A DNA stretch of 64,000 bases from Hydractinia symbiolongicarpus (lineage: Eukaryota; Cnidaria; Hydrozoa; Anthoathecata; Hydractiniidae). The stretch's first letter is position 1. The number at the start of each line of letters is the position of its first letter. Shown one piece after another: positions 1 to 64,000 of the stretch. Under the pieces are notes generated by a model. The model made no database searches. It was not told the DNA's origin and saw only the letters and a list, made by a program, of their open reading frames with translations. The stretch is taken from positions 18,972,001-19,036,000 of the forward strand of contig NC_079876.1 of assembly GCF_029227915.1 (NCBI RefSeq). The letters are read 5' to 3'. The position numbers and the translations under genes are program-made.

Positions 1-181
1 ACGGTAAACTAACCGGCCAAGGATTAGCTGGGGTGTTTAATTTAAAAATTGTTTTATACAAAATTCATGTTTAACTTTCTTTTTGTTCCTTCGATGCAGT
101 TTCTTTGTTACAAATAACTATACTGGGAAACAAAGTTGCGGACAATTAACATTGCGTTCTCTATTTCAGTAAATAAGTACG

Positions 182-450
182 ATGGCCCTAAAGGGTCATA
201 CACTTTTCACAAATTTTTTTTACTTCCCGCTACTTTTTTTCACTTCCTGTTACTTTTTTTTCACTTCCCGCTTTTTTTTTACTCGCGCAAGTTTTGATCA
301 TTCTCGCATTTTTTTTTACTCTTCGCGCTCCATATTATCAACAACTTCCTGTTACTTTTTTTTCACTTCCCGCTTTTTTTTTACTCCCGCAAGTTTTGAT
401 CATTCTCGCATTTTTTTCTACTCTTCGCGCTCCATATTATTAACAACTAG
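182..450. repeat. Left poly-T arm with 102-bp tandem duplication
   Basis: Repeated CACTTCCCGC plus T8-T9 units. A 102-bp unit (243-344) is repeated at 345-448, each ending in CGCGCTCCATATTAT. The open frame through it (182-481) is compositional and not a gene. Confidence 0.8.
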
Positions 451-903
451 GCTGTGGCCAACTAAATTTGGCAGATCTTGAGATTATTTCAGTATTATCA
501 TTTAAGTCTAAGTGTTGTTTATTCTAGGGAAAAAGCTGACACACTGGGTGGGGGAGAGATTTATTTAATATTATAGCTATCTTTGCTTTCTTCTTGTTTT
601 GATATGATCAATGCATCGCCATCAGCACCGCAGCTAGCTAGGTTATGCTTTCAGATTTTAGCTATTATTGAATAGCTATTATTTTATCGATGGATAACGT
701 TTAGCGTAAAACCATTCAAACTGAAAATAAAGCTGGTTTGAATGTGACTAGCATCAACCAGGGAAGTCCCTCAACAGATGATAGCAACATCCTGTTGGCG
801 ATGGAAAAAAGTACAGGTTGAGTAATTGGTTGTCAAAAATAAGATCCACACAAAAAAAATCAAAACCCTAGTCAAAGAAAGTTAAAAAAATTGCAGCTAA
901 AGT

Positions 904-1346
904 ATGAAAGATGTGATTTTGAACAAGAAACTGGTTAAAATGAAAGATGGTGGTGGACCACGGTTTATAGATGTGGAGCATCCCAACAGGATCACTTTCA
1001 GGGAGATAAGACGTCGAGCCACATCTTTGTATTTTGACAATAATCACTGCAATTTTTTTGAACATTTCGGTAATTGTGATGTTGAGCTATCTACAATTAG
1101 TGGTCGAAGTGTTAAAGAAACCGAAATTTTGTGGGACTCCATACAAAGAAAAGGTTTTCTTTATCAAAAACAAAATTTATGCTTAGGTCTAATTATAATG
1201 AAGGACTAGGTGATGAAGATGACGACCTTCCATCAGTACTTATAACACCTGTGGATACTTCATCTGCCAGTCCAATTGATGATTCCCTAACCGTCATACG
1301 AGGACTTCTGTTATTTGATAGAGGTCTTTTGAGCAATCCAAAATAA
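904..1346 (+). pseudogene. Fragment of an uncharacterised protein inside the TIR element
   Basis: Two overlapping plus-strand frames (904-1209 and 1131-1346) appear to be one coding stretch broken by a frameshift near 1140-1200. The first has GGGPRFIDVEHPNRITF; the second ends in an acidic, Ser/Pro-rich tail (DEDDDLPSVLITP). The pattern of a basic GGG-motif, a short beta-rich domain and an acidic tail resembles the C-terminus of uncharacterised multicopy cnidarian and fish proteins as I recall them. Function unknown. It converges on the minus-strand helix-turn-helix ORF, overlapping it at the 3' end. Confidence 0.35.
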
Positions 1347-1486
1347 CGTAACCATCTTATAACAGTCGACAAGCTTACTTCATAGTTATGTTGTATCCTG
1401 AGAAATTTAATAATTTCAGTGTAGGTCAGCCCTTCTTTGAAATACGTTACCACTACTGTTTTTATCTCATCCGGAACCGTTGCCAT
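1193..1486 (-). CDS. Small helix-turn-helix protein, possible DNA-binding part of a transposase
   Basis: A 97-codon frame. Residues 1-55 look like a helix-turn-helix of the transposase/clr5 type: MATVPDEIKTVVVTYFKEG, then LTYTEIIKFLR and a recognition helix around LSTVIRWLRYFGLLKRP. The remainder is Ser/Pro-rich and ends in a poly-Ser stretch. The N-terminal pattern resembles the DNA-binding segment before the integrase-like catalytic domain in IS3EU-type elements, but that domain is absent here, so this is a remnant or an isolated DNA-binding ORF. It lies between the poly-T arms and probably shares their history. Confidence 0.4.
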   Translation of the reverse strand: MATVPDEIKTVVVTYFKEGLTYTEIIKFLRIQHNYEVSLSTVIRWLRYFGLLKRPLSNNRSPRMTVRESSIGLADEVSTGVISTDGRSSSSSPSPSL

Positions 1487-1544
1487 GTTTGAATGTTGTC
1501 ATGACACAATAAAAAAGAGTGCTTGGGGTGAATTTTTATGTAAG

Positions 1545-1725
1545 TAAAAAAAAGCAGGAAGTGAAAAAAAAAAGCAGGAACTGAAAAAAAAAAGCGGGAA
1601 GTGAAAAAAAAACAAAAAAACGGGAAGTGAAAATAAAGCGGGAAGTGAAAAAAAAGTAGTGGGAAGTAAAAAAAGCGGGAGGTAAAAAAATTTGGTGAGA
1701 AGTGTATGACCCTTCAGGGCCATCG
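1545..1725. repeat. Right poly-A arm, mirror of the left arm
   Basis: Six or more units of GCGGGAAGTGAAAAAAAA, the reverse complement of the left-arm unit. The minus-strand frame at 1499-1723 is an artefact of this composition. Confidence 0.8.
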
Positions 1726-1727
1726 TA

Positions 1728-3046
1728 AAGAAGCTTTAATTATTCGAGCCTTTTAAAGGAAATTAACAAAAACAAGTTTTTGATAATAGAAAAAGAACAA
1801 TAAATTTATAAAGATTTTGTAAGTGATTTTTAGTTTGTTCTAAACATGAATTTGAAATTTATTTTGTAAATTTTGTTTCATCTTTAACCATTCTTATTTT
1901 TGGCTTCTGTCATTGTGATACTTTTTCTTACGTATAATTATTTTATTTTCATCTTTAACGACTTGCTGAGATCAGTTGAATGGTACTTCAACTCTTCAAT
2001 CGATTTCAACAAATTAACTTTAAGCAAGTGAATAATTTTCATCATATTTACATATATCTTTTTTGTGGTTTAGCGTCCTGGTGTCTACTACCCCAATTTA
2101 CTTAGCAACATGTGCCTACTTATGTCTATTTTATTCAATTTATTTACGCTACAATTTAATTGGTGAACTTATGCACTTTTGTCTTCTACTTTTTCCACGT
2201 TCCAATTTTCTTTTGTCTCCCTGTTTTCAGCCTTTTCTCAGCGTTCTGTTCCAATTACCATGTGTCTTGACTTATCTTAAGTGTAGGATTTTATAGTATT
2301 TTATTAATTGTATTATATGCATAAATTTATCATAACTTATTTGCAAATAACTTTTAACCTTTTCTCTTTTTTTTTTTTTTTTTTATGGAGAAGAACCATT
2401 TGTAAATAATGGAACCAAATACATGATGATTTTATGACAGCAATAAAATGACAGAACGTCTAAATAGAGATCCATGACATATGACACAATTATAATAAGG
2501 ACCATGGTTTCTTTCCCTTTCTAAATCGCCGGATTTTCTGAGTTATACTACTTATCACATCCCCACATGCCCTTTCTCTTTTATAGTTATTAAAATTTTT
2601 AAAGGTCTCATAGTTTTTAGCTTTATATTCTTTGTAAATTCTTAACCATTGTAATGCGCATGATTTCCGATTTTATTACACGATCAAAAATGTTTTGAGA
2701 AAAAAGTATGGAAATATTTTCGTGTTGGTGTTAGTGTATAGTTCTAATTACTACGCGAAGATGGTGAGTTAAAAAGTAACAGATTTATTCTCGACAGATA
2801 AAAAATTACATCTACTTCATTGTAATTAACTAAATCTGCAACGGACTCGTCTGTGAAAACTACAGCTAAGCCACTTATTCTAGAAAACGCTTCTCGGAGT
2901 ATTCATGAAGACTTTCTGTGCCGGCCCTTACTTTTCCAAAAACGAAAGTTAGAGATCGAAATCGTTCTTGTCAGCATCAATGTTTTGAACAGTTCGCCCG
3001 GCTGATTCTTAATTTCAATATCTATATTTATGTTTTTCTTATATCT
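1728..3046. other. No gene recognised
   Basis: AT-rich sequence with a T18 run near 2366. The 77-codon frame at 2063 has no recognisable domain. Nothing else supportable. Confidence 0.6.
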
Positions 3047-3059
3047 TTAGGTTGGTTTC

Positions 3060-3615
3060 TGTTTTATGTGCGTACCGTATGAAACATGACAAGAAGGATG
3101 ATTTGCTGAGAAAAGAAACAAATTGAAAGCATACATACGCGTTGGTTTCAATTCCAGAATAAAAACACCCAAACGTTTCGAAACACACCAGCAGACAAAT
3201 TGCCACAAAGCAGCTGTTTCTTTGGAAACTGTTGTGACTAGATGCTCCGATGTAGCCGAGTTGACAACATCTTGGACTTTCGACAGAACGAGCGCAATAT
3301 TTGGCCGATGTGATAAGGTGTTTGAGATTCTTGGCGAGACAGGCATGTCAATTTAAGGAAATCATGCTAATGATAACTTCACTCAGGTTCTTCTGCTTCC
3401 TGCAACACAAGACCCATCTATTCAATCAAAATTGGAAAATCTCGTTCGAAGTACACACAGTGACATCTAAAATAAAATTTTGGATTTAATGGCACAGCGT
3501 GTCATTCAGGGAAGGTTGAGCGAATTCAAGAAAAAAAGCTGTTTTGCCATAATGACTGACAAGCATACTGATATCAGCAACCTGAACAAATATCAATATG
3601 TTAAACGTAGCAACT
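3060..3615 (+). pseudogene. hAT-family transposase remnant (zinc finger to start of catalytic domain)
   Basis: Three frames line up in order. 3123-3356 has RFETHQQTNCHKAAV, the His/Cys end of the TTF/BED-type zinc finger seen in ZMYM/hAT transposases. 3301-3489 has RCLRFLARQ, like the conserved IRFLARQG segment downstream. From 3490 comes FAIMTDKHTDISNLNKYQ, equivalent to the 'DExTDISNKEQ' block holding the first catalytic Asp. The frames shift at least twice and the sequence stops inside a local duplication. Only the N-terminal third of a usual hAT transposase remains. I recognise the family from motif spacing only. Confidence 0.6.
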
Positions 3616-3888
3616 AATATTGTCTATAGTTCTTGTTATTACTTACTATCTTACTATTTGTTGTCTATATTTTTTTATATAATTTAAAAGACATTTGTAA
3701 AATGTTAATAAGATGGTTTTTTAGATGGTTTTTTTCTGATATCAGCAACCTGAACAAATATCAATATGTTAAACGTAGCAACTAATATTGTCTATAGTTC
3801 TTGTTATTACTTACTATCTTACTATTTGTTGTCTATATTTTTTTATATAATTTAAAAGACATTTGTAAAATGTTAATAAGATGGTTTT
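3568..3888. repeat. Tandem duplication, 153-bp copies, 168-bp period
   Basis: 3568-3720 is repeated apparently without change at 3736-3888, separated by 15 bp that repeat the end of the unit (TTAGATGGTTTTTTT). It duplicates the end of the hAT remnant. Confidence 0.9.
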
Positions 3889-6800
3889 AAGGTCAACAAA
3901 TATTTTTTAAAGTTCTTTAAAGTTGAAAAAATCAAAGCGGTTTTAGAGCTGTGAGATTCCCAAAAAATTTCAGTCCCTAATCGCAAACCATGGTGGTGCC
4001 TCAGGTTGACTCTAAAATAACAGTTTGACTATTCAACATGGCCCCTCCACTTTTAAAATCGTAGCGTGGGCCCTGAATAAATTATTCGATAAACCTAAGC
4101 GTCTAATGGTTGACCAAATTGTAGAATATAATGCATTACACATACATGGCATGAGGTTTCTGTGAATGGATCATTTCCTTAGCAATATGTACCAACAACT
4201 GACTTTAAAATACAGTACTTATCTATTGTAGGTCTTGAATTAGCCACTACGTCACCATCCCTTACTAGTAAATCTAATTTTAAGAAGACATCTATTTCTA
4301 TAAGTTCTTTTGTCTCGCACAAAATGACATCACAAACGGTTTTAAAGTCTTTAGAACGGGGATTTTTAGAGAACAAAATTTTAGATATTTTAAAATGACA
4401 TGTTTGATAAGACAGCTGATGCTTGTGAAAAAATCATACGAATCAGATGTTGTGCAGAATTAAAGGTTTTATATGTTATCTTTACGCTATGTGCAACAGT
4501 GAAAAAGGGGAAGTTTTGAAAATACGTAAATGTGCACGAATGGAAGAACTGCTGAAGTTATTAAATTGTCTGTACACAGCAATGGAGAACTGTTGAAGTT
4601 TCTATGTCCTGCAGCACTAAAGCTTACAGCATGCGATATTTTTAACAAAGAGCTAAAATACTTTGGAGCTGTAGCCACGCTTAAGGGTAAAAAGTTTTTA
4701 GACGTGAGCAGTTTTTTCCTCATTACCTAAATATGGACAAAATGTCAAACAGTGAATGTTTTGCAGCCGGCATACTGCTAGGTCGCTACTTTTGCAAACA
4801 CATATAGTACAGGCAGACAGCGTTGAGAAGCTTAGCACGCTCGCACACTAAAATAATTCACGGCTGGGACCACGAATGCCCCGAAGTTCGTGAATAATGA
4901 CCTTGCCGAAGTCAGCAACAATTAGCACTTAAGAATTTGGACTTTACCAAATAACCTAAGACCCACTCTGAACATTGACAAGTGAACTTTGACAAGTTTG
5001 CCCACGCAATCACTTGTGGTGGCGAAATTGGAAACCAGCTGTGTTGTTCCAACATATTTTGTCCACGACTGTAGCTTATACTCGATACGTCCACTCTTAA
5101 AAAAGGAATAATTACTTTTTTTATCTGATCTGAGGCTTGTTTGGCAAGAGACAAAGAAACATACGTTTCAGTCACCAAAACGTAATTTAAACAATTCAAA
5201 GGCACAAGGACCAATGTCGTGAAATGCTCAAACTCGACATATTAACTGCATGGAGTGAATTAGGCGAGCAAAAAACGTAGTTTTTGAACAAAATACTACG
5301 ACGTCATTTAATAAACTGTGATGTAGTAAGTTCTGCTGCAACATAACAATTGGTAATCCGTGGTGCGAACTAAATAAAGTCAAAGTCAAACGAAGGGTGA
5401 TTCAAACCCTCTTCGCTCGTGCGCGGATGGAATGAAGAATGATGTCATGCTGGAATGTAGTCATGGAATATGTGAACGCTGTTTACAAAATCTAGGAGGG
5501 AGGAGAAAGATATATATAGCACTCATCTACCCTTTGTAAACTAATTGCGGAGTCAAAAGAGTAAGGGTAATTACTGAGGACAGAAGTTAAACTTTAGGGC
5601 GTGAAATTGAAGATATGATACTATAAATTTGTCTTCAGCATGTATAATCATAAAGGTAAAAGAAGAATTAGAACGATTATTGTAGGATTATTGCAGGATT
5701 ATTGCAGGATTATTGTAAGATAGATAGTAGATTGCGAAACTTTGTACAGCAATACTTGTGATATTGCTCGCTCAAATAATCACAGTTGTTTATTACCATC
5801 AATGCATCCAAGCTATGGGTCAATGGAACATGTTTAAAGCTGTAATATAGTTAAAAGCAAAAGCAAAAACAAGATATGATAAAATAACAACACCAACAAC
5901 ACCATATTTGTTTTAATTTTATTAATTTTCTAGGCTTTTCATTGATTAATAAACAATAAGACTATATATTCCAGTTGTCTTTGATAATTATCTACCTATT
6001 TCGGTTTCCAGGTATTTTACAGTGTATAACTGCTTCTATTAAAAAACATTAGCATATTAAATAAAACGCGCATGTTGCATATATTAATAAATAGATCATT
6101 TAAATTGTTATAACTTACTGAAAGACTTTCTCTCAAGAGTAGCGCCCCCTGCAGTTGAAGAGTCATATCAACATAGTGCTAAGTATTAATTGTTTCGCTA
6201 AGTGACATGGGTAGTCGAGCTATAAACGTTAACTAGTAAATTTCTTCAGAAGATTTACTATCAGGCTTAAGATCACTTAATAAAAAAGACATTTTTTAAA
6301 ATTAGGACGAAAAAAATATTCTACTGACGAGATAATTCATATCCTATCTTATTGCCTCGTGTGCTTCAAAAAATAAATAAATGAATATGTCAGGTGGATA
6401 CAGTTACAAAGTCGCAGGGGAAATGTTACCAGATATATTTTGCTGTGTTTGTTAAAGTTGATGAATAAAACTAAGGAAATGAAATGTTGACATGCAGTGT
6501 GTAAAACGTGTTTGCAAGATCTCGAAGCAAGCAGCAAAGCAAGGTAGGTTGGTTATATATTTATTTATCACAATTTGTGATTAAATGTACTAGTTAGAAT
6601 GATATATCGTTTGGCATATTATCATGTTGTATATCTTCTGTTTTTTTTACTCCTGTGTTCATAGGTATTGATTATGTTTGCTCAAGCTGTTGGTAAAAAT
6701 TCGTAAAGAATATTTAAGAACAATTATGTTCCTTAATAATATTTTTTCCTATAATATATTTTTGTGTATTGTAAGGTGAATTCGGCTAAAATGATAAATG

Positions 6801-6990
6801 GAATCGTACGAGGAGTTAAAGTAGACTGTGAGGATTTAAGAAAAAGGATGTCAAAGGATTGGAGAACCCAGTAATATGCAGGTTAAATGATCAGGGTATA
6901 CTGATTAGTTGTGCTGTTAAGGTTCTCCCAAATGTTTTATTGTGGATTAGTTATTTGGGTCGATTAGTTATATATATATTTGTAAATTGC
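3889..6990. other. No gene recognised
   Basis: Short frames at 4179-4376, 4487-4730 and 4912-5214 show no recognisable motif. An 11-bp unit (GATTATTGCAG) is repeated about four times at 5674-5717. I found no terminal repeats or target duplications that would define an element here. Confidence 0.5.
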
Positions 6991-7085
6991 GATTTGTATA
7001 GAGGTTAAAACCTCTACAAATTAAACAATTGAATCAGTGGACTAGTTTTATTATCACTTCTTGTCATTTTCTTATGTCATAACAA
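6990..7085 (+). repeat. Possible 3' tail of the RLE-type LINE family
   Basis: TAGAGGTTAAAACCTCTA at about 6999-7016 is a perfect hairpin. It is followed by sequence resembling the tail at 41310-41390 (AGTGGACTAGTTTTATTATCA against AGTGGTCCAGTTTATCATTG). Probably a 5'-truncated tail fragment. Weaker than the copies at 10437 and 34400. Confidence 0.4.
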
Positions 7086-8003
7086 AGTGATAAAAAAAAT
7101 TTTTAAATTTTTGATTTTTATTAATTTTTCTTTTCAGCATCACCTTAAAAGTGCAATTTTAAGCTTGTAAATTGTACATTTGAACATGTGAAGAAACAAT
7201 TGAGCGTCATATGCTGTGTAGCCATAAAAAAAGTATTTGTCAGTCTGTAATATGCGAGTATTGCTGAGTTATATGCCTGAATTTTAAAATGCGTGTAATC
7301 ACCTTGTGTGTTTATAAAAGAAAACTTTACCCTGAAAATTTCTTTGTTAACTGTCAACCAGAATAAGTTTAAATGTGTCATAGAAAAAAACAACTTACCT
7401 CAATTTCCTTTCACATGCAAAAAAAACGTTGATTTTCTTTGCAGGACTTATGCAACCATAAAAGCACAACAAGGTCTAGCCAATAGTTGTCGAATGCATG
7501 CAATCACAGAAAAAAGTAATTCTTGAGAGATGACTTTTTCATGTTTTCACAGTAATGTGTATATAAATAAATCAATAATTTTCGGACTATGACAAATCAA
7601 TCGAAGTCTCTGCGTTATTCTTTATGAATTAATTGTTTTAGCTTACTCAAATTACCTAGGCAAACTTTTTCTCCTAACTAAAAAGACAAAGAATTATTTC
7701 TTTCATGTTCACTAAAAAGACCCAAGCAATTATTAATAGATTGATAGAAAAAAGAAAACCGCTGTTTCGCACGAACTCAGAATGAAAATAAGCTGCACGT
7801 ACACTGGGTGTGATGTAATTCGAAAACATCATTCAAGAGAAATGTAAAAAGATAGATGTGATGGATGCTAGTATTACTGAAAACACCCAAGAATGCATGT
7901 TGCCTGTCAGCCAAGTAAATTTTATATAGCTATACATATATTCATTTGTGGAAGTTTTCTGTATTAATTTCTCTACAGTATTTCGTTTAAAAACCTTCAA
8001 AGT

Positions 8004-8165
8004 ATGGCTAACTACTTCCTAATACTGTTCTTTTTTATACTTAGTTTTTCTCTAGCTCAACAAAAATATTGTGCTGCCAAGGCAATACACATAATCGACG
8101 AGGATGATGTTGCTATAAATAATTGCGACTATCATACATTACGTAACCTTAACAATCAATTGTGA
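8004..8165 (+). CDS. Short ORF with signal peptide; possible secreted peptide or first exon
   Basis: A 53-residue frame starting MANYFLILFFFILSFSLAQQ. The first 18 residues are a textbook secretion signal: a hydrophobic core followed by small residues, with predicted cleavage after SLA. The remaining 35 residues hold two cysteines 17 residues apart, separated by the acidic stretch IDEDD. It could be a tiny secreted peptide or the first exon of a longer secreted protein; I found no matching downstream exon. Neighbouring sequence is AT-rich without clear repeats. The call rests on the signal peptide only. Confidence 0.4.
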   Translation: MANYFLILFFFILSFSLAQQKYCAAKAIHIIDEDDVAINNCDYHTLRNLNNQL

Positions 8166-9058
8166 GATAACAAAACAGCAAGCTGCAATGATTGAACTAG
8201 TCTACTGACTCTTTTGTTTTTAAATTGTAGAGGTTACACCCTCTAAATATACTTTCCATGTTCAACTTAAACATTGCTTCTCAAAAACTACATGTTCCTG
8301 TATTGGAAATAGACGGTGTTTTATTAAGATTTCTTGTTTGTTTATGCTTTATGTTTTATTGCATCATGGCATTTTGTTTTATAGTCTGTCTGCTTTTCTT
8401 GTTTACTTTTATATTTAGGGTATAGTTTTGTAGTATTTGTTTTAGCGTTTTTGATTTGTCAGTAAAACCTCACAACAGTAGTTTTTTTTGTTTCAGCTGT
8501 TATAGTAAAACACTTTGTTAGTACACAGTTTGCACAACATTAGGCAATGTTACCAGTATGTCTCTCACTAAGTGTTACTGCCTCCATGCCAGTTTATGTA
8601 TTTATTTATTTGTTATACGTTTATGTGTGTATGTACCCTTTTATAGTCTATTTTTATGTTGTTAATTGTGTTAGTACAAGTGTGTCCCTGAAGTGTCCAT
8701 GTGGACATTAGTTTCCATAGTGATGTGACAGTGTATTTCTCTATTGTTTTACTTATAATTGTTTGTTCAATTGTCTATTAGGGACTTCTCTTGTTATGTT
8801 TGTAAGGTGTGTAGTTGTTCAGTTGTTGCAGTGTGTGTGCACGTGGATAGCAAATTAGTAAGTTTTCTTTTATATTTGTATGTCATTTAACTTGGTTTCT
8901 TTCTTGTCCTTGTCTTTGTTCTCATATTTATTTATATAGTGTGTTATGTCCTTTTAAGTGAACTGTTGTATGTTGTTTTAGTTTTGTTGTTGTAACAATT
9001 GGAAAGATGAGTTTTACTGTTATGACACTCAGTTCTATAATTATCCCCAACCTAACAA
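8166..9058. other. No gene recognised; T-rich
   Basis: Strongly T/GT-rich on + with no long frame. A GAGGTTACACCCTC hairpin near 8229-8242 resembles the RLE-LINE tail hairpin, without enough flanking similarity to call. This could be the leader or LTR side of the BEL/Pao remnant that follows, but I see no paired LTR. Confidence 0.4.
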
Positions 9059-9059
9059 G

Positions 9060-10446
9060 GTAGTCGAAGCATGCTAGAAAGGAACATCAGAAAACAAATC
9101 TCCAAAATAGAAGGCTTGTTAGAAGATGATCAACAAGATGCAGTTAGAAAAGAGTTTTTTAGTAATCCAAGTTCAGATATTGTCAGAGTTTAGTGAGGAA
9201 GGGGTCAGAGATGATTACAGTACAGACTCACTTGAGAAAAAGCACCTTAATATTGTGCCTAAACGAAATGTATATGAATAAACCAAGCTTAGAATGATCA
9301 TCACAAAAACCGTCAAAGTCCTTCTCAAAGACCAGAGGCGTGGGGAGTCGTGTGACATTTGAAAAAGCTAAATTGGGAGAACTCGAATCGAGGCTAAGTA
9401 TTTGTTAAAAATAAATATCCTAAATATTCTAAGTCAAGAAAGTAAAGCATTGGAACTGAATGTTAAAAGGAGCAAAGCGCACGCTACAATAAAGACATAC
9501 GAAGAAAGTCTTGAAGGTTGATCCATGAAAGATATTAATGTCGAGCCTACTAACAAGCATGAATTTGTTAAATCTTCATAAACATGCAGTTGGGAATGAA
9601 GAAGATTATAGAAAAGAAGCAGTAGGTCAGCACAGGAAGTTACAAGGTGGTCATGGGGTTTTAATCAGATGCTTCGATATCTAAAAGCGCCAGAAATTGA
9701 TATAGACATCTTTAGTGAAAAGTCAATGTTTTTGTTGCTCTGAGCCAATAGACCATCAATATTTCACGTCTACGTTTGTTGAAGCTGTAAAGACAAAAAT
9801 AGAAGACCCTAAAGGTAGACTTACCATGTTTTTATTAAAGGTTGCATTCATCTCCCTATAGAAGCTTAAATCTACTGGTTGAACATTATGGTGATCCATA
9901 TAGCATCATGAGTGATTATCGAAAAGATGTTAAGATATGTCCAAGGATAAAACCTCCCGATTTTACTGAATTAAAAAAATTATACTTTACGACGGACTTA
10001 CGACAACCGAAAAGAGACGGAATAGGCTGTCATACAAAACTACAAAAACAGACTTCGTGGGGCTGGATTGGAAGATTATATACATACTTTGTTGGGTGAT
10101 ACTAATAACAAACGAAGACTGTTTCTTTTCAAACATCGATTGTGTTTTTGTTGCTATGAGCCAACAGGTAAAGATCACTCCGCTAAGAATTGTAAGAAAC
10201 GGAGAAAGTGTGATATTTACAAAAGGGAACATCCAACATACTGAGAGAAAATCCAAACAAAAGGAAGATGATAATGACGACAATAAGAACGATCCAGCAG
10301 CAGTATCAAATCTGATGTCAAATTGTACAAGGTTTACTGCAGAAATAATTAGTTTGAGTATTGTGCTGGTCAAGATCTCGTCCAAAGTTGAAATTAAGAA
10401 CAATGCCTGCTTGATAATAGCTACAAGAAGGAAAATTACGAAGTGA
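9060..10446 (+). pseudogene. BEL/Pao LTR-retrotransposon gag to protease remnant
   Basis: Conserved pieces appear in the right order across several frames: an N-terminal piece (MLERNIRKQISKIEGLLED, 9072 on), the gag core (KAPEIDIDIFS at about 9690, VEAVKTKIEDPKGRLT at about 9780, LNLLVEHYGDPYSIM at 9868), a CCHC-like knuckle with flanks (LCFCCYEPTGKDHSAKNCK at about 10137), and the start of the Pao-type peptidase (LVKISSKVEIKNN at about 10375). Stops and frameshifts separate every block. A second knuckle-like piece (FCCSEP, about 9730) interrupts the gag core. RT and integrase are missing; the frame ends where an RLE-LINE tail begins in the opposite orientation. Confidence 0.65.
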
Positions 10447-10925
10447 AGGCACAATGATAAACTGGACCAGTTAAAACTTAGATTTAAAGTCTAGAGGAGT
10501 AGCTCCTGTGCTCACAAATGAAATTTTTTTTTCCTTTCTCCAAGGAGTTAATTGTCACATACGAACGTAACTTTGGCTCACAAACAAACATTAGGAGAGG
10601 AATTTTTACAAGAGTTTCCACGTAAATTTCTGATCTAAGGTACCTAAAATGTTTTAGACATTTCTTTCACTTTTTATCTGTCCCACTCAGTACAATCTTG
10701 TGTGACTGGGATAATAATCAATATAAATTATGCAGATTATACAACAACAAAAATGACATCCAGCTGCAATAAAATACGTCAAAGTATGTTGCCAATTTAA
10801 GCAGTGGAGCATCACCAACCACTATCAATCATTAAGCGGAGTCGTCACTCTTTAAAGATAAGACCAGTGCAGTTAAACCCTTTGCTAGCATATTTTTTTG
10901 ATTGGGGTATTAATAAGACAGTTAC
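10437..10925 (-). repeat. RLE-USP LINE, 3' UTR fragment (copy 3)
   Basis: The reverse complement of 10437-10720 aligns with the 3' UTR of the copies ending at 41390 and 34510: CCCAGTCACACAAG..TTGTAC, AAGAAATGTCT, GGTACCTTRG, the inverted motif around CTCCTCTAG and TGGTCCAGTTTATCATTGTG. The tandem unit with GAGTGACGACTCC lies at 10830-10900. The 3' end abuts the broken BEL/Pao frame, so the tail appears to have inserted there. 5'-truncated, as usual for LINE insertions. Confidence 0.75.
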
Positions 10926-11014
10926 AGTCATCTGTTAAAATTGTTGTTAATAAAACTATCAAAATTAAGGAGTATGTGAACACAAGATAAATTCGAAGAT
11001 TACTAAAACGAGCA

Positions 11015-12530
11015 TTGTATCAAAAACCACATTGCATATTACGTCTTAACATTACACAAACCCTGCCACACTTTAAGCACTTGTGTAGAGCGCCACCTAC
11101 TACACCCACAAAAATCGCTGATAATGCAAAGACTAATCCTAAAATGGAAGTAAGTGGAGTCTCCAAAGCTAAGACCAGTCTCCATTACTGTTCTTATTGT
11201 AAGAAATAATTACGCTTTTAACTCTTTCTGCTTGTGACCATGTCCAGAATTTTGCTGCGACTTCTTGTTTTCATTGACATTATTATTGTTGATGTCGTCA
11301 TTATCTTTTGGGTTGCTCTTTGGTTTAACCCGGTGAGCCCTGTCAATCCAATGCTGTAAGACTTCGACTGAGATGGATCTGTCCATTTTATGGATTGTTT
11401 TTGCAAGGGTGGCAGCTGTCTCATCCCATTTAAATTCAGTCCTTCGAACTCCTTTGAAGATAAGGGTACATCTCATACCTCGGTTTGTTTGTTTATCCAG
11501 GAAAACCTCCAGGGTTGATATTTTATCGTTTAAGCTCCGTACTTGTTCATTCAAAGATTAAGAGTAACAAAGCAAGTAGTGCGATGACAAAAATTGTCTT
11601 TAGACGATGTCGGTGATTTGACAATATTTCAAAATGACCTGAATAGTCACTTCCCTTATTTCAAGGTGTATCCGAACTTTTCCTCATTGGATTACACAAA
11701 AGCCATAGGACAAAAAAGCGAAAAAAAAAAAAAAAAAGCGATTAAACTAGGCAATTCAAAACGAATTAAATAAACATACATTGAATAAGTAAAACTTATC
11801 ATAATATTGAGAATCCTGAAACGGATAAATTATTTAAAAAATCCTAAGCTTATGAAAGGGTAAATCATGTAGCCATCGATCTGTGTACCAGTACTTGTGA
11901 CCCTAGCAGGAGCCTTACACGTGTTACGGGGCCTAAAACTCAGCGTTACACAGATCATTGCTGTGTTTTCCAAAGGATCGGCCTGGAAAGTGACTGGGAT
12001 AATATGGGTGGGTGTCAAACCACCAAGACAACACAAGTTAGTGTTTCCCCCTTCCAATGCTTCTTATGAGAGACTTAGGTCAGCAGGATCGTCGAACCTG
12101 AAAGTTCAGTGAGCAACCTTGAACCTCCCTACTGGACTGAGGTAATAATAAAGATAGTCATAGAAATCTGTTAAGAAATACGTGAAACCTACTGATCAGA
12201 AAAAGAAAATAAATGTGTACAAGCAGTACAAACATATCATAAAAAAAATAGAAGAACACAGTATAAAATTATCGAATGTAGTATTTAAGACTTGAACTTA
12301 ACACAAACACTGCCACTATTTGTGCACTTATGTTGAGCGCTGCCATCTACACATCCTACAAACTAACGGAGAGCCACCAGCCGTTCCAATCTTCACATTG
12401 TCAATACGACGACATACAGTTCAAGCTACTACGTGTCCAATCCTACAATGTACACCAGCAGTTTCGAACCCTTTCACTGAACTAACTGGTGCACTAAGAA
12501 GTTGAGTGGGTTCACCCTAACTAAGGTTCC
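11015..12530. repeat. Two diverged copies of a 60-70-bp segment 1.25 kb apart
   Basis: 11042-11112 and 12290-12360 share TTAACA..CACAAAC.CTGCCAC, GCACTT.TGT.GAGCGC and CTACAC..CC.ACAAA in the same orientation. They flank the ORF1-like gene and an unrecognised conserved-looking stretch, 11830-12110, which reads as a 75-codon frame on -. They may be internal repeats of one degraded retroelement. Confidence 0.45.
11210..11554 (-). pseudogene. LINE ORF1-like RNA-binding protein fragment (L1 ORF1p RRM type)
   Basis: A 114-codon frame begins with a coiled-coil-like heptad segment (VRSLNDKISTLEVFLDKQTN), followed by an RRM-like core: RGMRCTLIFKGV, then DETAATLAKTIHKM, and WIDRAHRVKP, which corresponds to the 'IERAHRVG' motif of L1-type ORF1 proteins. 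The C-terminus is Asn-rich and basic (NNNNVNENKK). Known family role: a chaperone-like RNA binder in the retrotransposition particle. About a third of the usual length, with the coiled coil truncated at the start. I see no RT attached; the RLE-LINE tail lies downstream, so the ownership of this ORF is unclear. Confidence 0.55.
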
Positions 12531-12813
12531 GTTTGGTCATCAGCAGTGATTCATCTTCCCTCTCAAGTGACTTAACCTGGTAGTCATAAAGTCGAATTTT
12601 CACTAGATGTTCCAGAACGCGCTGAGCGTGGCGGCTATTGTTTTTTCAGCCCGAAACACGCTAAAAGCGGTCCGCTCAGCGTGGTTTTAAAAGTCGACTC
12701 TACTTCTACTTTTACGAGCGTTTTCAGAGCGCTATCCAATTAAAATGCCCCAAGGCCACATGATATGAACAACTTTTTGCGAGAGCTATTAAAACTATCA
12801 TTTTCAATTCAAG

Positions 12814-14186
12814 ATGGCTGGCAAACACACAAATATGACATGGAGCAACAATCTCAGCGAATTGGACGCTGCTAGTGCCTTGGTAATGCTGTTACCAGAT
12901 TACTCAAGACACAACAAACCATTTAGAAAGTGGAGGAGAATCACAAGATTTAGAGCCCTATAGGCGATCTATTGGGGCATTGCAGACGACTCAAACGATG
13001 GAATTCGAAAAAGAGGTTTTCATTGAAGAGGTAAACTTTGTGGTTGGAAAGAATACTTTACACTTTCACACTGTGTGTTATTTAGGTCATTCTACCTGAG
13101 ATTATTTTGATGCGTTTTCCAAGTAACAGGCTGTTTATTCTCGCAACAGATTTGCTCATAAAGAAGATAAACCAAGTATAGCTAAAGTATAATAGACTGG
13201 ATTTTGATAAATTTGAAGTGCACGAATTCAACATTTTTGCTAGGAAAGGGGATATAGTCCATTATTAGCAGTTAGATATTAGCACTTTTTGACAATATAT
13301 CAATATTTGTTAGTTGCTGTTAGCTAGATGTCTTATTATCTTTTGTCAACGATTGTAGGTCCTCTGTCATAAAATTCTTTTTTTAAGATTCGTAAATATC
13401 AATGCATATGGAACACAAGTATTCCTGCTTATAAAGACCGAAACATGAAGATGAATGCTTGGAAAGCTATTGGTTTAGTGTTTGGGAAAGACGGTAAGAA
13501 ACTTTAGTAATTTTTCTACTTTTGTTGTTAGAAATTTGATTATAGTATACTTAGCATGTGTAAACACATAGGTCCTAGCTATTATTTATATGTAATATAG
13601 CACTAACATACACGTATATGTTATATACATATACATATATGTTTTTTTCAGTCACTTATTGTACATAATTTTTCTTAAAAATAACTTTTCTTCTCTTTAG
13701 TTGAATTTTTGAAAAAGGAGTTTAAATATTTAAAAGACAATCTGAAAAAGTGTCTTGATGCAAGAGCGAGGATGACAAAATTAGGTGCTGCAGCATCATC
13801 TTTGCCCACATGGCAGCATTTTGATCAAATGGCATTTTTATACGAAAAAACATCAAATGTGCCTACGATCAGCAACATATTGCCATCAAGCAGTGCTCTT
13901 TCAGTAAACAGAAGTCAGTTAATTCCAACTTTTAGAAACTGATTTCAATGAAACGAATCACCAAAGTCAAACTTACAGCTCTGCAGTAATTAAATTTGAC
14001 TTGCAATCTCCGAACAGATTGTCAAATGAGGGAGGTTTTTCTTTACCGCCATCACCTGCATCGTCAACATTATCGAATAGTAGTAAACGCAAAAAAAAAT
14101 TGTCCACTGAAGGTGATAACAGTGCTAATGCTACCTTACAGCAAATACATAACATCGAAAAGGAGTTAAAGACGCCTGGGGGAAAA
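12814..14186 (+). pseudogene. MADF-domain DNA-binding protein of the Harbinger element
   Basis: Exon 1 starts MAGKHTNMTWSNNLSEL (12814) and runs to a GTAAAC donor near 13031, with one frameshift. Exon 2 (about 13390-13493) follows AAG and gives the first half of the MADF domain (IRKYQCIWNTSIPAYKDR, NAWKAIG), ending at GGTAAGAAA. Exon 3 follows CTCTTTAG at about 13700 and completes MADF (EFLKKEFKYLKDN, LPTWQHFDQMAFL), then a Ser-rich tail. A second frameshift near 13925 moves the tail to the frame ending KELKTPGGK at 14189. Harbinger elements usually pair a transposase with a Myb/MADF protein that recruits it to the ends. The tail is cut by the nested LINE fragment. Confidence 0.7.
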
Positions 14187-14355
14187 TAATTTACAAAGAG
14201 GTGGCAAGCCACCGCAATGATGAACTCAACCTGTTAGGTCTTTGGAAATAAGCTAGAGGTTGTACTCCTCTAGAGAAAATGCCTCTAAAAGCACAATTCT
14301 CCCTTTTTACAAGGAATTCATTAAAAAAAATCTAAAAAAAAAAAAGGACAAAACA
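14187..14355 (-). repeat. RLE-USP LINE tail nested in the Harbinger (copy 4)
   Basis: The reverse complement matches 34380-34508 closely: AAAAAGGGAGAATTGTGCTT, AGAGGCATTTTCTCTAGAGG, the AGGAGTACAACCT hairpin, and CCTAACAGGTTGAGTT. About 165 bp long, 5'-truncated, lying between the converging MADF and transposase genes, so it inserted after the Harbinger arrived. Confidence 0.85.
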
Positions 14356-14629
14356 CATTTGATTAAAAAATTGGTCAACTTTTATTTGCACTTGAGCTCG
14401 ATGAGGAATGTATATAAAAAGTATACATAATTGTAGTAACATGTTCTATACACGTTTTGTAAAAGAAACCAGCCTATAAGAAACTTTAGGCTCCAAAGGG
14501 TGACATTGTAAGAAATATTTCAGATTCAAATTTGAAAAAAATCAAAACTCAACCCAATGCTTTGGTTTCTTTTAAAAATGGTGTATATGTTATATCTAAT
14601 CAAGTTTATCTTATCTTTGTAACCATGTC

Positions 14630-15794
14630 CTATTGCCATTCAACAGCTCGCTCTAACATAAAATACTTATTATATTTATCACGAACTGTAGCTGCATTTT
14701 TTGAATAGTTATTGGAAGAAACATGTGTCAAGTCTTGTAACCCCATAATATTTTCGTTTCCTTTTCTCCAATCGTCTGGCACAAAACCATCTTTTGTTTC
14801 CCGATCAACAAAATTGGCTGGACAGTAAATACTTTCATTGTCCTTTAAGGTAACCAAAAAATTATGTAAAGCGACCACGGCTTTGGTTAACGCTACTACT
14901 TTTTCGACTTTAGCGATAATCGGTCTCGGAAAAACTCTGAAACGACTTGTAGCTATACCAAATACATTTTCTACTACTCTTCTTTCTCTTGAAAGTCTGT
15001 AGTTGAATACTCTCTTTTCTGTTGATAAATTCTGAAAGGGATAGGGCTTCATCATATGCGGCTTTAATCCAAACGCGTCATCCGCAACAAAAACGTAGGG
15101 TAATACCCTGTCACTGTTTGGTAATTTAGCCATTGTAGGAATGTTTAAGCGATTTTCTTCAATTGCAAATCCTAAATTACTTTTGAAGTAAACACTACCA
15201 TCGCTTTGCCGTCCCCAATCACCAATATCCACTAGTAAAAATTTGTATTGTGCACTACAAACAGCCATCAGTACAATAAATACTAAAATGTTTTTTGTAG
15301 TTAGAAAAGGCCGAACCAGACCGTGCAGGAGCTTGCATGAGAACATGTTTTCCATCGATCGCTTGGAGAGCGTTAGGAAAATTCCACTTTAATTCAAATT
15401 TGTGGGCTATGCGCTTCCAATCAGTTTCATTGTTTGGAGTTTCCAAATAACCCTTGTCGTGCAAAGCATCCCAAACCGCAAAACATGTTTCGTGAATTAT
15501 TCTCCCAACAACAGCAGGACTCATTCAATAATTTGCAGCAATAGTCACTTCAGCATCACCTGTGACTAGATACCTCATTGTGAGACAAAGCCTTTCATTT
15601 GCACTTATCGCCTCTCTCATTTTTGTTTCACTTTTTGTTATTAAAGGAGCAACCCAAGATAAGAGGGTTTCAAGTTTAGTGGGTGACATACGAAAATACT
15701 GAAAAAAGAGTTGACTGTCACACAATTTCATATCTTGAACGAGAAAATGGAATTCTCCTTTTAGTTTTCGTTCTTGATACGCCGTCTTATCCAA
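14630..15794 (-). pseudogene. Harbinger transposase (DDE_Tnp_4-like), broken
   Basis: Read 5' to 3': 15794-15525 gives the N-terminal domain (GEFHFLVQDMKLCDSQLFF, MREAISANERLCLTMRYL). A TGA at about 15525 replaces one residue, then the same frame continues 15524-15255 with QAIDGKH (first catalytic Asp). A frameshift near 15300 leads to 15355-14630 with LLVDIGDWGRQSDG, VADDAFGL and RRVVENVFGIATSRF, which hold the second Asp and the catalytic Glu. Total about 375 residues, near family length. One nonsense and one frameshift are the only defects I see. Confidence 0.85.
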
Positions 15795-16084
15795 AACCTT
15801 TTTGCATACTTCTTTGTTTTGTTTTCTTTTTCTTCATCCAATAAGAACAATAGTTTGAGAAGCTTTATTTTCTTAAACAGCAATAATTTTGTACGTCGAA
15901 CATTCATGTTTACATATTTTTGTTGTTTAAAAGTTTACGCGCTCTTTTTGCTGCTTTTGACAGGTGGAAATCAAAAAAAGAAACAGTGGATTTATAAGCC
16001 GCCTACGCTCAGCGTGTTTTAGACCGCCTAGTGGAAAATCGCCTTAATAAAAGTGTTTACAATTTTTATCTTTTATATTTTATT

Positions 16085-18150
16085 TTTATTTTTTAATGAC
16101 CTTGCAATAAAATTTCGCAGAGGCGTTTAGATTTTACCGCAAACCTGTAAAGAACATCATGCCAACCGTAAATGTTCACTTAAGTATTTTGTAGCATGCA
16201 CATGTTAGCATCTTGCTTACTCATTCTAGCTAAAACATTGTTTGATGATCTTACAAAGTCTGCGATGTTTGAAGTTGCGCGACCTATTCTAAGTATTTCA
16301 GCACCAATTGAGGAGTAAAATATCTTTGATGGCATGTTACTACTTTTATGGGACATCCTTACAATTGGAAATGGAAAGTAATCTCTTTTATTAAACAGAC
16401 ACAATGAAAACGTCCTATTGGTTAGGGTAATGTCTGGATCTAGGAATGACGCATTGACACCACCATGCTCCTTTTTTAACTCAAGTTCAGGAGGATAAAT
16501 TTCGTAAAAAATGCCTCTTGAGCAAACCATCATCGTTTATAGCAATTAGATCATCAATAAATATAAAGGTGTTTCTAAATTTTTTTGTTGCATTCAGATT
16601 CTTTTTCTTAAGTTCCTTTATCCACTGGCTTTCATAATAAAATAAAAACAGGTTTGCCATGAATGCGGCAGGATCAGATACCAAAGAAATACCTATTACT
16701 TGCTAAAATATAGTATTTCCACATGTAAAAAGGCAATTAATTTTATCCTTGTCAAAGGTAATGTCATGTTCAGAAGGATTTGAGACCCACTTAGCACCAT
16801 ACTTAGTTAAGACAACATGTTTGCATAGCACACCTTGAAAACAAAAGTCAATCAACAGAAAGTATTTTATGATGTGGAATTTTCGTATAAAGTGTCGAAA
16901 AGTCAAAGGTTGACAGACCTTTTCCTTTAGATCTACAATTTAGTTTCTGAATATTTTTGATAACCAGTTTCATTATTCTGTAAAACCCAGAAAGATTTGA
17001 CACCAGAATAAAAATGAGACTTTTCATGGTAAGTCTGAATCTAAGAACTGGATAGCTCTAAAATGGAAGAAATGGATTTTGATATTGGCTTAATGGCACA
17101 TTTATGTGCCCCGATGATAAACCTGAATTTAGTTGGCGTTTTGTGCATTTTAAGAATCCAATATATGCGAGGAAGGCATTCATTTTTACCGGTGACATTT
17201 AAGTTATATTTATCTTTTAGGGTACTTTTCTGTTTTGTAATGATGCCTGTTGCTGATGAATAAAGTGGATTGTAGGTTTCCGTTTTTCCAATTTGACACA
17301 ATCCAAGCTTCCTTAACAAAACCTCTCCATAATACCGTGTACAAATCACAGCAATGTTAACTGTTGCTTTGTCAATAGGTGTAACAATAAAGTTATTATG
17401 CAGGTCTTTAAGTGCTTGGGCAGAGCCGGCGTTCTTCAGAACTTGCGAAACATTCTTACCAGTATCACTGTTCTTAAAAATGTTAATCCTTTCATCTACC
17501 AAACTCATCACACTGTTTACCCAATCCTTAAGCAAAACATTATTTGTTGTGTTTTTTGTGCACCAAGTAGTTGCACAAAGATTTCACTCCATCCAGGATG
17601 CATTTCCGTGCTGCTTGCCAATCAACTGTTTTAGGTTCTCTGTAATTTGGACCCTTTTCAAATAACTTTCGTAAATTTGTGTTACTTATGATATTGAGAT
17701 CTCCTGTCATTATATGACCATGGTGTTTGTCGATAAAGGGGGACCCTCTACAACTAGATTTATGTTTGGTTACAATTTGTTACCTATCGATGTAAAAAAG
17801 GACGTAGAAATGGCAACTATTTAGAGATAATGGGTGAATTTTTACGACCGATCTATAATTGCATTGTAACCAGTCCTCAGATTTTTGGTCATATACATTA
17901 GCCTTTTTCGGTTTTTGCCTCAACATCTTTGCCCAGATCAAAGGCAATTTCAGCATTTTTCTTGTCATCGTTTGCAACTTGTTTAATCTCGTCCATGTCA
18001 ATATGCATATTTTCAATTGCTACATATATTGATTGAAGTTGTAATAAATGGTCGCATTTCTACTTTTAATAGAATCTTTAATTTCCCTAATTTCTTCTTG
18101 GAAATTTATATCCATAGGTTTTTGATAGGGAGGCATAATTTCTTCAAAGA
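16085..18150 (-). pseudogene. Penelope-like retroelement reverse transcriptase
   Basis: A nearly continuous RT spread over shifting frames. From the 5' side: MPPYQKPMDINFQEEI (about 18140), a linker ending GDLNIISNTNLRKLFEKGP (about 17690), then 17535-17041 with LPRIYWILKMHK and PTKFRFIIGAHK (fingers), VLTKYGAKWV (16800), LVSDPAAFMANLFL (16670), NTFIFIDDLIAIND (the palm 'YxDD' box, here FIDD), and IYPPELELKKEHGG and DKRDYFPFPIVRM-like segments (16500-16380). The thumb ends near 16180. A GIY-YIG endonuclease would be expected after it, but the Harbinger starts at 16044. Family assignment is from memory of motif order. At least four frame breaks. Confidence 0.6.
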
Positions 18151-18609
18151 TTAAAGCAGATAACGTTTTATACTTGAGTTTTTAGATAGTTATATTTTCA
18201 GCTTCCGTAAAGACGTGCACACTAGCTACCAACAAAATTGGGGACATCATATAGGAGTGTATTTAAGAATGATGTTGATACCGGCGAGAAACAAAATAAC
18301 GAAAAAGAGGGCACTCAGCAAAAATACCATGCATGTGCCTGTGTTTGTTGCTCCATTATGTTCAAACTTTAGTGAAAAGTGCTCGCTGGTGTTTTCATTC
18401 CGTGCTTAGCTCTCGTTGAGGTCGGACGTATCTAAAACGCTCCGGTCTTGGCGCGCTAAGTCGAAGAAAGAAAAAAGAAGACTAAAACTTGAAGAGCTCC
18501 TGTTTTGACAGCTAAGTCCTTTTTGATTTATTATATATTGTACTGCTTTCTTTACTTCATTTATATCTTTTCATTTCTTTAATTTGTTGTTTTGTAAGAT
18601 TTTAAATTA

Positions 18610-20676
18610 TTGTTTTTGTTAATAAATTGTTTTTATCCCAGTCAGTTTTTTATCCATCTATCATCTAATATGGTAGCTTTGCTGTGTTGTGGGTTTCTGC
18701 TGCTCCTTCTGTGTAACATCGTAAGGAAATGGGCTTGCCTCAGATCCTTCAAACATAGTTTTGGAAGAGCACATAACCGTAGAATGATCTCTCTACGACT
18801 TAAAAATAACTTTACTCAGGTAGGAAACCCCACATTTACGCTAAAACTGATTTTTGTGTTCGTTGTATTTTTGAGCAATACAAAACCTTCGTTCAAAAGT
18901 AGCTCACCCAACAACAACGAAATGAGTCGACTAGATAGGAGTTTCTTTTCTATCTCTTCACTTGATGCCTGCAATAGAGTTTCTGAGAGCCAGCTCACTC
19001 TCCAATTAAAACTAATGGCTCTATCAAAACTTAAGCCAAGCAGGCACAAGTATTTCTATTTTTTAATCCTCTTGTCAGGGGACATCTGCCTCAACCCAGG
19101 TCCTGTTAAGTATCCCTGTTCTTCATGCTTAAAACCTGTGGCAAAAACACACAAAGCACTTTCTTGTGACAAGTGTGGATTATGGGCTCATAAAAATTGT
19201 GAGCGTATTTCTGATAAAAAATTTCAACAATTTATGAAGACTCCTGAAGATAAACTGTTTTTGGTTTGCAGTCCCTGTCTTTCTCGTAATTTGCCCTTTG
19301 CTAATGAGGAGTCATTTGGTGACGAAATTCCGGACAACATCAATATTACTATTGATGAAAACTTTGATTTTGAGGCAATCAGAAATGGGAAGGGCTTAAA
19401 AATGGCCCATCTCAACATTAATGGTCTGTCATCAAAACTAGACTATGTTAAACTTCTGCTACATCAAACAAAACTTGATGTATTTTACATCTGTGAAACC
19501 AAAATTGATGACACCATCACTGACAATGACGTTAAAATTGATGGCTATGTTTGTTATAGGAATGATCGGAATAGACGAGGTGGGGGTGTTCTAATTTTTG
19601 TTAATGAAAACTTGGATAGCCACCTTTTGAAACACCCTTACTTCGAAAATGTTGAATCACTATGGGTGAAAGTGTGCCTGAAAAAAACTAAACCTATTTA
19701 CGTGTGTGGGGTTTACAGGAGGTAGTGATTTGCAGGGTACCGAAAACCTGTGTACTCATTTTAAACAGTGTTTTAACAAGCTCCCAAAAGAAAAAGAAGT
19801 TTTTATCTTGGGAGATTTTAACTGTAACATCCTTTCAAAATATGCTCTTTCCTCCAAAATAAAGGAATTATGCTCCACTCTTTTCCTAAAACAACATATT
19901 ACGGAGCCAACTCGTGTTACTGAAAATAGTAGCACTCATATAGACTTGATACTTTCTAACAGTTCTTGTATTTCTAAAACTGGTGTCATGGATTTAGGCA
20001 TCAGTGATCACAATTTAGTTTATGTGATCAGAAAATTCAAAAGGCTAAAATTTGAACCTAAAACATGCAAGGTTCGTAGCTACAAGAACTTCAGTGAAGA
20101 GGCCTTTCTGAAGGACCTCAGGAATTTAGACTGGTCATATTTTAATAATTATGATGACCTTGATGAAGCATGTGAGAAACTGAATAAAAATGTCAAAAAG
20201 TGGCTGACAAACATGCCCCTTTCAAAACACATAGATTTTCTGGCCGTGTTGAGGCATGGGTCACTGATGAATTAATAATAGCCATCAAAGAAAGAGACTT
20301 CTTGAAACGGAAAGCATCAAATACAAAATCCATCATAGACTGGGAAGCTGTCAAACAAAAAGGGAACCAGGTAATAGGTCTCAAAAATCGACTTAAAAAC
20401 GAGTACTATAATGACGTTTTGCAGGACTGTCAAAAACGGCCAAAACAACTTTGGAAAACCCTAAAAAAACTGGTTCCTGATAAGTCAGGCAATACTACCT
20501 CGATAAAACGAGTAGTCCAAAACGATGGTACAGAAACTTCTCACCCAAAAGAAATTTCCAACACATTCAATTCATTTTTTGTCAGTGTTGGTGCCAAACT
20601 AGCCTCTAAATTTTCTTCTGACACTACTAATGTTAATGCACCTGTTAGCGGACACGATTTTCGGTGGGCGTATTGA
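18610..20676 (+). pseudogene. CR1-type LINE: PHD finger and AP endonuclease part
   Basis: The frame 18610-19725 starts with a very hydrophobic stretch (MVALLCCGFLLLLLCNIV at 18670, the likelier start). At 19081-19104 it has DICLNPGP, a degenerate 2A-like motif. Then comes a PHD-type finger (PCSSCLKPVAKTHKALSCDK, followed by CGLWAHKNC and CSPC). The endonuclease begins at KMAHLNINGLSSKLD (19400) with YICETKIDD and RRGGGVLIFV. A frameshift at about 19715 moves to 19706-20275 (FILGDFNCNIL, ISDHNLVYV, the catalytic Asp and His motifs). A second, near 20205, moves to 20200-20676 (DKHAPFKT, LWKTLKKLVPDK). Family role: nicking the target for target-primed reverse transcription. Confidence 0.8.
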
Positions 20677-22171
20677 GACCAAAAGTGTCGAAAAAATAAT
20701 TACTTCACTAAAACTTAATAAAGCTACAGGCTTGGACGGAATTGGTTCACGATTGCTAAAAGCAGGTTCGTCAGTTTTAAGTATTTATTTATCAAGTCTT
20801 TTCAACAAATCTTTATTTACTGGTTATGTACCTAAATGTTGGAAGACTAAAAGGGTCTCGCCTATTTTAAAAAGTGACAATAAAACAGATCCTACTAATT
20901 ATCGGCCTATCTCCATTTTGCCAATTCCTATGAAAATTTTTGAAAAGTTAGTGCATGAGCAAATGTCTTATTTTATTTCTGAGCACAACTTCCTGAATGA
21001 CAGACAGTCCGGATTTCGAAAACTCTTTTCCACAGAAACTGCAGTAGTCGATGTCTCTGATTTTATTCTTACTGAGCTCGACCAACATAACTTTGTTTGT
21101 GCTGTGCTCATTGACCTTAAAAACGCTTTTGACACTGTTGATCATAAAATTTTGTTAAAAAAACTATGGTGTTTTGGCATCAGAGATGCTGCCTTTGACT
21201 GGTTCGAGTCCTACTTAACGGGCCGAATGCAGCTGACTCTTGTAAACGACACAGGATCAGATCTGCTTCATGAAGACGCTTTTGGTGTGCCGCAGGGATC
21301 TGTGTTGGGGCCCCTGCTCTTTCTTTTGTATATTGATGACTTAAAATCTGTCATCAATTCAAACTACCACCATCTATATGCAGATGATACAATAATTATT
21401 TCGTCTCATAAAAACTTGGATACCCTTGTCTCCCAGGTCAAGTTAGAACTTTCGCAAGTCGACCTCTGGCTGAATAATAACAAAATGACTATTAATAGGG
21501 ACAAAACTGAAACAATCTTTTTCGGCAACCACAGCCAGTTAAAAAAAGTTGAGAACAAAACTATCAACTATATGGGTATTCCTTTGAAGAGGAGCGAAAA
21601 AGTTAAATATCTTGGGGTAACATTTGATCAAAAAATGCAATGGGAAAAGCACATTAATGACATAAATAGAAAAATACTAATTAAATATTCTAAAATTAGA
21701 ACCATTGCATCCTGTTTAACACCTCACACAAAAAACCTTTTAATTACTGTACTTGTCATGCCATATTTCAACTACTGCTCCTCGGCATGGGCTTGTGCCA
21801 CCCAAGGTAGATTGGGAAAACTAGAAAAACGATTAAAATGTGTCCGTACCTTTCTTGGGAAAGAGAGGGAATATTCAATGAATAATTTACTCATCAAAAA
21901 CGATGCCATATTAGTTTTCAAAGCCATGAATCATATTGCTCCTGATTACATGCGCTCAAAATTCTTTTTGACAAAAAACTGTCATAATCATCAAACAAGA
22001 GGAGCTTTAAAAAACAGGTTCACACTTCCCTTGGTCAACACGGAATTTGGCAAAAAAGCCTTCCCATTTAGAGCTGCAAAAGTGTGGAATAATCTTCCAG
22101 ACCAAGTGACCTGTGATGGAAGTCTACTTTCGTTTAAGACTTCCATCTCTAATGTATTTGGCAAATTCTAA
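20630..22171 (+). CDS. CR1-type LINE reverse transcriptase (3' part of ORF2)
   Basis: A 513-codon uninterrupted frame, joined to the upstream endonuclease frame by a frameshift near 20665. RT blocks are all visible: LKLNKATGLDGIGSRLLKAG, TNYRPISILPIPMKIFEK, FVCAVLIDLKNAFDTVDH (motif A Asp), GVPQGSVLGPLLFLLYIDDL (motif B), HLYADDTIII (motif C, both Asp present), then MTINRDKTETIFFG and the thumb. The C-terminal connection domain ends at NVFGKF. The catalytic residues are intact, so this half could still encode a working polymerase domain. Belongs with the element at 18600-22390. Confidence 0.9.
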   Translation: MLMHLLADTIFGGRIETKSVEKIITSLKLNKATGLDGIGSRLLKAGSSVLSIYLSSLFNKSLFTGYVPKCWKTKRVSPILKSDNKTDPTNYRPISILPIPMKIFEKLVHEQMSYFISEHNFLNDRQSGFRKLFSTETAVVDVSDFILTELDQHNFVCAVLIDLKNAFDTVDHKILLKKLWCFGIRDAAFDWFESYLTGRMQLTLVNDTGSDLLHEDAFGVPQGSVLGPLLFLLYIDDLKSVINSNYHHLYADDTIIISSHKNLDTLVSQVKLELSQVDLWLNNNKMTINRDKTETIFFGNHSQLKKVENKTINYMGIPLKRSEKVKYLGVTFDQKMQWEKHINDINRKILIKYSKIRTIASCLTPHTKNLLITVLVMPYFNYCSSAWACATQGRLGKLEKRLKCVRTFLGKEREYSMNNLLIKNDAILVFKAMNHIAPDYMRSKFFLTKNCHNHQTRGALKNRFTLPLVNTEFGKKAFPFRAAKVWNNLPDQVTCDGSLLSFKTSISNVFGKF

Positions 22172-22390
22172 TGGAGATCACTTTTTAACTTTTTAATTTT
22201 TGTTTTTTATTCTTTTTCTTTTCAATTTTCACAGATTATAAATGTTACTATGTTTGATTGAGCTGAGGCAGTCTAAGGTTTATCATTTTTTGTTTCTTTT
22301 TTGTTCTAGTGGCCCCCAGTGGAAACAATCCACTAACTATAGGTTTTTGTGATTTTCTGGGCTAGCCACTTTAAATATTTATTATTCCAG

Positions 22391-22770
22391 TAAGGTGGAA
22401 AATGCAGTCGTATGTAAACCTGCCTGCGGGATTGGTCTCAGTATTTATGGATAAAATCGTGTAGCAAAAATTAGATAAACCAGACGAAAAAAAGGATTTT
22501 AAAACAATACAGCAGGCTACTCTGAAGTATCTTGTCCACAGGGGCAGTGGTTGTGAAAACTGGGGTTAGGCTCCCAAAAGGTGTTGAATACACTTTCTTG
22601 CTTCTTACAACCGTGAGTACTGTCCAACTTGGACCTAAAACTATTTTTGAAAATGTTATAAAATTCAAAACTAACCACAAGCCAAAAACCACCCAAAACG
22701 AGCCAAAAATTCCCGAAAGTGCAACTGTCGATTTATAATATTAAATAGTAATACGGACATATATAAAAAG
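22391..22770. other. No gene recognised
   Basis: The 68-73-codon frames on both strands (22471-22738) show no domain. It lies between the CR1 tail and the minisatellite locus. Confidence 0.5.
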
Positions 22771-24110
22771 AGGTTTCCAAGGCAAAGGCATTAAGGACGG
22801 CAAGGAGAAGGCATGGCATAGGAAGGGAGAAGAGTCAGCAAGGCAGGGTTAGGCGTTCATAGCAGGCAATGGCGCACTAAAAGTAGGCAAGGAAACAGGA
22901 AGATGAATCAGCAAGGCAACGACAGGCAAGCCATGGGAGGCACAGGCAAGGGAAGAGTAGGCAGGTACCAGAAAGGGCATGGAAGGGTAGGCCAAATGGA
23001 ACAGCAAGGCAGGGGCAGGCACCTTAATAGAAGCTCTCCCTTAAAGAACTGCGAAAAGGAGGTTTAACTGTCTTTTTTGCAAACTTTGGAGGAGCAACCA
23101 GTATAGAAAGTGTTGCGGAGAGGTTGCCAAGGCAAAGGCATTCAGGAAAGGGCACGGCAATATATTTAGCGTTGCACGGCAAAGGCAGGCAAGGAAACAG
23201 GGAGAGGAATCAGCAAGGCAGGGGTAGGCAAGACAGGGGTAGGCAAGGCATGGGAGGCACAGGCAAGGGCATAGCAGGCAGGCACCAGAAAAGGCATAGG
23301 AAAGGAAGGGATTTATTAAGAAAGGCAAGGAAAGGGAGCGACAAAGGCAGGCAAGAAAACAGGAAGAGGAATCAGCAAGGCAGGGGTAGGCAAGGCATGG
23401 GAGGCACAGACAAGGGCATAGTAAGCAGGCAACAGAAAAGACATAGAAAGGGAACGGCAAGAAAGGAACGGCAAGGCAGGGCCAGGCATTTAAATAGGCA
23501 GGCAAGCCATGGGAGGCACAGGCAAGGGAAGAGTAGGCAGGTACCAGAAAGGGCATGGAAGGGTAGGCCAAATGGAACAGCAAGGCAGGGGCAGGCACCT
23601 TAATAGAAGCTCTCCCTTAAAGAACTGCGAAAAGGAAGTTTAACTGTCTTTTTTGCAAACTTTGGAGGAGCAACCAGTATAGAAAATGTTGCGGAGAGGT
23701 TGCCAAGGCAAAGGCATTCAGGAAAGGGCACGGCAATATATTTAGCGTTGCACGGCAAAGGCAGGCAAGGAAACAGGGAGAGGAATCAGCAAGGCAGGGG
23801 TAGGCAAGACAGGGGTAGGCAAGGCATGGGAGGCACAGGCAAGGGCATAGCAGGCAGGCACCAGAAAAGGCATAGGAAAGGAAGGGATTTATTAAGAAAG
23901 GCAAGGAAAGGGAGCGACAAAGGCAGGCAAGAAAACAGGAAGAGGAATCAGCAAGGCAGGGGTAGGCAAGGCATGGGAGGCACAGACAAGGGCATAGTAA
24001 GCAGGCAACAGAAAAGACATAGAAAGGGAACGGCAAGAAAGGAACGGCAAGGCAGGGCCAGGCATTTAAATATACACTCCTTCCCCTTCTACAACTCGAA
24101 GATTACGTAT
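22771..24110. repeat. GGCAAGG-type minisatellite locus with 576-bp tandem duplication
   Basis: Degenerate units of the form (A)AGGCAAGGGC/AGGCATGG dominate the + strand. A 576-bp block (about 22923-23498) is repeated at 23499-24073 with very few differences, for example GGAGGTTT to GGAAGTTT and GAAAGTG to GAAAATG. Each block contains a non-repetitive segment, AACTGCGAAAAGG through GTATAGAAAGTGTTGCG. The same joint (GTATAGAAAGTGTTGCGCAG, then GGTTGCCAAGGCAAAGGC) and the same right flank (ACAACTCRAAGATTACGTAT) recur at 42130-42355, so this is probably an expanded relic of repeat family A. Long frames on both strands here are compositional. Confidence 0.85.
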
Positions 24111-24199
24111 ATTTAATTAAGGTATTTTAAGGTCAATATACAGAATTTTATCAATATAATACAACGGGGTTGTTGTAGGTGCAAGATAATGTTTTTCAT

Positions 24200-24265
24200 G
24201 CCCTGTCCAGGATTCGAACCTGGATCTCTCGTTTACGAGTGTCATAGCCATTAGACTAACAAGGC
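24200..24265 (-). repeat. tRNA-shaped repeat, copy 1
   Basis: The reverse complement folds with a 7-bp acceptor stem (GCCTTGT/ACAGGGC), a D-arm with TAATGGCTA loop, and a perfect T-arm CCAGG-TTCGAAT-CCTGG. The anticodon arm is CTCGT-AA-ACGAG, far too tight a loop for an anticodon, and the length is 66 nt. It has the shape and A/B-box sequences of a tRNA but cannot be a normal one. Confidence 0.6.
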
Positions 24266-24483
24266 GTAATAATTATGTAATTTTGTTAATTAAATATACT
24301 TAAATATTTACACTTGTGTCTAATAAAGTAAGTAATTTTGATCATTATCCATCAGTTTTTGACCTTTCGTATTAAAGGATCGTGTGTTTCAGGCTTAATC
24401 CCGAAGTTTGAGGTGAAATCAAGTAAGTTTATTGAAAAAATTTTCCAGCATGCAAAGGAACGAATATTATCAGAACAAACTAC

Positions 24484-25108
24484 CACTTTATTCTTTATTA
24501 TTCCATGAAATTAACGAGTCAAGAAATTAACGCAAATTACATTTAATTAACGCGAATTTGAGAATATGCTACATCACACGGAGCGAAAATTACGGTAACA
24601 GGCGATTTTATTTATTGTAAAAAAAGTCGGCAATTTACAGTATTTTAATCAACGAGTCATGAAATTAAAAGTCTTTAAATTAACACGAATTTTGACAAAC
24701 CGGTTTACACGCTTTTTTTATAAGAATATTGTTTTTTTGTTTCAGCCTCAGTATCCTTAGCTTTTTGACAAATCTCAGCCACAAATATTCTTAAAAATAT
24801 TCTTCACCGGAAAGTATGATTACCCTTAATATGCTTAAAGATGGTTAAAAAAATGGTGGAAAGTCATTAAACAAAGTGAAAACGACAGGTGATCCGACAA
24901 GAAAATAAACATACAGTATAAGAAATAAAACTCTAATCAAAATCTGCGCATCACACAAATTTTCATATCTAAAACAAGAAGTTGAGGCTGGGTATATTCT
25001 TAGGATATTTCTAATTTTAACCCATTTCTCAGCCTCGATATTCTTATAATTATATTCTTATAAAAAAGCGTGTAAAATCATAACTGGGTAATTTCATGGA
25101 ATAAGGTA
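24484..25108. repeat. Outer inverted repeat enclosing a MITE
   Basis: TTATTCCATGAAATTA (24496-24511) faces TAATTTCATGGAATAA (25091-25106). The left half holds repeated AATTAACGCGAATTT-type units. The inner MITE at 24704-25076 lies inside, so this is either a nested insertion or one element with stepped inverted repeats. Confidence 0.5.
24704..25076. mobile_element. MITE with TTTACACGC terminal inverted repeats
   Basis: Left end TTTACACGCTTTTTTTATAA (24704 on) is matched in reverse complement by the right end at about 25050-25076, then by a second inverted pair (CAGCCTCAGTATCC and its diverged partner). About 373 bp, with no coding capacity. One end of the family also appears at 45025-45048, immediately before the pogo element. 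No clear target duplication. Confidence 0.6.
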
Positions 25109-25448
25109 ATTACGCACATTATATGCAGAATCTTGGAACAAAAACGCAAGACACAAATAATATGACAAAACGCAAATTGTTTTATAATAGCTTAATAAAG
25201 AATTTTATAACCTAAAGTTATGCTTGCAAGACACAAATATAGGTGGTGGTGGTTTGAATTGATGACAGATTTTAAGTCATCAATATACAAAAGAAAAAGC
25301 AGGGGCCCAACACAGATCCCTGCGGCAAAGGTAAAAAGTCAGGGTAAAAATCAGAATATATATATATATACATCATAGTATACGGAATATAATATCCTTA
25401 ATACTGCAATGTATAGCTATATGTGCAACATAATTAATGTTTTTCCTA

Positions 25449-25516
25449 GCCCTGTCCAGGATTCGAACTTGGATCTCTCATTTATAAGAGTGTCATAGCC
25501 ATTAGACCAACAGGGC
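25449..25516 (-). repeat. tRNA-shaped repeat, copy 2
   Basis: The reverse complement has acceptor GCCCTGT/ACAGGGC (perfect), D-arm GGTCTAATGGCTATGAC, and T-arm with one mismatch. The anticodon arm is CTCT-TATAAATG-AGAG, an 8-nt loop. Both flanks resemble those of copy 3 at 39289 (AATGTTTTT before; AATGCA, TTTTATAGTT and ATTATA after), so the tRNA shape is embedded in a longer dispersed repeat. Confidence 0.6.
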
Positions 25517-26980
25517 ATGAATGCATATATACTTTTATAGTTGCACATTATAGCCACACATGTACAGAAAGTCTGACATATAAAAACATCATTTAGTTTT
25601 CTTTATACAAGTGTCTCAGAACTGCAATATTAACCACAACAGCAAAAAACAAATCAAAATATAAAAATATATAACCAAAATGAGTCAAAACTTTGTACTC
25701 TCTGCACACCATATGTTACTTATGTTAACTTTTGAAGTTGTAGCTTCACACCTGTCGTGGACGACAGACGTCAGTCACTTTTTCCTCTTCTTCTACTTCA
25801 TCTCTAGAGAGAGGAGGATGAGGGTTAGATCGAACTACAGTGACTATACTGTTTTCTGAGGCTTTATATATGGAGAATTTTTACTCACAAATTTTTATAT
25901 GTCATGGTGCTTCTTTATTAGCAAAAACACAGTCTATTCTGGACACAATATTCTATATGGGTCAGTGACACATTTTATTTAGAACAAAACAAATCAGAAG
26001 ATGCTACAAAACGTTACGAAGGATTTTTCTTATGCGAATTGGATGGCAAATTTGCAGGCGAAATGTATCTAAGCATGCACATTTTTATTTGTGTTATTTT
26101 GCTTCGAAAAGTTTGCTTAACTGAAAAGTAGAAACAAGGTTCTTTTTTCATGTAAATATACATCCTAACAAAGTTTTATCCTAACATAGAAAAAATAACA
26201 AAAGAAGTCTTAATTCAAAATATATATATACTCAATAAAATGCATAACTATAAATTCAAATAAAAGCTCAATGTTGTTCAATGTTTATATATATTTGAAG
26301 ATTTTCTATGTTTCTACGTTATTTTTTCTGTTATTATATAGATGTTTGAAGATTTTCAGGACATGTTAATGATTGCACAAGAACCACTCCTTAGAAATTA
26401 AAAAAAATTGTTACTAGAAAATATGGATGTTGGTGTTAATCCTGATATATATATAGAAATAATTTCAGTTTCTATAACATGACTCGCACTAGTGTATAAA
26501 ATTAATTTGAAGACACATGATCCTGTTGCTGTATTAGCGAAAGAGTAGTCTGTTTGGAACGCCAAATAGTCTATGGGTGTACATTTTGTTTAGAATCCGA
26601 CGACTACAAATTTATATACATGTTAAACAAAAATTGCATCCAGCACCGTGATGCCCCAGTGGTAGCTAAATATTTACTCCTCTGGGTGTTTGGTGATGCC
26701 TCTTAATTTCTAGCTAGCTCCACAATTATATGACTCTCCTCCCCCTGCCCTCTCCCCAACACTTCTCTGTCATCCAATCTTGAAAAAAATTACCTTTGGT
26801 GTCGGTAACATGTGACCATGTCAATGTCTATATAAATATTGACAGGAAGTATTATATGTGGAAAAATTAGCGATGTTCTTTTGTTGATTTTGCTAAGTTT
26901 TTTTAGTCATTCTTTATATACATTTAAAAAATTTGTCAAGAGCCAACACATTTTGTGGAGCTGGATAAAACTACAAAGTA
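25517..26980. other. No gene recognised
   Basis: AT-rich with short AT microsatellites (for example near 26221 and 26285). I see no frame with a recognisable domain and no defined element. Confidence 0.5.
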
Positions 26981-28017
26981 GTTATGTGATGGACATCACT
27001 CACTGTGTGCAGTAGCAGCTAGCTAGCTCAAAAATCCGTCCTAAAGTCTTAGGACGGATTTTTGAGAATTCTCTTATGATCTTCTTCATCTAGCATAAGA
27101 GAAAACTTAATAAGCATTTTTATGCTAGTTAAATTGGTAGTTTTATGCTAGCTTAGCTGCTACTGTTGTGCTAGATAGCTTTAGGTGTATGTAAGGGGTT
27201 TTCACAACCTTTAAAAAACAGTGATCATAACCTCCACTTCTTTCTTGAAAAATCTCATCATTTCGCTTCTAGCTGGCTGACTACGTTTAGCACCATCTTT
27301 AAAACACAACAAAAACTCCATCGCCGTGCCAAAAACACGTTGTCTCGCTCAATCAGATATTTACGAAAATTTACCAACAAATGACCAGATAAAATTACTG
27401 GGCAACACTGATAAAATGGCAGAATTTTTTATAAATTTGATGTATAGGGACGAAATCGTATAGAAATCCTATATACTCTCCACCGTACTTCCTTTTTCTT
27501 TTATATTTGGCTTATTTAATGAGGAAATGGGCTCCGCTTCTCTCCGCAAAAAAGCCTTTATGATTTAACCCTAAAACTTAACAGGTTGAGTGTTTCATTG
27601 TGTTTTGCTGCAATGTTCAAAAGTTTCTTCTCCACATATAATCAATGTATCTAAATAATGTATCATCTTAGTCCAGGGGTTGGTATAGAAAATATTAAGG
27701 TGCAAATATCTCAAATTTAATATCTAAAACATATGGTATCAAATTTGAGATATAAAGTCAACTTGGCTCCAATGAATTTACTGACAATTTTGGTCTTTAA
27801 GAACTGTAACAACTAAGTCATGGTACAGAAGTGATCAAAATTCATTATTAAGAGAACGGCAACTGGTAACTATGCTCCACAAAAAGGCATACAGGGGAGA
27901 CAAAACATAAAAACAGGTGTATTAACCTCGTCCCCAGAACTTTACTGGGCCTATGATATCCCAAACCTTGATCCCAGGGCTTTTTTCTTTAATATAAGGG
28001 ACGGTGTTTTAAAAGAA
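26980..28017 (+). repeat. Dispersed repeat family A, copy 1
   Basis: Aligns in the same orientation with 41425-42707. Shared blocks: the TTTATGCTAGCTAG cluster, CCATCTTTAAA..CGGCGTGC, TATAGGGACGAAATCGTATR, ACTCTCCACCGTA, AACGCCAACTGGTAACTATG-like, AACCTCGTCCCCAG.ACTTTA, CCTCGATATCCC-like and CCCAGG.CTTTTTT. This copy lacks the GGCAAGG minisatellite present in the other. No coding capacity is seen and its class is unknown. It ends where the RLE-USP LINE begins. Confidence 0.7.
27027..27066. repeat. Perfect 18-bp-arm hairpin
   Basis: CTCAAAAATCCGTCCTAA, a 4-nt loop AGTC, then the exact reverse complement. It sits near the start of family A copy 1; the other copy has only a degraded version. 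Confidence 0.9.
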
Positions 28018-29211
28018 ACAAAGAGTGATTGCAAGATCCAATGCGTGATGTACCATTGCCCTTATTGGAAGTTTTACCATTACCTCCTAAGCAGGCTAAA
28101 GCCTTTAATACACCACCTTTTTACATTCCATGAATTTCAACAAGTTCTTCAGTCTCGTCGCAACGGCTCTGCGCCAGGTATCAATATGATGCCATATGAG
28201 GTTTATAAATATTGCCCAAAAACTGCTTCTTTCTTATTTAATACATTAAAGTCATGTCTTAAACAGTCCTGTTTTCCTTTGCAGTGGCGTGTTCCATCTG
28301 AGGTTTTTATCCCTAAATGCAAGCTTCCCGAACCATCCTGCATAAGGGATTATAGACCAATAGCTTTATTAAATGTGGCAGGTAAACTATTCTGTAGCCT
28401 AATCTTGAAACGTTTAGAGACTCACATCATAAAAAATAATAATTTCGTCAACAAACGTATTCAGAAAGGTTGTATGGAAAAGGTTCCTGGTTGTTGGGAG
28501 CATATATCCCTAATTTGGTCGGCATTAAAATCTGCCAAGACTGACAAAGCTGTTTATGCTATATGGCTGAATGTAGCTAATGCATACCCTTCAGTTCCGC
28601 ACAAACTTATCTTCTTTGCTTTAGAACGTTATGGTGTATCATCTTTCTGGATAGACCTTATTTCTTAATAAGGTCTATCTCGAGTATCTATTAAAGCTTT
28701 GTTATGGTGGTTTATGGAGTAAATCCTTTTTACTCTCTTCTCCATCAGGGTAACAATTCTTTCACTGCCACAATGTCTAACTTCCTTTTGTATAGGGGCA
28801 ACCTACAACACTCTTCCCTCTCCAACCAATCTTGTGAGATGGGGAATTGAGAAAGACAAAAGTTGCACTCTGTGCAAGAAACCATCCTCAAATATCTCTC
28901 ACATATTGGGTGCCTGTAGGACCTCCCTTACGCAGGGTAGATACACATTCCGTCATGATTCGGTTTTAATAGTTTTGGTTAAGACATTAAAGAGTTTTTG
29001 CTATCATATGAACCTCTTAAGGTTTCCAAGTGCAACAAAATTAATTTCATTCTGGCCGGCCAATCACCATCTAAGAAGAGACATACAAAGTGCCCAGGCC
29101 TTCTTCACCTTGCTTCTGATTGGAAAATACTGTCAGATTTAGATTCCGTTTTAGTTGTTCCACCATACATTGAAATAACACAACTACGCCCAGACGTGTT
29201 ATTAATATCCA
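28018..29211 (+). pseudogene. RLE-LINE reverse transcriptase, CCHC knuckle and start of endonuclease
   Basis: A 1-nt excess in a T5 run at about 28120 separates the linker (VLPLPPKQAKAFNTPPF) from the RT frame 28045-28668: GSAPGINMMPYEVYK, SCIRDYRPIALLNVAGKLF, and motif A as WLNVANAYPSVPH, with Asn where relatives have the catalytic Asp. After FALERYGVSSFWIDLIS and a short palm piece, the catalytic YxDD region is missing. The text resumes at 28810 with the thumb (LPSPTNLVRWGIEKDKS), the knuckle CTLCKKPSSNISHILGAC (CX2CX8HX4C), and RYTFRHDSVLIVLVKTL. The endonuclease begins at ITQLRPDVLLIS, where the inserted element starts. This copy cannot encode an active RT. Confidence 0.8.
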
Positions 29212-29274
29212 CAGGGGCGGATACAGGATTTTTTTCTCCTTAGGCGGATTTGCGAAGCGAAGCGAAGCGAAGCC

Positions 29275-29309
29275 CACGCGCAATTTTTGCGTAGCAAAAA
29301 TTGCGCGTG
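29275..29309. repeat. Perfect hairpin, 16-bp arms
   Basis: CACGCGCAATTTTTGC, loop GTA, then the exact reverse complement. Preceded by four GAAGC repeats. Lies 63 bp inside the CAGGGGCGG element end. Confidence 0.9.
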
Positions 29310-29869
29310 ATAAAACAGCTGGGGGTCTTGGGGGGCGCTGTAAGCCCCAGAAGTGGGGTCTGGGGCGAAACCCCAGAAGCTTTAGCTTATTTATCTATTT
29401 CAGCACTCAAAAATGCAGCAGACAGGACCTTCACATGTCCATTTCTTATATGTTATTGGAAAAAAAAACAACCATAAAATTCATAAATAAAAGCCAAATA
29501 ATGTTTGCAGAAAAATTAAGGCTAAAATTAGCCAGCCAGCAAAATTTCTTCTTTCTTCCAGATTCACATCCAGATAAATGAAATCCAAAAATAACATTTT
29601 TTAAAGATTAGAGGATTAAATTAATAATCCAGTCAAAATCTTCTTTCTTCATTCAAAATCTTCTTTCTTCTTTCTTCCAGCTTGCACATCAGGTAATATA
29701 ACCAACTATGAACAAAATGAATCTGTCATGAAATGAGTCAAATTGATCAATTGTCAAAACCAACCAATGAATAAATAAATAAACAACAATCAAAACTGAA
29801 AATTTTAAACTAAATTTCAGTACACCAGGTCAACATGAAGCATAAAAAAACATACTCCCTTATATACCA

Positions 29870-30005
29870 ACTTACTTACTTACTTCCCTTACCTACTTCC
29901 CTTACCTACTTACTATACCTACTTCCCTTACCTACTTCCCTTACCTACTTACTATACCTACTTCCCTTGCTTACCTACTTTCCTTACCTACTTCCCTTAC
30001 CTACT
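29870..30005. repeat. TTACCTACTTCC-type pyrimidine array
   Basis: About ten units alternating CTTACCTACTTCC and CTTACTATACCTA. The 73-codon Tyr/Leu/Pro frame through it is an artefact. Confidence 0.85.
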
Positions 30006-30501
30006 TACTATTATCATTGCATTAGGGGAATACTCGCACCCACCAGGCTGACTTAAGACAAGTATTATCATTGCAGCTAGCTGTTTTGTTACCTTAACTT
30101 AAAGTATAACCGTCTTTAGACAAGTATTATCATTGCAGCTAGCTGTTTTGTTACCTTATTAACTGAATATTATTTATACTACTATCATGGATGTATACAG
30201 AATTTATGAAAATAGCCTAAATTTTATCAATCACATCTAAAAAATTTAACAATCAGATGAAAAGAAAAAGGGCGAGGGGAGGGGGGAGAGAGAGAAAAAG
30301 AGCAGAGAGGTAAAAAAGATAAAGGGGTGGGGGGGTAACATGGTAAGTACTATCTATTAACATTTCTTTATCATTAGTTATATATCTCAAAACATGTCAT
30401 GTCTTAAAATTTTAGTCTTCTGTTATCAATGGAAAATTTATTTATAACTTCATTTATATCAACGTTTATTTCTTTATGGATGTGGAGAAGAGCTAAGCCA
30501 T

Positions 30502-31675
30502 TTAGTCTATCGTTAGACATAGTACTGCGGTTATAGCAGGTAATTCATATGTTTTAACTATAGGTTTTGTTAAGAAATTAAGTTTTGTCTGTAATTTACC
30601 ACCTACACACATATTACCGTCAGTAAATACTTTTTTAGGAAAACATAATTTAAGTGATTGATCAGTCTTTCGTTTTAAGGAAGAATGAACGAGAGGCACG
30701 AAATGGTTGGACTGAAATTTTGAAGATAACATAAGGCCTTCATAACAAAACATTATGTGTAGATCAGCCTTCATTGAAACATGCTTACGGGGAATTATTT
30801 TTTGGTTCATACAAACCTTAAACTTTTCCTCTCCGATATCAGGGTAATATGAGAATATAATTCTCCCTGTAACTGAGGACAAAGCTAAAAGGCAAAGGAA
30901 ACTTGACCAGTTTTTGTCATTTAAATTTAAGACAGCTTCCTCTTTTATAAGCTCTTCCCCCTCTTTATTGCTGTCACAAGCAACATGGGAAACACAGAAA
31001 AATAGAATATTTTTCAGAGAACTGAAAGAACCTCTCTGCTCTTGAAAGATGGAAGAAAATAGAGGATGATTGGAATAAAAATTTGGGAAGAGAAAAAGTT
31101 CCAACGATACCAGAAGTCGTAGCAAGTCCACCAACATATTGTTACTTCCCAAACACAAGGATGCTGAACTGTATAAACAATTTCCAGAAGCTTCAGATCT
31201 ACAAAAGTGAACATAAAAAATTTGTTCACTTCACTCTACTGCAAATCTACAACAAGAATAACAGCTGGCTCTATTATTGTCATTAAATAGTCTCGATGAC
31301 CCAAATAGAAACTTTTTGTTTATTGTAGTGAACCCCCTTTTGTTTATTGTTTAAAAGCTTAATAGCGCTTTGTCACCACAATACAATTAATTTATTTTTA
31401 AACATTCCTTAGGGATTATCAACAAAAGTAAAAATAGATAGTTACCTCAAAGCGACGAATGCTTTCTCTTTGGCATACCCAGGAATAAAATGTTCAACAC
31501 TGAAATTTCTGCTTAACAACTTTTTCTCAATCTTTCTCCAATGATCTAATGTTCCAAAATCAGGAAACTCTGTTATTTTATCTTTCAATATCTTATAAAG
31601 ACTTTTACATTCGCAAATATCATTGCTTTTTACAGCAAGCACAACCCGATCCCGCAAGCTCCCATCAGAAGACAT
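30502..31675 (-). CDS. OTU/vertnin-like cysteine protease, two exons
   Basis: Exon 1 is 31675-31446 (MSSDGSLRDRVVLAVKSNDI to the GAG/GTAACT donor). Exon 2 is 31198-30502, after TTTTGTAG. Lengths 230 and 697 nt sum to 309 codons exactly, an uninterrupted 308-residue protein. The join creates ALRSEASGNCLYSSASLCLG, the OTU-type nucleophile motif (xGNCLY/F). Downstream come KNWSSFLCLLALSSVTGRII, then NHFVPLV, the expected catalytic His region. Known role of such domains: cleavage of ubiquitin-like modifiers; vertnin-type relatives may be inactive. It is the only gene in its transposon and looks intact. Substrate unknown. Confidence 0.65.
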
Positions 31676-31835
31676 GTTGGATCAGAAAGAACTTCAGAAT
31701 TGCAGTTGGCCGAAGCTGGCCGAACCCATTAAACAGACCGGCTACCGCGAGGCAATAACAATAGGAAGAGTAAATTATTCCTACGCACCCATCCCCTAAT
31801 ATCAATCTTTCTTTCACCGTAAATTTCGACTAAAG

Positions 31836-31990
31836 AGAGTCCAAAAGTCCACACTCCGGCGAGATTCTTTTTACGTCACAAATTCTTTTGTTTTAACCAG
31901 AGTCCAAAAGTCCACACCTCGGCGAGATTTTTCTCGACGTCATAATTCTTTTGTGTTTCTTTTGTTTAAGAGAGTCCAAAAGTCCACACC
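31836..31990. repeat. AGAGTCCAAAAGTCCACAC repeats, three units
   Basis: Units start at 31836, 31899 and 31971 (63 and 72 bp apart), each followed by YCGGCGAG or YCGGCAGC. One unit lies in reverse orientation at about 44838-44865. Confidence 0.85.
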
Positions 31991-32328
31991 TCGGCAGCCG
32001 CCGAAGTCGACTGTTTTTACGGCAGAAAACAAAGGAATCGAGAGAAACAAAGTCAGCGAAATGCGGCAAAATGTAGTTCGACTACCGTAAGAACCATAGT
32101 ACTTCGGCAAAGCACATCGAAGGAGAGTCGAGCCTCGGCAAACACTCCTGAGTGGAGATAAGAATATTACCTCGGATCCTGGGCGCAAAGGAATCTTATT
32201 AAACGCTTATAATAAAAATTATGCGTTGCTTTAAATCAATTTCTATATTTAGATACACATGATTTTCTCATTGGCAAAATTTCTCCTTAGGCGAGTGCCG
32301 AAGTGGCTGAAGTCTAAATCCGCCCCTG

Positions 32329-32592
32329 ATCCAGTTCTTCCAAAACTGTAACTATGGTAAAACTGACTGTCCATGTGAAGAGAACACGGAATATTGGCAC
32401 AAATGAAAGCTTAACAAATATTCTTCATTTTGTTATGCTATGAAAAACAATGGATGGATCGTGCATTTCTTTGCCATTGAGGTGGGTGCAAGGGGTTTCT
32501 GTTCAGAATCAGTAAGGACCTGTTTTCGTCGCCTTGGTTTCCCTAACAAGCCTTTACGTTCCCTATTAAAATCCCTAACTTTTACTTCATGA
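32329..32592 (+). pseudogene. RLE-LINE: second half of the restriction-like endonuclease
   Basis: Continues the PD-(D/E)xK-type domain interrupted by the insertion: TVTMVKLTV, then after a 1-nt frameshift CEENTEYW, later NNGWIVHFFAIEVGARGF (conserved Glu) and RRLGFPNKPLRSLLKSL. A stop (TGA at 32590) overlaps an ATG (32589) that opens the next frame. That frame starts SASFYIWMSRNSTTW, the usual end of this domain, so one more 1-nt shift separates endonuclease from USP. Family role: nicking the target site. Confidence 0.75.
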
Positions 32593-33951
32593 GTGCTTCT
32601 TTTTACATCTGGATGTCTCGAAATTCTACCACTTGGGTTGAGCCTGAAAAGACCCCAATCATTCCTGAAGTTTCTTCTGTTACAAATATGGAATGTAAGA
32701 AATCAAAAACCCTTGAGAAATCTTCCGAAAGTCACACAAAATCTTGTAAAATCAAAACACCCGAAAAACCTGCTACAAGGTCTTACCAAACAACAGTTGC
32801 ATTGCCATCTAACCCTAATTTTAGGAATAGCGGTCTAAAAAACTTGGGAAACACATGTTATGCAAACTCCATCTCACAATGTTTTTATAACCTTCCAAAA
32901 GTTAAAGAAGCCATTTCTGTCAGCAAAACAACCTCAAAGTTAAGCGAAGCGAAATTTTGTTTCTGCTGGTAGTTACCCCACAGCAAAGAAGAAGAAACCT
33001 CCTCCAATAAGCATAACCAAAGAGTTAATGCTTACAAACAGTGGAATACAAAATAAGGGTAACACTTGCTTTGAAATTTCTATTCTGTAATGTTTAGACT
33101 CCCATGTACAATTCCATGTAGCCCTCTCGGCAGGAAATCCTTCCTTGTCACCTCTTGCTTCAGCTTGCTCGAATGTTTTCCAACAATTATCATCTTTAAA
33201 AGTCCCAGTTTTTGTAGGTGTTCTTCAAAGTTTGGCTGTTTCTAGAAGTCCAGTTGATCCCTCCCATTTTTTGCGTGCTATGAAACATCATATCTCAGTT
33301 GCGAAGGGAATTGCATTTAATATCTTTGCTTAGCACGACGTCCCCGAGGTTCCTGGATATCTCCTACCTGGTCTGTCATTAGACTTTCCATTTCTTCCAA
33401 GTCTTTTTAGTATTGGCATCAAGACATCAACCACTTGCAATTCATGTCATATTACCAGCTCCTCAGAAGTTATAGCACCATGCATCCAACTTTCTCTGCA
33501 CCCTACGTTACAATCTTCCTTAGATAATTTCTTCGAAAGCGAGGAGTTGTCAGACACCAATGCCTACTTCTGCCATGTTTGCAACGCTCATCAAACTGCT
33601 CTAGTTGAAAACGAGGTAGTGTCGTGCGGTTCCCATCTCATTTTACAGCTAAAACGTTTTGCCAGTGCCAACGGCCTTGTGTCAAAAATTGCCTCTTGTA
33701 TTACTGCGTACCCTGGTACCCTTTCCATACCTTTTACCGTAAATGGAGAAGTGAAATTTCGTAAAAATTTCCAATTAAGGGCTATTATCAACCATTGCGG
33801 CAACTTAAATAATGGTCACTACACAACCATAGCCTTCGACCAAATGGTTCACAGGTGGATACATCGCAACGATAGAGCAGTAATTTTCTGTGATGACCGC
33901 CTTATTAACAGTCACAAGTCATATGTTTTCTTTTTAGAAGAGCTGAGGTAA
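32589..33951 (+). pseudogene. Ubiquitin-specific protease (USP) domain of the RLE-LINE
   Basis: Linker with Lys/Thr/Pro-rich sequence, then a USP Cys box SGLKNLGNTCYANSISQCF (32829). A second Cys box, SGIQNKGNTCFEISIL then a stop (33040), introduces the longer domain: SACSNVFQQLSSLKVPVFVG, a zinc-ribbon pair (TTCNSC at about 33425, FCHVC at 33567), HLILQLKRF, and the His box NHCGNLNNGHYTTIAF with WIHRNDRAV. It ends SYVFFLEELR-stop at 33951. The order matches UCH/USP deubiquitinases (catalytic Cys, His, Asp/Asn). Two stops and several shifts make this copy dead. The same C-terminus and stop are found in copy 2 at 40.7 kb. Confidence 0.8.
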
Positions 33952-34510
33952 GAATATTTTAACCAGAATGAGTCAGCAAGGGGGCTTGACTACACTCAGT
34001 CTTGTCTTTGGAGAGTGACGACTCCACTTATTACCCAAGTCAAAAATGAAAACAAAAGCAAATAAAAAATAAGTTAGCAAGGGGGTTTGATCATACAAGT
34101 TCTTGTCTTTGGAGAGTGACGACTCCACTTATTACCTGAGTTAAAATCAAAGAATAGCACAGTTGAACAGAAAGTGGTCAGAGTTTACTTTAGGAAGATA
34201 GGGATGTTTAATTTCTGCTGATGACCGTCGCGGACCTCTTCGAGGTGACCCAGCTAGACATCCAGGGTACTTAGATTCAGAAATATGGGTCGAAACCTAC
34301 CTGCCCTTGGTTAATGTTTTGTTCTTTTTTTCAAATGTGTTGTCCTTTTTATTTTTTTTATATTTTTTTTAATTAATTCCTTGTAAAAAGGGAGAATTGT
34401 GCTTTTAGAGGCATTTTCTCTAGAGGAGTACAACCTCTAGCTTGTTTCCAAAGACCTAACAGGTTGAGTTCTTTGCGGTGACTTGCTACCTCCTTGTAAA
34501 TTATTTTCTT
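33952..34510 (+). repeat. RLE-USP LINE 3' UTR with 120-bp tandem units and terminal hairpin
   Basis: Two units of GTCAGCAAGGGGGTTTGACT.. to GAGTGACGACTCCACTTATT (33970 and 34085), then CTGCTGATGACCGTCGCGGA, GGTGACCCAGCTAGACAT, and near the end the hairpin CTAGAGGAGTACAACCTCTAG (34419-34439). The family tail CTTGTAAATTATTTTC ends at about 34509. The same blocks occur at 40800-41395, 10437-10925 (reverse) and 14187-14355 (reverse). Confidence 0.85.
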
Positions 34511-34689
34511 ATTAAATTAGGCTCTATAATTTCCCCATTTCTTCGCACAGCGCTTGGTGCGTTGCGAAGTTTGGTGCCAACAATCCTCCGCATCTCGCAA
34601 TCGTTTCCGTTTTTATATTTTCGTTTGATGGCAGCTAAAAAGTAGTGAACAAAATTATAGATAGATTTAAACTTTAATTAGTCTATTGT

Positions 34690-37310
34690 GTGTTATACAC
34701 ACCTAAACACTTTCCTTGACTTTCTTTAAAATCCTCCCTATTCCACTGTGATTTTTCACTCAAAACCGGTGCTTCTTTCGACTTCCTATGGTTCCAAATA
34801 TCTGAAACAAAGTAAAATTTATTTACAATCAAGAGTTATTACGCGTAGAATTGAGAAAGCGTAACCAAATTTATTTCAAATATTCTGTGACGATTTTCGG
34901 CACTGACTGTGTGCTTGGTATGTGTTGTTGGTATGGACTGTGTGCTTGGTACTTTTACCGATGATTTGCAAACACTAATCTCGTCTTTTCCTTTCGCGAT
35001 ATTTTCTTTTGAATTTGTTTTTTGTCTCTAAAGTACTGTTAGAGAATTTCTAACATTGGTTTGATTTTCAGTGCAAACTTAAAGCAAAGAAAGAAAAGGT
35101 CATCTTTTCAAAGTCTGTGCCACTATCTTCGGTACTGGAACAGTCATTTGATAAATCCGGTAATATACTCTTGAAAATTACATTTCATAGAAATAAATAG
35201 ATCATGAATATGATGGTTATGTGAAGTTTTTCAATTTAATGACTAATAACTTCTTGAGGACCAGCGCGAATCTTAATGCCAATGCCTTAGATATTTTTTA
35301 TAAAAAATGACTATAAATTTTTCACCATAAATAGTGCTGGATTTATAATTATCATTTCTCAGCACTTTGTGACCTTAATATCCTTTTACCACTTGAAAGT
35401 TTTCAAAATTCTTCAACCTTAATTAATTATGTTTGAGGCTCTCAAACCGTTCCAATGTCAAGACTTTTTATCAAATAGTCGCGGAAATTTTGAGCAAATC
35501 GTTTTGTGTATTGGCAGTGTTTGTCACGATTTCCAGCCTTGGTTATTAGTGTCTGCACATATTCGCTTTCACAAAATTTTATATAATGCTGTGAATGCGA
35601 TAGGCGCTTCACTTTAAGCCTTCTAACTTGCACTTTCCTTTGCTTTAAAAGTAGGTTGAACTGCTTATTGAAGTCTTTGATTGTATCAGAGGGAATTTGT
35701 AGCTACACGCGACTCATTCCAGCAAACACCTGACTCTCGCAATAACTGGATGAAAAAACCAAGAGACTCATAAAGTGATGATAAATGTTAAGCGGTGATA
35801 AAAATCACAAAAGAGATGAATACCTGACATCGGATTGACTGGAAACATTTTTAATTTTCTGTCAACAGTTGACTAAATCAATGTTACCTGAATTCTGTGC
35901 TGAGCAGGATTAGTTTGTATGGCCGACTGCCAACAAATCTGTTCAAAGGCGTCTAACAGATCTTCCAGGTTTTGAAAATAAATCGTAAAATCTTCAATAA
36001 ACTTTATATTCCACGTCTTGTCTATCCAATTGAGAAACACGACAGGCAGTTGATGGGATATAGTCTATGCTTGACGATGGTTTTAATTTAAGCCTTATCA
36101 ATACCTTCTCATTATTGCTTATTCCTTCCTCCTCTTCGTTCGATGACATCTGGAATAGCACTGTTTCCAGGTTTGGGCTGACTGTTGTAACCTTTCACCC
36201 ATTCAATTCTAGCATCTTTAACCATTTTTGCCACTTCATTATTAAAGGTCTTATAGATTGGGTGCGTTTTAAGATGGCGATCTAGCCTATAAAAAGTTAA
36301 AATTTAAAATCAATTAAAAACCATCGTTAGTTCTCCTTTAAGCAAAACGTAAGGTTGTATCTATAACTAAGGGTTCCAAAATACTCACAAATAGACAATC
36401 CTGAAAACGTTTTTGGACTAACTGTATATATAAAAAACGCTAGGACGATAATCGCTGACAATGTAATAAAATAAATGAAACTATCTGCCATTCATAAAAT
36501 ATTTCATAAGATGTATTCAGTGTTTGTTTGTGTGACACTACAAATACAACAAACACATCTTGGTGTTGCCATGCTAGCGTCATTGTAACTTATATAACTT
36601 TTACACAGCGGGCATTTGTAAACCTAAAATTTCTTCTTATCCTCACCAATGTGTGCAGTGACGCGATCAGCAGCTTACAAGTTCTGTTTAAAAAGTACTT
36701 GGACTTTTTTTCTTTTTTTTTTCTTTTGTTTTGTAGTTTCACAGTTTCTTTTTTAGGGTTTCTGTACTTTCGTGATTTCTTCTGTGCTGTCGAAAATTTA
36801 CTCCTGCAGAAGCTTCTGCTCTTCTAAGTAAGGATGTCTGAAAGAAGCAAAAAATTAAAGAGAATTCAACACGGAGAATGAAGCAATAATACATGATATC
36901 TATTTTACCCGTTTTTTTAAACATATGTTCATCTACAACAAAACAACATCGCTTGGTTAGTACATCAGAATATTTTACAAAGAATGCATTCATAGTTTTT
37001 CATAACCAAGCCTAACGTTTTAACAGTTGTATAGCGAAGATAGAAAAAGCGTGAAAACAGTTAAACACCATCTTTAAGAAACTTTGCAGTATGGAGCAGA
37101 ACAAATTAGCAACGACATACAACTAAGATATGTCACCGTGATATGATTTTCAAAAATTTGAATACAATCAATTCATTACCTTCTACACTTGTCTATAAAC
37201 AATTTCACAGCATCGTCTTTGGGTAAATTTATAGGCTTGCGTAGATTTCTCTTCCTCCTATATGTAATCTCATAGTGCGTATCGCCGAAAAGTTCATTTT
37301 CATTGTTTAA
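34690..37310 (-). pseudogene. Candidate multi-exon gene on - (four exon-like segments)
   Basis: Four minus-strand segments have splice signals and coherent frames. 37300-37176: FGDTHYEITYRRKRNLRKP and LPKDDAVKLFIDKC, ending at a GTAATG donor. 36833-36739: after TCTTTCAG, SLLRRAEASAGVNFRQHRR to a stop. 36063-35889: after GCATAG, LPVVFLNWIDKTWNIKF and LEDLLDAFEQICWQ, donor CAG/GTAACA. About 34803-34690: after TTTCAG, WNHRKSKEAPVLSEKSQWNR to a stop. I cannot show that they belong together. The first resembles a linker found in uncharacterised cnidarian proteins. No function assigned. Confidence 0.25.
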
Positions 37311-37609
37311 AAGATTAACTTTTTAGAACCTTCATTATTGTCATAGTTACAATGTGTATCGTTTCCCTTCAAAAAAGTCACCAGCATTACTTAGCTGGTC
37401 TTGCACACAAACCTCATATTGCTTAGTATAATAAGACACGAAGGTTCGTAGAGACGAGCTAGTAACTGCATTTTTTATCTTACCGTTCTCATGCCCTCAA
37501 CAACTTTATCGTTTATTCTTTTGAGGGTATTGAACGTTCTTAGATCTATTATAACAAGAATGGTCTTGTCCTTGCAAACATAATTATGACTCGAGGGGGT
37601 AATAATTAT

Positions 37610-38470
37610 AAGTTTAGTAAACGATGGTACAATAAAGTTTTACGGCAAACGCTTTAACGACACCTTGTTGGTAGTCAAACCTTCAGATATTAGTTTTGAT
37701 TCGACTCTTATATTTACGCTTGATACGTTTGAGAATGAGGTTCCACATTTTTTATATAGAGATTGCAGCAGATGGTCTAATACACAAACTTTGAAAATTA
37801 CACAAATTGGTACTATTAAATTACCTGGATTCTTGTACGTCGAGCCAAAAAGATATGGTTTAATAACAAACTTCCACAGGAACTTTTAATAATTCGAAGA
37901 TTTGCTTCTTGCAAATGGCATCATTATAAGAACACTTATAAGTTTAAAACACTACTGTTGAAAGCCACACTAATAACAATTCTGTTACTATTTGGATAAA
38001 AATGCCGTACCTTGGCAAGCAAAGCTAACACTAGTTCGATCTTTAGAAAAGAAATTGCGCAGGTCTGTTCGTGGAAATGTGAAATTTATTCTGAAAGTAA
38101 CTTATTCAATAACAAAAATCAGTTATTTCACGAATGACAAAGGTTAATGTCAAAGTCAAATGTGGGTATACCGTTTTCGTTGTCCTGATTGTTCCGCTGA
38201 TTGCATCGGTAAAACAGACCAGAACCTACGTAAACGTTGTCTTGAACATGCGGCAACAAAAGACATTGCTTTTTTTATCATTTAAATTCTTTTCGTCAAC
38301 TCAATGACATCAACGAAATGATGCATTATGACTTAGCTGTACTTGATAAAGCTGAACAAAGGAATTACAATGTTAACTGCGTTAAAAATAATACATGCGT
38401 AATACAAATGGAACATTTTGTTACTAAAAGAAGCACTGTATATGAAAAAAACATAGGCCTCTTCTAAATA
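37610..38470 (+). pseudogene. Penelope-like element: end of RT and GIY-YIG endonuclease
   Basis: KFYGKRFNDTLLVVKPSDI (37640-37695) matches the palm 'YVDDTLL-KPxDI' block with the catalytic pair altered (Tyr-Val-Asp-Asp to Phe-Asn-Asp). IDTFENEVPHFL-like sequence follows (here LDTFENEVPHFLYRD). The linker LVRSLEKKLRRSVRGNVKF (38035) leads to a GIY-YIG-like domain, VYRFRCPDCSADCIGKTDQN with LRKRCLEHA (about 38163-38250), including the CxxC knuckle typical of Penelope endonucleases. At least three frame breaks. It is on + whereas the RT at 16-18 kb is on -, so a separate insertion. Confidence 0.55.
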
Positions 38471-39264
38471 ACGGACTTATAGCCAGTAGGGAACTTTTCT
38501 TATTTTCTTAATTTTATTTTATTTCGTCGCCAATTGCCCATTTAACACTTTTACTGTCTTTAGCGAACCTTGTTATTAGATTTTTAGTTGCCTGAAAAAT
38601 GTATACGTTGTAAGAGATATAGCTTTTTATAAAAAAAAATTTTTATCTCGTTGTTTTGAATAGCGAGTGCAGATGAATTTATTCGGACTAAGTTTCTTAC
38701 TAGATCTTGTCTGTCTTGACAAGATTTCCAATTTCATGTGATTAAACTGTCGTAAGTAACTCTTGAAAATCATCAGTAAATTTCTGCAACGCCAGAGAAG
38801 AGGACTTTGATACAACAGGAACCATCACATTAGGTCTAGAAACTAAGCAACTAATCTGGTGTCAGGGCTTGAAACATTTAGCGAAAAAACCATTGCGCAC
38901 TGAACACATTAACTGAATGTCTTCTGTTGCATTTACATTTCTTCTTTGCCTCATAAATTTGTCATGACCAGGTTTCAATACTGTCGTCTTAACAATTTAA
39001 TTTTTCGATCTTGCTCTTTGGCATTTAATTTTATCAAAGGCTTCACTAAGTTGCGTTCTTTGTGCTTTGTTAGAATATGCCGTTTTAATCGTGATTGTGG
39101 TATTTTGCAAAAAACATGGCATTTTTGGTTTGATAAAACCTGTTGTTTGTTTTTTTTCGTTTGACCACCTTCTTTTCCAAAAGCTTTAGAAGATCCCTGT
39201 TGTTCAGTTTGGGAACTAATGTAATTGTCCTAGTCCTATATAGCTACTATACGGCTAGCTACAG
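38471..39264. other. No gene recognised
   Basis: AT-rich, with 62-72-codon frames lacking any domain. Confidence 0.5.
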
Positions 39265-39288
39265 ATTCAAGACAAATGTTTTTTTATA

Positions 39289-39356
39289 GCCCTGTCTAGG
39301 TTTCGAACGTAGATATGTCATTTGCCATAGTGTCATAGCCTTTAGACCAACTGAGC
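39289..39356 (-). repeat. tRNA-shaped repeat, copy 3 (degraded)
   Basis: The same block order as copy 2 with more changes: T-arm region TCTAGGTTTCGAACGTAGA, D-arm GGTCTAAAGGCTATGACA, acceptor GCTCAGT/ACAGGGC now mismatched. Flanks on both sides resemble copy 2. Confidence 0.5.
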
Positions 39357-40199
39357 ATTATGAATGCACACATAATTTTATAGTTTCAAATTATACCCAG
39401 AAGTTTACAGTAAAGAATATCTTAACGAAAACCCAAACCAAAGTGGTCACAGCAAAAGACAAATCAAATACGTATGACTAAAAGTGTCCAACTTTAAAGC
39501 CGGTTCACACAAAATACAAAGAAATTTTGTCTACAAATTCTATCCTCAAAATAAACCTCCCGATGTGGAAATTATGAGATCAGGAATTTTTTCGTTTTTC
39601 TGAAAGTTGTTCTGATTAAAAGCAAAAAATGTGATTTATTTAAAGATTTTCAGTACGTTTTTACAATTGCATGATTGCACCGCTTGTCAGAATTTAAAAA
39701 GCCTTCGTAGTAGCTGGTTTAAAATATTGCTGGAGCCAATATATTTTGTGCTTGATTAGTTATAAGTGAAGTATTCAGCATTAGACAGGTAGTACGCAAG
39801 GGGTCAATAGGTTGAGTTGTGGGATGGCATGAAAAACATGCCTGCTGAGCCCGCAATAAAGTTGGCAGCCACAACCCTATTGTTATCTGTCGCACCCACC
39901 GAGCTTAGGCCGGCCCGTGGGATTCATTTTGGACTACAAAAAATCCATATCTTTTTAACCATGATTTTCCAAATGTTATTGACCTAGACCGTATTAGGAC
40001 TACCCGTTCGGATATCGATTTTAATATAATTAGTTGCTCTTCACCACCGATCACCATTGACATTGCGTCTTCAAATAAAACTTCCTTGAAAAATTGGAAT
40101 TTAAAACCGTGTAAAGTTGTTTTGCAAGATGTTCTTGCTGCCGGTTCCACTGAAAAGTCTAGCTGCTGAATGGTAACCTGGATAAAACCCACAGTGTTC
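39357..40199. other. No gene recognised
   Basis: A 116-codon minus frame (39905-40255) is present. Its 3' part overlaps the LINE linker on +, so I do not call it. Nothing else identifiable. Confidence 0.45.
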
Positions 40200-41395
40200 T
40201 TTCTCAGCAACCAGCAGATATTGAAAAGCTTGAGAAAATAGAGAGAAAACAACAAATTTCATGGCCAATATCCGCTGACACAGGAGCTTGGAGTGCTCTT
40301 AACAATGCTCTTTTGCACAACCTGTTAGGATCTCACCCTCTGTTATAAAGAATGCAAATTCTAAAATTCCACAATTTACCATCATGCTTCCCTTTTCTTT
40401 GGATTTAAGGCTCAACCCACACATGGCCCATCTGGTTTAAACAGACGTGCCTTTTAGTCCATCTCGTTGGTAAAAGAGAAAAACTCTCTTCTTCAACAAC
40501 TGGAAAACGTGTAGGACTTAATGCAGAGGGAACATTTACAAACTTCGCTAGGCAATGTTAAATTAAGGTTAACAACATTACCCCGGGGAGAACGGAACAG
40601 AAAAAGCGATGGAAAATTCGCAATGCAAACCGTGCATTTGGTAAGAATCCTTATCAGGCTGCTAAAGTCTATGGTAAGTGGTTTCATTGCAACGACAGAG
40701 CAGTGGTCCCTTGCAAACAAAGCTTGCTTAATGGTGTACAACCTTACATCCTTTTCCTTGAAGAGCTTAGGTAAATTGCAGTCAGCACCACAATTCCGGC
40801 TTATGTCAGCAAGGGGGGTTGACTATTCTCATTTTTTTTTTTTTTTTTTTTTTAATTTTTTTTGTAGTCTTGTCTTCGGAGAGTGATAACTCCACTTATT
40901 ACCCCAGTGTAAATAAAAGCGAAAAATAAAAAAAAAGTAAAAAATGACGCCAGCAAGGGGGTTTGACTGTACCAGGTCCTATCTTTGAAGAGTGACGACT
41001 CCACTTATTACCCAGTCAAAAAGGAAATAACAAAACAAAAAACAAAATAAAAATTATGTCAGCAAGGGGGTTTGACTGCACTGGTGTTATCTTTGGAAAG
41101 TGACGACTCCACTTCTTACCCCAGTCACACAAGGTTGTACAGAGTAGGACAGATGAAAAGTTATGGATAAAAGAAATGTCTAGTTTCTGCTAAAGACTGT
41201 TCGCAGACCTCTTTTGAGGTGACTCAGCTAGACATTTTGGGTACCTTGGTTCAGGAATATGAGTCTAAACCCTTGTACCTTTACAGAAGTCCCGTCCTAC
41301 TCTTTTTTTAGAGGAGCAAAACCTCTAGAATTTAAATTTTAAGACTTAAGTGGTCCAGTTTATCATTGTGAGTGGACTTTGTAATTTTCATTCTT
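40200..41395 (+). mobile_element. RLE-USP LINE copy 2, internally deleted
   Basis: The 5' part encodes the pre-RT linker in shifting frames (ISWPISADTGAWSALNNALL at about 40258; KKRWKIRNANRAFGKNPYQA at about 40597). Directly after it comes the USP C-terminus (WFHCNDRAVVPCKQSLLNGV then PYILFLEELR-stop, about 40678-40773), then the family 3' UTR with three GTCAGCAAGGGG units, the TAGAGGAGCAAAACCTCTA hairpin (41311-41329) and the tail TGGTCCAGTTTATCATTGTG. RT, endonuclease and most of USP are deleted, but the two ends prove RT linker and USP belong to one transcript unit. Confidence 0.75.
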
Positions 41396-41424
41396 ATTCT
41401 AGAACATTCTATGTTTGTAGGACA

Positions 41425-42707
41425 TTCCTACAAAGTAAAAATTATCTCACTCACTGCTAAATGTATAGCTAGCTAGATAATCTGTCCAATAGGAGTTTTC
41501 TATGCTTGGACGTAACTATAATTTTATGCTAGCTAGCTATAGCCATTTTATGCTAGCTAGCTATAGCTGTTAGTTTTATACTAGCTAAGTAGCTAGTTTT
41601 ATGTCAGATTTTATGGTAGCTAGCTTATGGTGTGAGTAAGGGTAAGAATTGGTATATCCTAGCTATAGTTACATACCCATTTTTCGTTTTCTTGAAAACG
41701 CCCTTTTGTCAGAAGCATAAACGCGAGTTCTGTTTGAGGCGTTATGTATCATAAAAGAGTCCACGTTATATTAGTAAAAATGACTTATCAATCACGTGGT
41801 TAAAAATGTAGGTTGGCATGGTCTCAACTGGAAACGATACAATTTACGCTATCCCCGCTAAGCCATCTTTAAAAAAAAAGCACTTCATCGGCGTGCTAAA
41901 AAACTTTCTCGCTTAATCAAAATATTACAAAAATATTACAAAGAATGACCATATTAAATTTTGAGTAACTAAGATTTTTATGTCAAAATGATACGGACGA
42001 AAGTATAGGGACGAAATCGTATGGAAATGCTATATACGCTCCACCGTAATTACTTTTCACTTATATTTCTCTTATTCAGCAAAAAAGTAAGCTTCGCTGG
42101 CGCTCGCTTTGCTATGCTCCGCAACTAGTATAGAAAGTGTTGCGCAGAGGTTGCCAAGGCAAAGGCATTAAGTACGGTAAGGACAGGGCACGGCAAAGGC
42201 AGGCAAGGAAACAGGAAGAGGTATCAGCAAGGCATGGTAGGCATGGGCATGGCAGCCACCAGAAAAGGCATGGGAAGGGTAGGTAAAGGCAAGGGATATG
42301 GCATGGAACAGGCAAGTATAGAAATTTGTCCCTTTACAACTCAAAGATTACGTATTTTTTAAGCTTGCATCATATTCCGGGAGCATTAGAAAATGTGCAG
42401 GTGTCATAACGTAAAAAAAACAATCATTGTTTAATATATTTGAGATTAAAAGTCAGCTTGGCACCAATAAATTTCATTAACAATATTGGTCTTTGATAAC
42501 TCTAAAGTCAAGGTACAAAAATGATCCAAAGTCATTATTAAGGACGCCAACTGGTAACTATGCTCCGCAAAAAGTCATACAAACAAAGCAAAGCGTAAAG
42601 ACAAACAGGTATACCAACCTCGTCCCCAGGACTTTAGTGAGCCTGTGATATCCCCCAACCTCCATCCCAGGACTTTTTTATATAAGGAGGAACGATGTTA
42701 TAAAAAG
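41425..42707 (+). repeat. Dispersed repeat family A, copy 2, with minisatellite
   Basis: Same orientation and block order as 26980-28017, with a GGCAAGG minisatellite inserted at 42145-42312. The 5' part has tandem TTTTATGCTAGCTAGCTATAG units. Directly follows the RLE-USP tail, as copy 1 directly precedes the other RLE-USP LINE. No coding capacity. Confidence 0.7.
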
Positions 42708-43034
42708 AGACAAGACCCTGAAGGTCGAGGTTTCTTCCCCCGATTTATTAATTAGGAAAAAAAAAATCTTTTTGAAAAAAGTAAACTACGCGTCATAACA
42801 TTCATGAAAATTCTCAGGTAAAAACGACACAAGTGGACATTAAAAGCTTGGTTTTCATCTTGCGTTAATTTTTTCGCGCTAATTTTTGACCTCAGAGTTA
42901 ATCACATTAGGTATTTAGTGCAAGGAAGTTCTTATTAAAATTATCTTTTTTTACCACATAAAGGTACAAATTTGGGGGCTACATCTGGTGATAAATATAT
43001 GCAACAACATATATACAACATATATACAAGAAAT
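42708..43034. other. No gene recognised
   Basis: AT-rich; short ATATACAACA repeats near 43003-43025. Confidence 0.5.
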
Positions 43035-43176
43035 GACGAAAACAAGTCTATTAGCGCTTACGTCTGCGTTTTTCACGTGCGGCATCCTCCCGGGTTAAAA
43101 AATCTTTTTCCCCGGAAACACGCCACAAGTGAAAATTCTCTTCGCACGCGTAAGCGCCAACAGACCTGTTTTCGTC
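43035..43176. mobile_element. 142-bp palindromic MITE-like element
   Basis: GACGAAAACAAGTCTATTAG at the left pairs with the reverse complement of the right end (GACGAAAACAGGTCTGTTGG). The match continues through GCGCTTACG, then degrades towards the centre at about 43105. Arms of about 65 bp fill almost the whole element. No target duplication evident. Confidence 0.6.
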
Positions 43177-43812
43177 CACGTGCTTCTTAAAGCCTTGCCA
43201 TGTTAATATCTTCTTCTTCTAAAAAAATTAGGAATCAACAATTTTAACTATTAATTGTTCCCTAAAATAAAGACGAATATTAAAGGCAGAGCAACACAAG
43301 AAGCACTTACATTGTATTTCATAGTAGAAATTTCCTCTGCTTGGTTGTACTAAAATAGAGAAAGACGAATACCCATTGTTTATATTTATATATTATCACA
43401 TTGTTATTTGTTTTTGTTTAGCGGAATAATTAACAAAATGTTTTGTATTGGCAACAAAATGGCATAATAAAAAAATTGTTTTTTGAAATAGTTTTTTCAT
43501 TTAAGAATAACGACACTTACCAGTTCATTTTTTAAAGAGGTTATGTCCTCGTGCAGTCTTTTACCACCTTTTCGACTAATATTTTTTTCCTAAAGAAATA
43601 AAAAGAAATAACAATTATCAACAAAGAAAGACTTTAGAAGTACGGCGTGCGTTAAAAGAAGCATTTAAAATGAAATGTAATATTGACGGAACTAGATACA
43701 TACAAGAATGCTTGCCATGTTTATCAGAAGAAAAGTTTGTAACACTAAACGTAATATTGACAGAACGAAATTTTTTTTGTTAGAAAGAACAGCTAATATA
43801 GTACTCTTCAAT

Positions 43813-43995
43813 GGCGGGAGTTTCTGATCCTATTTCTCATTGGATAGAATAAATGCAGACGTAAATAAAAACAGCCTGTATCGACGTTGACCAAAAAAGG
43901 CGGGAGTTTTCGATCCTATTTCTTAATGGATAGAGTAAATTTAAACGTGTATGAAAACAGCCTGTATGAAAATCGAACGTAAAAGGCGGGAGTGG
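43813..43995. repeat. 85-86-bp tandem repeat
   Basis: GGCGGGAGTTTYYGATCCTA begins at 43813 and 43899, and a third partial unit (GGCGGGAGTGGCC) at 43984. Units also share TTGGATAGARTAAAT-like and ACAGCCTGTAT segments. Confidence 0.8.
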
Positions 43996-44245
43996 CCAGC
44001 TAAACGCTTAATAAACCGTAAAAATTTGGACAAACACAATTTCTAGGCACATTAAGATTGACGGATTTCTGTAACAATACAAATTCCTAGTTGTACGGAC
44101 CGTGGCAAAAGCAATACGGTTTTACGTTGCGATTAACAACTCGCTTTTACGTACTTTTTAGCCAGTATCATATCTATTTGTGTTTTTTAATATGTTTTTA
44201 GATAAATTTAGCTGTGAATGTTAAAATAGTTTAAAAATCGTTAGA

Positions 44246-44262
44246 CCCCCCCCCCCCCCCCC
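44246..44262. repeat. C17 homopolymer
   Basis: Seventeen consecutive C on +, unusual in this AT-rich region. Its length is probably unreliable in an assembly. Confidence 0.9.
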
Positions 44263-45487
44263 TAATTTGAAATCAATCCCCTTGTTCATTCGATAAAAGC
44301 TTTTTTTCATTCTGGTTGAATGTACATCATTATCTGTTATCTGAATACGAAAAGTTTGCCTGTGATTAAAATAGTGAACAAAATTCGACTTTCTACAGAA
44401 GTGCTTTTTTTTCTCCAGGAGATTGCGCAAGTTTAAAAAATTCGTTCTAATTTGTTTATCGGCTAACTAATCATTACGTAATTACGAAGATTGACGTCAA
44501 TGAAATTATTAAAGTTGGTGAAAGTATTGCATCGCCCATCTTAGTGAGGCCAAATAAGTTGGAAACGAATATACATTAGTAACGTCATCTCCTGTACCAT
44601 CAGCAATGGACCCCCTAGGACCAAAATGGGATTAATTCCTGGGTCAACCCATCCGAACAGACCGACATATGAAGTCAGTGTTTATAGCTCTATACAGTAT
44701 ACAATTTTGGAAAGTCTTACGTCAGCAAATTTTTTAAACCCCTACATATCCCCGAAGGCACTACATTTTTAAGCAGCGTCGTAAGCTCCCCATATTAATG
44801 GGAACGGGAAACAACTTTCCTGAAATGTTATTTTAACTCGCCGAAGTGTGGACTTTTGGACTCTCTAAAGCAAAAGAATTTGTGGCGTCAAGCTTATAGA
44901 CTGGTTATTTTTATTATTACTATTATTAACTCTTTCATAAAATCAACTATTAATAAGTGTTTATAAGTTTGTTTTAAAAATTATTGAATTCCTGATCTGA
45001 AATCGGAAACGGAAAATTACAATTTTACACGCTTTTTTTATATAAGAATACAGTCGACGCTCGTTATCTCGAACTCCCAAGGGACCGAAAGAAAAGTTCG
45101 AGATAGCGAGCGTTCGAGATAGCGGAGGTTCGACATAACGAACGTATTTCATGAAAAGTTCGAGATAACGAGTTTTTCGAAATTTTTTGAAATTTTCAGA
45201 AAAGGGCAAGGGTCAGTAGTTCGGTCATAAGTATCTGTGGGCAAGTTTTTAAAATTAAAATTCACCTGAATTAAGGGTACTTGAAGGAACTGTTTGGTCA
45301 AGAAAGGGAAATGGATAATAAAGAAAACAGCATTTTGCGTACATGTATACTTATTGTTGATTACAATTACATACATTATTTTTGATCGAAAAAGCTCAAA
45401 ATACTAGTTTGCTTCTTGTTTTTCATTTCACTTTTAAGAAACAAATCTTCAAAGCGAAGCGGGAGGCGTTGCATGTCATTTCCATCA

Positions 45488-47602
45488 TCAGTGAATAGAC
45501 AAGCATTTTTGTAAAGTCTCCACTGCAGTGTTTATTTCTGATTTTGTTGGCTTGCTCACTGGCTCATCAAACACCTCGACGACATCGGCATTTTCATCAT
45601 GCTCCTCGTCATTCTCATCTGTACTTGGCCGTACCGACTCAAGGATTTCTTCATCAGTCACGGGATTTTCGATTGTGGTCAAATCTTGGTCAATATCGAC
45701 AACATCACGGGCCGAGAGATCAGCAGGAATAATGGCATCGTCAATGGCACGCAGTTGTTTGAGATCTTTCTCCAGTTGTTTAAATGGATTATCAATATCA
45801 TCAGTTGCATTCTGTTGAGCTTTCTTGGAAATCTTTGATTTCTTGAAGCAATTTACGATGGTCTCTTTCTTCACTTTGTCCCACGACGAAACAAGTATTT
45901 GAAGAGCACGCAGAATTGAAACTTTTGGAAGATCTTTGCCTTTTTCTAGGTTTTGAATCATCATGTTGACCAATTTTTGGCGATAAAGAGACTTAAGACA
46001 TCTTATGACACCTTGGTCCATCGGTTGTGACACAGAAGTTGTATTTGGAGGTAAGAAAATCAATTTAATGTTGGACAGTCCACCGACATCAGAGTGAGCG
46101 GGAAAATTATCGATGATCAAGACTATCTTTCGACCTTCTTTTAGAAACATTGCATTGATTTCTCGCACCCACTCTTCAAAAAGAGAGCTGTCCATCCAAC
46201 TCTTCTTCTGCGCTCTGTACCTGCAGGGTAGGGATGTTACATTTTTGAAGCACCTTGGTTTCTTCGATTTACCAATCACAAACATTGGTAGTTTATCTCC
46301 GACAGCATTGGCAGCTGCAAGCCCGGTAATTCGGACTTTGCTATTTTTACCCACAGAGCATTTTTCGGATTTGTAGTGATACGTTTTATTTGGTAAGCAT
46401 TGGTAGAAGAGACCGAATTCGTCGGCATTGTAAATATCTTCTAGTTTGTAGTTAGTTAATAATGTTGGTAAAGTGGTTTCAAACCAAGATGCTATCACAT
46501 CAGGTTGAACAGAATTGCTTTCACCAACGACCGTCTTGAACGTTACATTGTGCCTGAAATAGAAAATAAAACAAATACCGACTTGTATAAAAGATTTATT
46601 GTTAACCTGTTCGTGCATTTTTTCGAATACGAATGTTCGAATTTCAATTCGAATGTTTTTAAAAATTCTTGTGTGAACACCCTGTGAACATTATCATTAT
46701 TACTTGTGCATGGCAACAAGGAAAAGCAAACCAGGAGAAAAAGGAGAAGATGGATCTTGCAAAAATGATAATTGATCAAAATTTAATCAATGTTGTAATG
46801 ATAAAAGAATTTGAATTGGCTTCACATGTTAAGGGGTTCCACGTTTATAAAGCATTGTGGACTCCAAAAAATGGGGAGACTTTACAATGCGAAGGAGAGC
46901 CTAATAATCCCGTTGACAAATATGCTGTGTGTGTCAAGAAAGAAAACAAGATAGTTGGACATTTACCACTTGGAAAATCTGGAAAATTTGCTAAAACAAT
47001 ATTTTATTTCCTCAGAGCTGATGAATTAAGCTCGTGCAAAGTAATTGTGACTGGAAAACCAGTTAATTTGGGAGATGGTGAAGGCATGCAAGTGCCATGC
47101 AATTTGACATTTATTGGAACGGAAAAGTGCATCAAGATACTCAAATAACATATTTAGTTTACGTTAGTCTTTTTAAGATTTTAATATCAAAATAAAACCA
47201 ATTCGAAAAAAAGAGATTTAATATTCTTACCTTTTTTTTCCATTTACCAAGCCAACCGTCTGAAGCTTTGAAATCTTCTACTCCAAGTGCATAGCTTTTA
47301 GCTTTCTCCTTTAGTATTGTCCCATCGATTGGTATGTTTTTGCTTCGTTGTGAAACAAACCATTTGAACACGACAAGATCTACTTCTGAGAATTTACCAT
47401 CTCTGATCTTTCTTTTCTTGCCCGAAGACTTTTTGAGAGCAGAAAAAAGTTTTTCCTTATTGGCCAGCCAAGTTGATATCGTGTTTTTAGGCACCCCGTA
47501 CTTTTTATCAATATCTTTATTTGAAATACCTTTTTCCAATTCTTTTAATGCTTGGCATTTTTCTGCCAAAGTTTTTACAACGAGCTTTCTTTTCGGTGGC
47601 AT
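45488..47602 (-). CDS. pogo/Tigger transposase, two exons
   Basis: Exon 1 (47602-47231): MPPKRKLVVKTLAEKCQALK, a CENP-B/psq helix-turn-helix (NKDIDKKYGVPKNTISTW), then the CENPB-type second HTH to GWLGKWKKK at a GTAAG donor. Exon 2 (46553-45488) follows TTTCTATTTCAG: HNVTFKTVVGESNSVQ, then DDE_1 motifs NADEFGLFY (D1), VLIIDNFPAHS (D2), LPPNTTSVSQPMDQGV (D3), a C-terminal helix region and an acidic tail. About 490 residues, normal for the family. The phase across the junction is off by 1 nt: an A8 run at the end of exon 1 would need to be A7 to give the usual KKRHN join. This may be a mutation or a base-call error. Confidence 0.85.
46669..47148 (+). CDS. HIRAN-domain protein inside the pogo intron
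   Basis: An intact 159-codon frame, with the likelier start at 46750 (MDLAKMIIDQ). From about residue 45: FELASHVKGFHVYKALW, EPNNPVDKYAVCVKKENKIV, GHLPLGKSGKFAKTIFYFL, then IVTGKPVNLGDGEGMQVPCN. This is the HIRAN pattern of a beta-barrel with the conserved 'E.xNP.DxxAV.V......GHLP' segment. HIRAN domains bind DNA ends or stalled forks in HLTF/RAD5-type proteins and occur alone in some small eukaryotic proteins. It lies wholly within the 677-bp transposase intron, antisense to it. No promoter identified. Confidence 0.7.
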   Translation: MCEHPVNIIIITCAWQQGKANQEKKEKMDLAKMIIDQNLINVVMIKEFELASHVKGFHVYKALWTPKNGETLQCEGEPNNPVDKYAVCVKKENKIVGHLPLGKSGKFAKTIFYFLRADELSSCKVIVTGKPVNLGDGEGMQVPCNLTFIGTEKCIKILK

Positions 47603-47875
47603 TCTGACAAAGGAAATTACAATGGAATGTCAACAAGCAGTGCAAGGTCTTCTTTTTTCAAAATTCCTTTTCAAGAGTTCGAGATAACGAGCGTAAATCA
47701 GTCCAAGGGACTGAGAAAAAAGTTCGAGATAGTGAAAGTTCGAGATAACGGAGGTTCGAGATACCGAACGTTTTTTTGCCTACTATTGCTTACAGAACTC
47801 AAGGGACCGAAGAAAAAGTTCGAGATAGAGAAAGTTCGAGATAACGGAGGTTCAAGATAATGAGCGTCGACTGTA

Positions 47876-48121
47876 GTTGTACCTCCAGGAGCCAGGTTAA
47901 AATCACAAATGACATTTATGGAATGCAGCAAAACCAAATCTGTGGCAAACTTAAGAATACACGTGGAAAGGTCAATACGGCGTATCAAAACTTATCGTAT
48001 CTTGCAGACACCTCTACCAATTACAGTGCTGCATCGCGTTGATGATATTGTCCGTACATGTGGTGCATTTTGTAACTTGAAATCCATGTTAATTCAAAAG
48101 GCTAAAAAAAAGGACAGTTAA
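47876..48121 (+). pseudogene. ISL2EU-like (DDE_Tnp_4) transposase C-terminus
   Basis: Open from 47876: VVPPGARLKSQMTFMECSKT, then VANLRIHVERSIRRIKTYRI (the Glu in HVERSI is the catalytic position) and LPITVLHRVDDIVRTCGAF with a basic stop-proximal tail. This block pattern is that of THAP/ISL2EU-type transposases in the Harbinger group. Only the last 80 residues remain. The pogo right end abuts it, and the expected N-terminal side is not found left of pogo. Confidence 0.6.
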
Positions 48122-48213
48122 TTTATTATATTTGATTAGGTATATTTATGTATATAGCTATAGCTGTTTTTTGTATAAATTTAATATTTTCACGCATTTG
48201 TAAAAAAAAAAAG

Positions 48214-48277
48214 TCTTGATCGTCTAATGTAAGACACCTACATTGTAGGAAATCCAGGTTCAAGTCCTGGTCAAGAT
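48214..48277 (+). repeat. tRNA-shaped repeat, left arm of an inverted pair
   Basis: TCTTGA/TCAAGA acceptor, A-box-like CGTCTAATGTAAGA, T-arm CCAGG-TTCAAGT-CCTGG, but the anticodon arm is CCTAC-ATT-GTAGG with a 3-nt loop. Paired with the reverse-oriented copy at 48402-48464. Confidence 0.6.
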
Positions 48278-48401
48278 GATTTTACGTTAGAATATAGCAG
48301 CAGAAACTGTATTTCAGACATAAAACATTTTAACAATGTTATGTGTTTTTACATATTTGCACAATATTATACCATTTTATCTCTAAATTACATCCATAAT
48401 A

Positions 48402-48464
48402 CCTTGACCAGGACTTGAACCTGGATTTCCTACAATGTAGGTGTCTTACATTAGACGATCAAGG
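48402..48464 (-). repeat. tRNA-shaped repeat, right arm of the inverted pair
   Basis: The reverse complement is almost identical to 48214-48277, with CCTTGA/TCAAGG ends (a compensated change in the acceptor stem) and GTAAAG-like flanks. The 124-bp spacer is AT-rich without a gene. Confidence 0.6.
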
Positions 48465-48512
48465 CTTTACGCAATTTTTTTCTAAAATATATACACAAAA
48501 AATACAAATACA

Positions 48513-50199
48513 TCAGTTAGTTTTATAAAATAGCTTTACCATCTCAATTAAATTTTTACAAAAATCTTCATCATACAAAATGTCATCAATAACAAAGCCA
48601 TGCGAAGTCCAAACCATAAAAAAACATTTTTTCAAATTTGTTGCATACATTTGCAATTGACACTGCGTGTAATATTTGTGTGATTTTTTTAACACCTTCT
48701 TTCCATTCCTTTCAACCAGAAAATCAAGTACCACATCTGTTGGGGACTTGTGGCTTATTGAAAAGGGGCACTTTATTTCCAGACAGCTAGGCGAACAGCA
48801 GCAACAAGTCACCAACCCATCAGGACTAGCACCAACAAACTTCACGTCACCGTCAATAAATAAGCCACAAGACCGCACTTCTACATTTTTATGCTCTTTC
48901 TTTATTTCTTCTTTAAATGCAGCTAACGCAACAGGCTCCATTTCTCTTCCATATTTCAGTGCAGGTATATTTGGGTTGAAAAACACAGACCCAGACACTT
49001 TCTGAAAAAGGGACCAGAGGTTAACATTAAGATTCCCTTTTTTAAACTTTTTCATTTTAGTTAATACCTCATGTGCTTTTGATGCAGTCACAATATCCTT
49101 CCGAAATAAATACCATGCCTGATTTTCTGATTGCCCACAAGTTATCTCTTCTATTTTTTTTTCTGGCTTCTAATGTCATTTGGCTATCTAGTTTACTGAG
49201 AAACGTGATCTTGTTATCACTAGATGAAATCATTTCATTAACAGATAATACATTTTTTTGTTCTGGAACAGTTTTAACAATCTCTCTCATAAAGTCTATC
49301 TTTGGTGTTGGAACAGATGTAAACAATACACTACATGGCAGAGTGTCTTTCAGCGCAGTTACAATGTTTTGAAGCTCAGGCTTTATTTTACATGTAGCAA
49401 GAGGATTATAATTTCTTTTCGGAGTTGCTACCAGCGGTCTCTTTTGCTTTTTAGATTTTTTCATTTCATCTCTGTTTAAAACCAAATTTATCATTTTCTG
49501 TGGTCTGACTTCTTTTCGGTTAGGTAGCCATTCACAAGCTTTGGCTGTGCATGATGGATTTGTCAGCCCACATGTTACTGCAGCATCTACTCGAAACAAA
49601 AGTGCAGCAATATGGTTGCATGTCTCAGACATTCCTGCCATGCAGGTGCAGTGTGCTGACATAATCCGATTACTTTCTCCTTTCAGAACGCATACCCATA
49701 GTTTATGAGGTGGATCATTTAATCGTTCTGAAGGCCTACAATCTCCTTTTAAAAAGCAGTACTTTGAATCTTCGTCAATCGGATGGTACATTATTGGTCC
49801 TAGCCAACCATTTGTAAAATAGCTATATGCTTTGCTTGTTTTGTAATCGTTTAGGTCGTCACTCCTCCGTGTGCTAGGAGTAAAGGTTAAATAATTAAAA
49901 ATACTTCCATATGTAATCATTGGCCAAAACGATACACCGTCTTCCTCCGCTAACCATCCAGAAGTAATGTCCATTGGGTCAGGTATAACACCATCTTCAA
50001 CTAATAATTTGCTCACATACTCTTCGTTTAACTGCTCTTCTACCTGCGCTGCAGTTTTTACCAGCTTTACATTATTCTCACTAGCAGAAAATACCCTTGC
50101 CACCAACTCACATTTCCTTCCAGACACCTTTAAACCCCGCATTCTTAAATATTTTTTTAATTCTTCAACTTTCATCTTGCTAATCATATCAAACTCCAT
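48513..50199 (-). pseudogene. SAP-SWIM-YqaJ exonuclease protein (one frameshift at A9)
   Basis: Frame 50199-49069 begins with a SAP motif (VEELKKYLRMRGLKVSGRK, residues about 10-30, DNA binding) and a SWIM zinc finger (HCTCMAGMSETCNHIAALLF, about residue 184). The frame then runs off at an A9 run (T9 on + at 49154-49162). Removing one base would continue it into 49091-48513, through GQSENQAWYLFRKDIVTASK. That part is a YqaJ/lambda-exonuclease domain: ALKYGREMEPVAL, VGASPDGLV and CLEIKCPFS (Asp, Glu-x-Lys active site) and YYTQCQLQMY. Total about 560 residues. Family role: 5'-3' DNA exonuclease. Such SAP-SWIM-YqaJ proteins are multicopy in cnidarians as I recall. I found no element ends. Confidence 0.75.
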
Positions 50200-51366
50200 T
50201 GTAAATGAGCGTGTTTACTTCTTCTTGTCCCTCCTATACTAGTTACTAGTCTTTTCCTCCGACGCGGTTTCATAATGGTAGCCGGATGGGGTTGATTGGT
50301 GTATTACTTTTAACTAAAAATGTAAACGCTCATTATACACAAAAAATATATCTATCTTATAGACCGAATCGTGTAGCATAGCTAACTAAAATTACCCGTA
50401 CATTTGAAACTGGCCTCTGCTTTCGAACTTGCAAATTCTTTATTATTAATAAAGTCTTTTTTCTGTCACGAATACGTTTTATATATAAGGATTCTTATGG
50501 TGTAAATTAAAGCTTTACATAATAGAATCACCAACTGTAAAGTTTCAGCCTTAGTCTGTGTCACTTGCCGTGGCCTACGAGCGTATTATAATACAAGAGT
50601 TATACGGGAAGTTACACTGTAGTTGAATTTGCTTTAATTATTTTCACAACCTATAGCGTAACCAATCATATTGCACAAGGCGCCAAATAAGTTTTAAATA
50701 AAAATACTTATTGTCCGCTGTTTTAAGTGTTTAACCCGTATGCTTATAGGAAATCTGTGTATGTTGTTATTTGCTCTCAAAGTTTATTTCTTTCTTTCGA
50801 ACCGATGTTAAAAACAGTGAATACTCGTTTTTTGTAAAGAAACACGAGGTTCATATTAAAAATGCTATCAAGTAGCACGTTATCAAAGGTTTATACAAGT
50901 TAGGCATTTCGGCTGACTAGAAAGATGACTTTTTAAATAGACTGTCTAACGCCTTTTTTCTTCTTTTTGCTTTTGCATTTTTCTATATCGTCGTAGGTTC
51001 ATGATTTTCCCAAGCAGCCTTTCCACGCCAAATCTTTCTTCAAATACTTCAAGTTCACAATCTTCTTTGCACATTTTCCTAAGACGTGCGCCAGTTTCGT
51101 GAAAATGTTATCTACCAACACCTTCAGTTTTCTTTCAATAACTTCTTTATCGCATATCGAATACTCCATACGTATTCCTGTACTGCTGCTAACATTACTT
51201 TCTGAAAAACTTCAAGAAATGCTTGCTGCACCAACTACACTGATGCCGTCAGGAGCAGGATTGTTTACTTCGTGTTGTGCGGCTTCTCGCTTAGCGACTT
51301 CTTTTTTGATCGAATACCTTACTTTGTCAAGCAAGATCTTTTCGTGTTAATCACGAAAAGACCTTG
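50200..51366. other. No gene recognised
   Basis: GTAAATGAGCGTGTTTAC (50202-50219) faces GTAAACGCTCATTATAC (50320-50336) as an imperfect inverted repeat upstream of the YqaJ gene. The 83-codon + frame at 51099 has no domain. Confidence 0.45.
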
Positions 51367-53406
51367 TCATCTTTTCCAATTTTTCCTCACATCTTCGAGA
51401 CAAACCTGTTGAGCTTCTATTTCATCTTTAAATATTGCAACAATCGTTGTATCGTCGCTTTTTTTCATCAGGTTACTCAACTTTTGGCTCATAAGCGATG
51501 CTTTTTTGGTGTTGTCTGTCAAGCGATATGTGTCAGATGCCATGTTAACACTATGGGACATAAGTGTAGCCAACTTCTCCTTTAGTGCCGGTTCGTTCTC
51601 ATGAACAGCGCTTACGCAAGATTTTCGAAGCAATGTAGAAGCAGGGTGTTGTCTCATAGCGGACGCTCCAACACATCTTTTCCAAAACGAGTTAAGTTGG
51701 TCCGTAATCATAGAGGACATGTGGGATCCACTCCAGCTGAAAAACACTTTACTGTCATCGTTTGTGTCAATACCTGGACGCTTCCAGGATTTTTTGTACA
51801 AATATAGTGCACAGGTGATAAATTCTAGTGCAACTGCTAAGCTTGCAGGTCCAGTCAAGGCGATAGTTTTGTATTGCATGACACTTACGACGTAACACCC
51901 ATCTTCAAATACAGCTTTGGAAGGTTCCGATAAGGTCATGTTAGCAACAGCACCGGCTCTTGAACCATTATTTAAAATTATGGAGGTGATGAGAAAATGC
52001 GACATTGTGTAAACGTTTTCAGGTTTGTCGGCTCTCGTCTCGACAAACTTTCTTTCATACAATCGAAACTATCCTCCACTGTCTTCCAATTGCTTTTGCC
52101 ATTTTCTGATGTTAATTTTTTTGCGATAAATGCTCAACCAATTATCTATCATTGCCATTGTCGCGACGCAATTTTGTGTTTCAAATATAATCTTTGTTGG
52201 TTCATCACAAATTAAGAATTTAAAAAACATTTTCAGAGAATTAATAATTCTTCCTGGTTGTGATTCTCTTCGAACGAAGTCAGCTATCTGTCTGATATAC
52301 AGATACGATTAAATATGCCATCGAAGGATGTTTGCTGACAGTCATCTGGCATTGTGCCTAGGACAATTGCATACACTTGGTTACTATGTTGAGAGGTGCA
52401 CCTCAAACTCTTTTCTTTCCCATCGATTGATTGTAGCAAAGTTTTAAATTTTCTATTCAACAGCTGGACACTTTCGTCTTCTTCACTTTCACAATCAATG
52501 ACGATGTCGTTATCTATGAAAATAAAATATGTAGTAATTTTTGATGGAGATGTGCAACAGATGGTTTTTCATTGAAATGATTGAATTGGGCCACATTTAT
52601 GTTCCAGACATTAAGGAGGAAATAACTTGAGTACCTGTTGGTTCCTCTTCTTCTGCATTAGCGGTTTTCTCGTCACAAGCAGGGTCCTGTGAAACTTTCG
52701 CTGAACTTTCAATGGATTGATTAGCAGCGTCTATTTCATCGTGAATTGGTTCAGTGGGGTCTTCTTAATCAGATGAGATGTGTTTCACCGGAAGAATTGT
52801 TATTGTGTAGTCATTTAATTTATTTCAAACAAATACTACGATTTGCTAAAATAAACAACTGAACAAAATTAATGCAAACATCGTCATTTTTAAACAGTGG
52901 GAATTAGATCTTACAGAATAAACTTACTTGCTGATGCACTGCAACATCGCGATAAAAATAACTGGGCATAGTCCTCACAAACATCAAACATTGTCTCAAT
53001 TAGCATCTCCAAACATTCTGGAAGTAAAACGCGTTGCATATAATTAAACAGTTGTGGTCTGTATCCGGTTGGGTTATTAAACAAAGTCTTTTGGAAGTAT
53101 TTAAACAAACGTTGTATAATCATGTGAATGCCGCCAGTTTAAGGAATTTCAATATCTCTCCGTCTAATGTCAGGATACTGCTGACAAAAGAACACTCCTC
53201 CAGCAATTTGTGTCTCCCCTTATAATATTGATTAGACATGTTTTAATGTGGGAGTTCTCTTCAGCCAATATCAACTCTCTTTTAGTCAAACCATTTATCT
53301 TGCAGGAGATTTCTTCAAATTTTGTCAGCATTTCGTACAGTTCATCGTCATCATCGACATTATGTATTAAAAAAAGGAAACAACAAAAATTAAATGGCAG
53401 AAACAC
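51367..53406 (-). pseudogene. Tyrosine-recombinase-like protein, multi-exon
   Basis: Main frame 52062-51367: NGSRAGAVANMTL (first Arg), MQYKTIALTGPASLAV, FFSWSGSHMSSMI, TLLRKSCVSAVH (second Arg), LMSHSVNMASDTYRL (His and Tyr), the R..RxxH..H..Y order of tyrosine recombinases. The same frame extends upstream through one TAG near 52084 into the N-terminal core domain (LYIRQIADFVRRESQPGRII at about 52300). A shift near 52313 leads to a coherent segment to 52519 (DNDIVIDCESEEDESVQLLN). Further exon-like pieces: 52770-52640 (acidic), 53123-52911 (LLPECLEMLIETMFDVCEDY) and 53370-53170. Crypton-like origin is plausible. A paralogue lies at 62.5-63.8 kb. Confidence 0.6.
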
Positions 53407-54742
53407 TTTATAGAACTTAACCTAGAAATTATTGAAAACACAAACAAACACAGCCAAATATTCTTTAAAATCTTTTCAAAATTGGTGGAAGTGAACTATT
53501 GTTTACGGTGTAGCACTATAACTCTCTTTTGGTGTGTCAATGTATTTCTGACAACTTAATTGCCCCCAAAATGTACAAAATGTTTTTTTGTTAAATATTT
53601 TTGTTGCCAGATCCTGATTTAAAAACTGCCACATATTTTTTTAGTTACTACATTGATTCCACACATTCTCTATATCATGTCAGTGACTTTTTATAAAATG
53701 ATTCACCCAAATTTTCCAACAATCAGTTTGTGAGAAATGGTTTGTTGTTTCATTGGAATAGACATATATACATGCCAATGTCGCAGCCATACTTGTCACA
53801 ATACTGTAAGTATTAAAAATGTTTACCAATATTTTTACGATATTACGATTAGGAGGGATGACTTTGCCAATGCTCAAGTTAACAAAGGTTCAACTTAAAG
53901 AGTGACTTTCACGACAAAGTATTAGTGAAGGTACAAGGAAAATTTAAAAACAGTTATATTTAAACGTTGAACCCTACGTTTTAGGCAGTGAAGCATACAA
54001 GAGGTCTTTTTTGAGAGATTTATTAACTAAATTGAGACTCATCCGATTGGGAAAAGATTTTATAATGATTGTGGTAAAGTGAAGCAACGTTTTGGACATT
54101 TCATGGGAACTAATTACATAATAAAAGGGCACAACGGCTGTATATCTGACTGCTGCACCTGGCGCGACACCAATTCTACTGGCTAGTTTGAATTTAAGTT
54201 CATGCCATCATTCCTGTTGCATTATAAAAAATAATTTACCTAAATGTTTCAGGCGTACAAGATTCATACCTATAGCTAAGCACCTTTGTAAACATTTAGA
54301 AACACCAGTCCCAAAAGTTGTGAAAGTTTTTACTTTTCTTCAGTTATAGACTGGCTTAAACATACAAATAAAAATGTATGTGTAAAGTATTAATTAGGAC
54401 CTAGTCATTTGCTAACATATTCATATAAAACATGCAAGCTAGCTATAGCTAGCGAGCTAGTGTTTATTCCGTTCTCCTAAACAGTTGAGCTAGCATGAAC
54501 ACTCATGAACAAGTTCTCATCAAAGACAAAAGCTATGTATAAAAAAATACATAAAACATCAAACAACAAAAATATAATAAAAGAAACAAATAAGAAAAGA
54601 AAGATTGGTTGGTTGGTGGAAAGTCCAAAATATGCATGTTGACCGTTTTGCTGTTTCTATTTATTGCTACCATCTTTCTGTGATTTTAACATTTTAGTTT
54701 ACCCGAGGCTATAATTGCATTCTGGGAACGTCCAAATTGCGA
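53407..54742. other. No gene recognised
   Basis: AT-rich. The GCTAGCTATAGCTAGC cluster near 54430 is a short palindrome. No domain-bearing frame. Confidence 0.5.
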
Positions 54743-54745
54743 ATT

Positions 54746-55193
54746 TAGTCCAGGAGCTCATAACAGAACTTTAGGTCCCATTTTCTACAAAAGGTTTGAC
54801 CCTCTAAATAGGTTGGTAGTATCACGGACAATAAAAATCACATGGTCAGCTGACCCAATTTGGGGGCGTTTGGGTCCCAGGCCCCTAAAATTACCCTAAT
54901 TCGAGACTCCTATTTGGTCCCATAATTCTCAAAGCTTAAAAGTTAGTAACGTGTGTCATTATATGAGAGAATCTGAAAGATGATAAAGCTTACCGAAAAA
55001 TTGGGTCTTAAGACTGGGTCAGACCCCCCTCAAAGACCATATTTAGGACCTTAATTTGTCCCCATAAGCTACAAACTCCAAATTTTGCACAAACATTCTC
55101 TAACATAGTGTAATGTCAGTGGTCATAAAGCTGACCAAAAATTTGGGTCTCTTGGCCTAGTCAGACCAAGTCTCGCCCCAAATCCCTATTTTA
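54746..55193. repeat. Left terminal inverted repeat of the Academ-like element
   Basis: Outer end TAGTCCAGGAGC. Contains two units of the ACCRAAAAWTTGGGTCT..GGTCAGACC subterminal motif (at about 55001 and 55135). Confidence 0.9.
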
Positions 55194-55445
55194 AACAACT
55201 TTTAGAGGGTAAAAAAAACCAATGACTACAAAGCCCAAACTCAATATTTGTGTTCTATACTAACTATGTAATACATAAATGGTCGAGCTTACCAAAAAAT
55301 GCGGTCCTATCAGCAGGTCAGACAAAGATCTGAACAGGGACTCAAATTAGACCTCATAAGGTACAAACTTAAAATTTTGTAAGACTATTGTGATTTGGCA
55401 AAAAGCAAACCAAAAATTACGGTCTCTTGATCAGGTCAGACAATA
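54900..55445. repeat. Subterminal tandem repeats, about 115-bp period
   Basis: Four diverged units, each ending ACC(G/A)AAAAA..GGTC(T/C)..GGTCAGAC, at about 55001-55029, 55135-55165, 55290-55322 and 55405-55440. The first two are inside the inverted repeat, the last two only on this side. Likely transposase-binding sites. Confidence 0.65.
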
Positions 55446-55714
55446 GTTAGCGATATCAAATTAAAAAAGAAATGCTCTGATAGCATTTAATAAAATATAA
55501 ATATGTACAATAGGTTATAGCAGCATGATTGATATTGTTCTGCATCAGCATCTAAAGATGAGAAATGTCATTCAGTCATAAGATCTAGTTTAAACTACAA
55601 TACAACATTAAAAAATATTAAAAAGGTTACTCAGTTCTAGAATATATGACATTGAATCCTATTCTGTAAATTTTTTGTCATATCCCACAAAAAAAATCTA
55701 ACCTTAAATTATCA

Positions 55715-55800
55715 TTACACGTCTTCGTCACTAGTTTCGTCATCACTGTCTGAATCGTCATCACTTGACAGTTCATCAAACCCTTCAAAATCTTAAGGAG
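55715..55800 (-). CDS. Possible acidic 3' exon of the transposase gene
   Basis: After CTCCTTAAG on -, a short frame reads FEGFDELSSDDDSDSDDETS then DEDV-stop. The main ORF stops at 55945 just before a GTAAAATTTT donor-like site (about 55920), so this exon would be used only by a transcript that skips or recodes that stop. Speculative. Confidence 0.25.
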
Positions 55801-55944
55801 AATGAAATACTTTTAATATTTAAAATAGCGGCGGCAGTAGCGGAAATAAAGAATTGCTTCCGAGTAATAATTAAAAAACTAAGTGACTAGATTGTAAAAC
55901 TTAATATCCAAAATTTTACCTTCTACTTCTCTGGAGAATCCATA

Positions 55945-58900
55945 CTAATTTTCATTGCTGGTGACATCTACTGCTTTTGGAGACTTTTCGCCTTCGTACC
56001 ACTTAATGATATAGCTGCCATCTTTCAGCAGCCAACCCATGTCTTCAGGAAGGTGATTTGGAGGCTCGGACGTTATTGATGACATCCATAACTGTGCAAC
56101 ATACTTTGTTCGATAAATCTTTTGACGCAACACTCGTAAACAAGGTGGTAGAGAACTTCCATCAAACTTTTTAACACAGGAAATTGCTTCATTTTCTCCT
56201 TTTGGTTTATACTTTTCCAAAAACATTACCAACCTAGCTTCATCTACAGATGATAGATTCCTTTTTCCATACATGCTGCATACAAATTTTTCCAACGTTG
56301 CAAAAGCGTCATCTGTGACATCAAGATTTGTTCCTAGCTGTTTAAATACATCTTGCACACTTTCATTTTTTTCTAGTAGTTTGAAAGGTCGAATTTTTCC
56401 TTTCCTACTAAACGATGCTGTATAGTCACATCCAGTGAAAGCATGGTATGCTGGCAAGGCCATGCAAATATTTTTGCCCAATTTCTGGTATATTTGATTA
56501 ATACTTATGTACCTTAATGTATTTTTAGTGTAAACACCGGTTTCCATCCAAATATTCAAGCTGTTAGGTAACTTACTAAGGCAGCCAAGAGCAATTATCA
56601 GCACGTCAGTATCTATGGTTCTTATCACAACGTTTGCTGGTGTTTGAATCGAAGATAGGTGGTACAAAATTCTGGAATCAGCTTCTTCATGAGTTGAAAA
56701 CAATTTAACGATCTCGGTTTTGACCACGATCTCTCCTTCAACTCTAAACATGTAGCAGGTATCATTGCGATTCATTATGACTGTTTTGTTTCCAAGTACT
56801 GTTGAATGCATGTTGTTTTCCCAAAAGAAGGCTAAGAACTCCACCAATGCTGCTTTGAAGTGATCATTTCTCAATGCATTCAACCAGTTTGAAGGTCTTT
56901 TTTGCTCAGGTCCAGTTATCTGATAAGCTCCATGTCTCTCAGTACATCGCAAATCCCTTTCACAATCCTTGATACTCGGGTGTACCATTTTGTCTAGAAC
57001 AAAATGTATGATGTTTCCCTTGCTAGCACAAACGCGTTTCAAAATGAATGTTGCCAGAGCTCCAAATGTTGCTGGAAGGTCAACAAAAAGATGTAGGAAA
57101 AACATTCCATCAATTATGTTAACATCGACGCGATTTGGATCGTCAGTTTTTACTTTTGCTTCTAACTCGTTCAATAATTTGACTTTAGGGGTCTTTTGCA
57201 TTTTGCCATCAACATGTCCAAGAGATAAAGGGACAGGTGTTAGAGGATACTTCAGTACCTCTGCCATATCAATTTTCCTTTGTAGCGAATGGTACAAGAT
57301 GCTACCAAACAAATCTCTCATCATCGTTACAGCAACCACTTTGTTGTCAGCAGCTTTAATATTATACTTCGTTCCCCCAGTTGCAAATGTGTGTAATGTT
57401 TGTCTTCGTATAGGTTTTTCGAATCTTGCTGGATCTTTAGAACATTCGTCAATAAATTTATCACGTGCTTTGCTTCCAACACTAACGATGTTGAGCAAAA
57501 ACTTTGTTGTGTCTGGTGAGGCTGCTTTTCCTGATGCTATATTAAAAAGATATTGTTTTTCAATAGCATCGTTAAATGGATTCATGGTTTCCTTGACCAT
57601 GTTTATAACTTGATGTAAATCTTTAGAATTTTGTCGCATTCTGCTGGCCTTTAAATCTTGAGACACGTCTTCCTGTTTTGTCATCCCCAAATTTTCAAAC
57701 ACGTATGACACAATACTTGTTCGAATAGAATGACTTTGTGCCCATCGTTGACGAGCAGAAATAGAATTTGTTAAAGCTGATATACCTTTTCGCTGACATG
57801 CAGCATCTGCATTTATCGTTTGCTCTAATGTCAAGTCGATTGGTAATCTTGAGAATGACTTTTGGGTTCTTCGCAGCGAAAATAATCCCCTTTGAAATTC
57901 AGTGTAAACCTCGGGATGAGAGTCCTTTAGTTTGAGAAGATTATCATGATAACGGACAATCCAACGAGCGTAATTTGGATGGTTCATGCTAAAGAAATAG
58001 TTTGCGACTTTAGGCAAGCAGCACACATACAGATCAAAGTTTCCATCCCTCAAGCTTCTACTAAAATCATGGTAAAGTCGAATCATCTCGACGTACCCCA
58101 TCCAATATTGTGCTGTTGCACCATGATTTCCTTTCTCTGTATCTTGCCTGAATTGACTGTATTCACGCAAGACATTGTTGACTTCTTTGGATACTTCATG
58201 TCCTTCATGCAAGTTCAAGGGTTCTTGGGATTTTATGAACTTGATTTCTTCTTGGATATCTTCTTTTAATTGAATTTCCTCTCTTTCTTGAAGAAAATAT
58301 TGAAAATGAAGAATCTCCATTGCAAGTGCAAGTATTTGGTGACATCTTTTACTTCTCTTGTAACACTTTCCCAGTAAAAATGACTTGAGAGAACCTTTTT
58401 CAATCACACCAGCTTCATTTAGGATATGCGGACCACCAGATTCAGCGATGTACTTGCCAAATGCGCTAAACATGGCCATCTCTACATGGAATGCACCTAG
58501 AGCGACAAATATATTGTCAAACTTTGGAGATTCTTCTGCTTGAAGTTGCATAGCCACTTTGGCAATCGCAAGATCATATGTTACTGAAATGTTTTTTTTA
58601 CCACATTCATTCGCAATCACCTGTGCACGCCTCAATGTTTCTGCTACTACAGCTATAGAAGTTGGAGACTGATTAATTTGTGGCAGGTACCAAACTTTTT
58701 GCAGATTGTTGGTATTTTGAAAAATTATAGAATTCCAGCCAACCCACATTGGTGTAGTGTCGGGTGAAAAATAAAAATCCATCATCCACAAGGTATCGTA
58801 CATGCGTGCTTTGATATATGAAAGGGGTTCTGACGCCCTTCTCTGGTCATCTAGTGGAAGCATTATTCTTGTTAACATCTTAGGTTTTTTTCTGTACGGC

Positions 58901-60333
58901 TCTATGTCTAATCCTACAGCCAGAAATGATCTACGTTTTTTCTTTCCAGATAGCTGAGAATTGCCAAGGGTAGAATCGTCATCTTCTTCCAATGATTTGT
59001 CATTATTTTGTGACACAACTTGGTACGCTATCCCAACAGTATCATGCAAGGTATCCTTTCCACTTAAAGTTTCAACAAATCTGTCAAAGTTGTCGAATGC
59101 AACGCCTGTTCCAAGACTTGACATTAGTTTCATACCATGTGGTGTGGCATTCCCGGCCTTTGTTGATGTAAAAGTTAATTCTGTTTCTAGTTCTTCGATA
59201 ATGCTATAGCTAACAGAGTGTCCAAGTCTATTTAACATTTCGATCACTTTTTTGCTTCCTGTAATGCTTTTCACTGCCAGTCCAAGCTGCAAATGTTTTG
59301 CAGGTTTTTTTTTTCCTGATGTTGCAGCAAATATGACATCGTCAGCAATACTTTTTATGCGCCTCTGCTTCTGATTTGACTTTACTATGCGTTGGTCAGG
59401 ACCACCAATAAGGTAACTGAAAAATTCAATTAATTCATTTGGTGCCTCAACTTCACCTTTTTTTATATCTGCAAATGTCACTTCATCGGGTATAGGGCAT
59501 TTTTCAATTTCCATTATGGCAGACCTTAATGCAAACGCTACATCTCTAATCTTCGCTTTCAATTTTGTCTTCATCGAGTACTCTTTCCTGAAAGCTTCTT
59601 CTTCGGAAATGGTGCTGCAGAATATCAAGTTTCCACGTCTTGTTTTCCCCTTCATGATTTGTATACTTTCTTTGTAATGCTTTAATAATTTTTGCTCAAG
59701 TTTTGCTGAAGACGATTCAATATCTTCGAATGCTTCATTCCCGATTTCTGCTAGTAACATGTGATATTGATTTTTTAGCTCGCTGAGTAAGATAACATCT
59801 TTTTCTTTTAGGATGTGATCATCAATATAAGCACAAACACCTTCAAAAGCCTTGCAGTGAATCCCTCTCGCAGTATGCCAGGATGTTTCAAGTTTTTGTC
59901 TTTCCATCCCTTTTTCATTCCTCTCTTGTATTGCCAATGGTGTTTTTTCGGCCTTGCTTTGATAACTGACCCTGCACATTCCATGGTAGTATATTTCTTT
60001 GCTTACAAAATCTTCATTTCCGATTCGCACTAACATAGGCTTATCTTCCAACCAACGTGCATACTTTTTTATATTTTCTTGAAAATTCTCTGTAGATGCT
60101 GCATTTAATTTTTGCTTTAAATTTTTGTGCTTCTTTTCCTTTCGCATGCAGAAAATACATATCTTTGAAAACACTCCTGTTGAAGATGATTGCACTGTTA
60201 TGGAAATTTTTGAACGGGTTAAAGGGACAGCTTTAGATACTTTCTTATCGTTGGGGAGATTTTTTCTCTGTGTTTCAGACAATGCTATAAATCTTTTGTA
60301 ACAATTTAAATGAAATCCTTGAATTTTATTCAC
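55945..60333 (-). CDS. Academ-like transposase with XPG/FEN1-type nuclease domain (1462 aa)
   Basis: Uninterrupted 1462 codons. Cys/His-rich N-terminus: HLNCYKRF, ICIFCMRKEKK (residue about 58), YHGMCRVSY (about 115), consistent with a multi-Cys finger. The frame is open upstream to about 60456 and already has GKCKSIL there, so the real protein probably starts in an earlier exon. Middle (residues about 330-420): SIADDVIFAATSGKKKPAKH, LNRLGHSVSYSIIEELETEL, GTGVAFDNFDRFVETLSG, strongly patterned but of unknown function. C-terminal third, XPG/FEN1-like: IIHFVLDKM (about 1113), HEEADSRILYHLSS (1214), TIDTDVLIIALG (1238), ALPAYHAFTGCDYTASF (about 1300); the acidic ExD, DxD and GCD residues are all present. 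No helicase motif seen. Probably cuts DNA during transposition. Confidence 0.75.
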   Translation of the reverse strand: MNKIQGFHLNCYKRFIALSETQRKNLPNDKKVSKAVPLTRSKISITVQSSSTGVFSKICIFCMRKEKKHKNLKQKLNAASTENFQENIKKYARWLEDKPMLVRIGNEDFVSKEIYYHGMCRVSYQSKAEKTPLAIQERNEKGMERQKLETSWHTARGIHCKAFEGVCAYIDDHILKEKDVILLSELKNQYHMLLAEIGNEAFEDIESSSAKLEQKLLKHYKESIQIMKGKTRRGNLIFCSTISEEEAFRKEYSMKTKLKAKIRDVAFALRSAIMEIEKCPIPDEVTFADIKKGEVEAPNELIEFFSYLIGGPDQRIVKSNQKQRRIKSIADDVIFAATSGKKKPAKHLQLGLAVKSITGSKKVIEMLNRLGHSVSYSIIEELETELTFTSTKAGNATPHGMKLMSSLGTGVAFDNFDRFVETLSGKDTLHDTVGIAYQVVSQNNDKSLEEDDDSTLGNSQLSGKKKRRSFLAVGLDIEPYRKKPKMLTRIMLPLDDQRRASEPLSYIKARMYDTLWMMDFYFSPDTTPMWVGWNSIIFQNTNNLQKVWYLPQINQSPTSIAVVAETLRRAQVIANECGKKNISVTYDLAIAKVAMQLQAEESPKFDNIFVALGAFHVEMAMFSAFGKYIAESGGPHILNEAGVIEKGSLKSFLLGKCYKRSKRCHQILALAMEILHFQYFLQEREEIQLKEDIQEEIKFIKSQEPLNLHEGHEVSKEVNNVLREYSQFRQDTEKGNHGATAQYWMGYVEMIRLYHDFSRSLRDGNFDLYVCCLPKVANYFFSMNHPNYARWIVRYHDNLLKLKDSHPEVYTEFQRGLFSLRRTQKSFSRLPIDLTLEQTINADAACQRKGISALTNSISARQRWAQSHSIRTSIVSYVFENLGMTKQEDVSQDLKASRMRQNSKDLHQVINMVKETMNPFNDAIEKQYLFNIASGKAASPDTTKFLLNIVSVGSKARDKFIDECSKDPARFEKPIRRQTLHTFATGGTKYNIKAADNKVVAVTMMRDLFGSILYHSLQRKIDMAEVLKYPLTPVPLSLGHVDGKMQKTPKVKLLNELEAKVKTDDPNRVDVNIIDGMFFLHLFVDLPATFGALATFILKRVCASKGNIIHFVLDKMVHPSIKDCERDLRCTERHGAYQITGPEQKRPSNWLNALRNDHFKAALVEFLAFFWENNMHSTVLGNKTVIMNRNDTCYMFRVEGEIVVKTEIVKLFSTHEEADSRILYHLSSIQTPANVVIRTIDTDVLIIALGCLSKLPNSLNIWMETGVYTKNTLRYISINQIYQKLGKNICMALPAYHAFTGCDYTASFSRKGKIRPFKLLEKNESVQDVFKQLGTNLDVTDDAFATLEKFVCSMYGKRNLSSVDEARLVMFLEKYKPKGENEAISCVKKFDGSSLPPCLRVLRQKIYRTKYVAQLWMSSITSEPPNHLPEDMGWLLKDGSYIIKWYEGEKSPKAVDVTSNEN

Positions 60334-60540
60334 AAAGCCAGGAAGTTGCGTATCCTTGTACTTTAGATTTCCATTTTTACGTGTAACTAAGATAGATTTG
60401 CACTTTCCCAGGGTTTCCGTATTAATATAATTAGAACGTAAAAATGTACAAAGGAATTAATATTTACAAGGCTTCAACATAATCTAACAAGTATGTAAAT
60501 CAAAGAAGGTCTCATTTACATTAAAGCATCTTCAACTTAC

Positions 60541-60730
60541 CATCACTGTCAGTATTTCCATTTGCATTTAAATTGTCATCTACAGTAGCTACAACATCTG
60601 CAAAATATCACAATAATAACTTGTTATTGGTTATCTTAAATTAATGTATTCTAATTAATTATGTTTTCCTCTTACCATCGCTTTCATTGATCTTATTGAA
60701 TATTTCTTTGTTCGAAAATTCTACGAAATG
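60541..60730 (-). CDS. Two short upstream exons ending in ..SDG/GTAAG
   Basis: About 60720-60675: after ATTTCGTAG, EFSNKEIFNKINESD at a GTAAGAG donor. About 60600-60541: after TTTTGCAG, DVVATVDDNLNANGNTDSD at a GTAAGTT donor. Both end in the same GATG/GTAAG context and acidic Asn/Asp-rich peptides. They are probably 5' exons of the transposase transcript; the connecting acceptor before 60333 is not clear. Confidence 0.4.
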
Positions 60731-61170
60731 AGAAATTCAATCAATGAAGTAAAAATTGACAAAATATATGTTTAAAAAATTCAGTTCAACAACAGACTAT
60801 TAAAACTTTTTTTGACTTATCATCCGAAACTGACTACAACATGCAGTAACTAAAAACTTGATATAATTACATATATCTTTACCTGTCATATCTTCTATCT
60901 ATCACATTTTATCTAAAGTTTCTAATTTTCTATATTTGATAGTCTAATATGCAAATATCCCGGTAATTTGTTCACGTTTTTACTTCACTTGCTTCAAAAT
61001 AACTGCTTCTCTTAACTTTTTTCTTTCACTGTCTGGTTTGTTATGTCGGTTTCCTGTTGTATTTGGACGAAAACGTTCTATTCTATTTAAAAAAATTCTA
61101 AAAATAAGTTAAGGCCCTGAACACATTGGAAATAAGACAAATGTTTTTCTATTGCTTCTCCTCCGCATTA

Positions 61171-61617
61171 AAAATAGAGATATGGGGCGAGACGCGGTCT
61201 GACTAGGCCAAGAGACCCAAATTTTTGGTCAGCTTTATGACCACTGACATTACACTATGTTAGAGAATGTTTGTGCAAAATTTGGAGTTTGTAGCTTATG
61301 GGGACAAATTAAGGTCCTAAATATGGTCTTTGAGGGGGGTCTGACCCAGTCTTAAGACCCAATTTTTCGGTAAGCTTTATCATCTTTCAGATTCTCTCAT
61401 ATAATGACACACGTTACTAACTTTTAAGCTTTGAGAATTATGGGACCAAATAGGAGTCTCGAATTAGGGTAATTTTAGGGGCCTGGGACCCAAACGCCCC
61501 CAAATTGGGTCAGCTGACCATGTGATTTTTATTGTCCGTGATACTACCAACCTATTTAGAGGGTCAAACCTTTTGTAGAAAATGGGACCTAAAGTTCTGT
61601 TATGAGCTCCTGGACTA
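61171..61617. repeat. Right terminal inverted repeat of the Academ-like element
   Basis: Reverse complement of 54746-55193 without a difference I could see over the outer 400 bp. Outer end GCTCCTGGACTA. Confidence 0.9.
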
Positions 61618-62261
61618 ATTAGGATACGCAGTTCTCATATCGGGGGAAGATACTCCTAATTTACAAGGTAAAATTTGAATTTTGGGAACGTTCTTCCAAA
61701 GTAAGAATAATAAATTCCCAAATCGGGAACATATTCCTGATTTGCGAAGGAAAAATCAGGAACAAATTTTGTATTTCGGGAACAATAAATTCGAAATTGA
61801 GGCCCATCTAACGAACGAACGAACTACTGTTTTATTCATATCTATAGTCATATTAGCGTACTTTTTTGACTCTAAAGGCTGTTATTTGGCAAGAACATGG
61901 TAATATGAGTTTTCAAAATTCATTTCACTGCGTTTCCACCTCAACTTACTTACTGACCTTAAAAAGCAAAGATGGTGTCTGTATCTTTGCTACGTTTTTT
62001 CGATTCAACGAGTTATCAATACACTATTGAAACGCTGTATTGAAGAAAGCATTTGCAGACAGGCATCTTTTTGGTAAAATTATGTTGTAAAAAGTGCATT
62101 TCAGGTTAGGATTTTTTTTAAATTGAGTCATTTAAGTATTTTTAAAAATCTTGATTTAATCCTAAAAAGGGAGCAACATTAAATTACGTATAAAAACAGA
62201 AACACGATTACCTACACCAACAAATTTGTGGTATAATTGAAGAAAATTGAATGAAGTAAGC

Positions 62262-62430
62262 AACAATTAATCACTCTGGTACGATGACCGCAGGTCATTA
62301 TTGGGCTTCTGTTAAGGATCCTGCCACAATTTTTTGGTACCACTGCAACAATAGAGCGGTTTGCAAATGCTCTCCACCTATTCTCAACAACAATTCATGT
62401 TATATTCTTTTTTATTTGATAAATAGCCGA
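62262..62430 (+). pseudogene. USP C-terminal fragment, second lineage
   Basis: NHSGTMTAGHYWASVKDPA, then FWYHCNNRAVCKCSPPILNN and SCYILFYLI before a stop at about 62440. This is the USP His box (HSG...GHYW) with the Asn/Asp partner and the C-terminal strand, colinear with 33795-33951 but diverged. No Cys box or RT is seen upstream; the Academ-like element ends 650 bp away. Probably the truncated tail of a related RT-USP LINE, or possibly of a cellular USP gene. Confidence 0.6.
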
Positions 62431-62546
62431 CATGTTCTTTAATCCCGACTATCCTTCTTAGATCGTTCAGTTCTTATTTTTACTAGGATTCTACGCAACG
62501 CATATTTTTTTAAATGTTTTGCAACTCTTCGTCTTTTAACATAATT

Positions 62547-63766
62547 TTAGATATTGCATCTTTTTTTTACCAGCGAGTTGGGATTTTCTATAAATTTCTT
62601 AAACCACCTTCGAATTAATTTCTCTTCGCTAGGAAGATATGTTACGCGTCGAAGAAATAACGAGCTGCCTTCATCCTCGGGAACTGATTCGCTTTCGCTT
62701 GGTGATAATACATTACAGTAGTGTTCGACTTCATTTTCATCCACGTTTGCAATTCTGTCTCTTTTCAGACTTTTAACTGCAATCGCCCGTAGAGATATGT
62801 CTGACTGACAGAATTGCGTTGCAGATATCTGACTTTGTCTCGTATCTGTGATTCTGTCATTGATGGAAAGTCTCCAGGAGATATCCTTTTTTCGGACTGC
62901 ATTAAGAGTAATCGCATCTCCTGACATTATCTCGTTGCAAATCTCTCCCTTAACTTCTCATCTCCACCACAGCACATTGTTTCAATAATTTTAGCAAACC
63001 TTTCCAAAACGTTTTTTGCTTTTTCTTGAAGAAAGTAAGTTTTTCTAGCTGTAGCCCCAATGTGGCACATCATATTTGCTAAGTCTCTCTTTAGTTCTGG
63101 TATCTCCCCATGAACTTTTGAAACAAACGACTTTCTGACAAGGTTTGCAGTGAGCCTCTGACGTTGTTTTTCCGCCAAATTGCAATTGATGGCGCGCTGG
63201 AAAAATGCTGAAAATTGGTCACCAACCAAAGGTGATGACATAGGTCCCCCGCCTAGCCCACAAACACGGAATCTGATGAGGAAATGCCAATACCCGGGAG
63301 CATATTGCGAATAGCAACGTATGCCTGACATCCTTCGTACAAGGCTTGCGTGAAAGCCATGAATCGATGGCCATTAGTAGAAGCGGTTTTATGGTCTTTG
63401 ACACTGACCAAGTGTACATTATTTTGGGAGATTTTGCAGGTGTTAAATTCTGTTAACGTCATATTTTTAATTGCTTAGACAAAATAAGTAACGAGATCAG
63501 GTAATCTTGACAAAACGCAAAAAAATCTCTGCATTTTTCTACCAACTCAGAATGATCATACTCATGCAGCTCTTTTTCTGTTAATAAGCAGGCTAAATCT
63601 TCAGTTGGAGTTGGTTCCATTATCCCAAAATATTAAGTGACGTCTTTCAAAACATCTCAAAGAATGTTTTAATTTGTCAAAAAAGCTTTCAGAATTGTAT
63701 TCTCCAATTCTTTTTAAATGTTTTACAACGTCATCTTTCGACATGTTGTCGTAATCAGCATCTGAC
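62547..63766 (-). pseudogene. Tyrosine-recombinase-like protein, paralogue 2 (5' end beyond or near window edge)
   Basis: From the 5' side: an exon after TTCTTATTAG at about 63766 (DADYDNMSKDDVVKHLKRIG, FFDKLKHSLRCFERRHLIFW), then after shifts MTLTEFNTCKISQNNVHLVS and VKDHKTASTN (63462 on). Frame 63331-62927 follows with VGDQFSAFFQRAI, TANLVRKSFVSKVH (Arg) and DLANMMCHIGATARKTYFL (His, Tyr). The stop at 62927 overlaps the ATG of the next frame (62927-62547), which ends EEKLIRRWFKKFIENPNSL. Same order as the gene at 51.4-52.5 kb, diverged in sequence. At least three frame breaks. The first Arg region is not clearly preserved. Confidence 0.5.
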
Positions 63767-64000
63767 CTAATAAGAAAAAAAATGTTTGTGAAGATCTTTG
63801 AAGCCTTTTAGACTTATCAATAGGTTAACCTTAACATTCATTATTTCTCCTTAAAGAGAAAAGAAATTGTGCAAGCTAGCCGCTAACCTAAAATTATTAA
63901 AAATGAAGGACTACTAAAAGGATCAAACAGTAAGATAATAACCTAAATCTCATGAAGAGTAGATGTTTTTGTAGCATGTCTTCTCATATTTTCTTTAGTG
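63767..64000. other. No gene recognised; possible further 5' exon beyond the edge
   Basis: AT-rich, no domain-bearing frame. The recombinase gene on - may continue past the window end. Confidence 0.4.

Follow-up and report, generated by a model that had tools for sequence, protein, structure and literature searches.

A ubiquitin-specific protease domain follows the endonuclease in a lineage of R2-like LINEs

In a 64,000-nucleotide stretch of the Hydractinia symbiolongicarpus genome (the window), sequence of a ubiquitin-specific protease (USP) lies downstream of LINE sequence with a reverse transcriptase (RT) and a restriction-like endonuclease (RLE). This raises the question of whether the protease belongs to the element, as a preliminary description had claimed, or whether a host USP gene or pseudogene happens to lie behind a dead LINE. 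Our analyses leave us nearly certain that an R2-like, RLE-type LINE lineage encodes RT, a CCHC knuckle, RLE, a low-confidence linker and USP, in that order, in one protein. The copy in the window is dead and mosaic and represents one family; intact, near-identical copies in the same genome belong to another.

The copy in the window

All features of this copy are on the plus strand. The RT fragment (28102..28771) was delimited by tblastn to residues 274-489 of P0003, has a Pfam RVT_1 match under Pfam's cut-off (E 1.2e-5) and contains IRDYRPIALLNV at 28342-28377. The RT of the preliminary description was thus present in part; residues ~490-841 are absent, including the FMDD site (P0003 537-540), and the RT is therefore dead. 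A linker with a CCHC zinc knuckle follows (28753..28998; zf-RVT E 2.7e-6; 76% to P0001), and the reported CX2CX8HX4C motif was located as CTLCKKPSSNISHILGAC at 28864-28917. The end of the linker and the first part of the RLE (28986..29211; 90% to P0001) include RPDVLLIS at 29187-29210. The second part (32334..32589; 93% to P0001 over 32368-32589) includes KLTV, PCEENTEYWH and EVGARGF (32479-32499), and carries one frameshift. The endonuclease motifs were therefore all present as described, but they are broken by a 3117-bp insertion absent from that description.

The insertion (29212..32328) is a DNA transposon with inverted ends, CAGGGGCGGAT.../...ATCCGCCCCTG, which we take to be hAT-like, judged by those ends, and has a duplicated 5-bp target, ATCCA, on either side (29207-29211 and 32329-32333). 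Its removal joins the flanks as RPDVLLISSSSKTVTMVKLTV, which is colinear with P0001 and restores the reading of the RLE. Downstream, the C-terminal tail of the RLE, SASFYIWMSRNSTTW at 32592-32636, and the linker (32590..32831) were placed by alignment to P0001, and one open frame, 32547-32969, holds both that tail and the first Cys box of the USP.

The USP half begins with that Cys box, GLKNLGNTCYANS at 32832-32870, in a piece (32832..32951) with a Pfam UCH match (8.1e-8) and 87% to P0001. Next comes a stretch that stems from another subfamily, resembling P0002, and makes the copy a mosaic (32955..33198, edges approximate; 85% to P0002); in it a second, damaged Cys box, GIQNKGNTCF, lies at 33043-33072. 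Among 41 genomic matches to this stretch (40 of 192 candidates scored), the window copy alone spans both subfamily types. The remainder of the USP (33199..33951; Pfam UCH 1.2e-14; stop at 33949-33951) contains HDVPE (33334-33348), LILQLKRF (33637-33660), WIHRNDRAV (33856-33882), the zinc ribbon (TTCNSCH at 33430-33450 and YFCHVC at 33565-33582) and the His box, INHCGNLNNGHYTT at 33787-33828, so that the Cys box, zinc ribbon and His box noted earlier were each located and UCH was matched on two pieces.

The 3' UTR (33952..34510, end approximate) has two ~100-bp repeats at 33967-34146, and its segment 34325-34508 recurs on the minus strand at 14182-14370. Of the family-specific 3' UTR in the preliminary description, 33967-34297 recurs at 40943-41271, behind another USP tail. 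The latter belongs to a second copy (39838..41271, plus strand) consisting of a LINE N-terminus, a USP end (KWFHCNDRAV...EELR, then a stop) and the like 3' UTR, with an internal deletion at ~40668. A third, degenerate USP tail fragment, from the His box to the end, lies at 62260..62421 (plus strand; 55.6% to P0003 1380-1433).

Fused reading frames and relationship to known LINEs

Taken alone, the window copy would permit a chance juxtaposition of a host USP with a dead LINE, given the frameshifts and the 3.1-kb insert between its halves. Against this, the second copy also pairs a USP tail with a like 3' UTR, and the USP half has 151 genomic matches, window copy counted, a number that excludes chance. 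RLE sequence adjoins the USP at six of the seven other best-matching loci, L002-L008 (only 18 residues in L006, none in L007), and both domains share one ORF at 13 of 14 loci picked for long frames. In the locus numbering, L009 overlaps L003, and L021 overlaps L002. In addition, the preliminary description had proposed looking for a single ORF spanning RT, RLE and USP, and such intact ORFs were found in the same genome, where one family is intact, multi-copy and composed of near-identical copies. These fused ORFs rule out the host gene or pseudogene, to which we attach practically no credence. The claim of a USP behind the endonuclease is further upheld by relatives, 125 of 187 of which have it, and the USP co-varies with the RT across the lineage. 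The linker between RLE and USP corresponds to residues 862-904 of P0058 and is of low confidence. One Hydractinia gene model, P0092, ends 20 residues past the RLE, as known from the gene model alone.

The lineage has a LINE-type RT with FxDD. RLE LINEs are recognized by a knuckle, CX2-3CX7-8HX4C, upstream of the endonuclease (PMC5678591); here the knuckle residues C879, C882, H891 and C896 are invariant in 24 aligned rows, as are P988, D989, E1004 and K1020 of the PD-(D/E)XK-like endonuclease that follows. USP-less R2-like LINEs from a fish (Limanda, P0184), a clam (Mercenaria, P0198) and a ctenophore (Bolinopsis, P0200) have the same RT-RLE protein, with 36-37% identity to P0003 or P0165 among the matches listed (120 of 336 hits), but they end soon after the RLE and are positioned outside the USP clade. 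USP-less relatives match the R2 RLE weakly by profile, and a fold match extends through the R2 C-terminus. The proteins of R2Bm and R2Tg end at about the point where the linker to the USP starts. R2 proper occupies one 28S rDNA site, whereas the eight copies of the intact family, inspected by eye, share no such single site: seven have seven different 3' flanks and the remaining one runs into a further unit, therefore no fixed target was seen. No target duplications were obvious by eye in the flanks of these copies. R2 proper also has one or more N-terminal zinc fingers and a Myb motif; Pfam identified none of these in P0003, while zf-C2H2 is annotated in P0138, P0151 and P0153 among the matches listed.

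Close precedents are NeSL and Utopia LINEs, some nematode families of which have a Ulp1-type protease (PMC4640811). In these, too, an RLE LINE is joined to a cysteine protease that belongs to a ubiquitin or ubiquitin-like pathway, but their Ulp1 is N-terminal, whereas the C19 USP here is C-terminal; Pfam identified no Ulp1 protease in P0003, whose protease is the C-terminal UCH. Deubiquitinase-type modules (OTU, Ulp1 or C19) are similarly carried by mobile-element enzymes of Ginger1 transposons, Helitrons and a T. vaginalis transposase (PMC2836005), although these are DNA transposons rather than RLE LINEs. Cockroach R2-like LINEs have a BLAG-specific domain (PMC7650587), which was considered and rejected, as it is no USP.

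Gain, loss and origin of the USP

In the RT tree, 44 of the 57 rows that lie outside the USP clade stop after the RLE, and so do 21 of the 108 within the clade (86 of 251 proteins were left out, their RT being short or absent, and R2 was the only outgroup). Full-length copies ending after the endonuclease, which the preliminary description had named as evidence against it, thus exist in related lineages, and the USP is therefore a module that was gained and sometimes lost, and no constant of RLE LINEs. The tree is compatible with a single gain followed by losses. In both USP trees, whose deep forks are weak and which include nine non-transposon USPs, the LINE USPs are not on one side of any branch (three changes each); P0103, regarded as cellular because of its domains, and the Helitron P0104 are placed among them. 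The more careful tree drew on 35 named of 118 LINE USPs, of which 34 entered and P0123 fell below the coverage limit. AU tests gave p 0.061 for LINE USPs alone as one clade and p 0.316 for LINE plus Helitron USPs. Based on these placements and p values, a single capture of the USP is neither rejected nor shown.

A viral or bacterial origin was rejected, as scans with two peptide patterns each found no relatives in viral_contigs or genome_contigs, and none was found in phages. For P0074 and P0166, labeled Pseudomonadales MAG, contamination by eukaryotic sequence is the most likely explanation.

Proposed role of the USP

The Cys box, His box and Asp/Asn are all kept in 117 of 118 complete USP domains (24 partial USPs were excluded; P0029 is without the His), and the domain has the canonical USP fold with a zinc ribbon (peptidase C19, UCH PF00443). 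The C-terminal enzyme is therefore a putative deubiquitinase that looks able to remove ubiquitin from proteins. Host ubiquitin ligases are known from published work to mark LINE proteins, and the literature searched contained no LINE encoding the opposing enzyme. We propose that insertion proceeds through target-primed reverse transcription in the manner of R2, that host E3 ligases would attach ubiquitin to the element's protein or RNP, and that the tethered USP would strip this ubiquitin, allowing the protein or RNP to evade the proteasome long enough for nuclear entry, cutting and reverse transcription. The USP would then be a counter-defence in cis. Such self-protection has, in our estimate, an even chance of being the role of the USP, and the explanation as a whole, architecture and self-protection together, a probability of roughly 0.6. 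If true, a jumping gene could resist the cell's disposal machinery.

Through one catalytic cysteine, the USP-bearing LINE makes it possible to ask directly whether retrotransposons are generally held in check by ubiquitin, and near-identical open-frame copies in a laboratory-used colonial hydroid bring such a test within reach. The fusion is also relevant to the use of R2-type proteins for insertion, because it shows that a C-terminus of the R2 kind can accommodate a fused domain in nature.

Self-protection has points against it. The ubiquitin evidence for L1 concerns a mammalian, APE-type LINE, and USP-less related lineages are multi-copy (the P0165 cluster has 65 members among the matches listed), therefore the USP is dispensable for such elements in general. 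Possibly, though we think it unlikely, the USP instead targets chromatin or repair proteins at the insertion site (ubiquitinated H2A/H2B, PCNA, FANCD2), where, beside the endonuclease, it might open chromatin or steer repair in second-strand synthesis. Its tethering next to the RLE via the low-confidence linker would suit such a role, as would the presence of USP1 bound to ubiquitin-FANCD2 among the fold matches, and Bao et al. 2010 suggested a repair role for transposase OTU/Ulp1 domains (PMC2836005). More doubtful still is a broad weakening in trans of ubiquitin-dependent immunity (innate signalling, silencing-factor turnover) rather than action on the element's own protein: the complete catalytic residues and canonical fold are consistent with it, but USP and RT are encoded as one chain and LINE proteins are usually scarce. 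In a wider scenario, which we consider less likely than not, a LINE lineage widespread in animals would oppose ubiquitin-based host restriction with a deubiquitinase tethered to its own protein, acquired in a single capture and exchanged with Helitrons. One such family in Hydractinia would be recently active and would copy itself in head-to-tail form, its 3' end supplying the LTR-like termini.

Between the same two families, USP dN (0.53-0.54) is about twice RT dN (0.28-0.29), which fits conflict but also weaker constraint, the latter counting against self-protection. The young pair L036/L037 also counts against it, with a USP omega of 0.95 (dN 0.015, dS 0.016) versus 0.46 for RT and 0.35 for RLE. 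Within the window family, omega is mixed, at 0.31-1.03 across 28 pairs of eight partly dead copies.

The degenerate window copy and its intact relatives

The stretch at 28102–34510 contains a single R2-like LINE in pieces, in which the order claimed in the preliminary description, namely reverse transcriptase (RT), knuckle, restriction-like endonuclease (RLE) and ubiquitin-specific protease (USP; C19, UCH), is present, though the RT has lost its FMDD region and the RLE is split by an insert. The RT aligns to residues 274–489 of the comparison protein P0003 and resumes only at residue 842, so the FMDD site and the part downstream of it are absent. A CCHC knuckle lies at 28864–28917. The insert in the RLE measures 3117 bp, has inverted ends and is flanked by a 5-bp duplication, and after its removal the RLE flanks read RPDVLLISSSSKTVTMVKLTV, ordered as in the Hydractinia protein P0001. 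An open frame at 32547–32969 is common to the RLE tail and the first Cys box of the USP, the remainder of which is in a different frame up to the stop at 33949–33951. The second Cys box derives from a related subfamily (85% to the comparison protein P0002); positions 32955–33198 are a subfamily mosaic within the USP, yielding the two Cys boxes. Both parts of this mosaic are spanned by only one of 41 genomic matches, the window's own (best 40 of 192 candidates scored), and it probably arose by template switching or gene conversion.

A second copy at 39838–41271 lacks the middle of the element. Its LINE N-terminus runs straight into the terminal part of the USP, after which come a stop and a 3' UTR that resembles the first copy's at 73–87% in the aligned pieces. 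Since these parts are retained together, the USP and 3' UTR travel with the LINE.

In the 480.9-Mb Hydractinia symbiolongicarpus genome, where the window is C2:18972001–19036000, a query with the final 205 residues of its USP gave at least 151 matches, window included, a lower bound with the best 150 of 1146 candidates scored, and P0003 gave at least 39 (best 33 of 3589 scored). The question of whether one ORF spans RT, RLE and USP is answered affirmatively by 10 of the 39, which are uninterrupted frames of 1345–1426 codons that begin ahead of the RT and extend to the end of the USP; three more cover the same span with one stop. RLE sequence adjoins the USP at six of seven other best-hit loci, L002–L008 (L006 has only 18 RLE residues, L007 none), and the two share one ORF at 13 of 14 loci picked for having long frames. 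Two intact copies differ in their flanks but share 99.7% identity over 5661 bp, and this suggests that the family moved recently.

In all eight intact-family copies (loci L023, L024 and L025–L035; contigs C2, C7, C11, C13 and C14) the element's own 3'-end sequence precedes the unit, with 111 to 753 bases seen and the examined stretch starting inside the repeat in three. The unit starts directly after the repeat in six, and in the other two the examined stretch stops a few bases beyond. At L024 the 480-base upstream repeat is 100% identical to that copy's own 3' end. Pseudo-LTR or head-to-tail arrangements are known from Penelope and HeT-A, of which this organization is reminiscent. No upstream 3'-end repeat was found in L036 and L037, a pair from another family.

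Distribution and history of the USP

Among 187 relatives, including the best 120 of 336 matches listed by one search, profiles built from 24 of them identified 125 proteins with RT, RLE and USP, 13 with RLE and USP, 36 with RT and RLE, 10 with USP alone and three with RT alone. P0001 and P0020 are the USP-bearing LINE proteins from Hydractinia among the relatives listed; P0143, P0092 and P0099 are also from H. symbiolongicarpus. Further relatives, many without a USP, include named ones from fish, clam, ctenophore and amphioxus. Two RT-RLE-USP proteins labeled as a Pseudomonadales MAG (P0074, P0166) probably come from eukaryotic DNA that was placed in a bacterial bin.

Proteins ending after the RLE, which the preliminary description had held would count against the fusion, do exist. 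A FastTree phylogeny of RT and RLE covering 165 LINE rows, with two R2 sequences as the root, places every one of the 75 USP-bearing rows inside a single clade of 108 rows (SH-like support 100). Outside it a USP occurs in none of 57 rows, 44 of which stop after the RLE and 13 of which are uninformative (cut short, without an RLE match, or with a different tail). Inside it 21 rows stop after the RLE and 12 are uninformative on the USP. Thirteen of the 21 belong to one group of 15, whose other two are cut short, and three in the main USP half (P0092, P0118, P0195) may be truncated models. Parsimony over labeled rows gave seven changes. USP and RT-RLE distances correlate (Spearman 0.74; 0 of 500 permutations). 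P0103, which was taken as cellular, sits among the LINE USPs in the USP tree, as does the USP of the Helitron P0104; a single origin of LINE and Helitron USPs was not rejected (p 0.316), and for LINE USPs alone p was 0.061. LINEs may have captured the USP repeatedly; we read these comparisons as pointing to one early capture, then losses and exchange.

P0104 (1656 aa; Helitron_like_N and PIF1 helicase) represents a second transposon class bearing the module; support of 97/97 unites its C-terminal USP with 20 main LINE USPs, at identities of ≤32%. P0171 (1289 aa), from the RT clade described above, has a 497-residue tail beyond the RLE that matched neither the USP profile nor any Pfam family.

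Catalysis, constraint and possible role

All 118 complete LINE USP domains keep the nucleophile Cys and the Asp; 117 keep the His and 117 the oxyanion Asn, and the four zinc cysteines are present in 114, 118, 118 and 118. Mean identity among 66 of these domains is 28%, so this conservation is not due to recent ancestry. The DNA is in partial agreement with this: dN between Hydractinia families is 0.37–0.87 for USP (silent sites saturated), 0.28–0.40 for RT and 0.25–0.53 for RLE. The USP is under constraint, though weaker than that on the RT. Counting against constraint are the young pair L036/L037 (omega 0.95 for USP versus 0.46 for RT) and window-family pairs (0.31 to 1.03).

RNA binding, target cutting and reverse transcription are established for R2, and by analogy the protein would bind its own RNA, use the RLE to cleave target DNA and the RT for reverse transcription. 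Two papers describe L1 ORF2p and ORF1p as ubiquitinated and degraded via host factors (PMC10716122, PMC5570191). A deubiquitinase on the same chain would be well placed to reverse ubiquitination of the element's own protein; the main alternative is that the USP acts on chromatin or repair targets.

The preliminary description knew of no LINE clade with a C-terminal USP, and likewise none was found among the open-access full-text matches listed; the fusion has possibly been described already, in a database only or elsewhere. Known neighbors are NeSL and Utopia, which carry Ulp1 (PMC4640811) whereas the element here has a USP, and DNA transposons with OTU, Ulp1 or C19 (PMC2836005), whereas the element here is a LINE.

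Other elements in the window

A second kind of LINE, APE-type, lies at 18598–22168 (plus strand) with a strong RT match; PHD and endonuclease/exonuclease/phosphatase matches in its ORFs are weak, both below the Pfam cut-off. The remaining features are on the minus strand. A frame of 1503 codons (55948–60456) had no Pfam match above cut-off. A SAP-domain ORF adjoining a YqaJ-type exonuclease ORF (48516–50214) perhaps belongs to a DNA transposon, and DDE transposase ORFs are present at 14633–15388 (DDE_Tnp_4) and 45491–46690 (DDE_1).
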